From the NCBI RefSeq assembly GCF_008831285.2, contig NC_045147.1, positions 16,098,854 to 16,162,853 of the forward strand: a DNA stretch of 64,000 nt, given 5' to 3'. The position numbers and the translations under genes were made by a program. Below, one piece after another: positions 1 to 64,000 of this stretch (its first letter is position 1; every line of letters starts with the position of its first letter). The notes beneath the pieces were generated by a model. That model was not told the origin of the DNA, did no database searches, and saw only the letters and a list, made by a program, of their open reading frames with translations. Source of the stretch: Nymphaea colorata. Lineage: Eukaryota; Streptophyta; Magnoliopsida; Nymphaeales; Nymphaeaceae.

Positions 1-1961
1 TTAGTATCCCTAGCTAGGACTGTAGTATTTATCAAAAGCATTATATGGTAGTAAAACAAAGTGAAGTCTTGGAATGATACGAAGTGGAATATGACAATCA
101 CATGGACTATTGTCATTGCACATTCAGTTCAAGTCATTGGACTGACAACTCCAATGACCAGTTGTCCTAATCCACGTTAAGTATACACCTTCAACAATAG
201 TAACAACAGAAACTTATGGCTTAGCGGCCAACGCTGATGCAAAATAGATTCAAATGGGCCAACAATCATACATAAAAAAAAATGTTAGAAAATGCAAATC
301 CCATACAATTTTTATTGTATGGAAGCTAAACGACTGAAAATGCATTCATAGCCAACCAGTGAGATCACAATGGGCCTTAGTTTTCTCCTCCCCAACTCCT
401 TGAACCTCCAAGTACATGATTTCCCACAATCATCTGCCTCTTCTAAATTTGGAAAACCTTTGACAAGTTCAGAGCTTAAGGGTTGATTTCCCCATTAAAA
501 TTGAAAAAAAAGAAGAGACAAAAGGGCGCTACAAAAGGGAATCTTTCAAGTTGCATCAAAGATTTAAGCCTATACAGCCAATACAAGTGAAAGAAGAACA
601 ACTCGTTTTCATTTTCTGTATGACAAGTTTTTTTAAGTGCAACAAATCCTACTAGCCAAGTCAAGTGAAAGAATCCTACTCGTAGAAATAATCCTCCACA
701 GTGCAAAGATATGAAACCCGTTCTTGATCATCTCCTTTTCTGCTGTGTGACTCAATAAGGAGAGTATTGTATCCGCTGCATGGCAACGGATGGCACCAAG
801 ATGAACCAAAGGAAAAAGAAAACGCCCAAAGTCCTGCAACTACGTCGACATTTCCTGGGCATTGACACCTAATTTTCTTATGCATCTTTTACAAGTATGG
901 AGGTGAGGCACCAATCCTAGTTTTTGGTTGTCATACTAAGTACTGTCCCCATTAGTTCTTCACCGCGGTGAAACATTTTATGAAATTCTTTAGCCTTCAA
1001 TAAACCATAAGCTTCAAGTGGATACAGAAAAATCTCAAAATTCTTTCATTCATCTCCATGCACCAACTTACACACATGAAAGAAAGATCATGTCCAAAGT
1101 GTTTTAGCAGGAGAAAACTTCTTCTGTTGCTGTTCTGCTTCAGCTCGCTTAGCATGAGCCCACTGTATGGTACAAAGTCTGGGTGTAACCGTTCTAAAAG
1201 ATGGTGGGGGAAACACCTAAAACGTCACTAGCTTGATCAGTAAGATCAATCAAGAGCGCAACTGTCTAAATGGGAAACAGAAACTGTGGCTTCTACGAAC
1301 CATGATAATGAGGTCAGAAGAATTTACGTGTCCCTTTGAGGAGGCCAACGTGACTCAATTCTCAAAGGCAAAGTTGTCAGCATAAAGGAATGACAGACTC
1401 TTGTTCTTACATTCTTGAATTAAAAAGTTCATGCTGCAGGATTCAAGGCCAGGCCGGAATTTACCACAGGCGGCAATTGAAGGTGCAAAAGGAAAAAAAA
1501 AAGGTGCAAAAGGAAAAAAAAGGTGCAGAAGGAAAAAAAAAAAGGTAGAAGAAAAAGTAATAAGCGGTGAGAGGTAAGACAACATATGGGAAGATGCACG
1601 TTTTCCTTCGTAAAATCAGTGTAAAAAACTAATCAGAAGTAGAGAATGTGTTCAGACCGAACAGCCACGTCAGCATTGTCTATTAATTAATTAATTAAAA
1701 AAGCAAATATTCACTGGCCTGTACATGTGTCGTAAATCAGATAAGCACCAAATTGATCTCCAATAGCACATATGCCTTGTGAGGATAATAACACAGAAAA
1801 GTTGATTGACTATCCAGTGACAAAGGCTGGTTATATAAAAGAGATATATCTTTGGTGCACTATCTTTTGAATCATGGTGGAGTTGAAACGAATCAACGAT
1901 CATTACTGTCTTGAATATCTTATTAGATCAGAGTGGTCTCCAATTAGATCAGTAACTCTGT
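1..1961. other. non-coding stretch, no gene seen
   Basis: I see only short overlapping open frames on both strands, without a recognisable domain or splice-consistent neighbours. There is an A-rich, near-tandem stretch at about 1480-1550 built from a repeated AAAAGGTGCAGAAGG-like phrase. The minus-strand frames around 633-885 are short and match no family I know. Treated as intergenic. Confidence 0.5.
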
Positions 1962-2043
1962 TCCAATGATCGTGCCTTCCATGAATTTACTTGTCTTATA
2001 GCTCCAATGATCGTGCCTTCCATGAATTTACTTGTCTTAAAGC
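1962..2043. repeat. 41-bp tandem duplication
   Basis: Two almost identical 41-bp units lie head to tail (1962-2002 and 2003-2043), each starting TCCAATGATCGTGCC. They differ by one or two bases near the end, so the duplication looks recent. No coding sense. Confidence 0.85.
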
Positions 2044-3926
2044 TAGATCTACGAAGCTAGTGACTATATATGAAAATTGAAGATGAATTAAGGGAGATTT
2101 TCTTTCGTATTGGTGAAGTTAAACTCATTTCAAAATTATTTTATGTATTGCTTAGGACCGATCATTCCATGCCAAACAACTTCTATCTGCAAGTTAGACT
2201 TAAATTAATGGATTCCCCTTCTGTGTGATAGAAGAGACATATGGACAAGGATGGTAGTATTGAAGGGAAGGAGACAGGCCGTAGCCATATGCCTAATCTT
2301 CCAATCAAGGAAAGGACAGGACAGGAAGTTGCATTCATCCAGCCCCTATGGAGCACATTTCCCGGCAGTCGAGTGAGTTGATGAGTACTCCAGCTATGGG
2401 TCCTCAAATAGTTGAGAAAGAAATCATCACTGATTCAATTTGCATTATGGTTGTGCCAGGCTTAGCGATGGGCATAGCGTTTAGGGTTTTCCACCTTTTC
2501 CGTTACCCCCACTCCTAGGGTTCAGATCTGTTTTTAGTGCCTCAAAGATGCCGCCTCAGTGCACTTTTATTTGTACATCTTACCCCTCTTTGTAGGCATG
2601 GATGGACGTCGCTGGATATATATATTTCTTTTGAATATTATGCAGCCAACCTGCCAACACACAACTGTAGGAACTTTAGCAGCGGAACAATACCTATGAT
2701 CAGCCCTTTGTCTGCGCAGCAAATTCACCACCAGCGGCGTCTCCAGTTTGCGCCTGAAGAGGATGTGGCAACAGCGTCTGTTGAACGAAGCAGAAGAAAC
2801 CAAAGGAAGAGAGAACCGAAGAGAGATAGTTCACGGGTTTCTTTAGTTTTGGGTAATTAGAGATGCGTTAACGCTAATTAGTGTATCGCTACACTTAAAC
2901 AGACAGCTTCACAGGATTTCCCTTTTCCCAGCTTGTAGTCAGTTTTCTTATTTAATCTCGTAACTGAGCCCTTTTGCAATTACAAGATGTAAAGACATGA
3001 TTCAAGGCTACTATCTAACATCTCCCACTTGACCATCAGACCGTCAGATTGCTTCTACTATTCAATGGGCAATGCAAATGTTGGGTTACATTTGACGTTG
3101 TTATCTTAGACAATCAATCCTGTAAAATTGATGTCCCATTGCATATCGTATTGAAATCCATGCAAACCGATGTGCGTCGTTGATATGCGTTGGCTTGTAT
3201 GTATCAGCCACAGGAACTAACAAAAAACCGAAAAGCAATCTTGTTAATTTATTAATATATAGGCCATTAATATGGGCTGCATATTGGACGATATTATACA
3301 TTTCAAACATTTCAACATGCACCAATATTGAGTGGCTAGGAAGCCTAAAATCTTTTTCCGTAGGGTTTATTGTAGTTTTCATAACTTTTGTGGGGGTCAA
3401 ATTAAATTTTTTGAAAAATATTTTATGTAAAGGCTCATATTTTCCATTTTGTAACGTCATGATTCGAGATCATGATTTAGAAACAGAAAGATCTTTATGA
3501 TATTTCAGGCCATGCATGGCTGACTATATATTAAATAACGTGTCAAGCAGGCAATCGACCCGAACCAAATTTATCCACAAATTCGTCACTTGTTGGCCTA
3601 ACGCTTTGATATTTGGAGTCCGATTGATGGAACTCTCGGTGCTAATTGTCAGCGAGAAATTAAGTTGTCCCACTGAAGAGTCAATCAACCATGGTTTCTC
3701 CCGTGCGTAAAGTTGGAAGAAAGTAAGTGTCAACTTTGAGTTTTACAAGTTTATCTAAACAAGACGACGACGGATAGTCCCGCTACCATTTGTTTCAGAT
3801 TATGTAACTAGAAGTCATCTTTGATCATACACGCAAAGTAAAGGCTATTAATCGGTCTGTGTAATCTTATTAAGAATAATATGTAAACTAATATGAAGTA
3901 CAAAAATTAAGATTCAGGCCATTGTT

Positions 3927-3929
<3 letters not shown>
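2044..3929. other. non-coding stretch with possible decayed transposon sequence
   Basis: No gene is recognised. An open frame at 2537-2860 (107 codons, plus) overlaps a minus-strand frame and has no known domain. The phrase ACATCTCCCACTTG at about 3018 sits in a setting often seen near decayed LTR elements, but I could not find a paired repeat. Otherwise AT-rich sequence. Confidence 0.35.

Positions 3930-3999
<70 letters not shown>
3930..3999. repeat. AT dinucleotide microsatellite
   Basis: About 35 uninterrupted TA/AT units. It produces a spurious YIYIYI open frame on the minus strand. Confidence 0.95.
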
Positions 4000-4001
<2 letters not shown>

Positions 4002-4483
4002 GTCTCTGGGTGTGTATTTGCACGTAATTATCTCATTTGTGGAGATATTGAAATAAAAAAGAATAAAAAAAAGATGCAACCATGTATCAATAATTTTCCA
4101 GATAGGCCAAAGTTGGATTATGCATTCCTACTCTTCAAGCCGCCATAATACGTTATTTGAGTTCATAATTTTCCGCAAGCAACAAGAATCATTCACATTA
4201 GAAACAAAAAAGCTTGGAAGCCCTTGCTTAAATCATTCTTAATATCTACAACAAATGGATGGATTTCTCCATCTTCAATTATTGAAATCAATGAGAATTT
4301 TGAGAGAGATTTGTGCAACTGCCAAAATTCATATTTGGCACTTTCTGACAGAAGAAAAATACAGACGAATTGAAAGAATAAAACTCAGTTTCGATGCAAA
4401 CGACTAGAAAAAATGGTGCTAGCTAGCAGCTTTATAGCAATCTGTTTCTTCAAGCTCATCAGGAAGCATTGAGGGAGAGAGAA

Positions 4484-4756
4484 CTATGGTGCAACAGGAA
4501 TATCACAACCGAAATCTGCAGGGTTTGAAGAGTCGCTCGCACCATTAGGTTGCTGCAGACCGTGACAGGGAGACGGGCCTGATGGAGGCGACGGTCCTTT
4601 GGGGAGCAAGTTGCCTAGTAAACTGCCGTCAATGCCTCTGCCAGAGTCCACTGAACGAGGTACCAATGTTTTCCTGCAGCAACAACTTGAAGCCGTGGCG
4701 AGGATGATCATTAACAGAAACACAAAGATCTTAGCCAACCTGCAGCCTGATTTCAT
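4484..4756 (-). CDS. secreted IDA-like (IDL/PIP-type) signalling peptide precursor
   Basis: A single-exon precursor of 90 residues. Residues 1-24 form a signal peptide: basic N-terminus, hydrophobic IFVFLLMIILA, then small residues TASS. A variable basic and glycine-rich middle follows. The candidate hormone motif is LPKG at 51-54 followed by PPSGPSPCHG at 57-66. Known IDA/IDL precursors are 75-105 residues with an LPKG-x-PIPPSxPSxxHN motif; they are cleaved outside the cell and sensed by HAESA-type receptor kinases in organ abscission and stress. The start is the first ATG after an upstream in-frame stop. Oddities: PCHG replaces the usual basic pair plus HN, and about 24 residues (LQQP to IPVAP) follow the motif. 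PIP peptides, which share SGPSP, are the alternative. The family call is inference from the motif and layout; the receptor and role are unknown. Confidence 0.55.
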   Translation of the reverse strand: MKSGCRLAKIFVFLLMIILATASSCCCRKTLVPRSVDSGRGIDGSLLGNLLPKGPSPPSGPSPCHGLQQPNGASDSSNPADFGCDIPVAP

Positions 4757-4869
4757 CTTCACCGATTGCCTCCTTTCAATGGGTGAGTTGCTGTGCCGAC
4801 TCTGCTTGAAAAAGACAAAACCAGAAAGGAGGAACTACTTGCAGATCTCCATTTCTTCCTACTAGCGCA

Positions 4870-4877
4870 TATATATA
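4870..4877 (-). promoter_or_regulatory. TATA box of the IDA-like gene
   Basis: On the minus strand this reads CTATATATATG. It lies about 115 bp upstream of the ATG at 4756, which would give a 5' leader of roughly 80-90 nt. The position supports transcription of the small peptide gene. Confidence 0.5.
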
Positions 4878-5658
4878 GACATGTGGTATGTACTGTAAGT
4901 TTAGTCTTCCTCCCACTCAAGGCTTTCTTCTAGGAAGCTACCTAAGTGTCCAATCTTTGAACAAACAGTTTCACCATCCATATATAGAATTGATGGGCAC
5001 GATATTCTTTTTAATACGGTTTGGTATAAGACCTTAGCTTTCTTCATGTGACCCAACATTTGAAATAAGCAGATAGTATGGGGATCCTTTCGCATTGAAA
5101 TTTTATATAAATTGACCGGCAAATTACATTGAGTATGGGAATCCTCAAGTGGCGCATTGAGTTTCATGCAGTGTGCTTCTGGCTGATCCCCTGCAGGTGG
5201 TGCTGATCACACATGATCTATCTGTCCCCTTGAGAGAAGGCCGATTTTCTAGTCTTGATCGAGTCAAAAAAATCAACGGTCAATCTTCCTTTTGTGAACC
5301 ACAGAATTTAAGGTTCTAAGTGGGATCAGACTTTTGAAAATCTAAGCTGCTCCCATTGACTTGGGTATGTAATTTGAAAACCCATTCGAAATTTAAAAGA
5401 GATGAAAGCCCCCAAGGAAGGACAGCAAGTTATGATCCAACAAGTTGGCCATAAGAATACTCCAGGAGGTTTCAAGCGTGATTTGCTCAAGTAATGTTGA
5501 GAATGGAGGATGTATATTTATTTATCGGTAAAGCTCAAGAAGAGGAATGTATTTTTCTTGGGGTGAGAGAATTTCAAACCTAACCAGCAGCCGCCTTAGA
5601 AAGGCAAGATTTGCCAGCCACCTAAAAGTCGAAGGTAGCAAAAACGTGTCATACTTCT
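4878..5658. other. intergenic stretch
   Basis: Upstream region of the IDA-like gene. A minus-strand open frame at 4901-5167 (88 codons) has no recognisable family. Nothing else supported. Confidence 0.4.
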
Positions 5659-5997
5659 GTGAAGACCGAAGAAGAAGATGCGGAAACGCAGGAGTTTGAA
5701 GAATGGAAGCACAGCACCAATCAGCTTCAGCAGTACCCTTTCAACTTTCCTCCTCTTCCTGCTTCTTCTTCTTCTTCGTCTTCGTCTTCTGATCATAGGC
5801 ATGCTATGGCGTTATGCAGCACTCCAAGAAGTGTCAAACCGTTCAATGCCCTTTGGGCATCTGCAGGGCGGAGGTTGGTCGCCATGAAAATGGGTGGGGA
5901 GGGCCGAGACCCCACTATTGTTGGTGGTGCATGCTCAACGAACTCAGACGGCAACGAGATATTGGAATTGATGAACTTGTTCCGTTCATTTAACTGA
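5659..5997 (+). CDS. unrecognised 112-codon open frame
   Basis: The frame encodes an acidic N-terminus (EEEDAETQEFEEW), a run of nine serines from a TCT/TCG repeat, and a C-terminal half without a known domain. A second frame at 5678-5887 is also open and would give a basic start followed by a leucine-rich segment, again because of the CTT-rich repeat. No family is recognised for either. The polyserine and polyleucine arise from the same trinucleotide repeat, so chance openness is quite possible. No signal peptide is visible in this frame. Confidence 0.2.
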   Translation: MKTEEEDAETQEFEEWKHSTNQLQQYPFNFPPLPASSSSSSSSSDHRHAMALCSTPRSVKPFNALWASAGRRLVAMKMGGEGRDPTIVGGACSTNSDGNEILELMNLFRSFN

Positions 5998-6264
5998 CAG
6001 TGACACCTCTTTTTTTTTTCATAGTTTTTGGATTAGAGCACACTTTTTCAAACCCAGTTGCAGATTCAATTCTTTCCTCGGTGTACTTTCCCAACAAGAA
6101 ATTTTTATATTGCTAGGCTGATATTAGTCCAAAGGCTAATAGTCAAACATCAAGAATTTCTAATTTTAGTTTTACACCAAGTGGAGCAGGTTGTTTGTTA
6201 AACTCTCTCATGGAAAGAGCAGGAAAAGGAGTGCCCCTTTGTTGACATAAGCACATCAAGCTTG

Positions 6265-6475
6265 AAACCTGAGCCTGAGCTCGGCTCAAAACCTGAACTC
6301 GGGTTCAGTTAAAATAAAAAATATTTTTTAAATATAAAATAAAAATTTTGAATATAAAATATATTTTTAATAATAAATTAAATAATTATTAAATAAAAAT
6401 AATATAATCAGACCCGTCAGACCGGGTATTGGGCCTTTGAATACCCAGGCCCAATGGCAGGCTTACTCGGGCATG
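6265..6475. repeat. dispersed AT-core repeat flanked by GAGCTCGG/GACCGGGT phrases
   Basis: An AT-only core (TTTAAATATAAAATAAA type) is bounded by CCTGAGCTCGGCTC on the left and CAGACCGGGTATTGGGCC on the right. A closely similar arrangement (AAGCTCGGACTCGATCTG, AT core, AACCGGATCAGGCTGAG) lies at 55985-56210. The shared layout indicates a dispersed non-coding transposon family; no terminal duplication was identified. Confidence 0.55.
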
Positions 6476-7227
6476 GCATGATTTATTAAAAACTTAAAGA
6501 AAAATTTACAAATAATTGCTCTGTGCTTGGTATATTTATAAATACCACTTAACATGTAAGAGATTGCAATGCTCGAGTTAAAATAACCCAAAAAACACAC
6601 TTTATGAATTAAAAATGTTAAAATAAGAAAAAACATTTTACATTGAACAAAAAGGTAGTCTTTTTCAGAAAAGAAAAAAATTAATATCACATTCTTTAGG
6701 TCGAATTCTAATTTATAATGTCACCTCCCTCTCTCTCTTTCTCTTTCTCCGTCTCTCTCTGCCCATTGTCTCCACACTAGTAGACCAGCAAACAGAATAT
6801 TGTAGAGTATAAGAAACTCTTTGCTTAGAATCGTGTTCTTCTTTCATTTGTAGAAAGGTCTCATGTGGTCAATTGTGAATTGTAATTCAATAACCATATG
6901 CAGATAGTTATTTGTATTAGTTTTTCAAATGGTTAGCAATTTCTCAAATGTTATGCGATTAATTATTTCTTTATACGTCAAATAAAGTTGTGCAATAATT
7001 TGTAAATTTTCTTTGTCAAAATCAACAGTCTAGCTACTTGTAAGCGTGTATAATATAAATCTAACCGACGTGAACGCATACATAATCCTTGAAAGCTGAC
7101 AAATGAAAAGAAAAAATCATGAAAAAAATTTGTAGTGCTTAAATCAGATTTGTTGACTCAAAAAAACTAAATACCATCAATCTTACATTCTTATAAACTT
7201 CATTCTACATATCCCATTTACACAATT

Positions 7228-7497
7228 CTATTCTATTTCTAGCTCAGAACAATATTCTGGACATATTTGCCGAGTCAAAATGCATGTGAAATGGGCGATG
7301 TAGCACCCTTCTCTTACCTCATGCCATTGAAGCTTTACAAGAATTGCCCCCTGAGAGGCATACCATAGCTGGTCAATCTGAGTGGCGTGGCGATGTGTCT
7401 TCAATTCGATTTCCACGGTGCTATTCTTTTCTGAACCGCGAACAATAACATGCAAGACATGAGTTGAAGAGTGTACCATAGGGACTCGTTCCAGCAA
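7228..7497 (-). CDS. unrecognised 89-codon open frame
   Basis: A minus-strand frame with balanced amino-acid composition and no low-complexity runs. The reading stays open past the first ATG for several codons. No domain is recognised and no splice partner was convincing. It may be an exon relic of a host gene or a chance frame. Confidence 0.15.
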   Translation of the reverse strand: MLERVPMVHSSTHVLHVIVRGSEKNSTVEIELKTHRHATQIDQLWYASQGAILVKLQWHEVREGCYIAHFTCILTRQICPEYCSELEIE

Positions 7498-9549
7498 TAG
7501 GATTCCCTCCTAGGCAGCCAAAACTTTAAATGAATTGTCCAACTTCCGATGGAGCAGCTTCATCTTCTCCGGCTTGGGGGTGTCGATTTCCATGTACATG
7601 CTTTGTCACGCAGGCAATCCTTGCTTTCGCCTCATTTTCGTTGTCTGCTCGACTTCTTTTCATCTCTACTTGCATCTCGTAGTTAGATGATAGTAATTAA
7701 CGTATTTTATTTGATATAATATCTATGCTTTAATCTGTAACCTTTTTCGGACCGCTCACGGGTCTTCACGAATGCGAGTCGTTGTGGTTACTTGCACATG
7801 AGAAGTGAATCAAAGAAAGAAATCTACTTGAATTTTGCTAAAACTCAAGTAGAATATTATTGTTTCGAAGATTTACCTAATGTACAACCTGATCTGTTTA
7901 ACTATTAACTATTATTTGCCTAAAGCCTTCAAGAACGAAACTAACGAAGATATTTCTTTGTTTTTTATCATTTCTCTCATGTAAACAAAACGAGAAATGC
8001 GGGTACTAAATATGAAATTGCTTTAACTTCATCTCTTCAACAATCAACCAGAGAGAACATAAAAATAGTAATCAAGCTGTTGTAACAATTCCAGTTTTTG
8101 GTAAAAAAAAATGAATGTCTGACTTACATACGATCTCTGCATACGCTTACTTACATCATCATTAGGAACGCAGCTGTTCTTTGTTCTTTCAGAGAAAAAT
8201 CTCCTCCAAAAATTTAATCGCTTTCTTCAAGACAAAGTGTATTTCAATAACCAAAATTAGAAAATACAAAATGTGTCTGGGGGATAAACTCAGGTTGAAT
8301 TTCGTGTTCCATCTGTGACATTGGATTAGATCGGATTGAGATGGGAGGAGGCTGATTTGAAATCCCTTCTATCTAAGGTCATAAAGTAAAGAACTGAACA
8401 CTGGACTTCAGATCTATAGAAAAATGAGGATTTGAGAATCTCAATATGTGGCCAAAACCTCAGAATGGGAAGGGGGTCTGACCTCAAATCCTTGGTCTGG
8501 GATCTCAGATCCGAGGGAAGCAAACGCCTCCTATGATGGGTGTCCGATAGCCCCAGACCTCAAATCTGAAGCCGGCCAAAAATCCCAGTCTGCATGACAC
8601 CCGTTGTCTTAAAAAAGGAGGATCTGATTCTGATGTTAAAAGGCCGGCAAGAAGTGGAGGTTGGACCTCAGGTCTGCGGATTTAAAATCCTGGTCAACAA
8701 AAGTCTCCTGCCAATGAAATAGCTAAAATAGAGGAAATAGTTAGATTATGAGGGAGACATGGAAATCCAATGCAGTCATCATCTACCAACTTGCATTGAA
8801 GAAAACAAACACAAAAGGGTCCGGACAATCACATCAATTTCTGCCGTATAACCGGACAGGACACAGAAGACAGTGGCTACTAAAACAAAAACCATTTCAA
8901 ACATAGACATTAAGTCTCCTTCCTCTTACATCCCTACCACTCTTCAATTTAATAGTGCATCCACCACTTTCTTCCAAACTTTCCAACACATCATTCATTC
9001 AGGATTTCATAATCCATATATGATTATATATATATGTACGTGTTAACAAAAAGAAGCCATTTTAAAATGATGACTTATGTCACACCATGTAGCTGTATGC
9101 ACGTAATTGGTTGTATGGAAACAACTTAGAATCGTTGAATTGGTGTATATTTGTGGGGGTGCATGAGAGGGAAACAGATGTGTCATGAACAGTGCAATTC
9201 TATAAGCTTTCGAGAATACCAAGAACACAATCGTGAAGCATGCAGACGTCTCCTCTATCTACTTACATTGAACATCTTGTATTTATAAGTACTAACTATA
9301 TATACATATATACTGCTGATTTCTCTTACTACACTAAGTTACGAGACTGTTGATACGTGACTTCTCATGTGCTTGCTCGTAGTTTCGTCTCAGATATAGA
9401 TAGATAGATCGATAGATAGAGATGTACTACCCTCCAAGATCCAAGCTTGATGATGATCAAGGTCGAACAGACAACGAGAGCGAGGCCCAAAAAGCGTAGG
9501 ACTGTTCACGTGACGAGCATAACATGGAGATCACTCACCCAAACGGCCG

Positions 9550-9815
9550 ATGTAAATTAAGCCCAAAGTTGCGACGTCCATGCCTGAAAGATGGTCGCCG
9601 ACGAGCCAGAAAAGCAAACGGAGATCAGAAAAGGAGGGATGAAGTTTCGGGGCAAAATTAAAAGAGAAGAAGGATCGGTGGCGGGTCTGTTTGCCTTCAC
9701 GATACGTACCACGGTGATCAGAAGAAGATCGAAAGTATCGTGCAAGGCCATGGGGAGTAGTGCGCCTCCTTTTCTTCCTTCCACTGTCTCGGCTCACCCT
9801 GGTTTTCTTCCGTGC
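9550..9815 (-). other. possible small minus-strand transcription unit
   Basis: Below a good TATA box, the minus strand holds a 75-codon frame (9557-9784) overlapping an 88-codon frame (9531-9797). A donor-like GTACGT follows ATCACCGTG, and an acceptor-like TTTCAG precedes GCATGGACGTCGC, itself followed by a second donor GGTGAGTGA. The parts could be a spliced short mRNA or a non-coding RNA. No protein family is recognised, and the plus strand also has an 80-codon frame here, so the call rests on promoter and splice-like signals only. Confidence 0.25.
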
Positions 9816-9822
9816 CTGACCT

Positions 9823-9832
9823 CATTTATATA
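9823..9832 (-). promoter_or_regulatory. TATA box, minus orientation
   Basis: Reads TATATAAATG on the minus strand, about 40 bp upstream of the first ATG of the 9557-9784 frame. The region further upstream (9889-9990) is CT/GA-rich, as in many plant promoters. Confidence 0.4.
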
Positions 9833-9884
9833 GCTTCTGGCCACAGCATCGCGTCCCTCTGAAACCTTAGTCTCTCTCTGGATC

Positions 9885-9888
<4 letters not shown>

Positions 9889-9919
<31 letters not shown>
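9889..9919. repeat. CT microsatellite
   Basis: About 15 CT units; a second, impure CT-rich tract follows at 9961-9994. Minus-strand RERERE frames over this region are artefacts. Confidence 0.9.
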
Positions 9920-9923
<4 letters not shown>

Positions 9924-10429
9924 GACTCACTGGTATGGTTATAACGTGCGTGCACGTGAACTCTCTTTCTCTCTCTCTCTCCCACTCTCTCTCTAACGTT
10001 CTTGTATATGGGAAACCAACATCGCGTTGATGAGTAGCTGCAAGAATAGGTGGTTTACAAGAGTAGATCAAATGGCCTCCCTTTCGTCAACCAAATGCAT
10101 GTAGTTAGGCAAAGCCAAATTTTTTCATCAAGAAACCAAACTATAGTTTCAAAATTTTTTATATAGACTAAATAAAAGTTTTTAAAATTATGTGTGTTTT
10201 GAAATTAATTTTGAGGAAGAGGCCATCCGTTTCCTTAACTCCGCTCTTATCTACATCGTATAATTATTTTTTCTTTAAGAAAAATGAAATGTAAGCAAAT
10301 AGATAGATCCACATTTCAATGTTTTCCTCAAAGAAAAAAGGAAAATGCACACTAAACCTTTTGTATTTAATCGTTTGTGTAAGAAATTAAATAAGAAAAA
10401 GCCGCCAACAGTGCGAAACTGAAAGAGGA

Positions 10430-10880
10430 GTTGAGTGGAAGCTTAGACCTTGAGACCCGCGATGGATCTCCCCTCGTTACTCGAGTAAAGCACATGCAAT
10501 TCAGATCCCAATACAATACAATGTGGGTTGAAGTTCTTACCTACAAGTATTATTGGACCTGGACAGTGTTGTGGTTGGGAAGGAAGGTATGGTGGAGGGG
10601 CAGCGTTCGGGCGCGGGTGCAGGTCCATCCGTCCCCCCCTCTCTTTGGTGTGGGGCCCCACCTCACATGGGCGGGGTGGGGCCTCCATCCGACGACCTTT
10701 CTCCTCCAGCTCACCGCACATGGTGGGGCCCAGTATTTTCAGCGGGAGCGGCATCTGATGTGCGGGACATTTTTACTGCGGGTTCATTGAATGAGACAAA
10801 TTGTCGCCTGCTCGTGCGATCTGGTACCAAGTACGAGGGAAAAGTTTTTACCCATGTTTCCCGGGGGTTGAATTAATCCC
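10430..10880. other. GC-rich island with overlapping open frames
   Basis: A GC-rich block in an AT-rich background that contains GTGGGGCCCC and GGTGGGGCCC phrases. Four overlapping frames are open on both strands, as expected from base composition. I do not recognise a protein. The leading phrase GAGTTGAGTGGAAGCTT recurs near 15296 and 18370 in variant form, so at least its left edge is repeat-derived. Confidence 0.3.
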
Positions 10881-11309
10881 GGAGGGAAAAGTCAAGCCTC
10901 GCGGGGGCTCGATCAAACGCGTCTAACGGTTTCTGCCCTCTGGTCGAATCAAATCGGTCGCAACCTGCTGTCATTTCGTGGGCTGGTGTAATTATTTATC
11001 TCTTATGTGTTTTAATTTTGTTTTGTGTTTTAGACAATTTTTTTAGATAAATTTTGTCAGTTGATTCAGCTGAATCGGTGAATTAGGCGATTCACTAAAT
11101 CGTCTGTCCTCTGCTTCTGTTTAGAAACTGTAGCATTCTAATTTTATCGGATGTCTTCTAAAAAAAAATTCCCAGATGCCAAAATATCGAAAAAGTCGAG
11201 GATCTTCAAAAGTTGAAGACTCCATGAGCAAAAATCCAAAGACAAGAAAAAAACACATTTCTTGAAAAAGAAAATTCTTGGATGTCAAAATATTCACTTT
11301 TTTGGTGTA

Positions 11310-11500
11310 TTTGATGCACAAGGAAGAATTTAACTGGTAAATTTACTACAGTAAATTTTTTTTTAAAAAAAAACAGCATGAAATTTAACCTTCTTTCGAT
11401 TTGAATTCATGTTTGATGCACAGAAAGAATTTAACTTGGTAAATTTAACCATGTTTGATGCACAAGGAAGAATTTAAACTAGTAAATTTAACTCGCTTTT
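11310..11500. repeat. imperfect repeats of a GATGCACAAGGAAGAATTTAA phrase
   Basis: Three related units begin at about 11308, 11414 and 11457, each followed by a GGTAAATTTA-like phrase. A neighbouring phrase (GACAAAAATCCAAA then A-rich) at 11920-11960 resembles 11228-11260, suggesting a larger decayed duplication across 11120-12010. Confidence 0.5.
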
Positions 11501-12723
11501 ATGCACATGGTAAAAAAAATTATGGAACTTTGTTGTTGTTTTTTTTTCTTCTCGTTTCAATTTGACGTGGAAAGAAAGGAGCCAAAACAAGGAGCCAAAG
11601 CTCCGTTGTATGATTGGTTTTAACTGAACTTGACAGTCCCATCCACGCTTTCTTATATGAATGTTAACACACATGTTGCTGCACCATTTCCATCCACCAC
11701 ACAAAATACCCAAGATGACCGAGTGTCATGCTTGCCAGATGATGACATTTTGTTTAACAATAAGCAGGAAGGGCTGAGAGAGCAATAAGCTCGACGGGTG
11801 AAAAGGGGCGTCACTCGAGTTTGATAGGTCGTGTATACGGGTGGGTGAAATTTCATTCGCATGTACAATTTTTCCCGTCCACTTTGGTTTTATCTGTGCA
11901 ATCAAACGCACCCTTGATGAAGATCCCATGGACAAAAATCCAAAAGCAAAAAAAAAGACACGTTTTTCACAAAAAAATGAAAAAGACATCTCTTCCTTTT
12001 TTAGAAAGGAAAAATAAAATCCCTCAGTGCCGCTTGCAGTGCCAACATCGATCACCTTCTAACTACAAATCTATTGGTGAGGTTATCATGATCTGCCGAA
12101 TTTGGCCCAAACTATAGTTTTGTCCCTCATTAAAGAGTGATTTTAGAAGCTAGGATGAACAAATTATCTTTCTTATTATAATGTTTAGATTTGTATGTGT
12201 TGTCCAAGAAGGGGTTTGTGGGGTGAGGGTTGATAGATGCACATAATAAAGTGCATAGGAGTAGCACCCAACAAGAGGTGAGGAAAAAAGTCAAGATTTC
12301 GGCTCTCCATTAGAAAGTAGAATGAAATACTTTTTTCTACCTTAATTTGCCTTTGTAGTCACGAGTGGTAGAGCTGATTTTTTAACGACTTAATATTCAA
12401 AAGTTCCCCCATTTTTTGAAAATTTGTTGGCTCTGCACAATATAGTTAAATTATTGTACTAGTACTGTATACGTTTGAATATATTAGTATGATTTATGAA
12501 ATTGTCCTAGCGTATGTAGTATGTACATGTGAAGGAGGTACCTTATGCAATATAATGCATAGTAAGGCATGTACCACTTTGCAGAAAGTTTTTATTGCTT
12601 CTTGTTTTTCACATTTTTTGGCTTATTATTGGTCGCTTCCCAAGTTCATCGATTCTTCCGTGCTTTTCAAATTCATCCTCTTTCTTTATTTCTTTCTTCC
12701 TTGCTTTTACCGTTTCAAGCTAC

Positions 12724-13209
12724 CTAGAGTTGACTACTAGTAAAAATTTTTGTTAAAGTTTTCTCAATGACTCTCAGATTTCTTTTGTTTACAAACGAGT
12801 TATGTACGCAACCAATTTTGCTCTTAAAAACAGTACTGAATTGTAGTATACCAAGGGCAGAGTAGTACGCTCTTGGTACTAAGATGGGAGTAACTCTAAG
12901 AAAAAAGTCGAAGCCCTCGCCCTTCTCTCTATCCTCCAAAGTACTAAGACAGCTTTTGGTGTTTCGAAGAGACACCCCGCATGCTTTAACTAGTGCATCA
13001 GTGTTTTCTTTTGACAGCACATGAAGTTGACGTCCCGGAATTTGAAACAAAGGCTGGCTATGCATCAGCCCCACCCTCTCCATTGTGTCATCTCTTTCGG
13101 GGAGCGAACCTAGCTCATGTGATTGGTAGGGTTCCAAATGGTCCAGATCTGATTTGAAGATTTTGTCAAATTCTAATCTACAGAATTGAGTATCGATCCA
13201 ATTCACCAT
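12724..13209 (-). CDS. unrecognised 161-codon open frame
   Basis: The longest open frame in the left 20 kb that is not low-complexity: 161 codons from ATG at 13209. The predicted protein is soluble and mixed charge, with segments LGSLPERDDTMERVGL, GRQLHVLSKENTDALVKA and a basic C-terminus. There is no signal peptide, membrane segment or motif I recognise. It may be a lineage-specific gene, a relic exon or a chance frame. Flanking sequence shows no clear promoter. Confidence 0.25.
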   Translation of the reverse strand: MVNWIDTQFCRLEFDKIFKSDLDHLEPYQSHELGSLPERDDTMERVGLMHSQPLFQIPGRQLHVLSKENTDALVKACGVSLRNTKSCLSTLEDREKGEGFDFFLRVTPILVPRAYYSALGILQFSTVFKSKIGCVHNSFVNKRNLRVIEKTLTKIFTSSQL

Positions 13210-15080
13210 GCATTTTCCTATAGCATATCAAGGGGAAAAGGAAAATGTTTGCACTCCTCACATCCCACATCCTTTATTAGATAATAATACCAATTTACAC
13301 CGGTCATTAAACGGCACGACTCGGATGAGAGAGGGTTATGTGCACCACTTAATTTTTTTAAATTTTTTTCAGTTTTGTAAGTTTTTTTTTTCTATTAACT
13401 AAAGACATTTTCATCATTAACCATACTAGTGTGCGAAAATTTCATGCGGGGTACATAACTGGCTTCGGACTCGATTCCGATCGAATACCAACGAGGGCTT
13501 CTGATCAGATTAGGGGTTAAGTACTAAGGAAGCAGAATTAGATCAAACTTTTATTTTCAAGTCTCTCTCCTTTCCTTCTTCAGATATAACTCGTCAACTT
13601 TGTGTCCTCTTGTGTATCTGTTTAGAGCTATACACAGTGCACATTTTCTATTTAAAATATATCTTGTTACATCCTTTAAAATAATACGTTAAGATTATAC
13701 AAGACCAATAACCTGCAAGCTATTGTCAAAGATTAGGTTTACTCAGGTACTTCATACTGCTCACCCGGTGGACTTCTGTAATTGAATTTCCAGTACCAAA
13801 TATAATAACACCAGTTCCAAGGAAATCAAGAAAGGTTTATTTTAAGCTTAGATTGAACAAACCAAGTACGAATGTGTGTGTGTGTATATATATATATATA
13901 AAGTGAAAGAAGCTGTCTGCTGGTTTTCTTAGCCTCTTCATGGCAGGTTTACATAAGCTGAATTAAATTTGAGATCGGCTTCTCTCAAGATGAGCCACGA
14001 TCGAGTTGAGCTGTAAACTAGCTGAACCTGAAGATGGGCTGCCAAGGATAGGGATGTACAACAAGTCTAGCCAACTCGAACTTGACTCGAACTTCGTCAA
14101 TTAAGCTGGACTTATAAAGGAGTTATAAATGAGTCGAGTTCGAGTTACATGAACTCGACTTGATTAAACTCAAGTAAGCTCGTCTAATCTAGGTTATCTT
14201 TTTTTTTTTTTAATTTGAAAACTTAAAACCAAAGAAAGAGATCAAGTCAAATTGGGAGTTGGTAAACAAGCTTAAACAAGTTGGACTTGAGTCGGGACTC
14301 AGTCTCTTGAGCGAGCTCAAGCTCACCTTGTACAACTCGACTCCAGCTCGAACCGAGCTTGAACCAAGCAACCTATGAGTTGAGTTGAGTCGAGCTGAGC
14401 TGAGTGCTGGAGCCCGACTCAGCTTATGTACAGCCCTAGACAAGGTCCTTTCCCAGCCATGGTCGAAAGAAAAGACTGCAATGATATTCAATTGGATGGC
14501 CGTTTCACCATTCTACCAATTGGTAAAACGTACGACTCGAAATGCATAAAACGTGTTCCTCGAGACAAAGGATCGCTTGTTCCTTTTGTATGAAAATCTA
14601 ACCTTTTACCACCAATGACATGTAAATGAGCATGAAGATGGGCGTGGCATGGACATTAATACTGAGAAAAATAAAAAGAAACAAATAAAGTGATTATTTA
14701 TTCATCATGCATGATTAAGTCTACCATTTATAAAGCTATTACAATTATTTAATGCTTAAAATTAAGAGATATGAGTAATTGCAGTTGCTGCTTATCTAGG
14801 AAAATGTGAGTAACATGTGGCAGTAAAAAAATTGTATGGCATAACCTTCAAAAGACGCGTCTCTTTGCCTACCCCAAAATTTCTGTCCTTTTGTGCAGGT
14901 TCTGGGTAGGTTTATAAGAGTTAAAATTGTATTTTTAATTGACAGTGACAATTTTTATGGTTGCACATAAAAAAATATATGGATGAATTTATTATGGTTA
15001 CAAAGTGGACCAACTTGAAAAGAAGAATTAAATTTGACATGAACAAATTTTGAGTTTGAAAGGGTTTGGGAGGTTCCCAG
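13210..15080. other. non-coding stretch
   Basis: No gene seen. It includes a small TG/TA repeat at about 13875-13900 and the GAGCTC-phrase repeat listed separately. Confidence 0.4.
14040..14440. repeat. dispersed CGAGTTCGAG/GAGCTCAAGC repeat
   Basis: Many short alternating phrases such as GACTCGAACTT, GAGTCGAGTTCGAG, GAGCTCAAGCTC and GAGTTGAGTCGAGC lie around a T-rich centre at 14200-14215. The arms are roughly inverted relative to each other, typical of a decayed foldback or MITE-like element common in plant intergenic DNA. Exact termini not resolved. Confidence 0.55.
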
Positions 15081-15290
15081 TTGGCTCAATAGTTAAAGTG
15101 AGGGTTGGTAAGCAGCCAGTCTTGATCGCGTAAGATCACCGACACTAAACTTGAAGGCGACAAACTCTCGAAGCATTAAAAACATGCAATGTATACATAC
15201 CTATAAAAAGATCACTGACACTAAACTTGAAGGCGACAAAGCGACACTTGGAGCATCGAAAACATGCAATGTATACGCACTTATAAGAAT
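15081..15290 (+). repeat. SINE-like tRNA head followed by a 76-bp tandem duplication
   Basis: TTGGCTCAATAGTTAAAG at 15081-15098 matches an RNA polymerase III box A well. A weak box-B-like GTCTTGATCGCG follows about 20 bp on. The next 76 bp (from 15133, AGATCACCGACACT) are repeated from 15209 with small differences. The downstream GGGTTGAGCGAAAACTT phrase has relatives at 10430 and 18370. Best read as a tRNA-derived SINE with a duplicated body. Confidence 0.4.
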
Positions 15291-16619
15291 AAAGGGTTGA
15301 GCGAAAACTTTGTCTCTCTAGTGAGCAGTGGGTTTCTTCCGGTCACACAGAAAGGGTGTGAAGGACAGCGGAGCACTCAAATATCCGGCTTTGCTTCAGG
15401 GCACATCAATTTGCTCACCTTAACCTAGAAAAGTTCATATGCTTCTTCAAACCTATGTTTGATGTATCTTGGTCACTGTATTCCCCAAAAGTAAATCTTC
15501 AATGGCAGCAAGAGCTCCATCCACCTTGGAATAGAAGAACTTCAAACTGAAGAAGGCCAAGATATCGATAGCTGGAGTTTCTGCCATATACAAAGCCTGA
15601 CGACCTATATTAGGCGGCTATATAAGTATAACTATATGGCCATGATCATATGTAGCGGGTGATCTGAGCGCTGTTTCATCTCAATCTTAGTGCTCCATCT
15701 CGCCGATTATCTGCACTGAATAATCTTTAGGCAACTATCCTAGCCATTTATTTCTTCACCAAATTGAATTTACTTAAGAACTTGCCTTTGTGGTTGGTGT
15801 ATTCTTAATAAAAAAAGAGTCGTCTCAGTCGGTTGCATCCGATTGGAGAGGCCATTGACAAGAAAGGAGCCCTCTCGGGGGAGCTCTTTTCAAGGTAGGT
15901 CAGCGCCTAAACTCCACCTAATGTTCAAATTTCGGCCAAAAAACTGAGTACTGGTAAAGCAACACGCCCCTTGTTCCACCGTGACCGACTCATTCGCCGT
16001 CCTTGTTTCTTGTGCTTTCTGCGTCGCTGCGTTAAGCCTGGTTCTTCCACCTTGACCTGTATCTTCTCTGTAAAAGCATATGATGTCACACAGGAAGACC
16101 AGCAGATAAAATGGTGATGGGAGATGACTTGTTGGTACATGTTTCCGGCCGATTGCGCGGTAGAGATTCAAAGCTCTGAGGCTGGAGCAGGTAAAACCTG
16201 TCGCTTGATACCTTTTTGCCCTTTTAAAATTTCTACCGTGGCTGTAAGCATTCTAAAACTTAACCATGTCATGTACTGAGTTCTATGTATGCAGTGACCA
16301 AAATGCTTTCATTAAAATACAAAAAGAAATTTTTTAAAAGAGTAAAAAAGGATTTTGAAAAGAAAACAGTCTGAAATATCCATCACTTTATAACAATATT
16401 TCAAAAATATCTCGTCTCCATTCTTCCTTCTGTGCATACTTGTTGGGTGCATAACTCAATCTGCTATGAATGCTTCAGTAGTAATGCTTTGAAACTGTAC
16501 TATGTGTTTATTGAACTGCATATGCTTCGTGGGAACCTTGTAGTTTCCGGTAACATCTACCACTGAAACTTGTATGACAGAGATTCCATCCACCCCTCCC
16601 ATTTGGTCCCGAGGTTCAG
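15291..16619. other. non-coding stretch
   Basis: No supported gene. Two overlapping minus-strand frames at 15890-16171 share one region and have no recognised domain. Confidence 0.35.
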
Positions 16620-16757
16620 GTCTATTTCAGGACTTGGGTGTAAAGGAATACATTCGTCAACTATAGTCAGTCTATTTCAAGACTTGGGTGTAAAGGAATA
16701 CATTCGTCAACTATAGTCAACTGAAGCGTTGTCAACTATAGTCAACTGAAGCGTTGT
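16620..16757. repeat. nested tandem repeats (50 bp x2, then about 26 bp x2)
   Basis: A 50-bp unit starting GTCTATTTCAGG (16620-16669) is repeated at 16670-16719 with one substitution. Overlapping its end, a unit of about 26 bp (GTCAACTATAGTCAACTG and AAGCGTT) is repeated once. The arrangement suggests two successive slippage events. Confidence 0.85.
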
Positions 16758-16767
16758 GTATAAAGGA

Positions 16768-16839
16768 GTAATGTCTATGGGTCGAACTGATGACTAGACT
16801 TTCACTGGCTTGCTAGTCCGACCAGCTACACCATGGCCC
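16768..16839 (-). repeat. tRNA-like sequence, probable SINE head
   Basis: On the minus strand, box A reads TGGTGTAGCTGG (16833-16822) and box B reads CAGTTCGACCC (16789-16779). Their spacing of 33 nt is that of a tRNA gene. The 5' end GGGCCAT has no complementary 3' partner and the T stem does not pair, so it is not a functional tRNA. It is a tRNA-derived element whose body would extend toward the tandem repeats at 16620-16757. Confidence 0.45.
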
Positions 16840-19800
16840 TTGGAGCTCATCAACCACACGGGCAAACCAGCTGTATTTTATCATGTCCCATGACTTACAT
16901 ATTGAACTCAATTGTTGCCAATGATAACATACAAACCTTCAGAACTAATTTGGTAGGCGATGATTTTTATTAGCTGGTTTAAAAGATCTCATCTATTAAC
17001 AGATACGGCGCTAATTACACTGGCAGCACTACTCTGGCCTGGATCACGTCCTTTGATTGGTAGGCAGCAAAAGAGTGTCTATTCTTATGTCAACCAACCT
17101 TTACATGGAGGAAGGAAGATGAAAAAAGTAAACTGCTAAGATTAAGAAGGGCCTAGCCATTAACCTCTATACTCCTCGCTCCATGATATGTCATCAAAGT
17201 TAGGGTTGTCCCTTACCCTTACCCTCCCAAGGGGAAAGAATTTAAGATATTAGGTCTTATAAGAAGGATACATCACTGTTGGGGTAAGGTGTCCTCTCCT
17301 AAGTTCAATGTTCCCAGCTGTTAAATAAGGAATGTGAATTTTATGGGAAAAAAATATCCTTTTTACTTTGGGTGGCAGATGAGGGGAGAGATTCATATCA
17401 ATGCGGCCAGAAAAAAGAACAGTGCAGTGAGCTCCAAATTTTTGAAAACAGAGCAGATGTGGTGAATTCACAGCAGACAGCAGACAATTTAGGAGGATGC
17501 ATAAAGATCAAGACATTGAAGATAATGTGGCACATGATCACATACTGGTTAAGATGATCCCTGAACTGCATTTTTTTTTTTGGTATCAAGATCTAAACTA
17601 TTATCAATCTCCAAACTTAATCATTTCAAAATCTCAATGTTCAATATATAATTGAAAATAATATGAGAACCTGCACTGGTTTCATGATGCTTCTCATGCC
17701 TTCGTCCAGTTGCATGTTGAGATCTTCAGTTTGTCAATCTCAATAACAGAGATTTGAAATATATGTTACATGTTAAAAATCATGGATTTAAGGTCCGATT
17801 GGAGGAGAGGGGGGAGAAGTTTCTAGCTTAAATCCATATATTTGATATCATAGGGTTTTAGATCACAGTAGATCTTAGATCCGCGGTGAAACAAATGTAA
17901 CCTAAGGGGTGGAGCCAAAAATTTCTAGCTAAGGATACTAGTAATAAATTTTAAATTTTAAAGGCTATCAATGAGGAAAAAATCCCTAAAATGTCAATAT
18001 AAACAATAAGTGTTTTTTACGGTTTGGTGTAGCAATTTTCTACATGTTGCCCGCATCTGCTTCTGCCCCTATATCCAATTCATTAGGGGCAATAATTGAT
18101 ATCTATAAGTAAAATTTGTGTTTTGGTCTGACTTTAGGTTGGTTTTGGTCAATTTGATGCAGGGCACTCCACTAACTTTAAGGTGAATTAGAGAAATGTT
18201 TCGTCTGTCATTTTAATGAAAGTTGAAATTGTTAGTGCGCAATGTGATATTGACCCAATATATGTCAACTACCATAACAGTTTTACTATACTGACATAGA
18301 GACGTAACACCCATAAAAATCAAATTGATGATACAATATTTCATTGGCACCATCTTGACCAACATCTAAAAGGGATAAAGGGTTGAGTGGAAGCTTTGGC
18401 AACATGTATTGTGGTGGAAGCCACTGAACTGATGAGTTCATCGTGAATTTTTTCCTAGGGTTCAATCTTTAAATCATGTGTGAAATTAATTATTTTGAGT
18501 AATGGTGCAAAAGTTAAGTGTGATCTTAACAATATGAAAAAGTTAACTGTGTCTTAAGGGTGTATGCCTGCTTTAATCTATGATGAGAGTGACTCATATA
18601 CGTTTCAAAATGGGGTAAGCCGTCTTGACAATTGCATTTAGTGAGGTTTAAATCTAAAGATGGTTCGATCCAACGAACTAAAACTTAGTTTAATTAAGCG
18701 CTAGGGTTATGATTCTTTCAATTAATTGGGTTGTAAGTGGGTGTTTCCTTAGAAGAACACTCAATTCTTAGAACACATGTTAGTTAGCGCAACCCATGTC
18801 TTAATTGTTGTTCTAAGCAGGATTGCTTAATTGCATCTAATGTTTGAATTGGACATGAAAACAATATATATCGTCATATCATGTCATAATTCATTTTAGA
18901 TGCCTTTAGGAATTACTATCATATTAGTATGTTCTTTCCTATGCACTTTTTTTTTTGTCGATTTTGCAAATACTACAAATTTTATGCTGTTTTAAATGAT
19001 GAGAAGATTGAAACATCTAAATTTTATATTTAAAAAGAATTTTCACAATTGAAGAGTAAGGGTGAGCGTCGGGCCATCGAGTTTTCGAGGCTAGGTTCGA
19101 TAAATGATTTAAATTATTATTATTATATATATATATATATATATATGTATGGTTGTGAAAAGACTTTGAATTTAAAAAGACCAGAAGCCACGGTTAGCGG
19201 TGCGTTCCTTTCCCTCCTTTTTTTTTTAATCAGAAAAGGCAAGAAGCCATGGTGTGTTCCCTCTCCCTCCCTTTTTCAACTCCCCCTCCCCCACTCCTCA
19301 GTTTCCTCTTAGGGTCTGTCTCTCTCTGTCGTCGATCGTCTCCAGTCGATGCCCGCCAAGAAACTCTTCCTTGATTCTTGTGTTCTTGGGTCGTCAATTG
19401 GTGCGAGAGGCTTGATTTTCTCGGTGTCTTAACCGATCGCAGCAGCATGGAGGTGAGGGCAGCACTGAAGCTGAGGGTCGACTGAAGAAGCGATCGCTAC
19501 AGAAAACTGCTATGCTCGCTGCCCTAGCCAAAATGACAACGCGACGATCCTCCCGTTGCTGAGCAGTACAAACATCAACGGTTTCGACGGCTGGAAACGA
19601 TCCGCGACTGAGGTTCTTGGTGTCGAACTTCCCAAAGCCAGGCATCAAAACCCTTAAACTCCACCGTCGATGGAAGAACCATCCATCGAAACAGGGGTCC
19701 GACGGCGATGTCTACGTTGGTGCCTTCTCATTTAATCTCCGATGGTATGGGTGGCGCTGTAGTCCAATTGTCACCTTCGACGCATCAATCCGCCATCGGA

Positions 19801-20452
19801 GTTCATAAACCCCAAATTAAATGCATCCATTTGGCGTCGGAGTGCTTCACTGCCCATCTTCGACGCAGTTGGGTACGTCGACCTAGTGAGAATGTCATTG
19901 ACAGGGAATGATGCGTCGATAACAATACCATAAACCGCCGACATGTTGATGATTGCGTCGCAATCTAGTTTTCTCACTTTGCCGAGCTTTTTGTTTTGCG
20001 GTTAAGGTAACTACAATATATCTCGGATCCTTATCAATTTTTTTTTTCTCTCTCATTCTCTCTTCTTGGACTTTGCGTAATTAATATGTGACATGAATGT
20101 TTACCCTTGCGTTTTTTCCTTTCTTGCTGTCAGGGATTGGTTTTTGCTGCAACAGGGCTTCGTCTTTGCTGCAACAGTTGGTGTATGCGTGAGCAGGCAA
20201 TGGATCAGTTGTTTCCCCCCGTGTTTCCTCTGTATTATGTAAGCCAGATATCTTCTTCTTCTTCTTCTCTGTGACCACATGTTTTCTGGTGTTAAAAAGA
20301 GGCAACTCACGATTTTTGTTATTCATCATGTTCCCTTTTACATGCATTTATTTGTTTGAGAAGAAAATACAGACCATACAAGGGAAGCTTGCACGAGTGC
20401 TGCGTACTTGCTTGTGTCATTTGTGTCCGTCGCTTGTATTTCCTTCGCAAGT
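16840..20452. other. non-coding stretch
   Basis: No convincing gene. It contains a MITE copy (17755-17905), a small TA repeat (19124-19146), and a moderately GC-rich block (19250-19990) with overlapping short frames on both strands. That block precedes the ARF fragment but shows none of the ARF N-terminal motifs. Confidence 0.35.
17755..17905. mobile_element. MITE-like element, copy A
   Basis: Shares an ordered series of phrases with the reverse complement of 53690-53855: TATATGTTA, ATGGATT, GGTCCGATT, GGAGGGG-like, TTAAATCCAT, GATCTTAGATCC, GCGG, then GTGAAACAAATG. Two such copies in one window, with no coding capacity, point to a short non-autonomous DNA transposon family. Terminal inverted repeats are not clear. 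Confidence 0.5.
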
Positions 20453-20625
20453 TTTAATGTAGAGGCTGTCGAATACAAAAACATTAGCTTCACCGTATGG
20501 GATCTAGGTGGCCAGGACAAGGTTTGTGATAATTCTAGATAAGGATAATCTACACTGTCCTGTAACTTACATTTTTGGTATTTGTTATGATTAGGATACT
20601 CGTACCCTGTGACTATTTTTTGATT
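20453..20625 (+). pseudogene. ARF: ADP-ribosylation factor (ARF) GTPase fragment
   Basis: Positions 20453-20521 encode 23 residues starting FNVEAVEYKNISF and ending VWDLGGQDK. This is the ARF switch I to switch II segment, including the DxGGQ nucleotide-binding motif, with VWDV changed to VWDL. An acceptor-like CGCAAG precedes it and GTTTGT follows as donor. After a short intron, ATTAG then GATACTCGTACCCTGTG plus ACTATTTT resembles the next ARF exon (IRPLWRHYF) with a deletion. The N-terminal P-loop and the C-terminal half are absent nearby. The call is a duplicated, decayed gene piece that keeps exon-intron boundaries, so not retrotransposed. Confidence 0.7.
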
Positions 20626-20964
20626 TTTTTTACTTTGATTTTCTACGGATTTTTCAACCATGATGTCTCTTGTTCTACAAATTCTTATTGTTCTACTCCT
20701 GTTGCTTCTTCTTCTTAATGTGATGTTGCTTATTTTTCATTCTAATAATGAACTTAGGGACTCTGCAGTATGTTTTATGGAATTAGAAAATTTGGCATGA
20801 CTTGCATATTTCATGTTTAGAATGATGTTATCGCATATTTTAGATTCTAATAATGAATTTATGAATATGGTGCAAACTTTTCTTGGATGTACAAAATCTG
20901 GACATGAATTCCATAATTTCATGATGGGGTTGATAGTGAGACAATGGTTTCTTAGGTGGAACTT
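20626..20964. other. spacer before the satellite array
   Basis: T-rich sequence with no gene seen. Confidence 0.5.
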
Positions 20965-23900
20965 CAACATCAAAATAGGATATGATTAGGCCTTTGATCC
21001 GATTCTCAGGTTCAAAATCCAGATTCAACATTTAAAGTGGATCAGACTAGACGTTTGGTCAATTAACAAGTCTTAAACACAAATCCAACACCTAAAGGTG
21101 ATCATATTGGACCTCTGTTCCTAATACCCATAAAATCCGACCTTTAATCGGATTAGCTTGGACCTCTGATCCAAACCCAAGATCCAAAATTCAAATCCAA
21201 CACATCTACAAGATCATATTAGACCTCTTATCAAGATCTTAGGCTCAAAATTCAAAACCAACATCTTAAGCAAATTAGATTAGACTTTTAATCAAAATTC
21301 CAATTGAAATCCAACATATAATCAGATTAAATTAGACCTCCAATCCAAGCCAAAATCTAAAATTTAAATCCAACATCTAAATCAGATTATATTAGACCCT
21401 TGATCTATTCAAAGTTCAAATCCAACGTCTAAATTAGATCTGATTAGGCCTTTGGTCCGGTTCTTAGGTTAAAAATCTTAATCCAACATCTTAAGAGGAT
21501 CATATTAGACCTATGATCAAGTCACATGTCCTAAACCTAAATTTAACATCTAAACCAAATTAGATTGGACCTCTGATCTAAATACCCGTCGAATCCAACA
21601 TCTAATCCAATTATATTATACCTCTAATCCAAACCCAAGTTCAAAAATTCAAATGCAACATCTAAATTGAATTTAGACCTTTCATCTAGATACTTGGTTG
21701 ACAGTTAGAATCCAACATCTAAACCAGTTATGAGTAGGCCTTTGGTCTGGTTCTTAGGTTCAAAATCCAAATCCAACATCGAAAGCAGATAAGGTTAAAC
21801 CTTTGATCGAACCATAGATCCTAAACTTAAATTCAACATTTAAATTGGATCAGATTAGACCTCTGATAAAAGTACCCATCAAATTCAACATCTAATCACA
21901 TTAGATTAGACTTCTGACCCAAAATCGATATCCAAAATCCAAATGTAACATCTAAACTAGATTAACTAGTCCTTTGATCTAGATCCTGAGTTCAAAGTCC
22001 AAATCCAATTTCTAAACCACAAATAATTAGGGTTTTAATCAGGTTCTCAAGTTCAAAATCCAAATCATACATATTAAGCTAATCAGATTCAACCTCTCAT
22101 CAAATTAGACATTCTAAACCCTTATCCAACAACTAAACCAATTCAGATTAGACCTCCTATCAAAATACCCATTCAATTCGACATGTAATCATATTATATT
22201 AGACTTCTAATCCGAAATCGAGATTTAAAATTCAAATGCAACATCTAAATCAGATCAGATTAGACCTTGATCCATTCAATGTCCAAATCCAACATCTAAA
22301 TTGGATATGATTAGTCCTCTCAGGTGTTCAAAATCTTAATCCAACATCTTAGGCAGATCGGGTTAGACCTCTGTTCAAATCACATGTCCTAAACCCAAAT
22401 CCAACACTAGACTAAATCAGATTAGACCTCTAATCTAAATACTCATCAAATCCACTGATCCAAACCCAAGCTCAAAATTCAAATACAACATGCAAACTAG
22501 ATCAGCTTGGACCTCTGATCCAGATACTTGGTTCAAAGTCACAATTCAATACCTAAACCATATATGATTAGGTTTTTTATGCGGTTTTTAGGCTAAAAAT
22601 CCAAATCCAACATCTAAAGCAGATCAAATTAGATCCCTGATTAGATCACATCTCATAAAGTTAAATTCAACACATAAACCAAATCAATATTAGACCTCTA
22701 ATCAAACTTCCCATCAAATCCAACATATAATTGGATTAGATTAGACCTCTAATCCAAACCCAAAATTCTAAATTCAAATGCAACATCTAAATCGGAACAA
22801 ATTAGACCTCTGATTAAATCACATGTCCTAAACCTAATTAGATTAGACCTCTGATCTAAATACATATCGAATCCAACATCTAATCAGATTATATAACACC
22901 TTTGATCCAAAAGAAAGTTCAAAAATTCAAATACAACAAATGAACTAGATTAGATTATACCTTTGATCTAGGTACTTGATTCAAAGTCAAAATCCAACAC
23001 CTAAACCAGTTATGAGTAGGCCTTCGATCTAGTTCTTAGGTTCAAAATCCAAATGCCACATTCAAATTTGATCAAATTAGGCCTCTAATCACAAATCCTA
23101 AACTTAAATCCAACATTTAAAATTTCAAACTAGATCAAATTAAACCTCTGATAAAGGTGCTCATTGAATTCAACATCTAGACTGGATCATATTAGACTTT
23201 TGATCCAAATGTGAGATCCAAAATCCAAATGTCACATCTAAACTGGATCAGATTATACCTTTGATCTAGATCTCATGTTCAAACTTTGAACCTTTGATCA
23301 AATTACACATTCTAAAGCCATATCCAACAACTAAACCATGTCAGATTAGACCTCTGATCCCATCAAATTCAACATGTAATCGGATTAGATTAGACCTCTA
23401 ATCCAAACTCTAGATCCAAAATTCAAATGTACCATCTAAACCGTATCAGATTACACCCCTAATCCATTCAAAGTCTAAATCCAACATCTAAACTGGATAT
23501 GATCAGTCCTCTTTTCCTGTTCTTAGGTTCAAAATCTTAATCCAACATCTTAAGTAGATCAGGTTAGACCTCTAATCAAATCACATGTCCTAAAACCAAA
23601 TCCAATACTTAGACCAGATCAGATTAGACCTCTAATATAAATACCCATTGAATCCAACATCTAATCATATTAGATTAAACCATTGATCCTAACCAATCTC
23701 AAAAATTTAAATACAACATCTAAACTAGATCAGCTTAAACCTCTAATATAGATACGTGGTTCAAAGTCAAAATCCAACATCTAAACCATATATGATTAGG
23801 TCTTTGATCTGGTTTTTAGTCTCAAAATCTAAATCCAACATCTAAAGCATATCAAATTTGACCTATCATCGAATCACATTTCCTAAACTTAAATCCAACA

Positions 23901-24720
23901 TGTAAACCTGATCATATTAGACCTCTTCTCATACTTCCCATCGAATCCAACATATAATTGGATTAGATTAGACCTCTAATCCAAACCCAAAATCCAAAAT
24001 TAAATGCAACATCTAAATCAGATGAGTTTAGACCCTTGATCTATTCAAAGTCCAAACTCAACATCTAAACCAGATCTGATTAAGTGTCTAATCTAGTTCT
24101 TAGGTTGAAAATCTTAATCCAACATCTTAAGTGGATCAAATTTGACCTCTGATCAAGTCACATATCCTAAACCCAAATCCAACACCTAAACCTGATCAGA
24201 TTAGACCTATGATCTAAATACCCATCTTATCCAACATCTAATTGGATTATATTATATCTTTGATCCAAACGCAAGTTCAAAAATTTAAATGCAACGTTTG
24301 AATTGGCTTAGACCTCCGATCTAGGTACTTGGTTCAAACTCAAAATCCAACATCTAAACCAATTACGATTAGGCCTTTGATCTAGTTCGTAGGTTCAAAA
24401 TTTAAATTAGATCATATTAGACTTTTTCATCTAGATCTCTGTTCAATGTCCAAATCTAACTTCTACACCAGAAATAATTATTCTTTTAATTCGGTTCTCA
24501 AGTCCAAAATGCAAATCATACGTCTTAAGCTGATCAAATTAAACCTCTGATCAAATTACACATCCTAAACCTGTTCAAATTAGACATCTGATCAAAATGC
24601 CAATTGAATTTAACATTTAATCGGATTAGATTAGACATCTAATTCAAACTTGAGATCCAAGATTCAAGTGCATCATTTAAACCGGATCATATTAGACCCT
24701 TGATCCATTCAAAGTCCAAA
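20965..24720. repeat. satellite-like array with five-monomer higher-order unit of about 285 bp
   Basis: About 3.75 kb of degenerate repeats, all in one orientation, built on the core GATTAGACCTCTGATC. Five monomer types recur in fixed order. They are marked by GGTTCTTAGGTTCAAAATC, CACATGTCCTAAAC, ATACCCATCGAATCC, CCAAACCCAAGATCC and CCATTCAAAGTCC. Monomer lengths are about 61, 60, 51, 61 and 52 bp, summing to 285 bp. The first marker recurs near 21447, 21740, 22030, 22315, then 23505, 23798, 24085 and 24370; gaps of about 450-490 reflect missing or extra monomers. Many cores sit in GATCAGA...TCTGATC, a 7-bp dyad with a 7-nt loop. No open frame above 60 codons occurs between 21.03 and 24.79 kb. 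Confidence 0.85.
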
Positions 24721-27453
24721 GCCTTTTAAATTAGTTGCTGAAATGGATTTTAGACCCATATAGCTTAATGGGTGGGGATTTACCTATGTTGAGTGTTTTG
24801 TGAAACAATTGTCTTCTTAGCAGGCCCAAGATGGGTCTCTAGCTTTTGGGTGGAACACAAACCAGCTCCCTTTAGCATGCGGCTTCGTGTGTGGCCAAGC
24901 GACTTATCTTCATTCGTTTTCTCCCTCTCAACCTCATGGCATACGCCTCAACTCTATAATGTTTTTCTGCTTCTTGTATGTGGCCCCTCTTATTTTTTTC
25001 TTAAACCTCTCTCTCTCTCTCTCTTTACCAAAGGCTGGCTACAAGCTGCAGCATGGCCTCTCTTTTATCTTTCAAACTCTGTCTTTTTCTCTATCTCTAT
25101 CTCTTTGTGTCTGTCTCTGTCTCTCTCTATGAGAGCCCATGGCCGTCGAACATACCTGCTGGGAGGTGGCCCTTCTTTTTTTTTTCTTTCTTTTTCAAAC
25201 CTTTCTCCCTCTCCCTCTCTACCAAAGCCCATGGTTGTGGCTGCGTCTGTGATGGCGATGGTTTGCAAATACATAAGGACATGACTGTTCTTTTTGATCC
25301 CCATGTGAAACTTTTTTTTTTTTTAGGTCTACTGTGTGGGAAGATGGCTGGAAATTGTGGGGATTGCCATTGGATGTTTGAAGGAGAATATGTAACTGCT
25401 GTCCGCTGTAATTTGGGTAGGACATGAGAATTATGCAACTGGTGGATAGATGCACTTATTTTCAGTTTTTAAGTTCATTTGTTAGTCATCTACAATGTCT
25501 GTGTCCATCTAATCTTGACTTGATGAGCTTAGGTCTCTGCTGCAATTTCTCTTGGCATGCTAAAGTTGCAACTTTGTGTCCTCCCATACTTGGGATTAGA
25601 TTCTGAAATATTGCAAGTGATTCGAGGAAGTTGTGGACTACGATGCATGTCCTTTGAGCAGGTGTGCATGATTGAGGTTTGCTTATTGTTTTCTATTACT
25701 GATTTAGCTCCAGCTTTTTGCCTGCTCCAAGTAGAGCACAATGGTGGCACGAGTAGCAGTTGCCTTATTGCAATTTTCTTTTGCAGATTATGACTGAACC
25801 AAGAGTGCAGATGTTGACACAGGCAAGGAAGAAGAGGTGAATGCTGAGAAAATGACGGCAATTTATTTCTCATTGATCAAACATGGTAAGCTTTTTCAAA
25901 ATACTTACTTTATGCCCTTCAAACAAAAAAGAAGGGCTAGGATTTTATTTCTATGAAAAGAAGATTCTGGTATTTTATTTCATGAACTTTTTTGTTTGAG
26001 GATTTTATCCCATGGATTCCAAATGGGCCTTAGGGTAAATTAAATTGAATGGGATTTGGAGCAGGCATCAGGTCCGAGAATGTCTAAGGTTCTCTTAATC
26101 TTGTGGTTTTACATGTCAATTCTGGATCTTTGTGGGAGTAGAATTAGGTTGGATCTTCTTCTAATATTCAGCATGCTTGAGAACCTGCTGTTGAAGGAAT
26201 TTAGAGAAACATGGTGCGATGCTGATATGTTCTTTTGTTTTGCTGATCTAGTGGAGGAACTGAGTGCAACAAAATGGATATACGAATAATCAATTGGTAA
26301 ACTGATTATCTACTTTTATTTTTCATATTTTGCTATAAAAATAGTCTGTCCTTGTTATATTTTGATAAATACCATCTGTCTTTTCTTTCAGATGGCAATT
26401 TCTTTTTTACCTTTTTATCATTTTAGATTAACTGGGATACTGATAACCACTCTAAGGTGGCTTTTAGTTCATTCAAGTTCTTTTTGTCATAATTGGGTCG
26501 TGAAGCCTCTTGGATTTGGCTAGAGTTTGTCATATAGTGATATTGGTAGTGCTGTGGGTAGAGGGTGTGGCTTGGGTATGAGGTGTTCAACAAGGCAATT
26601 AGTTAAAAGTTGGACATGGCTATCTGTATATTTATATGCTGAAAATTTGTGGTGCGCAAATGCATTCAACCTTCAAAGGGAGTTGTGAATAAAAAATTGA
26701 GATTAAAAATTAAGTGCTAAATTGTGGGATATTTTAAAATATATAACTAATGAACATCTAAAGTAGAACAATGTGTAGCTGCGTTAGATACAAGCCTGTT
26801 TGAACTTTGAACCATGTATGAAGTACCCTAGTATGAATATAGGTGCAGCCGGTGTCTGCCAATGTGATGGAGGTGCCTCATGATGATTTTTTGGTTGAGT
26901 ATTAAGTCACTACAACAATTTGACGTATATGCAACAACCTTGCTTGTGGCAACAGCCATGGCAGATCATGGCCATTAATTCTGGCATCAAAGAACTCAAA
27001 GAGAGAAAGAGAGAGCTAAACATTACAAAAATGAGCATGGCTGAAATTTTTGAGCGTGCACCTCCATTTCCTTTCTCTCCATCTTTTTACCAACCTCTAC
27101 AAATTCCCTCTTTTCTCCCCCCATTTCCCAATCTTGTTGCCATGAACAAAAACCTGCAACATATATGTCCACTGCCATTTCCTGACCTGAGTACTTCCCA
27201 TCAGTGTCATTCCCAGTAAGAATTTTCAACCAGTCGCAGAGTTTTGCAGGCAGTGCCATGGTGATTGCCTTCTTTGTGTCCCCCATCTTTGTTGCTTTAA
27301 CCTTCATCTTCAAATAAGGGTGAAAGGGTCGCATTTTGAAAGGAAAATTGTTTCTTACAATGGCAGGGGTGTTCAATGGAGATCAGATCATGTTGTGGTT
27401 TCTAGTGAGCCGCTGCTAGGAATTTCTGGGGCAGGAATCAGCTTTTCCATTGA
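24721..27453. other. region with unassigned exon-like pieces
   Basis: No confident gene. Low-complexity CT tracts at 25004-25025 and 25090-25225 create long spurious frames. Exon-like pieces with plausible splice ends occur at about 25540-25660 (LGMLKLQLCVLPYLGL, donor GTGTGC) and 25795-25885 (EEVNAEKMTAIYFSLIKHG, donor GTAAGC). A minus-strand frame of 117 codons lies at 27023-27376 and a plus frame at 26920-27219. I cannot name a family for any. They may belong to the same host gene as the frame split by the gypsy element. Confidence 0.3.
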
Positions 27454-27653
27454 CAGGAGGAGGAGGAGGCCAGTCAAGCTTGTAACGCAATTGGAGGCCT
27501 AAGCGAGATTCAGTCATTCCTTTGCAAATCGACTATTCAATTAATGCTTTTGGCTAGGTTTAGGTATAAGTTCATGTTCTCGTCTCCTTTTTTGAAAACT
27601 TCGGGGAGTGAATTTGGTGAGGCTGGGAACTGTATTGTTCCTGGGGATACAAC

Positions 27654-27889
27654 TGTTACGATCCATATAGGGATCGTGGGGGGCATTAGGAGTTTACTTC
27701 CATTATGTTTTGGTATTTGACGTTTTCAGTTTGGATCTGATTTCAGTAAGAGTTGGTCCAGTCCGGACCCATAATTACTTGTACTTAAGCTGGGATCTGC
27801 CCTAATTAAGCATGCTTTTGGATTGCCTTTCTCTCTCTCGTTCTCTCCTCTGCTCCCTTTTGCACGCCCTTGTTAGCCAGCGGCTAACA
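27654..27889 (+). repeat. gypsy 5' LTR
   Basis: 236 bp, TGTTACGATCC ... CGGCTAACA. It contains a CT-rich segment near its 3' end. It matches 32671-32911 with scattered substitutions and a few indels. Confidence 0.95.
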
Positions 27890-27891
27890 AA

Positions 27892-27904
27892 TGGTATCAA
27901 AGCC
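27892..27904 (+). other. gypsy primer-binding site
   Basis: TGGTATCAAAGCC lies two bases after the LTR end. It is complementary to the 3' end of initiator tRNA-Met (canonical TGGTATCAGAGC) with one change. Confidence 0.85.
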
Positions 27905-27969
27905 AGGGATGGTCGTGGCGATGGTCGCGCTGCCGCCGCCACCGACGTTCGACGATCAACAACGCCACC

Positions 27970-29310
27970 TTGGCAGTAGTAGAAGCGCATCGCCCCTGGA
28001 CGGAAGAAACGATCATCGAAGTGAACCGGCAGCTGCAGACCATGGAACATGTGCAAGCCGAGGTTGAGGCTCGTCTTCACACCGCCATAGCAGCAGGTTT
28101 TCGTGATCTGGTGCAGCAAGCTCCCGCCCTTGGTAGCGCTCCGTTCGGCGACCCCCACTCCAGCAACCGCTCACCAGCGCACGCGGTTCCCGCCAGCTTG
28201 CTGGCACACACGCCACCAGGTTCCCTCCGCGCACCCATCGCAGGCGAGCCCGGTCAGGATCAGCGTACGCCGCCGATCAGCGCCTTTCCCCTGTTTCAGT
28301 TGCCCGTCGCGCCCCTGTTTCAGCCTCCGATCAGCGCTGGCGTTGCCTTTGGGTCATTCGGATCGGCCATGCCCACCAGCAGCGTTCTGCCCGCTGCTCT
28401 GCTGAACTCCGTCTCCGGCGGCACGAACAGTGGAACCCTTTCCGGCCCCAGCAACAGCCGAACCGATGCCCCTGCGGGATTCTTCCCTAACTCATCTACT
28501 GGTTTTTATGGGGGAACTAACCCAGCGCGCTTCAAGCCCGCCAAGAGCAACTTCCTCTGATTCAGCGGAGAAGATTTACATAGCGGGATATTTAAAGCCG
28601 AGCAGTTCTTCGAGTGCCACGGGATCTTAGAGACGATGAAAGTGGCTCATGCTGCCATGAACTTCGACCGGAAAGTAATTTGTTAGTACCGATGGCTGAT
28701 AGCTCAACACGGACGGCCAGACTCGAGGACCTTGGTCACAGCCATGGCGACACGTTTCGGACCCTCGGTTTATGTTGACTACAACCAGGAGCTCTCCAAA
28801 ATACGTCAGACGGGGTCGGTCATTGCCTACTAGGAGTGTTTCGAAGAACTTAGCAATATGGTTCGGGGATGGCCAATGGAAGCTTTGATCGGTGCCTTTG
28901 TTGGGGGACTCAAGGACAAGATCCGTATTGAGGTGCAAGGCATGCAACCCATCAATTTGCACGATTGTTTTGCGATAGCTCATATGGTGGAGGAGAACCA
29001 GCAGCGATATCAAAGCCTCGAGCGAGGGGTGGCCGTGGTTCGTCCTCAAGGTGCAGCTGCTACAAGTTCGGAAGTACCACCAGGCCGGGCGAACATAGGC
29101 AAACCAGCGAACCGCCCTATTATTCGCCGCCTTACTCCGGACCAGATACGTGAAAAACAACGTCAAAATATTTGTTTCGACTGTGATCAACCATGAACGC
29201 CGGGCCACGCCTGTCGACGATTTCACATGTACTTAGTTGAGGAAGAAGGGGACGACGCCCCGGTGGAGACTCTCGGCGAACGGGGACAAGAGGAAATGGA
29301 GTTCGCTTAG
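27970..29310 (+). pseudogene. gypsy gag
   Basis: The first 196 codons (27970-28558) give a proline/serine-rich N-terminal gag region. A stop at 28558 interrupts a continuation that includes a typical plant gag stretch: FSGEDL, KAEQFFECHGI, then RWPMEALIGAFVGGLKDKI-like sequence at about 28858-28930. More stops fall at about 28684, 28831 and 29195. The CCHC knuckle is damaged: CFDCDQP is followed by a stop before TPGHAC. At least four lesions make this a dead gag. Confidence 0.8.
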
Positions 29311-29358
29311 TCACCTGAAATATCCCTCCATGCCTTATCGGGACATGAAGTTCCGCAG

Positions 29359-32300
29359 TTGATGCGAGTGGAGGGCCGGCTCCGAGGTCGAAAGGTTAGT
29401 GTACTAGTGGATACCGGGTCCACGCATAACTTCATCTGTGAGAAATCCGCTAGAGCTCTGGGGTGTCAAATCGACCAGCAGCCAACATTTGATGTGGTCG
29501 TGGGAGATGCAAGTTCCTTAAAATGTAAAGGGCGGTGCACCGACGAGAAACTGGAGATACAAGGCCATGGGTTCTCGGTACAGCTGTATACACTAGCAAT
29601 GGCCGGGGCGGACCTAGTCCAAGGCATCCATTGGTTGAAGGGGCTGGGCGAGGTTGTGTGGGACTTCGTTAACATGAAAATGCACTTTACACAACCGGAT
29701 GGGAGGCACCTAACCCTTTCAGCTACTCCAAGAGAACTAGTCCAAGAGACCGCCACCTCCAAAATGTTACATGGAGCGGCAGCTTTGTACGTGCTACTCA
29801 TGACCAGCGCCATGGGGGAAGAGAGGTCAGACCCCACCCTCACGGGTGCGCGACTACCTCCACTGCTGGAGGAATTTTCAGATGTGTTTTGATGTTCCTC
29901 ACGGATTACCTCCTTCGCGCGCCTACGACCATCACATAGAGCTTCACCCAGGGGCGGAAGCAATGAAGAGGAGACCATACAGGTATAACCCGACCCAACG
30001 TGATGCCCTAACTCGATTTGTGCAAAAAATGTTGGAACAGGGAATTATACAGCCTAGCCGCAGCCTGTTTGCGTCTCCTGCCCTCCTGGTTCGCGAGAAG
30101 GATGGCAATTGGCAGTTTTGTGTAGACTACCGCGCTTTAAATGTTGTAACGGTGAAGGATAGCTATCTCATTCCTATCGTGGAAGACATCCTTGATGACC
30201 TCAGGGGTGCAGCCCTGTTTTCGAAGCTGGATCTTCGTGTCGGGTATCATCAGATACGGATAGCGCCACAGGATGTTCCTAAAACAGCATTTTTAACCCC
30301 GGGTAGCCATTATGAGTTTCGAGTGATGCCGTTCGGCCTCACGAACGCTCCTGCGACGTTTCAGTCCCTCATGAACGATATCTTCCGACCCCACCTGCAC
30401 AAGTTCGTACTGGTCTTCTTTGACGACATCCTTGTCTTTAGTGCAGATGAAGAGGCACATTTAAATCATCTGCGGGTGGTGCTATCTACGTTACGACAAC
30501 ACTCCCTTCACGCCAAACTCCCCAAGTGTTCATTCAGAATGAGTGAAGTCACTTACCTCGGCCACGTGATTGGCAATGGCAGCGTGAAGATGGAAGAGGA
30601 TAAAGTGCAGGTAGTGCGTAATTGGTCCATTTCTCAATCGGTCAGAGAACTACGTGGGTTTCTAGGATTGGCGGGGTACTACCGTAAGTTCGTGCGCAAC
30701 TTTGGCAGTATTGTAGCACCCTTGACACACCTCACAAAAAAGGATCAGTTTCGATGGACTGACCAAGCCAAGGAAGCATACGACAAACTCAAAGAGGCCA
30801 TCACGTCAGCGCCGGTACTACGCATGCTCGACTTCACTATGCCGTTTGAAGTAGAGACGGACGCATCCGACACAGCATTGGGTGCGATTTTGAGCCAAGA
30901 GCGACATCCAATAGCATTTTTCAGTCACGCCATGGGACCCACGTTCAGCAGCAAATCAGCCTACGAGTGTGAACTCATCGCTATGGTATTGACGATTCTT
31001 AGATGGCGACATTATTTGCTGGGTAAGAGGTTTGTGGTGCTCATGGACCACCACAGCCCGCGTTACTGTTTACAATAGAAAACATTGGTACCGGCAGTGC
31101 AGCGTTGGGTGATGAAACTGCTCACCTTTGATTTTGAGATTCGGCATCGCAGCGAGAAGAAAAACCCGGCCACATATGGTCTCTCTCAACAGGTGCAGGA
31201 AAGGCATAGATTCTGGACCTTATCGGCCATTCAGTGTAATATTTGGATAGATATTCAGCACGCTCACCAGTCAGCAACATCGGTGCAAAGGATACGAACC
31301 GACCTGTTACAGGATCCTACGAGACGATACGACTAAGAGTGGCGCCCTCCTTATCTCTACTTTCGTAGCCGTGTATTTATTCCGCTCGAGACAGCTCTGC
31401 CAGGTACTTTAATCTCACATTTTCATGACTCAAAGAGCGCAGAACATGAAGGAGTAGAAGGGACTTATCGGCGTCTAAGAACGGCGTTTTTCTAGTCGGG
31501 AATGAAGCGCGTCGTACGGGATTATGTGCGACAAGGTGATGTATGTCAACGCAATAAGTATGAGACCACACGACCCACTGGATTCTTGCAGCCCCTTCTT
31601 GTTCATGAGCAAATTTGGGAAGATATGTCCATGGATTTCATCGAGGGATTACCCCGCTCTCGGGGAAAATATGTTATATTGGTGGTAGTAGACATGCTCT
31701 CGAAATACGCACACTTCATAGCCCTCGCACACCCCTTTTCCACCAAAACAGTAGCGCAGACCTTTCAGGAGCAAGTGGGGAAGCTTCACGGTATGCCACG
31801 TTCCATTGTAAGTTAATGCTTTTTGGCAGGAGTACTTCAAACTACAGGGACGCAACTTAAGATGAGTACCGCATATCATCCTTAAACAGATGGGTAGACA
31901 GAGGTAGTAAATCGTAGTCTTGAGACTTATTTGCGATGCTTTGTGGGGGAGCATCCCAAAACCTGGGTCAACTATCTATCATGGGCAGAGTTCGCTTACA
32001 ATACTAGTTGGCATACATCCAGAACACCACCCCTTTTGAGGTTGTTTGTAAGCGTCCTCCTCCTACTATCCGCAGGTATCAATTGGCAACGACACGAGAG
32101 GGGTTTGTTGATACGCAGTTGAGGTGCCGCGATGTGATTCTTAAGGATCGAAAGGATCACTTGGCTGCAGCACGGAATCGCATGGTGATTCAATACAACT
32201 GTCGTCATGGGGCAGTTCAGTTCCAAGAGGGGGATTGGGTTTTCTTAAGGCGACCATCCCAACGGCTAGTAGGAATGCGAGGGGCAGGGCAAAGTAAGTT

Positions 32301-32640
32301 GTTGTCGAGGTATGTGGGTCCTTATAAAATTTTAAAGAGGATCGGTACTCTCGCCTACAAACTGTAGTTACCACCGGGCAGCACCATACACCCAGTCTTT
32401 CATGTTTCCAAACTAAAGGCGTGCCTCAAGCCACCGACCGAAGGAGAAGTTGGAGCAGCCCCGGTCTTAGCGATTCCCACTGGCATACAACCCTTACGTC
32501 GAGTAGGAATACAACGAATCAACGTGGATGGCAAGTGGCGCATCCAGTGGCTGATTGAGTGGCTCATCGAGGAGGAGATGCCAGCTTCATGGGAAGACTC
32601 GGAGGACATACAACAGCGTTTTCCATCCTTTACACCTTGA
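29359..32640 (+). pseudogene. gypsy pol (protease, RT, RNase H, integrase, C-terminal tail)
   Basis: The protease active site VDTGSTHNF is intact at about 29407. A frameshift at a T run near 29885 separates protease from RT. RT motifs include FCVDYRALN, FGLTNAPATF and the catalytic FFDDIL at 30419-30434. RNase H starts with FEVETDASDTALGAIL near 30848. A stop at 31078 breaks the RNase H/connection region. Integrase keeps SMDFIEGLP near 31630, but the segment carrying the second catalytic aspartate after GMPRSIV is lost to a stop and deletion around 31814. TDG is followed by a stop near 31893. The tail HPVFHVSKLK at about 32390 resembles the region preceding a chromodomain. Not functional. Confidence 0.85.
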
Positions 32641-32670
32641 GGACAAGGTGTTATTGAAGGGGGGAGTATT

Positions 32671-32911
32671 TGTTACGATCCATATAGGGATCATGTGGGG
32701 CAGTAGGAGTTTACTTCCATTATGTTTTGGTATTTGACGTTTTCAGTTCGGATCTGATTTCAGTAAGAGTCGGTCCAGTCCAGACCCGTAATTACTTGTA
32801 CTTAAGCTGGGATTTGCCCTAATTAAGCATGCTTTTGGATTGCCTTTCTCTCTCTCTTTCTCTCCTCTCCTCTTCTCCCTTTTGCATGCCCTTGTTAGCC
32901 AGCGGCTAACA
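32671..32911 (+). repeat. gypsy 3' LTR
   Basis: 241 bp, TGTTACGATCC ... CGGCTAACA, preceded by the polypurine tract. It differs from the 5' LTR by substitutions and a slightly longer CT tract. Confidence 0.95.
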
Positions 32912-33353
32912 ACAACAATGCACAGAAATGAGATGGATGTCTGCGGTCAATTGCTTGATGAGGTAAACCAACTGAGAAAGGGTGTTCTGATTGATAAAGG
33001 ATTGATATATTTCCAAAATGGGGTGTCAGAAAGGCCTTGTCTTGATGTATGGTCAGCCGGAAATGACAATGTGGCATTTTTTGTATATGCTGCAGTGTGC
33101 TTTTGGTTGGAAATTTATTCCATTTAATAGTTAAGATGATTGCTATTTATTTCATTTAGGGGATTTATTCTTCTATTGATTCCATTTTGAATTTTATGGT
33201 ACTAAGATAAGAAATCTCATCCAGATTTTAGTTTTGTAGAGATGTCATGGTTTCATGACTTTGCTGTTAGCGTTTAATTTTTTGGTGTTCTTCAGTGGGC
33301 TCTATTGTCTGATTTCCTTCGATGACAAGTGGAACTTTTGTGCCTCGTAACAG

Positions 33354-34815
<1,462 letters not shown>

Positions 34816-35299
34816 GACACAAGATTTATAAGCTAGTTCACTAATCTCATTATTACAATGTGTCTTATCTTGGTCACTTTTTCTCTTTCCTGCTCTCTGG
34901 GTTGCACAAAGCTTATATTGCTGGAACTATCACAATATTTGTAATAAGGTTTCTAGCCGAGGGGATTTGCTTGAAGGTCAAATGCTATGTCACCTGGGTG
35001 CTTCTAAATGGCTGCGGCACCCATGTCAATGCTGGTGCTGGTGCTTCTCCGACACCGCACATTCAGTTCAGTAAGCCGAACCAGGTCAAGACTAACCATT
35101 TTACATGTGCACATAACTAAATTATTTTTAATACAAAATTCTATATATAAATAAATAATGCTACTATATATTTAAATAACTATGTAACAAATTATTTATA
35201 TGCATGTATACATACACATATATATACACCCTTGCCGCACCCACACCAAATTTTTTTTTGAAAAATTGCCGTATCTGCACCTGCACCCTAAACTTATCC

Positions 35300-35515
35300 A
35301 TGAACGTGTGCACCCCACACTTTGGTGGCATAGGTCAAATGTTGAGGGAGACCCTATGCATGAACGTGTGCACCCCACACTTTGGTGGCATAGGTCAAAT
35401 GTTGAGGGAGACCCTATGCATGAACGTGTGCACCCCACACTTTGGTGGCATAGGTCAAATGTTGAGGGAGACCCTATGCAGGAACATGTGCACCCCGCAC
35501 TTAGGTGACATAGAT
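35300..35515. repeat. 60-bp minisatellite, 3.6 copies
   Basis: Three essentially identical 60-bp units (35300-35359, 35360-35419, 35420-35479), each starting TGAACGTGTGCACCCCACAC, and a diverged partial fourth. As 60 is a multiple of three, each frame repeats the same 20 residues, which explains long frames on both strands. The array sits in a region with GCACCCACACC/GTGTCC phrases (34980-35290) typical of a dispersed plant repeat. Confidence 0.95.
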
Positions 35516-35906
35516 GTGTGCTCACACACAAAGATGGTCACTAACTTTTCTGTGTTTTTTGTTGAAAAGAAAATTGCTCCTCTTTCCTTCCTAGTTACAT
35601 GTCCTTTCCTGCTTGTGTTCTTTTGAGCTTTCTAAAAAAAACGCCCCAAGCTTTATGGTAATCCAATCATCTGTCATTAACAAATCTAGGACCAGTATAT
35701 ATGTATATATATTGATTAGTGGCTACCAGACCACTTGGGTAAGGGATAAAAACGAAACCTCTTAAATTCATGTTAAAAAGTGTTTTAAATAAAATATGAA
35801 CTGTCTACGACTCTACTGTGTTTATAAACACTAATTTAATATAAATCATGCTCTAGTTCAATAGGCCTGGTTTCTCTCTTACCCAAATGGTCTGGTTTTT
35901 ACCAAC

Positions 35907-35969
<63 letters not shown>

Positions 35970-37389
35970 GAAAGGGGGGGGGGGGAGAGAGAGAGAGTGA
36001 CACATACACAGAGATAATTGCTATGATCCGGATTGTCTGTTGATGCATATAAAGTTTGTATCGCCTTTGAGTACACACAGATTATATTTCTTTATCTTCT
36101 TAGGTAGGAAACATGTAGTCAATTTTTTTTGTAGTCATACTCAGTGAGATGTCAACGAATATATAGCACATACAAGCACTTGTAGATGCAGTTTTCATCA
36201 TAAATATTGTGGACAGGCCTTTATTTTCTTCCCATTTCCATGTTGTGTGTCTTGCATCAGTCATGGTATCAATTTGAAAGTGGTCTTTCTTTTGGTTTTG
36301 TAGATCGAACTTCTTGGGGACAAAATTCATCAGGCATTACGCCCAGCCTCCTCATGCTGGAGCTCTAGTGGAAAGATGTCCGTCTGGGTTGGTTGTTTGA
36401 AGGAAGTCTTACCAATGGTTCATATAGGAAACTACATAGTTGGCCATATTTCATACGACCTGAATGTCCAAGGTGGGCAGTATGTGAATAATGGAAACTG
36501 CACAGATGTCTGTCTAACTTTTGAGTGTGATGTAATATAGCATGTGGTAATAGAAGGATATGATGAAGGGTATCAAGTTGTTGGTGATCGAGTTTCAACT
36601 TTATCATTCTGTTTCATTGTTCATCCTGTTCCTCTTTCACCTCCAACATCAGTTAGACAACAGCAAGTTTGCAGTTAAGTTGTTTTGCACCAGCGCCATC
36701 ATTGATATTTTTCAAAATTATTCCCTGTTTTCTTAGTATGTGATAAACTTGTATGTTTTAGATATGTCTGGTCCAAATTGGACATATAACAAGTTGACAT
36801 TTGTCCTTCCAATACAGGCGCGCAACTGCTAGCAGCAGCCTGTGTCTTTTGCTTAGTTCGCCAATGTCAGCAACATTTAGGTAAATTTATGTGCCTTGAA
36901 AGAATCCATACCTCCTCTTGTTCACCAAAAATATCATAATTTTGATTTCTTTTGTCAATTTTTTATTTTCCTTTGTGATAATCGACATTCATATTTTTGT
37001 TGAACAATAGAAATCATGTATGTGCTTATAATTGGAATTCGTATTTTTGTTTAATAATAGAAATCATGAATGTGCTTATATGCTTGTATTATAACAAAAT
37101 CTACTTTGTTATAGGAAAAATTAATCTTCTCACCTGCTGGGAGTTGTTGAGTTGACTGGATTTGAGATCCTCGGATTATGACCAAAACTTTAAGACGGAT
37201 ATATGATTCCTAATGATCTCAAATCACTAAGGCTATCAAGCACCCTGCCTAAAGGATTTTCACGACTGATAAGGGTTTTCCATCCCTTAGATCTTACTTC
37301 TGTTTGTTTCGTTAATTAAAATAGCAGACTAATAGAATTTTTGACAAATTCATCATAGTATAGCTTTCCAATTTTAATAGACTTTTTTG

Positions 37390-37427
<38 letters not shown>

Positions 37428-37604
37428 AGAATATTTAAATTTATTTTTGCATACGTTGTATAATATTGCAGTACTCATCTGAGTGGGTGATTATTTGCAA
37501 TTTTGAAAGGTGGTTTGATTGTTTAAATATGATGTCAACTAAGCTTATGTTTGATTAGAGCTAACCTAACATGAGACCTAATGGAATAAGGATATAGTAG
37601 GGAT
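35516..37604. other. non-coding stretch with microsatellites
   Basis: No supported gene. Compound CT/AT microsatellite at 35910-35969, followed by a run of about 11 G at 35975-35985, and an AT repeat at 37390-37425. A minus-strand frame at 36365-36607 has no recognised domain. Confidence 0.4.
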
Positions 37605-37917
37605 TTGACGGTGGTTAGAGGTGGCTTGCTAAAGTTCTAAAAACCTCTACGCAGGTGCTGAGTTTGAAGAATATAATTGGATTCCCCATATTCGATTGTT
37701 AATATGAATTAGATTATAGTTGACTGAATTTTGTGATAAAATTCAGATTTGACTAAAAAATCAAGTTCAAATTTGATTAGCTGTTTCATACCTGTATCTT
37801 TGCTTGATATTAGGTAACTTGATTATATAGAAGCGCCAGTCTTTGTACTGGTCGAGGTTTATGTTAGAAAAGTAGAAGTCATCACATGGAACCCGACTAA
37901 GATGAATTTGTACTGTA
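37605..37917 (+). repeat. diverged 310-bp direct duplication, left copy
   Basis: Begins ACGGTGGTTAGAGG and ends CCCGACTAAGATGAATTTG. It aligns over its length with 38503-38826 (ACGGTGGTTGGGGG ... CCCGATTAAGGTGAATTTG), with many substitutions and small indels. Shared phrases include AAGTTCAAATTTGATT and CTTTGCTTGATA/CTTTGCTGGATA. The copies are about 895 bp apart. No PBS, polypurine tract or TG...CA ends were found, so I do not call it an LTR. Confidence 0.7.
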
Positions 37918-38502
37918 CTGCTTTCAATGCCGCATTTAGATTTGCTTTTGTTTATGCATATCTATTTAAGGTTCGATTTTATATATAAGGATTAAAATGT
38001 TACTAAAATCGGCTTAAGTCAGTCTATTCAATTAGAATCAACGGCAAACAGTCTCGTTCCAGTGGCTGATAAAGTAATGCCGTGAGTCATTTTATTTCTG
38101 TTATATTCCAAGGCTTTATTTATTTTTATTTAATTTCGTTTACTTTTACAACGATTGGTTGGTCCACAACTGATTCGGCTGAATTTTTGAGTAGCTAAAA
38201 TCGCTTCATCCTTCGAATGGGCACCCTGTCCAACTAATTTAGTTTGATTCAGAACCGCACGGTTTTAACAATATATATATTTTTAACCGATTTTAACAAG
38301 AAGACAATTTGTGCATAAATTCATGATTTTAGCTTATATTCGTGAAATTAATTGTTTTATAATTGTTTCTAAAGTTAAGTTTTTAAACCATAATGCATGT
38401 ACAATTGACATTGCCATATCCTTGTTGCATAGATCTACCTCGTCTTCGTCAGTATTCTATCGTTTTTGGCCCGCTTCTATGCGAGCCAGTTGAACAGACA
38501 TT

Positions 38503-38826
38503 TTACGGTGGTTGGGGGCGACTTGCCTAAGTGCTCAAGTTGAAAAGTTCTCTGGGCAGTTGCTGGGTTTTAAAAATATAAATGGGGTGGATATGTCCGA
38601 TACTAATATGAGTTACATTATAATAGATTGAACCTTGTGATGAAATTCAAATGTGGCTGCTAAACCAAGTTCAAATTTGATTCGCAATTTCATACCAGAA
38701 TCTTTGCTGGATACCGGGAGTTAGGTAATTGTTTGATTGTATATAAATGTCAGACTTTATACTAGTCGAAGTTGATCTTGGAAAAATAGGAGTCATTACA
38801 TAGAACCCGATTAAGGTGAATTTGAC
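38503..38826 (+). repeat. diverged 310-bp direct duplication, right copy
   Basis: Partner of 37605-37917 in the same orientation. The 585 bp between the copies hold no recognised coding sequence. Confidence 0.7.
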
Positions 38827-39340
38827 AAAGGTTGGAGATCCAGCCCGAACTAAATAGGTTGCATCTCTAATGTGTTTGTATGCAAAACTTGCATTAAATA
38901 AATACGAGTACGATTTTGTGATTGTTTAAAAGGTTGAATGTGCTTTTCTGAAACATTCTAACTTACGCCCTTGATATTTCTCCAAAGATTGAGTCCCTTT
39001 TTTGGTTTTTGCCTCCTCTCAAGTTTACTGATTTATTTCACTAAGAAATGTCATAATGTAGATCTGGAATTTCCACTCTTTCGAGATTTTCATGAGATCT
39101 GGATTTTCATGGATCATATTGTGATCGAGACATGTAGGGTCAGAACCATCTTATTTCAACTGTCTTTGAACCGTAATGCAGATAACATATTGCGTCGAAG
39201 AAGTTACTGAGATATCCTGTAAGGGATTTACAATCACCAGGGCACCGGAGTCCAATATGCATTTGACAAAGCAGCTAGATCGTGTTTGAGGAAAATGAAA
39301 CTTTGACCGGCAGAACTCTATTTTTGTTCATCCAACAGAA

Positions 39341-39682
39341 TGAGAAATTGAGAGTACTAAGAAATGCTCACGTTGTATTTTTCACTAGCTGTTACAAGCA
39401 TATATACAGAAAAAGATTTACAATATCCACGATTTTTGGAGTGGATGAAGGAAGGTTATAACGAAGCATAATCTGCCATGACGTCTCCCTTAATTTTCCT
39501 TTCCATTGAGTGTGTTTTCATCCTCAACGTCTTCCTCAACATCTTCCTTGATTTTTGCCTTTTCATTGAATTTGTTCTCATCCTTAGTATCTTCAGCGAT
39601 CTCCTTGATTTTCAGCATATTTTTAGCAAGACGAGAATTTTGGATATCCCTAAATTATCGTTTTGATGATTTACTCTTATCA
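39341..39682 (-). repeat. copia-1 3' LTR
   Basis: 342 bp. On the minus strand it starts TGATAAGAGTAAATCAT and ends CTCAATTTCTCA. Pairs with 43861-44227. Confidence 0.95.
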
Positions 39683-39699
39683 CGCCCCCTCAAACTGGG

Positions 39700-42640
39700 T
39701 GGGGGATAAACGACACCCAATTTGCCTCTGAGATGTTTGGTGGCGGATTTGGACAAGGCTTTTGTTAAAATATTGGCAACCTGATGAGATGAAGGGACAT
39801 ATTGAGTAACTAAGGTCCTCAGTGCCACTTTCTCTGATAAAAAATGATAATTAATGGTAATGTGTTTCATTCGTGAATGAAACACTGGTTTAATGCTGAC
39901 TTGCAAAGCAGACATATTGTCACATGGGGGGTTGGTGATATGAATATTGATATCTTTGAGTATGAAGGAAATCCATGTTAGCTCAGCTGCTGCAGAGACC
40001 ATCAATCTATATTCAACTTCAGTTATAAAGTGAGCCACGGTTGGCTGTTTTTTAACTGTCCAAGAGATAGCATTTGTGCTAATGAAGGTACAAAAACCTG
40101 TTGTGGATTGCCGTGTTTTTTGACACCCAGCCCAATCGAAATCAGAATAAATGTGCAAGCGAAAGGTTGACTGTGGTGATGGTCCCATGAACATATTGAA
40201 GTATTCTTTTAACAAGCATAAATTGACTTGCTGCATATATTGGCTGACATAGTTCACACTATAGGTGATGTCAAGACGTGTGAACATGAGATATTGAAGT
40301 CCACCTACCAAGCTGCGATAGAGTGTAGGATTGATAAATAGTGGATCTTCATAAGGTGACTGAAAATGCTGAACAAGAGGGGTTACAGCAGATTTACTGG
40401 CTGTTAGATTGGCACGTTCCAAGAGACTATATGCTTACCTCTTTTGATTAAGGAAAAGACCTTGAGGCATTTTGAGAACTTCAATACCAAGGAAGTGATG
40501 TAAACTTCCTAAAACCTTCATCAAAAACTCATGATTAAGTTCAGTGATAAATTCTTGAATGAAAAAATTATTGCTGCCAAGATGATGTCATCCATGTATA
40601 ACAATAGAATGATGGTGCCTTTTTTATGATGGCAAATATAGAGAGAAGAATCTGAGATGCTGCAAAAAAAAACCTTTGGAAAGTAGAAAAAATCCAAACC
40701 TATCATATCATGCTCTTGGAGCTTACCGAAGTCCATAGAGAGCTTTATGAAGTCGGCATACATGATTTGGTTTGGTAGGATCTTCAAAACCTTGTGGCTG
40801 CTCAACATAAACGGTTTCTTGGAGCTCTCCATGTAGAAAGGCATTCTAGACATCAAGTTGCCTAATATCCAAATTTCGAAATAGAGCAATAGTTAAGACA
40901 ATGTGAATTGTGGCTGGTTTGATGACTGGTGAAAAAGTTTCATGAAGTCAATTCCAAGAATTTGGTTGAACCCACGAGCCACTAATCGAGCTTTTAGGTG
41001 ATCCAAAGTTCTATCGCTTTTTTGCTTGGTTTTGAAGACCCATCTGGTGGAGATGACATTCATATCGGCGGTTTGGGGTATTAGAGTCCATGTTTTGCAC
41101 AGATTCTATGCTGCTATTTCTTCCTCCATTGCTTTCACTTAGCCTGGATGTTTGAACGCCTCTTTGACTGTTTTAGGTTCCAAAGGAACTGAAAGAGCAA
41201 TGAAATACTTTGGATTGGGCTTAACTATGCCATCTTTTGCCCTTGTGACCATGGAATGTAAGTTAATAAGAGATGGTGGTTGTTGGTCGGTGGGAGTGTG
41301 TGATATGGAATCAGCGAGAGAGAGCTCGATGGCCTCTTGAGGAAAGCTAGCATCTGTAACATGAGAATTGTTAGCACCCGTAGCAAAGGAAAAATCGCCA
41401 CCACTTGTAGTCAAATCATATTTGTCATTGTGACAACAAGTTCTAATGGAATCATTTGCAAGTTCATTGTTAGAGTCAGGCTGAGTTCCTTCTTTTAACT
41501 GACTGGTTGTCATCAAGCCATGCCTTGTAAGTAACACCTTCTTGAGAATGAGATATTGATGAAAATAAATTCCCAGGTTGTCGAAAAGGAAATACATTTT
41601 CATCAAAAACAACACTTCTGGATATAAAAATCTGACCTGTTAGTGGGTATAAGCATTTATATCCTTTATGTGATGAGTTATACCCTATAAAAACGCATGG
41701 TAAGGATCGAGGCTTCAACTTGTTCTTAGCATAATCTCGAAGATTAGGGAAACATCGGCTTCCAAAAACTCTCATGCATCCATAATCTAACCCCTTTTTG
41801 AAGACGAGCTGGAAAGTATTATTCGTATTAACAGTCGGTGTGGGCAGTCGATTGATTAACGACACAGCTGTAGAGAAGGCTTCCACCCAAAATTTTGTTG
41901 GCATACTAGCATGAAACATCATAGCAAGTCCGAGTTCTACTATAGTTTGATCTCTGCGTTCAACCATTCCATTCTGAGGAGGGGTTTTAGGGCATGCTTT
42001 TAGGTGTTGGATGCCATATTCACGCAAGTATGAAGCAAGGGTGTTACTATTAAATTCTCCTCCTTCATTAGTTTGAAAAATTTTAATTCTTTTCCCAAAC
42101 TGATTTTCCACAAATTTGTGAAAAATTTTAAAATTCTCATAAAAGTCTGACTTGAATCGCATTGGATAGAACCAAATGAAATGAGTAGATTCATCAACAA
42201 AGATTGCATATACTTATATTGTTGAGATCCGATGATCGGAGCAGGCCCTCATAGATCACAATGCACACGACAAAGAAATTCATCACAATGTTCTTCAATA
42301 GGAAGATATGGAAGACGACATGACTTAGCCAATTGATAGTTGGAACATAAAATTCTGCTACTAGATGGGCCAAGAATTCTAGTGGCCTTTGTATTTACTA
42401 AAAACTCTACTACATGCTGATTGATGTGGCCAAGGCAATGATGCCACACTTCTTTATTCGCTCCTCGAAATCTAACTGAGGAAAACGCCTTGTGATCTCC
42501 TTGAAGTTTTGACGTTGCTCCTACATTTTTCAGCATGTAAAGACCATCATGTCTGGTTCCGGACGCCACAATCTGTCGATTCCTCTTGTCCTTTATAAGA
42601 AAACCATTAGCTGAGAATTCAAAAACATAAGGCATGTCTG
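39700..42640 (-). pseudogene. copia-1 pol (GAG-pre-integrase, integrase, RT, RNase H)
   Basis: The zinc-finger-like GAG-pre-integrase piece (42249-42635) contains WHHCLGHIN. The integrase core at 41476-42162 has the second catalytic aspartate replaced by asparagine (TNEGGEF, codon 42067-42069; canonical TDxGGEF), while PQNGMVER keeps the glutamate. An integrase C-terminal/linker segment follows to 41139. RT survives as LLLYMDDIIL (YMDD at 40587-40598). RNase H at 39655-40422 keeps YSDFDWAGC but has EVEYRLM where TEAEYRA is expected. Frameshifts and stops separate all these blocks. Not functional. Confidence 0.85.
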
Positions 42641-42749
42641 TTGACTGACTGAAATTAATTTCTTTTTAATTTCTGGAACCACCAAAACATTCTTGAGATG
42701 AATAGCATTTTGCCCATCATTAACAATGGCATTTACCACATGTGTGATG

Positions 42750-43837
42750 TCAAGTTTCTAGCCATTGCCTACCATTATCTTTTTCTGAACCATAATATGT
42801 AGTTGAGACATTGAGATTACCTGCTTCTGATGTGATGTGAGCTGACGCTCTAGTATCTGGAAACCATTGTTGATCTTGTCCATCCGCAATCTTCATTGTA
42901 GCTAATGCCTGAGGAACTTGTTTGGGCTGGAAAGTTTGATTAAAACGATGCGAGCAATTAAGTGCAGAATGGTTTCTTTTGTTGTAGATTTGGCACACGA
43001 CTCCCTTTTGGGGGCATTGGGCTGGTTATTATTTTCTCTTTTGTCGTTGTTGAATGGAGTACCTTGGCTGGCTTGACGAAATTCGCATCCCTTAGAGATG
43101 AAAGTATGATTTTTATATCCCTTATACCTCTGATTTTGAACACGTTGATTCACAAATGCCACATGAGTACCTGAAATATCTCCATACATATTCTTTACTG
43201 TTTCATGACTTTCAAGCAAGGCGATGACTTCCAACTATGGTGGAGTCGGTGGACGCATATAGGTCATTCTAAAGGACTCATATTCTGGCCCGAGACCAGT
43301 CAATAGCTAAAAGACTTTAGGTTGATCTGAAACTGGTTTTCCAATAACAGCAAATTCGTCGCATATAATTTTGAAATTTCTGGTGTATTCAGCAATACTT
43401 AGATTGTCTTTCCAATTCATCTGAAGTCTTTGCATAAGGAGCATTTCTCGCTCCTGCGACTCATAAGCAAATCTGTGATTTAGAGTATCCCATACCTATT
43501 TGGAGGTTTTTAGACCGACGACCAACCCCAATATTTCTTTAGATAAGGTTCCTGTAATCCATCCACGTAGCAACCGATCTGATCTTTGCCAGGCGTTGAA
43601 ATCTGGGTTCACAGCTTGTTCAACTGCAGTACTATTGCTGGGAAGGTATCTGTCAGGCATAGGGGTTTCTCCATTAACAAAACCTGTCATATCCTGACTT
43701 TCAATTAGTCCTAGCACCTGCGTCTGCCATAGGAGAAAATTGGACTAGGTTAATTTGATGGACACAAAATTGGCGACGTTCAAGTTGAAAGGATATGGAT
43801 ATTTGGTAGAGGAAGTTTGTGAGCTTTGTGAGGCCAT
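42750..43837 (-). pseudogene. copia-1 gag and protease
   Basis: Translation would begin at the ATG at 43837, eleven bases inside the PBS. Several stops interrupt a recognisable copia gag: the LWQTQVLGLIES and WDTLNHRFA regions, then LMQRLQMNWK, where functional relatives read LxLxxxLxxxK. The CCHC knuckle reads CQIYNKRNHSALNC with the second cysteine changed to Y. The protease site reads WFPDTRASAHIT, so the invariant glycine of DTGA is an arginine (codon 42849-42851). These two changes alone would abolish maturation. Confidence 0.85.
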
Positions 43838-43847
43838 AGAATCGTAT

Positions 43848-43860
43848 GGCTCTGATACCA
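43848..43860 (-). other. copia-1 primer-binding site
   Basis: TGGTATCAGAGCC on the minus strand, directly adjoining the 5' LTR; complementary to initiator tRNA-Met. Confidence 0.9.
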
Positions 43861-44227
43861 TGAGTAATTGAGAGTACTAAGGATATTTCTCACGTTGTAT
43901 TTTTCTTTAGTTGTTACAAGCATATATATAGGAAAAGATTTACAATATCCACAATTTTTGGAGTGGATGAAGGAAGGTCATAAAGAAGCAGAATCTGCCA
44001 TGATTCTGTAATTTCAGTCTCCTCAACGTCTCCCTTAATTTTCCTTTCCAGTGTGTTTTCATTCATCCTCAACGTCTTCCTCAACATTCTTCCTTGATTT
44101 TGCCTCTTCAGTGAATATGTTCTCATCCTTAGTATCTTCATCGATCTGCTTGATTTTCAGCATATTTTTAGCAAGACGAGAATTTTGGATATCCCTAAAT
44201 TCTCGTCTTGCTGATTTACTCTTATCA
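43861..44227 (-). repeat. copia-1 5' LTR
   Basis: 367 bp; on plus it begins TGAGTAATTGAGAG and ends ACTCTTATCA. Confidence 0.95.
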
Positions 44228-44232
44228 CAGAA

Positions 44233-46114
44233 ATGGTGGATATCAAGGGCTCCTTTCATCTAAAATTGACATTATTTATGTTGGCTCAACTTATCAGAGT
44301 CCATCCTAGATCTTGAAAATGCACGTACTAGTGGTTATTGCGGTGAAGAATATTCACCTTTCTATTTATGAGCTGGGTACTGATCAATCGCCCTCCCTTG
44401 AATTTTTTCATCACTTGATGTAAAGAATAAGGTGATTCAACAAGAGATAACGTCGAGGCATAGACAAGGCGATCTCTGGATTTTGAAACTTGTTCACAAT
44501 TACAATCAATATGTTCTGTTCCGTAACTAAGGCAATGCAGGCAGTTCCAATGATATTTGGCAACTTGATCTGATGCCTGGACATTGTTACGGGTGGATAC
44601 AAGCCCGACGGATCATAAAACTCATCATTGTTTTAAAAAACAATCTTCAATATATGGCTCTTCTCTAACTCTGTGCACACACATCGGGTTTTACACTCGT
44701 TCTGGTTAGTGAAAATTATGAAAGAGGGAATGTGATGTCCTTGTTCAGTCTGAGATTTAGCAATTACTTACTTCCCCGAAATGCAAGTACGTAAAAGAAT
44801 TCTTGGGTGTTCTTCAAATACAACGAAATACTTGGTGAAATGAGATTACAGCTGAAAATAACAACTCCAGCTCCATTACAAGTTACTTTCCTAAACTGGT
44901 GGTTCTCCAATGCATCAAACATCCACTCTTTGTTCTCATGAGTTCACACCTTAACTTTCTTCTTCCTCTTTCTCCCCACCATGATACTGGCCACATTGCC
45001 ACCATTAAACCTAGCGGGGATAGAGGGAACTTGACAACACTGTGCCACCAATACGAGGATGGTGCCCTCGACTGCCTTCTGATCTATATCTGCAACCACC
45101 ACCTTCGTTAGATGGCAAACCCATGGTCCATTTGATGATAGCAGTAATGTGACCCGAAAAATGGTTTCCTGGCTGCTTCTTCCATCCACGATGGATTGAT
45201 GTTAGGGTTGAAACCTTCTGGTGGAAGCACGGGTCTTGATGATGTAGGATACTGTTTCAGAATTTATATGTTGTGTTATGCTATTCTAAACTGGACTACG
45301 GATATGTGGGTGCTGAAAACATGCAGGTCATGAATGAGTGGCTTTTAGCTTTGTGGCCATGAGGGTGATAAGGATTATCAACAAGCAGTGAGCATCACGA
45401 GCCATAATTTCTGGTTCATGTTAGAGTTTTGATGAGGAGTTGTTTTTTTCAGCAGGTCCTCTTGGTTTGGGTGAGATGACTGTAGGTTCAGACAAGGGGC
45501 AATTTTTGGTTTCTCAGGTGGAGTATGTGGTCCTGGAATTCGAGACCACAAAGATTAGAGGGCTTGAGTTTCTAGAAAGAGCTTTGCATTGGCTTGAGAG
45601 AGGATCATAGGGTTCTCGTTGAAATGTTTGGATCTAGTACACTTTCCATGAAACGACAATGTGATTGTGCTTTAGTGGTCCATTGACTGTTCATGCTCAA
45701 CTGTGGTCTTCTCAGATGCTCAGCGCATGGATAGGGTGTCTCAGGCACAAGCACCTATCCCGCATCCTGTTCATTTTGGCGCTTTCATATTTATGATATT
45801 TAATGTCAGATAGAACATGCGGCACTGACTTCCATGCCAAAGGCATTTGAGCCTATGTGTTAGTTACTATTGTCTTTTAACTGGTAGAATTTAGTGTGAA
45901 CTCTTGAAAAGATAACTGGGGAACGTATTAGCACTGAATTGCTACTGGAATGAACTGTATCTTGTGAATAGGGGTTAGAAACCTATAAGCGGGTGATGAT
46001 ACACAAATGATACGATCAGCTGTTACTGATCCGGGGAAGATATATGTAAGGTTTTGGGATTATAGCTGTTCATTTTGTGAGATAGATTTTCTCATCCATG
46101 TTTGCTATTAGATG
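44233..46114. other. non-coding stretch
   Basis: No supported gene. Overlapping frames at 44899-45111 (plus) and 44944-45189 (minus; ends GRKRKKKVKV) are unrecognised. The rest is AT-rich sequence without repeats that I could pair. Confidence 0.4.
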
Positions 46115-46262
46115 CTACTCTTGCTTGGGGGTGGGCATAGGGCCGGGTCGGCCCGTCTGGCCTGAAGCCGGACCGGGTACCGGGTCTGGTCCACCAAAAA
46201 TCAGGCCCAGCCCGGCCCGTTTGGCAGGCCGGGCCGGGTCGGGCCTGATTTCACACCGCTCC

Positions 46263-46430
46263 ATCTCTACCAGAACCTTCCTTGTGAGGTCCTGTCCGAA
46301 AACCCACTACCCAAGCGTGTGCCTCAAGCTTGTTGACGCCGGCCAGATCCAGTGCAGCTCCACGGAGTTGGCCCGGGCGATGCTCTTGGAGAGCCTGGCC
46401 AAGGCCCGACACAATTGGGCGTCCGTTGTC
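46263..46430 (+). pseudogene. captured plant invertase/pectin methylesterase inhibitor (PMEI) domain fragment
   Basis: 56 codons read STRTFLVRSC...THYPSVC...STELARAMLLESLAKAR. This is the N-terminal half of a PMEI domain: the FIRSSC-x-x-T-x-YP-x-x-C start with its two disulfide cysteines, then helix LARAALxxxLAxAR. Such domains inhibit cell-wall pectin methylesterase or invertase, alone or as the pro-region of the esterase. The signal peptide and second half are absent. The fragment ends at the inverted repeat where the other captured gene begins. Original product: cell-wall protein; here it has no start codon of its own and no function is inferred. Confidence 0.75.
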
Positions 46431-46473
46431 CTCTCATCAGCTCCCCTCGGATCAACGACGGACGCCCAATTGT
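46411..46473. other. inverted repeat at the junction of the two captured fragments
   Basis: ACAATTGGGCGTCCGT at 46411-46426 is the exact reverse complement of 46458-46473, with 31 nt between. The left arm lies inside the PMEI fragment (codons HNWASV). The right arm, read on minus, follows the 31K fragment as DNWASV. It could fold into a 16-bp hairpin. Confidence 0.9.
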
Positions 46474-46788
46474 CGACGGCGATGGAGGCGGTTAGGGTTC
46501 TTCCATTCAGGACCTTCCCTTGCATCTACAGGACAGCATTGAGGGCATCGGACTGCCGAAAGTGGAGAAGATGTGTGGATGTCGGAATTGGTGACGCTGA
46601 AGTCCAGGTTGCTCACGTAAGACCGTCGACTTCGAGGGTGCGAGACCGCCGCTTCCTCCTTCTCCTCCTCTTCCACCCTGATGGTGCTTGGATGACGACG
46701 CTGATGACGATGGGACAATAGGATTTTGCTGACAGAAGTAGAGCAAGTCATCGTCTTCTTCTTCACTGTCATTCCTGTTCTTCGTCAT
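46464..46788 (-). pseudogene. SNRNP31: captured U11/U12-31K minor-spliceosome protein fragment
   Basis: Read on minus from an ATG at 46788: MTKNRNDSEEEDDDLLYF, a serine/glycine-rich linker, GGLAPSKSTV (46650-46621), then after a frameshift YVSNLDFSVTNSDIHT (46619-46572), and after another shift FSTFG. This is the start of the RRM of plant U11/U12-31K (ZCRB1-type), including RNP2. The central RRM with RNP1 is deleted. The end of the domain follows in a third frame as DALNAVL, a stop, then MQGKVLNGRTLTASIAVDN. In the intact family a CCHC knuckle comes next; here the reading runs into inverted PMEI sequence. The intact protein binds U12-type pre-mRNA complexes. This copy is a deleted, frameshifted fragment. 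Confidence 0.75.
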
Positions 46789-47150
46789 CTCCCTCCACCA
46801 CTGTGTCCTCGGTTCCATAGACATGCTGAAGCAATCGCTTGGGGAGGTGGAGCACCTGAAGAGGAAGACCTGGTGACGGTGGCCCATGGTGGAGCGGAGA
46901 CGGTGACTGAGTGACTCTCCCTGTCTCTGCGGTGCAGCGCCTCTGCCTCGGGAGGGAGGGAGGGCACGGGAGGAATGAGTCGACCTAACAGGCCGTCGGG
47001 CCGGGCCGGGCTGTAGAAGTGATAACCGGGCCCGGCCCATTAAGATCTCGGGCTGGGCGGGGCTCACTCAAGTTGAGCCCGATAACAAAAATTTTTTTAC
47101 CCGGACCCGGCCCGTACCGTGCAGGGCCAGGCTCCAGGCCTACTCTTGCT

Positions 47151-47760
47151 AAATTGCTAAATTTTGGATTCTCGGTCTATATAAATCCTTTTATTCTGGA
47201 TCTACAGTTAAAGTTGAAATGTTCTTTGTTGCCATTTCCTCCTTGTTTTGTGATATTGGAGTATCAAGGTGTATGTAAGTGCAGAATATATCTCTTGCAT
47301 GAATTTTTTTTGCTCAAGAAATAGCTTGCAGCCCATCCCTAAGTCTACTAAGGATTTTAGCGTGGAACCACCAGAAAGTGCCTCTAAGCATGCCAGTTTA
47401 GCAAATTTATGAAGCTTGTGATAAGAGCTTCATTGACCTGGTTGAGTGGCTGGACTTGGATTCGATAATCGGGAAGTATCTTTGAAGGGACTGGAAAATC
47501 CCAGCTTGCTAATCCACCCAAAAGAAAAAGATATCTTCTAACAAATTAACCACGGTTATGCTTAGTCGGGTTCGTTGACAGGCCCAATTGAAGTATTATC
47601 TCGTGGTTTTGGTTTAAGAAAATGGTGCACACTTTCAAATTTACGTTTGAGCAGCATTGGTGGCCGGAGTCATTTTTCTGAGTGTGAGGTGGGGTTGCTT
47701 CGAAGTTCAAGCAAATGAACACTGATAAGATAGCGAGATATTCAAGCTAATCTTGGAGTG
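47151..47760. other. spacer between DNA transposon and copia-2
   Basis: AT-rich sequence with no gene seen. The short frame at 47019-47324 is composed partly of transposon sequence. Confidence 0.5.
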
Positions 47761-47765
47761 GAAAG

Positions 47766-48067
47766 TGATAAGCTTTGAGAGAAGGAGTAGAAGGAAGACA
47801 ATGCACACAGATTTACGTGGTTTGGATCTGTCAATCCTACATCCACGATAAGAACATCATGCAGCCTTGTTCTGTTTTCTCATTCTCATCTTCTTTACAA
47901 ATTGCAATGAATATATGTAGTGTTGGAGAAAGACCAACAAAGTAGGTGTTTCCTCAACGTTACTCAAACGGCTATAAGAGGAATATATGGCAACAAGATC
48001 AAACTAACAAGGTAAGAAAATGTTGACATTTTTGTCTGCGTGATGATGGAATATCGACTTCTCATCA
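47766..48067 (-). repeat. copia-2 3' LTR
   Basis: 302 bp, pairs with 51799-52098; about a dozen or more single-base differences are visible by eye. Confidence 0.95.
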
Positions 48068-48121
48068 CACTCCCCCTCAAGTGGGGCGTACAAGTCATGG
48101 CAGCTCCACTTGTTAATAGCT

Positions 48122-49745
48122 TCATTTAACTCTTTTCTTGATATTGCTTTGGTTAATCCATGATATTGCTTTGGTTAATCCATCTGTAAGTTGTTTTGAA
48201 CTTGGTGTGAAGGGAGTATTGATTTCGCCATTCTGGACCTTTTCTCGTATGAAATGACAGTCAATTTCTATATGTTTTGTCCTTTCATGGAACACTGCAT
48301 TTGCTGCAATATGTATGGCAGCTTGATTATCACAATGCATTGGTGTGGGAGAACTAAATTATAAACCCATTTCAAATAGAAGGGTACGAATCCAAGTAAT
48401 TTCACTAGCTATGGTGGACATTGCCCTGTATTCTGCTTCTGCACTGGACCTAGAAGTGACTCATTGTTTCTTACTTCGCCAAGATACTAGGTTATTGCCT
48501 ACATAAATACAATATCCAGTAGTGGATTTTCGATCCATGCATCCTCCCCAATCTGCATCAGAATTATGCTCTAATGTTGACATGGCCATTTTGTTTATAT
48601 AATAATTCTTGGCTAGGAGACTTCTTCAAATATTTGAGAATCTGTTCAACCATGTCTCAATGTTCCTGAGTTGGATCATGCATATGTTAGACTAACAAGA
48701 TTTACTGCATATATAACAACCTGACCCACTCTTAGGCTCGGGCCCCTGGTTCGACGAATCACAACCCGCCCCCCTAGCAGTTTTAGTTCCAACCTTGAAA
48801 AGGCTAAGAACTAGGACAATTTTCCAATTAATGACCCCCCTTTATAAACCCTTGAAGATTCCTCACAATCTTCGATATGGGACTAAACATTTGGGGCATT
48901 ACAACATAAGTGATGTCGAGTCTCATAACTGTGAGATAAATAAGCTTTCCTACTAGTCGTTGATATCTTGAAAATTTTAGAGTTTCTTGTTTCTCAGTAA
49001 TGGCTTCTTTGTTGTTGATGAATACCTGTGTATCTACAGGACGACATCCAAGTTTTCCAGTTTCTTTGAGTAGATCAGTGACATATTTTCTTTGTGACAT
49101 AAATAACTCTTTCCTTGATTAAGCAATTTCTATTCCCAAAAGGTATTTTAACTTTCCCAAATATTTATGTTGAAGTCCTTTTGAAGTAGTGTTTTTACAT
49201 CCTTGATCTTGAGAGTGTTGCTTCCTATGATGATTATGTCGTCTATATAGATAAGCACCAAAATAATGTCATTGTCCTTCTTACTGATAAACAACGAATT
49301 GTCTGCTTTACTCCTGTAGAATCGATATTGTTCAAGAGCTTTGCTCAATTTGAAGTGTCACGCTCGAGGAGATTGTTTAAGTCCGTATATCGATTTTTGC
49401 AGCTTGCATACTGATGTAGACTTTTCTTGAGTCCATCCAGGAGGTAGCTTCATATATACTTCTTTTTGTAAGTCTCCCTGCAAAAAATCATTTTTTACAT
49501 CTAATTGAAATAATGGCCAATCACAATTGCAAGCGATCGAGAGCAAAATTCAGACAGTATTCATCTTGGCTACCAGGGCAAATGTCTCCTCATAATCCAA
49601 TCCTTGTGTTTGAGTATATCATTTTGCGACCAGCCTGGTCTTGTATCTTTCCATTGTTCCATCACAGCTGTATTTGATTTTAAAAACTCATCTACAGCCA
49701 ACCGCATGTTTTCCTTCAGGCAATCGTCATCTTCGTCTCCTGTCC
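48122..49745 (-). pseudogene. copia-2 reverse transcriptase and RNase H
   Basis: RT starts at about 49745 with a CRWVFK-type region, YKTRLVAK then a stop, and ETFALVAKMNT. It continues with [12 protein letters not shown] (49358-49546) and the catalytic YIDDIIIIG (YIDD at 49238-49249), where plant copia elements usually have YVDD. The connection region 48904-49100 includes YQRLVGKLIYL. It is then broken by the nested insert. RNase H ends with [28 protein letters not shown] (48260-48340 region) and LTDGLTKA. Stops occur between blocks. Confidence 0.85.
48712..48903 (-). mobile_element. TRIM-like solo terminal repeat, copy 1 (nested in copia-2)
   Basis: A 192-bp insert with no copia similarity interrupts the RNase H region. 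On minus it begins TGTAATGCCCC and ends GGTTGTTATA. Flanks GCATA (48707-48711) and ACATA (48904-48908) agree at 4 of 5 positions, as expected for an aged duplication. It aligns with 52250-52411 over nearly its whole length, sharing TATCGAAGATTGTG, TATAAAGG, CATTAAT, CGAACCAG and GGCCCGAGC. The TATAAAGG could be a promoter element. Confidence 0.75.
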
Positions 49746-49752
49746 TGAAAGA

Positions 49753-51091
49753 TTACATTGGTAGGAGATAATGTGTAATCTTAGAAACAAAGAGAAGATT
49801 GGATGTTAGATTAGACATATAAAGAGTCTTCAATTCTTTTTCAAAAAAATTTGTTTTTCCTACTCCAACAACTTTAATGGAGGTGTCATAAGCTATAGCC
49901 ACAGTTCTATTTTCACTTTTATTTTTTATATCTTTCAAGTTATTGTGAAAACATGACATATGTTCAGATGCACCTGAATCCATGATCCAAGAGTAATTTT
50001 TAGTAAGAGAAGGGTCTGAATTCATACCTAGCTGATTTCTAGGTGAAGTGAATGTTGATGCAGCAGTTACCATGTTGTTGTGTTTCTGGTCATTCAGATT
50101 TTTAATCCTCTTTGCAATAGTAGCAAGAGTAACCTCACCTTTGTCAGATTGAACCAACTGCATCTACGGTTTATACTGTTGTTTTAGAGGATCTCCCTTG
50201 TTGGTAGGTCTGCCATGTAAATTCCAACATTTTTTTTCAAACATGTCCTTTTTTGCAGTATGTGCACACTAGTCATTTGCCTCTATTTTTGAACGATGGT
50301 TGAACCTCCATTTTTCCTTCATATTTTTTGCTGACCGAGGCATTGAAATCAACTTTTTCAATGTTTTCACCACTAGTTTTAGTATCAACAGTGTCACTGG
50401 TGTTCATAATCTTCCTCCTTTTTTCTTCTCGTAAGAGGGTGTTACACATCATATCCAAAAACAGCAGATCAAAAGTCATTAATGTTTGGCTTCTTGCTTG
50501 TTCGTAATCTTTACCTAAACCAACCAATAGTTTGAAGGTTCTTTCTTGATCTCACTGCCTCGTAATGCAAGCAAGGTCGGTTGAAAGTGGACAATGAGAG
50601 CCCATCTCATTCCACTTCCCTTTGAGCGTAGCAATATAGTCGCTCAAGGTCATATGACCTTTCTTCAACTCATAAATTTCATGGGAGAGTTGATACATGT
50701 GTGTCGTACTATATTTTTTACTATATAATTCTTTGGCAGCATTCCATATTTCCTCAGCAGTTTCAAAATAATAAAAACTCTCAGCGATTTTAGCGTCCAT
50801 AAAATTCAGTAACCAAGACATGACCATATGATTACCTGACTCCCATTCATCATAGTTAGGATTGTCAATGGCTGGTTTAGATTTTTTTCCGTTAACAAAC
50901 CCAAGTTTACATTTTCTACTTAAGAAGAGAGTAGCAGCTTTGGACCATGACATATAATTTAAGCCATTCAATGGAACATTTGTAATTTTGAGAATGGTGG
51001 TACCTGTCTCCACGACAATTTGTTGTTGTGTAGAAGATCCACTAGTCGAGTTCATTCTTTGAGAATCACTAGTTCTCTCATTAGTGTCCAT
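49753..51091 (-). pseudogene. copia-2 gag and protease
   Basis: Gag starts at the ATG at 51091 and is open for 179 codons, with typical copia features: LNGLNYMSWSKA, LLNFMDAKIAESF, IWNAAKELYSKK and KWNEMGSHCP. A stop at 50552 is followed by continuing gag sequence (50273-50527), then a damaged knuckle region. The protease site is intact as WIMDSGASEHMS (aspartate codon at 49978-49980). After LLFVSKITHYLLPM the reading stops, and RT sequence begins almost at once, marking the integrase deletion. Confidence 0.85.
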
Positions 51092-51149
51092 TGATAAATA
51101 AGAGAAACACTAACGAAATTGTTTTTTGCCAATAAGGGGAAGTGCAACA

Positions 51150-51743
51150 TGAGAGGCGGTCTGAACTCAAGTGATTTAGCAGCAGGAAGGTAGTCTGAAC
51201 TCGTGTGATTTCAGCCTCCTCCGGTCACCAATCAGGTCGATTTTGGAGATGTTGAATGTGCAACAGAGGGGCGATTCTCCCTACAAATCTCACAAAGAAG
51301 ATGGCTCGTGGAGATAATGCCGGTTGATAGAACAGATACAAGCACGTTGCTGCGCTGTTTTGCAGCAAAAGAGGCGGTCGGAACTTTGATGATTCCGGCC
51401 AGCTCCGATCACCAAATTGGTCGAGCTTAGAGGCGTTGGATCGGCAACATATAGCGGTCCTTCCTATAAAATCTCAGACTGGGAGATTAATTGTGGAGAT
51501 AATGTTGGTCGATGGAATGAAGGGGCGACAAGCACGTTGCTGCCTTGTTTTGCAGCAAATGAGGCGGTCGTAAATTTGATGATTCCGGCCAGCTCCGATC
51601 ACCAAATTGATCATGCTCAGAGGCGTTGGATCCGCAACAAATAGGCGGTCCTTATTGTAAAATTTGAGACTAGGAGATTGATTGTGGAGATAACGCCGGT
51701 CAATGGAATGAAGGGTGACAAGCACGTTGCTGCCTTGTTTTTT
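51150..51743 (-). repeat. three-copy tandem repeat of about 190-210 bp in the copia-2 leader
   Basis: Units at about 51150-51362, 51363-51552 and 51553-51743 share GAGGCGGTC, GATGATTCCGGCCAGCTCC, GATCACCAAATTG, GTGGAGATAA and GACAAGCACGTTGCTGC-type phrases in the same order. The array fills the untranslated leader between PBS and gag. The first unit (in plus order) is the most diverged. Confidence 0.85.
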
Positions 51744-51786
51744 TTATTCCTCAACTACCCTCAAAAAATCGAGTGTTCAGCACATT

Positions 51787-51798
51787 GCTCTGATACCA
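51787..51798 (-). other. copia-2 primer-binding site
   Basis: TGGTATCAGAGC on minus, directly adjoining the 5' LTR; complementary to initiator tRNA-Met. Confidence 0.9.
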
Positions 51799-52098
51799 TG
51801 ATAAGATTTGAGAGATGGAGTAAAAGGAAGACAACATACAGATTTATGTGGTTTGGATCTGTCAATCGTACATCCACGATAAGAACATCACGCAGCTTTG
51901 CTTTGTTTTCTCATTCTCATCTTCTTTACAAATTACAATGAACATATGTAGCATTGGAGGAAGACCAACAAAGAAGGCGTTTCCTCAACGTTACTCAAAT
52001 GGCTACAGGAGGAATATATGGCAACAAGATCAAACTAACAAGGTAAGAAAATATTGACATTTTTGTCCGTGTGATGTTGGAATATCGACTTCTCATCA
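51799..52098 (-). repeat. copia-2 5' LTR
   Basis: 300 bp; on plus it begins TGATAAGATTTGAGAG and ends ACTTCTCATCA. Confidence 0.95.
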
Positions 52099-52249
52099 GA
52101 AAGAATCCTTGGCGATGTAGAGAGAAAACAATGTACCTAAGGAGAAACAGAGGATGGACAAACACCTGTAAGGGAGGACGAGAGAAGAGAGGACAGCGAA
52201 GGAGAGAGAGACCTCATCTCTCTCTCTCTCTCTCCAATGTCACAGTTGT

Positions 52250-52411
52250 TGTAACCTGTATCGAAGATTGTGGGGGATATAAAGGTAGGCCATTAATGAG
52301 ATGATTGTCCTGGTTTTTATCCTTTTTAAGGTCGAAACCGAAACTTCTAGGGAGCAGGTTGGGATCCGCCGAACCAGAGGCCCGAGCTCAGAAGTGGATT
52401 GGGTTGTTATA
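52250..52411 (+). mobile_element. TRIM-like solo terminal repeat, copy 2
   Basis: A 162-bp element starting TGTAACCTGTATCGAAG and ending GGTTGTTATA, flanked on both sides by GTTGT (52245-52249 and 52412-52416), a perfect 5-bp duplication. It is homologous to 48712-48903 in opposite orientation. Its short length, LTR-like promoter phrase GATATAAAGG and 5-bp duplication suggest a solo LTR of a TRIM-type retrotransposon. Confidence 0.8.
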
Positions 52412-53689
52412 GTTGTTATCATGTGCAATAAAACTTCCATTCATTATGACTGTGCTAATGAAAGTGCAACCTAACCATGAAGCCATCTCATTCAACCGGA
52501 TTACAGCATGCGGGTAGAAAGTACACATGAATATGTATTAGCAGAAAGAGATGGTTCAGATACAACTATTTCCCACAACAAACTTTACCATTCAGTATCA
52601 TCCAAAATTATTTTATAGCAGAATCTAACATTGGTATGGCCCGTTCTAATGCCAAAGATTTCTACATTACCATCTACAGTTAATTTAACATCTATATTTA
52701 TTTACACCTAAGAACATGTAAAAGAATCATTATTAGAAGAACCTAAATGAAGAAAAAGCTACGAAATCTAACTTTACCTAATTAGGCAGATAACTATCAT
52801 CAAATTAATGTGAAAAAAGAGGGGTCTATGTTGAGCATCTTATGAACATGGTGAATGTTTGGATCCCCCCATGCGTGATACACATCAGAGCGTGCTTTTA
52901 GACCAATGCTGCTGTAATTGTGCTTTAGACATCAATCAACAATCAACATGAAAGACTTGTGAATGCCTCATTGTAGAATCCAATATTGAGTCTATATAAG
53001 TTTCATTCCCCATAACTTCATTGGATGCTATTTGGGGTCAATCAACCAATGCTTCGTATCAAGATATAAGAAAGGAAGCAATTAAACACGAAGCTGAACA
53101 ATATAGTAGAACAAAGCATGTATATCAATTTTCCATCTTAAAAGCTGGCATTGAAAAATCGCCCATCACTTCAAAATATTGGAAATTCAAATGAAAGAGA
53201 AGGTTCTGAAGGGTTACGTGTCTCACATAGCGTGAACTAAAACTATAGACAGAAAGATTGGCATTCTGAAAACTAGAAAAATATCAAGCCACTACATAAG
53301 CAAACTATTTTCTTAATTCAACAAGCAATCAGTCATTAAGAAGGCCATGCTGCTAGCGCAAGAGTTCAATAAAATTGTCCACTAAACCAGGAAATACTGG
53401 AGATTTCAGTTTTTCAAATGAAAGCATAACCTTATATCATATGATCTAGATGGGTACATTGACGAGTCTAAACCTAAACCAAGCACAACCATCCCTATGG
53501 ATGGAAAAGAAACTGTAAATCCTGACTATGTTACTTGGCAATGTCATGGCCAGCTTATCCTAAGCTGAATTATTTCATCACTTTCTGAGTCCATTAGAAA
53601 CGTCGCTTGTTATTTCATCACTTTCTGAAAGAAGCATACGCTGCTCACTCGCGGGCACACATAATGCAGCTAAAGAGAAAATTCAGATT

Positions 53690-53855
53690 GCATTTGTTTC
53701 ACATGGAATCCGACATCCGCAGGGATCTGAGATATGTAGGATCTTAGATCCATGGATTTAAAATCGGACCCTCCCCTCATCCAACCTAATCCATAGTTTT
53801 TAACATATAGAATGGATTTCAAATTCACGCTACTGAGAACGAACCTCCAAACACA
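53690..53855. mobile_element. MITE-like element, copy B
   Basis: Reverse-complement relative of 17755-17905, bounded by CATTTGTTTCACATGG on the left and CCTCCAAACACACA on the right. The termini are only weakly inverted; no certain target duplication. Confidence 0.5.
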
Positions 53856-54907
53856 CATTTTTTAATACAGCCTATATGAAACGCAACCTCAATGTTTAAA
53901 GGAGGACAGTAAATCCTTTAATGAGTATACTGTATACCCAATCTACAAAAATGATTTCACATCTGTTATGCATAGCCCAGGAAACCTTTCAAGCAGGCTA
54001 TCGAGGACACGATATTCACCTCCCTATCCGAATGGAGATATTTGATTCATTTTTTAATAAGGTTTCCAACAAGCAATTTAATAAAAAAAAATTAAAAATA
54101 TAATTTATTATTATACATATAATACAAATAAGTTATCGGATCCATGGTTTATCCAGCTGGCTTGACACCCAATTTTAAAGCCGATCGAATCGGATACCAG
54201 GTATCCATCAGGTACTGTGTAATGACCTTACCCAGATTCAGATTCAGCCTGGCAAATAACGTGCAGTAAGCTTCTATACAGAGACTTCTCCCCAACAAAC
54301 TTCTTTATGAATCCGCCATGCAGTGACTTGTCGTGTTGTATTTTGATTAGAATTCTGTCTTTTCATAACATCTGTCAAACTCAAACCCAAACCGGTGAGA
54401 AACATTACCGTGCAAGCAAGACCTAGCTAGGGTTTGTGTAAATCAACGAGTCATTCCCTCCCCTCTGTTTCGCTAGAGATGAAACCTATAAGGTGTATTG
54501 AACCTACCACCTTGAAATCAGCAAACTCACAAGGATCCCATATTGAAATTTTTTGTTGAACTATAGTTTCAAAAGTTTAATACGGTCAAAGTATAATTTT
54601 TCATATAGATTAACTAAGATTTTAAAATTTTATATGTAAAATTTTGAATTTCTAAAATTCTGAAGGAAGGCGCCCCCCTGCCTCCACCCACTTCCTGCCG
54701 CCCCCCCTTATGCCAATCCTTCACAAAATACGGTCAAGTGGCAGAGGAAGAGACCTGTAGCTGAGAGACACAAATATAATAGATCTTATGTTTGAAAGGC
54801 ACCAGTATGAAATAAGCTAAATTATTTGAAGGAATCAATATGTAAGTAGAATATGTAAGTAGAAGTAAGTGGGTCAGTATGTGTGTTCACCTAGCTCCAT
54901 CACTGGT

Positions 54908-55120
54908 TACAAGAAGCAGGGGTGGAGGGAGGGGGGTCCGCCTGGGCCATGGCACTCCCCCAACCAATTTTAAAAAAAGAAAGTTATATTGAAAAAATTT
55001 AAAAATTTTAGTTGTGTTATGTATTGTTTGGATTTGAATTCAGTTTGACCCCACCTGAATCCAAAGATTGAACTGTTCGGCCCGCCCCTAAAAAGAATCT
55101 TAACTCCACCCCCGACAAAA
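54908..55120 (+). repeat. dispersed repeat, copy 1 (GGTGGAGGGAGGGGG ... CTCCACCCC)
   Basis: Shares with 59697-59890 the ordered phrases GGTGGAGGGA, CTATGGC/CCATGGC, CAATTA/CAATTT, TTGAAAAAATT, AAATTTTAGTTGT, TTCAGTTTG, CCCTACC/CCCCACC, and CTTGACTCTGCCC/CTTAACTCCACCC. The phrase series marks a dispersed non-coding transposon family common between plant genes. Confidence 0.65.
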
Positions 55121-55474
55121 AGTGTATGACTTGAGTATGATGATAAGACATGTCTAGTTGCAAAATGAAACTATCCAGAGTAGGGATCGATTTGCTTTTC
55201 AGACATTCGACCCCATGGTTGAACCAATTACCATTTGAATCTATAATGTCATTGAAAAGCTTTATGCTCCAAATTTCATCTGGTTTTTCTGCATGATAAT
55301 AGACAGACGCCTTTAGAAAGGTGCCAACTATATACTTAATTTGCTTCACCTGATGCCCAGGCTTATGGCAAAAGCTAACATCACACCTACAACATCGTCA
55401 AGTAGGCTCTCAATCCGCCTTCTTTGTATCGAACAATGGCTGACACGCTCCAATATGCACTCTTATCAGGCTGC

Positions 55475-55587
<113 letters not shown>

Positions 55588-56217
55588 CCTGCCAGCCACT
55601 GAACACATGGTAATAGTAGATAGAGATTAAACAACAAGAAGTTGTGGATATTTTGACTGAACACAAGTTTTTCAAACTTACGGCCATGCTTATCGTCTTC
55701 CATGGCCCGCTAAAATCGAGGGCTATGATATGAATATCTAATCTGATCCACAATCAGCGTGATCTGCAATTCAGGAAGGCTTTAAATTGTGACAACTGCT
55801 CACCAGAGAATCTAACCCACCTTTGTCAATAAGCTTTCCCTTCTTCATGAAATCTTCCTCCCTCTCGTTTTGAAAAGAGAGAAAATGAAGACGATCATGG
55901 ACGCGGGTAAGCTTCAGAGTTGAAGCGCATTTTAATTCTTTAATTTTTTTTTCATTAGAATGAGAGAACCCCACTTGGCACCCGAAACTCAAGCTCGGAC
56001 TCGATCTGACACCCAAAATTCGAGTCTAGATCCAATCCGGTTAAAATAAAAATATATATATATTGTTTAAAATATAAAATAAATTTTTAAATGTAAATTA
56101 TATTTTTAATAATAAAATATATCGTTATTAAAATAAAAAAAATATTAAAAATATATGTCAAACCGATTTTTTCGACCCAAACCGGATCAGGCTGAGTTTC
56201 TAAGTTTCAAAATTAAT

Positions 56218-56255
<38 letters not shown>

Positions 56256-56716
56256 AAGAAAGACTTTTGGGCTTGTGAACAGCTGTGCGGTTGTCGTATG
56301 AAAACAAAATGCTCCAAAGTTTGGGGTCTTTTACATAAACAACTGTTATTTACATACAGTGTTTTGGTAGTATATATATATAAGCACAAACAGACATTTA
56401 TTCCATGGTTTTTTATCCGGCTTAAACTAGCTAATGCAAAAGCACGTAATTACTGCCTTTTTTGCAAAATTTCCTTCAAAACAAATCCGCTCCATGCCTT
56501 CTCCCTGTCTGTCTATGTCCATGTGACAAAGATCACGGCCTCACATATTGATAGTATTGGTCTCACTTCTCAGTCAAAAGGAAGGACTTCATTATTGAGA
56601 GCCGGACCACCAACAATTCGCTGCCCAACCACCAGTCAGTGCACAAACAGGCACACTGCTCATGTCTCTGCTACTCAGTTCGCTTTATCGATAGACTCAA
56701 ATCCACCTCTCATGTC

Positions 56717-56722
56717 TATAAA
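56717..56722 (+). promoter_or_regulatory. TATA box of the purine permease gene
   Basis: TATAAA in context GTCTATAAAGCATAC, 38 bp before the ATG at 56760. This implies a very short leader. Confidence 0.4.
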
Positions 56723-56759
56723 GCATACAAGACTGTATTATCTTCTGCACCAAAAAAAT

Positions 56760-58754
56760 ATGGAAATTGAGAGCAACCAAGTTCCAGCACCAGCTGCCAC
56801 TCACTTAAAGAAATGGCTTCTCCTTGCAAACTCTCTCTCCTTAGCAGTAGGCTCCACTGCAGGTCCTCTGCTGCAGAGGCTCTACTTCTTGCATGGAGGA
56901 AACCGTCGATGGTTTTCCAGTTGGCTTGAGACCGGAGGCTGGCCGATCATGCTCATTCTCTTGCTTATTTCATACTTTCGACGGCGCCGGAATTCAGGCT
57001 GCAGAACTCCAGTTTTCTTCATGACATGCAGGCTGGCAGTTGCTTCTGCAGCTCTTGGAGTGATAACTGGGTTCGACGATTTCATGTACTCCTTCGGGCT
57101 AGCATACTTGCCTGTTTCAACCTCTTCTCTGCTCATATCTACACAGTTGGCTTTCACTGCCGTGTCCGCGTTCCTACTTGTGAGGCACAAATTCACTCCC
57201 TTCTCCATTAATGCAGTGGTCTTGCTTAGCATCGGTTCAGCAGTGTTGGGTCTCCATTCTAGCAAAGACAGACCAAAGAATGTTAATAATTTCAAGTACT
57301 ACCTGGGCTTCGCTTTGACGCTTGGGGCGGCGATGCTCTATGGGATGATTCTGCCGCTGGTGGAGTTGATGTATAGGAAGGCCAAGCAGACGATAACTTA
57401 CACGCTTGTGATGGAAATTCAAATGGTGATGTCCTTTTCTGCTACTGCTTTTTGCACAGTCGGTATGCTGGTGAACAACGATTTCCAGGTAAAGCGTGGA
57501 CTCACTTTCTTCACAAATCTGGAATTTCTTTTGGTCTTTCCCAAATGATATTCCTCTTGCTTCTTCATGATTGAGAGCTGTGTTTATCAAGACAGTTGCT
57601 TGTTGGCTCAGATTTGCTGCTAATGGGCTCCTTAATGGAACAAGACAGGCCAATACAGATCTTGCTCTACTGTCCTTTTAACTCTTTATTCTAAATTAAC
57701 TTAAAATTGCATTATTTTCTAAAACCATAAAAGTCAACATCAGGTTCACCAAGATGAATTTGTGGAGAGTGGCTTATGTGTTCTGATACTCCAAATTTTT
57801 AGCAAAACGATGCGACTCTTATACTGATACTCTCAATGATTGGTAGAAAAAATTAATTCCCGTCATGTAATATTGAAGCTTTTAATCTCTAAGTTGTGGC
57901 TGAATCGGCACAAAACATAAGTGAATCTAGTTATTCAAAGATGCCCTTTATTTTGCACAATTTAATGTTTAATTATATGATACCTAGGTCAATATGAAAG
58001 TTCTGCAATTCTCAGTTGGATATCAAATATCCCAATGAATGCAGTCGGCTTAATTTGCCTGCTACCAGTACAAACACAAAAGGATGCTTGTCCCGCTACG
58101 TGCCATAGGCTTAAGATTTATCAAAAGCAAATTTCCTCCCATATGTTTGCTTGCATAAGGTGCATATATACATTTTTTTTTAAATTGATCTTGTAACAGT
58201 CTTCTGTTTTTGGAACTTAATCTATTTTCTTCTTTACAAAATTAGCCATCTTTGTCCAATCAGAAAGTGTGCCTCTGCACCTCAAAAGCACAATCGGTTG
58301 CTGCTTGGATTCTGTCAGTCCAGTTACTCTCGTATATATGTTGAAAGCAATAGAAAGCAAACTTTTAATCAGAAGCTGGTAACCTTTCATGATCATGGTG
58401 ATCACAAATTCTCAGGTTATCACGAGAGAAGGAAGTGAATTTGGGCTTGGTGAAGCCAAGTATTACTTGCTGCTAGTATTCACCGCGATCGTGTGGCAGC
58501 TCTTCTTCATTGGTGCAGTTGGTGTCGTCTTCTGTGCTTCCTCATTGTTCAGCGGCATTCTCATCTCTCTCTTGCTTCCCGTCACAGAAATACTAGCAGT
58601 GCTCTTCTTTCATGAGAAGTTTGGCGGTGAAAAGGCCATTTCACTCATCTTATCTCTATGGGGCTTCGCCTCTTACTTCTATGGGGAGTACGCTCTCAGC
58701 AAAAAGAAGCCATTGACACCGACTAACCCAGGCGACGCCCAGCTTCAACCATAG
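56760..58754 (+). CDS. PUP: purine permease (PUP family), two exons
   Basis: Exons 56760-57488 and 58416-58754 join in phase 0 across a 927-bp GT-AG intron (CAG/GTAAAG ... TTCTCAG/GTTATC), giving 355 residues, normal for plant PUPs (about 350-390). PUPs are plant-specific members of the drug/metabolite transporter superfamily; they move adenine, cytokinins and related bases across membranes with protons. Seen here: about ten hydrophobic helices, the PUP-type start WLLLANSLSLAVGSTAGPLL, LYFLHGGNRRW, GFDDFMYSFGLAYLPVSTS, STQLAFTAVSAF, GFALTLGAAMLYGMILPLVEL, and in exon 2 GLGEAKYYLLLV, CASSLFSGI, LPVTEILAVLFFHEKF and LWGFASYFYGEY. Start chosen at MEIESNQ because the family begins just before the first helix; the same frame is open another 154 codons upstream but those residues do not resemble PUPs. 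No lesions seen. The substrate cannot be told. Confidence 0.92.
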
Positions 58755-59613
58755 AGCCAATGCCAGGTATCCCTCCATAAGTTGCCTCATAACTGGTGGA
58801 AATTTAGCTCTGTTTGTACGATAGAACCACATGTGATCTGGGGCTTGGATGCTGGTGACAGACAATTTTATAAATCTTGAAGAATTAAGATATGAATTTC
58901 AAGTAATTTATTGTTAGTTCTTTTCAGCCGCCAATATGGCCCAATTCAGCCTCATATTCTTATTTTTCAATTGGTTTTTTCTGTTGGGAACTGCAAAATT
59001 GCGTCGACCAATAATGGTCAACCTGAAAAAGTAATGAGAAAGCGTGACAGATTACAAATTATTGCTCAACTTTTATTAAAAGTAGCTGAACTTTTGAGAT
59101 AAATTCTTGAAGAGTAGTTTAAAACTTATCCTTCAACATAAAGTAAGAAAAATATGTTTCATTGAATAATTGCTCTTATTGGGCCGACGAAACATTTAGT
59201 TTGTCTTTTGTAAAAATACCTTTGTTATCTATAGTAAAAATGAATGTTTTCTATCAATATGTGGCTCTTCTAAAGTGCCCTTCTTGTAACTTAAGAACAA
59301 ACACTCCTAGTCCCTTGAAGTGGGGATTAACCACCTTTTGGGGCATCTTTTTTTTTTATCATTTGTTAAAGTAAATATATACTATTATACTAAAGATAAC
59401 ATTAATGTTCCGGTTGAGTCACACGTCTTTTTTGAACTTTTTGAGAAAAAAATCTGAGTGGTCGCGGCGGATACACGTGATATAAATAGGGAAGTTAACA
59501 TCCTAATTCCTAAAGCTAGAGCATGTTTTCCCATTATATAAGTACTGTTCATGTCATGAAGGACCGAATATAATATTCTACCACAAGGCAAGGAATATAA
59601 ATCAATGTGCAAA

Positions 59614-59690
59614 GGGGTGCAGGTTGTGTAATTTAGTAAAGCACCTAAGTTACATCCACGTGGTTCACCTTTTAAGGTTCGAAACCCTAA
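59614..59690 (+). repeat. SINE-like tRNA head
   Basis: Box-A-like TGTGTAATTTAGTAAAG (59625-59641) and a near-perfect box B GGTTCGAAACC (59676-59686) about 35 nt apart. The flanks do not form a tRNA acceptor stem. It is followed directly by dispersed repeat copy 2, which might be its body. Confidence 0.4.
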
Positions 59691-59696
59691 GGTGGC

Positions 59697-59890
59697 CATC
59701 AAGGGTGGAGGGAAGGGGTACCTAGGCTATGGCTCTACCTCAATTAATTGAAAAAAAAATGTATTGAAAAAAATTAAAAATTTTAGTTGTACAATGTATT
59801 TTTTAGATTTAAGTTCAGTTTGGCCCTACCGGAATCCGAGGTTCGACTATTTGGCCTGTCCTGAAAAAATCTTGACTCTGCCCTTGGTGT
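59697..59890 (+). repeat. dispersed repeat, copy 2
   Basis: Partner of 54908-55120 in the same orientation; see that entry for shared phrases. Confidence 0.65.
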
Positions 59891-61778
59891 CCATTGTCAC
59901 GTCCCATGTATTTTTTGTCTGAACTATAATAGGTCAAGAAGCAAGATGTATGAAATCCTGGTGGTAGTTGGCACATGAAGAGCTATGGCTTCTTTTAAGA
60001 GCATTAGAATAATCACCCGTAAAAAAAAAATAAAAAAAATAAAAAGTTTACATTCACTTGAGTAGTGTCTTTTGATCGGGCTGTAACAAGTCACAAAGCA
60101 AGCTCTCTGTAAAACTCTCATACATGAGCACATAGAGAGCTGTAGCCTTTCTTAAAAGGAGTGGGATGCTTAAAAGAAATGGAAAAAATATATATATACA
60201 TCCTTTTGGGTAGGCAGATATGCATATCGAACAACAAAATTTCCAGATCATGTCCTTGTATACTCGTTCGACATGCAAGAGGACAGGCTGATGAGAAATA
60301 TTCCAAATTCGCGACCATTTGGCCATGATCAGTGAGCCTATAAGATTTTTTTTCAGCATGGCCATGACATTTGTTCAATCCTAATTTTATTTATTGGAAA
60401 TTAAACTAGATTGTTCTGCTCAACATGATTTGAGATGTGAAACCAATAGGTGTTAATAAGAAAGCAGTCAATAAGAAATAAAGAAGATTTTCTTAGAATG
60501 TAATATACGGAATACCAAGCAAGTAATTGGAATAACAACTTTTGAGATCTGAATATCAAAAATATGAAGAAACAAGGTGCAAACTAGATTGAAAACTATC
60601 CATATGTTCGGACGTTCAGGCTCATAGTTGACAAAGAATAATGAATTTTGATAAGTTCTTCTTCTGGTTTACCACAAATTAGCATTTGCGCTTCAAAGAG
60701 CTTTAGGCAACTAATATCAGAATTTCATAGGTTCGGGTTGAACAGATCGTTTCACTCTCTCTTCTACTCGTTTAGTCCTTCCTAATATACGCTTCTCTTT
60801 CCCACTAATGGGATACATTGGTATTGAAGTATTGGCTAAGGAAATCAACAATCAACGTTCAATGAAGAAAGGATAAGTTGGAAGTTAAGAGTTGTCTGAA
60901 TTGAAAGAAACAAGATTTTTTTTTTTTTTTTAAGTTACACTAAGTTGTAGTTTACGCGCTAACGTAATGTCAGCTTTCCCCTTAATAACAGCATGTTGAC
61001 AACTTCTATGTATATTTTAATTGGATTTTGGTGTAAAAGATTTGGTTCAAACTAAATGTCAACATTGCAGTTCATATGAGTAACATACCATAATATGAAA
61101 CAACTATGTAATTTGAATCTCAAACCCCTTAAATGTGAGTTGTGTTGCCGCTCAGTTGCACTGTGCCTCTCGAAATTGAATCCAAAAACGTTATTTGCTA
61201 GCTAAATTGCTTGACATCTCCAACTGCTTGCCAAATTTATAAGAAAAAAAAACCATCCATCTTGGAATCGAACATTTTGCGCGTCTTAATCTTAAAGAGT
61301 AATAAGCGACAGATCTGATAAAACCATTTCTATCTGAGTCCTGGGCGGAGGCAAGGGGCTAGCAGGACCATGGCCCCTAGGCTTTTTAGTAATTCAAAAT
61401 TTTATATCTAAATTTGAAAACTTTTAGTTTAATCTATCTAACAAGTTTGCAAAATTTGTATTTTGATTTTTATTAAAATTTTGAAACAACGAAAAATTCA
61501 TGGTTTCATGTAAGAGTCGAATATTTTCGGATCCAGGAGACCAGGACTGCGTTCCCTTAATTGCCGGTTAGTTTATTGCCCAAGACTCGGATTTGAATTT
61601 CCGGAAACCGAAGCCCGCCGATCCGTTTTGCAACCTTGAGCTCCAAGCCACCGGGGAGCGCATAGCGTGTCTGCGAAATTCAACCCATTCGCAAAGAAGA
61701 AGAAGCAGATATGAAATCTGGATTTTTGTTCAACTAGGGTGTCTTCGATCCAGCGAGAGGAGAGAGGGTCCTTCCCGA

Positions 61779-63810
61779 ATGGGTCGATTTGGATTGTTCA
61801 GATTCCCGCCCAAATCACTTCTTCAATTGAATAAGGTCAGGGTCCTGTGTCCTGTCCCTCTTTTCCTTCTTAGCATCAATTCTTGTTCTTCTCCTCCTAC
61901 GAAGTTGTTCTTAATTGGATCAGATTCTCATATGTTAGTTTCCAACAGATTATTCATCAGCTGCCGTCTTTCGGGGCGAAGAATTTCGATGCTGCTGGTT
62001 GCGGGTGGTGGGATCGTTGTCCGAGCGTGCTGCGGTCGTCGTATTATACGGCCGGTAATGTATTCGTTCTGATGCATGTTTGCAGCTTGGGAATGACGGT
62101 TCCATTTGATTTTCCTAGGAATTATATGGGTTGCATCTGGATTTTATGGTTCAAACAAGATTTTTTTTACTACGTTGTTTTCTGATTTTAATGGAAAATT
62201 AAATATTTGGAGGCTTTAATCTGCAGCCCGAGCGTTAGAATCCAATAACACAGAAATTGGTATTAGTTCGAATTATTTGCCTAGCGGTGTTTGTGTTCTG
62301 TTCTAGCTATGCCCTTTTTTTCCAAAAAAAAAAAAAAAAGGGACGGACAATTGTTGCACTTGTAAGTGAATCGGCAGTATTCATTATCACGTTTGATTAT
62401 CCAATATAATGCACCTATATACCAGGTGAAGTGGTACAATGTAACGCCCACCTCATCTTTCCTTTTTCTCTGGGTAGGTATGTGGAGTTATACGACCATG
62501 TTGGTCTGGAAATCGTCCTGTGACATTGATGCACTTCGCTCTTCGGGTGTAATCTCTTGTTTCTTGTTATTTCTGCAGAGTATTTTTGGCTGCATATGAA
62601 GCATTGAAGACTCTTGTTTTCTCTCTTTTACGTTTGAATGGTGCTCATCTACTCGTATTTGCAGGGTTGTTCAATCAAACGATTGATAGTTGTGTACGCC
62701 CTCAGAAGGTTCCATATTCGGATGTTCTGGTGATAAAACGAACTATTCATGGCACAGGTATCTAGCTTTATGTTTTACTGGATTCATAACTTGTTTGTCA
62801 ATATTCATGTCACCCCCTGCCCCGGAGGAGGAGGAGAGGTGAAACCTTTAACCTCACATACAGATTTCAAATTCCAAAAGTATCATGATGAATTTGAAAA
62901 GTCTATTGGTTTAACACAATTAAATTTAATTATTCAAAACCACTTGTAAACTCAAAACTTCCCATTTCAGTTATATTTCCTAGTGAGTTCTTTTATGTTT
63001 TTCAAAGTACTCGCCTTGCCAAGGCTATTTACATTAGAGCATGTAAAAAAACTAACTAATTTTTGCAATGGAAACTCAAACGGCATTAAGCATTGCTGAT
63101 TTAGGTCAATTTGAATAATGATTCGTTCTACAGTTATTTAGAAGGGTGGCAATATATATAGTGAAAAACGACAAATGAGTCCTACCAACCTAGTGAGCAG
63201 ATATAAGAAGAAAACGATTGGATCATGCTAAACTTTGGATGCAAGCAAGACTGGAAAAGAACAGTATCAGAAAAGCTCTTTAGTAGTTCACTTCAACATT
63301 CTTCTGTTATAGAGATTAAACCTTCTTTTTAATTCTTCTTTTAAATTATGTGATGACATTCTCGGTATTTGCTCTGTCACCTCAAAATAGAAAACTTGCT
63401 CTTCATACTTTAGGTCACCACTAATGAGGGAACTTATACCCCCATGCTTGATCTTACCACTGGTGATTGTCTATATCTTTAATGATAAGACTCTGAAAAG
63501 AGTTACAACTGTTACCTCATGAGGAGCCTAAAAGTGTATCTTGCATATCCAAGTTTCCCATCAAATTATACAGTCAGGTAGTGCATATTATTTGACAGCA
63601 AATTAACCAGTCAGGGACTCCTTATGCTATTTTATGTTATCCATGGTGTTATTTGGTTCTCAGTTTTTGGTCGTTCTTAATAATATTCTTCTACTTGTTT
63701 ATTGCATTATGTTATCAGGCATCCGTTTAATGGCAGAGAAAAATTTATATGAAATCCTGGGTGTGTCTACTGATGCAAAAAGGGAAGAAATAAAAAAGGC
63801 TTACCATGAT
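61779..63810 (+). CDS. GFA2: mitochondrial-type DnaJ (Hsp40) chaperone, GFA2-like, first four exons (partial)
   Basis: Four exons join in consistent phase: 61779-61835 (MGRFGLFRF, donor AAG/GTCAGG), 61949-62054 (IIHQLPSFGAKNF ... SSYYTAG), 62665-62757 (LFNQTIDSCVRPQKV ... IKRTIHGT) and 63719-63810 (IRLMAEKNLYEILGVSTDAK then REEIKKAYHD, donor GTAAGT). The intron phases are 0, 1, 1, 0. The last exon begins a J domain (helix I and II); the HPD motif lies beyond the window. The Ser/Arg-containing, acid-poor N-terminus with an IHGTG-like junction just before the J domain resembles plant mitochondrial DnaJ proteins such as GFA2, which assist mitochondrial Hsp70. Subfamily and transit-peptide call are inference; the exact first exon is less certain because an upstream start within the same frame of exon 2 is possible. 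Confidence 0.65.
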
Positions 63811-64000
63811 GTAAGTATAATTTGGGAAATATGTTGTTGTCCAATGCTTATTACTTAGGTTGCTTGTGACTAATTCTTATCCCAAACAAGAAGCTTACCT
63901 CTGCAAGGTTGATTTGCTGGATGTCTTGATCCATGATTTTACTGTATGGCTTTTAGATTGCATTATTTTTTCACTTTGAATACTTTGTCCAAGTCATTAA
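63811..64000 (+). other. intron 4 of the DnaJ gene, to window edge
   Basis: Starts GTAAGTATAA after the exon end; no acceptor with J-domain continuation is seen before 64000, so the gene continues outside the window. Confidence 0.55.

Follow-up and report, generated by a model that had tools for sequence, protein, structure and literature searches.

A GC-rich insert with pieces of two host genes

In the window, the whole 64-kb stretch of DNA that was analyzed, a GC-rich insert of 1,017 bp is probably a non-autonomous Pack-TYPE DNA transposon, tentatively more likely of the hAT than of the MULE kind. Its interior appears to be filler copied from a pair of host genes: the 5' portion of a U11/U12-31K gene (minus strand) and the beginning of a PMEI domain (plus strand), which lie tail to tail. 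This reading agrees with the repeat at the edges, the high GC content of the ends, and the matches to two proteins. Because the position of the repeat coincides with a step in GC content and with the GC-rich, repeated ends, it counts in favor of a transposon.

The edges of the insert

The insert is bracketed by a perfect 11-bp direct repeat, CTACTCTTGCT, whose plus-strand copies at 46115-46125 and 47140-47150 are the only two in the 64-kb window. The 10-mer TACTCTTGCT, which an earlier note on this DNA had rightly placed on both sides of the insert, has exactly two plus-strand occurrences (46116 and 47141) and a single one on the opposite strand. The full repeat contains 8-bp registers and at the same time lies within a length of 9-11 bp. 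With its last 8 bases, CTCTTGCT (46118..46125 on the left and 47143..47150 on the right), taken as the target duplication, the element extends from about 46126 to 47142 and measures 1,017 bp. In this register, it starts with TGGGGGTGGGC and, on the other strand, with TAGGCCTGG; the longer readings of the two starts are TGGGGGTGGGCATAGGGCCGGG and, on the opposite strand, TAGGCCTGGAGCC. The register CTACTCTT places the element at 46123-47139, likewise 1,017 bp. Thus, the insert that had been proposed at 46116..47150 is present, while its limits had been drawn too wide.

The GC content of the element is 0.604, as compared to 0.393 for the window and to 0.397 and 0.385 for the flanks of ~5 kb, with the step at the element edges. 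The left GC-rich subterminal region (46126..46260) carries GGGCCGGG-type repeats and an inverted repeat (46198-46219/46230-46251), and the right one (46976..47142) carries CGGGCC/GGCCCG repeats. GGCCCG/CCGGCC-type motifs, a set picked post hoc when the ends had already been inspected, occupy 24 positions in the 302 bp of the ends (135 + 167 bp), as compared to 3.4 on average and no more than 11 in any of 1,000 dinucleotide shuffles. The same set accounts for 3 positions in the 715-bp interior of the element and for 29 in the 62,983 bp of the window that lie outside it. Plant hAT elements typically have T-GGGGTGGGC/TAGG ends and GGCCCG repeats.

The ends had been described earlier as GC-rich and of an inverted type, which was borne out for their composition, while no inverted arrangement of the termini rose above chance. 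Comparison of the terminal 12 bases gave 2 to 7 matches over 10 registers, and the two highest values belonged to the 8-bp registers CTACTCTT (7) and CTCTTGCT (6). The best value of 7 of 12 was equaled by 225 of 2,000 end shuffles, and short diverged repeats, seen without sister copies, would be indistinguishable from chance. The absence of a terminal inverted repeat beyond chance is a weak point for any TIR transposon. We found no further copy of the element sequence within the 64-kb window, and no transposase among the matches up to E 10 in the 15 window stretches scanned, two of which are parts of others.

A broken U11/U12-31K fragment on the minus strand

The minus-strand piece (46469..46788) is an N-terminal fragment of U11/U12-31K (ZCRB1-type). 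It opens with an ATG start codon at 46788, an acidic, serine-rich leader, and the peptide GGLAPSKSTV (to 46621). Following a one-base frame shift, it continues as YVSNLDFSVTNSDIHT (46619-46572), returns to the first frame for IFSTFG (46572-46555), and ends in the third frame with SDALNAVL, a stop, and MQGKVLNGRTLTASIAVDN (46552-46469). When the frames were joined by X at the breaks, ZCRB1 (2e5h; zinc finger CCHC-type and RNA-binding motif-containing protein 1) was the top of 63 PDB matches with an E value of 3.7e-10 (43.5 bits), a score boosted by a glycine-rich low-complexity stretch that aligned to GSSGSSG, the first residues of 2e5h. Unrelated antibody linkers matched the same stretch of the query from E 0.0076, and the runner-up RRM chain in PDB had an E value of 9.6e-05. 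The pieces of the joined query are collinear with ZCRB1 and lie on one strand.

Each frame was also compared separately, with no joining. Here, the first of the ZCRB1 peptides scored 59, a value reached by none of 1,000 shuffles of the element (maximum 40), and the best of 122 other window tiles scored 35. The second peptide scored 38, which was reached by 2 of 1,000 shuffles and equaled by the best of the 122 other tiles. The middle frame, unjoined, had ZCRB1 as its sole PDB match (E 2), and the second piece aligned to 2e5h with 4.3 bits (i-Evalue 620). This second piece carries weight through its position, order, and strand, not by itself. Together, these data support the earlier assignment of the minus-strand pieces to U11/U12-31K.

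Residues 44-67 of 2e5h are without counterpart in the 31K piece, and thus, about 24 RRM codons are absent from it. Even with the frames joined, the match to Pfam RRM_1 reached 16.0 bits against a cut-off of 20.7, and Pfam gave no match to a zinc knuckle (CCHC) in the joined query. With its frame breaks, its stop, and the gap in the RRM, the piece does not qualify as a functional U11/U12-31K gene, and no protein is expected from it. ZCRB1 is a protein of the U11/U12 spliceosome, as stated in the title of PMC13216214. Plants, according to the accessible text of PMC3422263, have only one 31K gene, which is required for the splicing of U12 introns. Because the 31K gene is single in plants, the second, broken piece is likely a copy.

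The sequence upstream of the 31K start codon (46789..46975, minus strand, GC 0.631) is possibly the 31K leader or a third captured piece, and the frames scanned in it gave no convincing Pfam match. A third captured gene in this region was considered and rejected; the sole match was zf-CW (E 0.079), far below cut-off, from a stretch reaching into the region.

A probable PMEI fragment on the plus strand

The plus-strand piece (46284..46410, start approximate), which reads SCPKTHYPSVCLKL...ELARAMLLESLAKAR, is probably an N-terminal fragment of a PMEI domain, an assignment that we hold less firmly than that of the 31K piece. SCPKTHYPSVCLKLVDAGQIQCSSTELARAMLLESLAKAR on this strand matched PF04043 with E values of 0.019 in a 210-aa frame, 0.0037 as a 67-aa piece, and 0.0093 as a 46-aa piece, all three below the gathering score of 29. 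TIGR01614 of NCBIfam was matched by the 67-aa piece under its curated cut-off (E 0.049) and was unmatched by the 210-aa frame. The sole PDB match of the piece was chain B of 1xg2 (E 1.1), a pectinesterase inhibitor that we take to be from kiwi. The PMEI peptide of 1xg2 scored 53 against the element, a value that none of 1,000 shuffles reached (maximum 45), and the 122 other window tiles scored 33 at most.

The match covers at most positions 3-55 of the 156 in the PMEI profile and is not a complete domain. The piece had been taken for half a PMEI domain; its identity as PMEI was borne out, while its extent is nearer to a third. The peptide motifs quoted for both genes were found on the strands that had been given for them.

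A 211-aa open frame (46086-46721) begins in the left flank, crosses the PMEI piece, and continues into the antisense of the 31K piece. It was tried as a chimeric protein and rejected, as Pfam gave only PMEI (E 0.019) and ptaRNA1_toxin (E 0.035, 14.7 of 27 bits), the second of which we attribute to chance. Matches to BBS2_N, zf-CW, and Put_DNA-bind_N in Pfam and to eps_fam in NCBIfam (E 0.046-0.14) were likewise taken as chance.

The fragments converge at an inverted repeat

The PMEI piece reads rightward and the 31K piece leftward, and thus the two fragments converge tail to tail and are not arranged head to head as the earlier note had it. They meet at an inverted repeat, whose left arm (46411..46429, plus strand, 19 bp) and right arm (46455..46473, plus strand) are complementary at 18 of 19 positions and are separated by 25 bases. 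The right arm overlaps the end of the 31K piece, and the Pfam PMEI stretch, which spans 46284-46427, enters the left arm. This palindrome scored 16, as compared to a maximum of 12 in 150 shuffles of the element interior. As RNA, the 86 nt of 46400-46485 folded with a z score of -4.43 on the plus strand (0 of 200 shuffles as good) and of -3.44 on the minus strand (1 of 200). The arms disagree at a single position, a CpG where they differ by C/T, as expected for methylated DNA.

Past VDN, the minus strand reads GRPSLIRGE, one base out of frame. This looks similar to the continuation of ZCRB1, which we take to be GRAAEFIRRR, and suggests that the right arm and the spacer may be 31K sequence and the left arm a fold-back copy. 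The extension of the Pfam PMEI match into the left arm (to 46427) would somewhat favor the opposite direction of copying.

Neighborhood of the element

To the right of the element lies an LTR retrotransposon (47766-52098), whose repeats (47766-48067 and 51799-52098) are 91% alike and enclose a Copia-type gag on the minus strand (50552-51109). On the left is a decayed retroelement (39340-44228), whose minus strand shows a polyprotein domain of the SH3-like type and a match to integrase below threshold; two of its segments, 39340-39683 and 43860-44228, are possibly LTRs, with 85% of their positions alike. A further retroelement, Gypsy-like by our reading, has protease, reverse transcriptase, and RNase H domains at 29311-31078. 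A large diverged tandem array occupies 20965-24734; its period is about 284-293 bp, and shorter units are nested in it. At 35295-35513, a 60-bp tandem repeat is present in 3.7 copies (96% matches), and one of its frames is open and repeats a 20-residue unit. The open frame at 56217-57548, which encodes a domain for purine transport (PUNUT, E 3.9e-73), is probably a host gene. The PMEI piece, the purine permease domain, and the retrotransposons suggest that the window comes from a plant.

Proposed formation of the element and alternative explanations

If the insert is a Pack-TYPE element, repair synthesis that switched from one ectopic template to another would have closed a gap within a small element. 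As the 31K copy neared its end, the growing strand may have folded back and copied itself for ~19 bases, which would have produced the inverted repeat, and the PMEI copy would have been joined after this step. Transposase supplied in trans would have moved the finished element to its present site and generated the target duplication; before the insertion, the target would read GCTACTCTTGCTAAATT, unbroken. The limits of the fragments and the fold-back step are proposed from the element itself and not from donor sequence. The junction palindrome weakly supports such a copying route over the joint mobilization of neighboring insertions, which is described as a rival route in plants in the accessible text of PMC8903248. 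The cargo contains no intact reading frame and is probably without function, except that it might at most give rise to small RNAs.

A Pack-MULE in place of a Pack-hAT is a possible, though doubtful, alternative. The target duplications of MULEs measure 9-11 bp, a range that includes the 11-bp direct repeat, and Pack-MULEs often take GC-rich 5' parts of genes, as both captured pieces here are. However, out of 12 end bases, at most 5 match when the duplication is taken as 9 bp, 4 at 10 bp, and 3 at 11 bp, as compared to 7 and 6 for two of the four registers of 8 bp, with none of these values above chance. It is improbable that no transposon is involved and that old pseudogene fragments are flanked by a chance 11-bp repeat. 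Pairs of 11-mers 300-3,000 bp apart are common in the window (1,557 outside the tandem array, with low-complexity runs and other repeats left in), and the terminal inverted repeats do not exceed chance; yet the repeat of the element is the sole 11-mer pair in the window at exactly its spacing, and it falls at the GC step and at the GC-rich, repeated ends. Capture by a Helitron was rejected, since Helitrons make no flanking duplication and one is present here.

We consider it very unlikely that the element is a functional chimera, whose transcript or junction hairpin would give rise to small RNAs directed at the 31K or PMEI genes from which the pieces came. The fold of the 86-nt junction surpasses that of almost all shuffles, and in maize, the donor genes of capturing transposons produce more siRNA than other genes (accessible text of PMC12030055); however, the stem is short, no Rfam family reached its gathering score in the window, and inverted repeats fold well regardless of function. 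Least probable of all is a fold-back hairpin gene, in which the element transcript would yield 19-21-nt RNAs antisense to the single U11/U12-31K gene of the host, an early birth of a microRNA by template-switch fold-back and not by inverted gene duplication. In that case, the transposon would adjust the activity of the minor spliceosome in trans. An effect of the 31K scrap on the 31K gene of the plant, such as the one that the earlier note suggested for antisense transcripts, is conceivable but finds no support in the present results. If small RNAs arose from the element, transposon cargo would be linked to the splicing of minor introns. As the Pack-TYPE transposon that we favor, the insert is a small, readable case of how a transposon may build its cargo from pieces of unrelated host genes, and the faulty copying step that joined them may be preserved in the junction inverted repeat.

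Comparison with known systems

The capture of gene pieces by a Pack-type element, as put forward in the earlier note, fits the repeat, the GC-rich ends, and the protein matches. It is not new as such, because Pack-TYPE elements with pieces of more than one locus have been published, and hAT examples of stepwise acquisition are mentioned among them (accessible text of PMC8903248). This kind of gene-scrap capture is already known, and it is the donor pair that is odd. In the accessible titles, abstracts, and text passages of papers on Pack-type capture and the minor spliceosome, we found no element with PMEI and U11/U12-31K as donors. The PMEI family is listed among transposed Arabidopsis genes in the accessible text of a paper that cites Pack-MULEs.

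The element resembles the maize Pack-hATs of PMC8903248 in being a non-autonomous DNA element with host coding DNA in its interior, sometimes from several loci, and it differs from them in its donor pair, which is absent from the accessible text of that source. A further difference is that the pieces here meet at an inverted repeat and that the terminal inverted repeats are not above chance.

In rice, Pack-MULEs prefer GC-rich 5' parts of genes, and MULEs usually have long terminal inverted repeats, which were not found in this element. The multi-locus cargo is a feature shared with rice Pack-MULEs, about a fifth of which hold several loci (accessible text of PMC12030055). Among animal Pack-TIRs, 56.9% lie within 15 kb of the parental copy according to the accessible text of PMC8277862, whereas no second copy of the sequence is present in our window. 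The likeness to these elements, 208 of 370 of which belong to hAT, lies in the filler DNA held within TIR elements, for which gap filling with template switching and microhomology has been proposed (PMC8277862).
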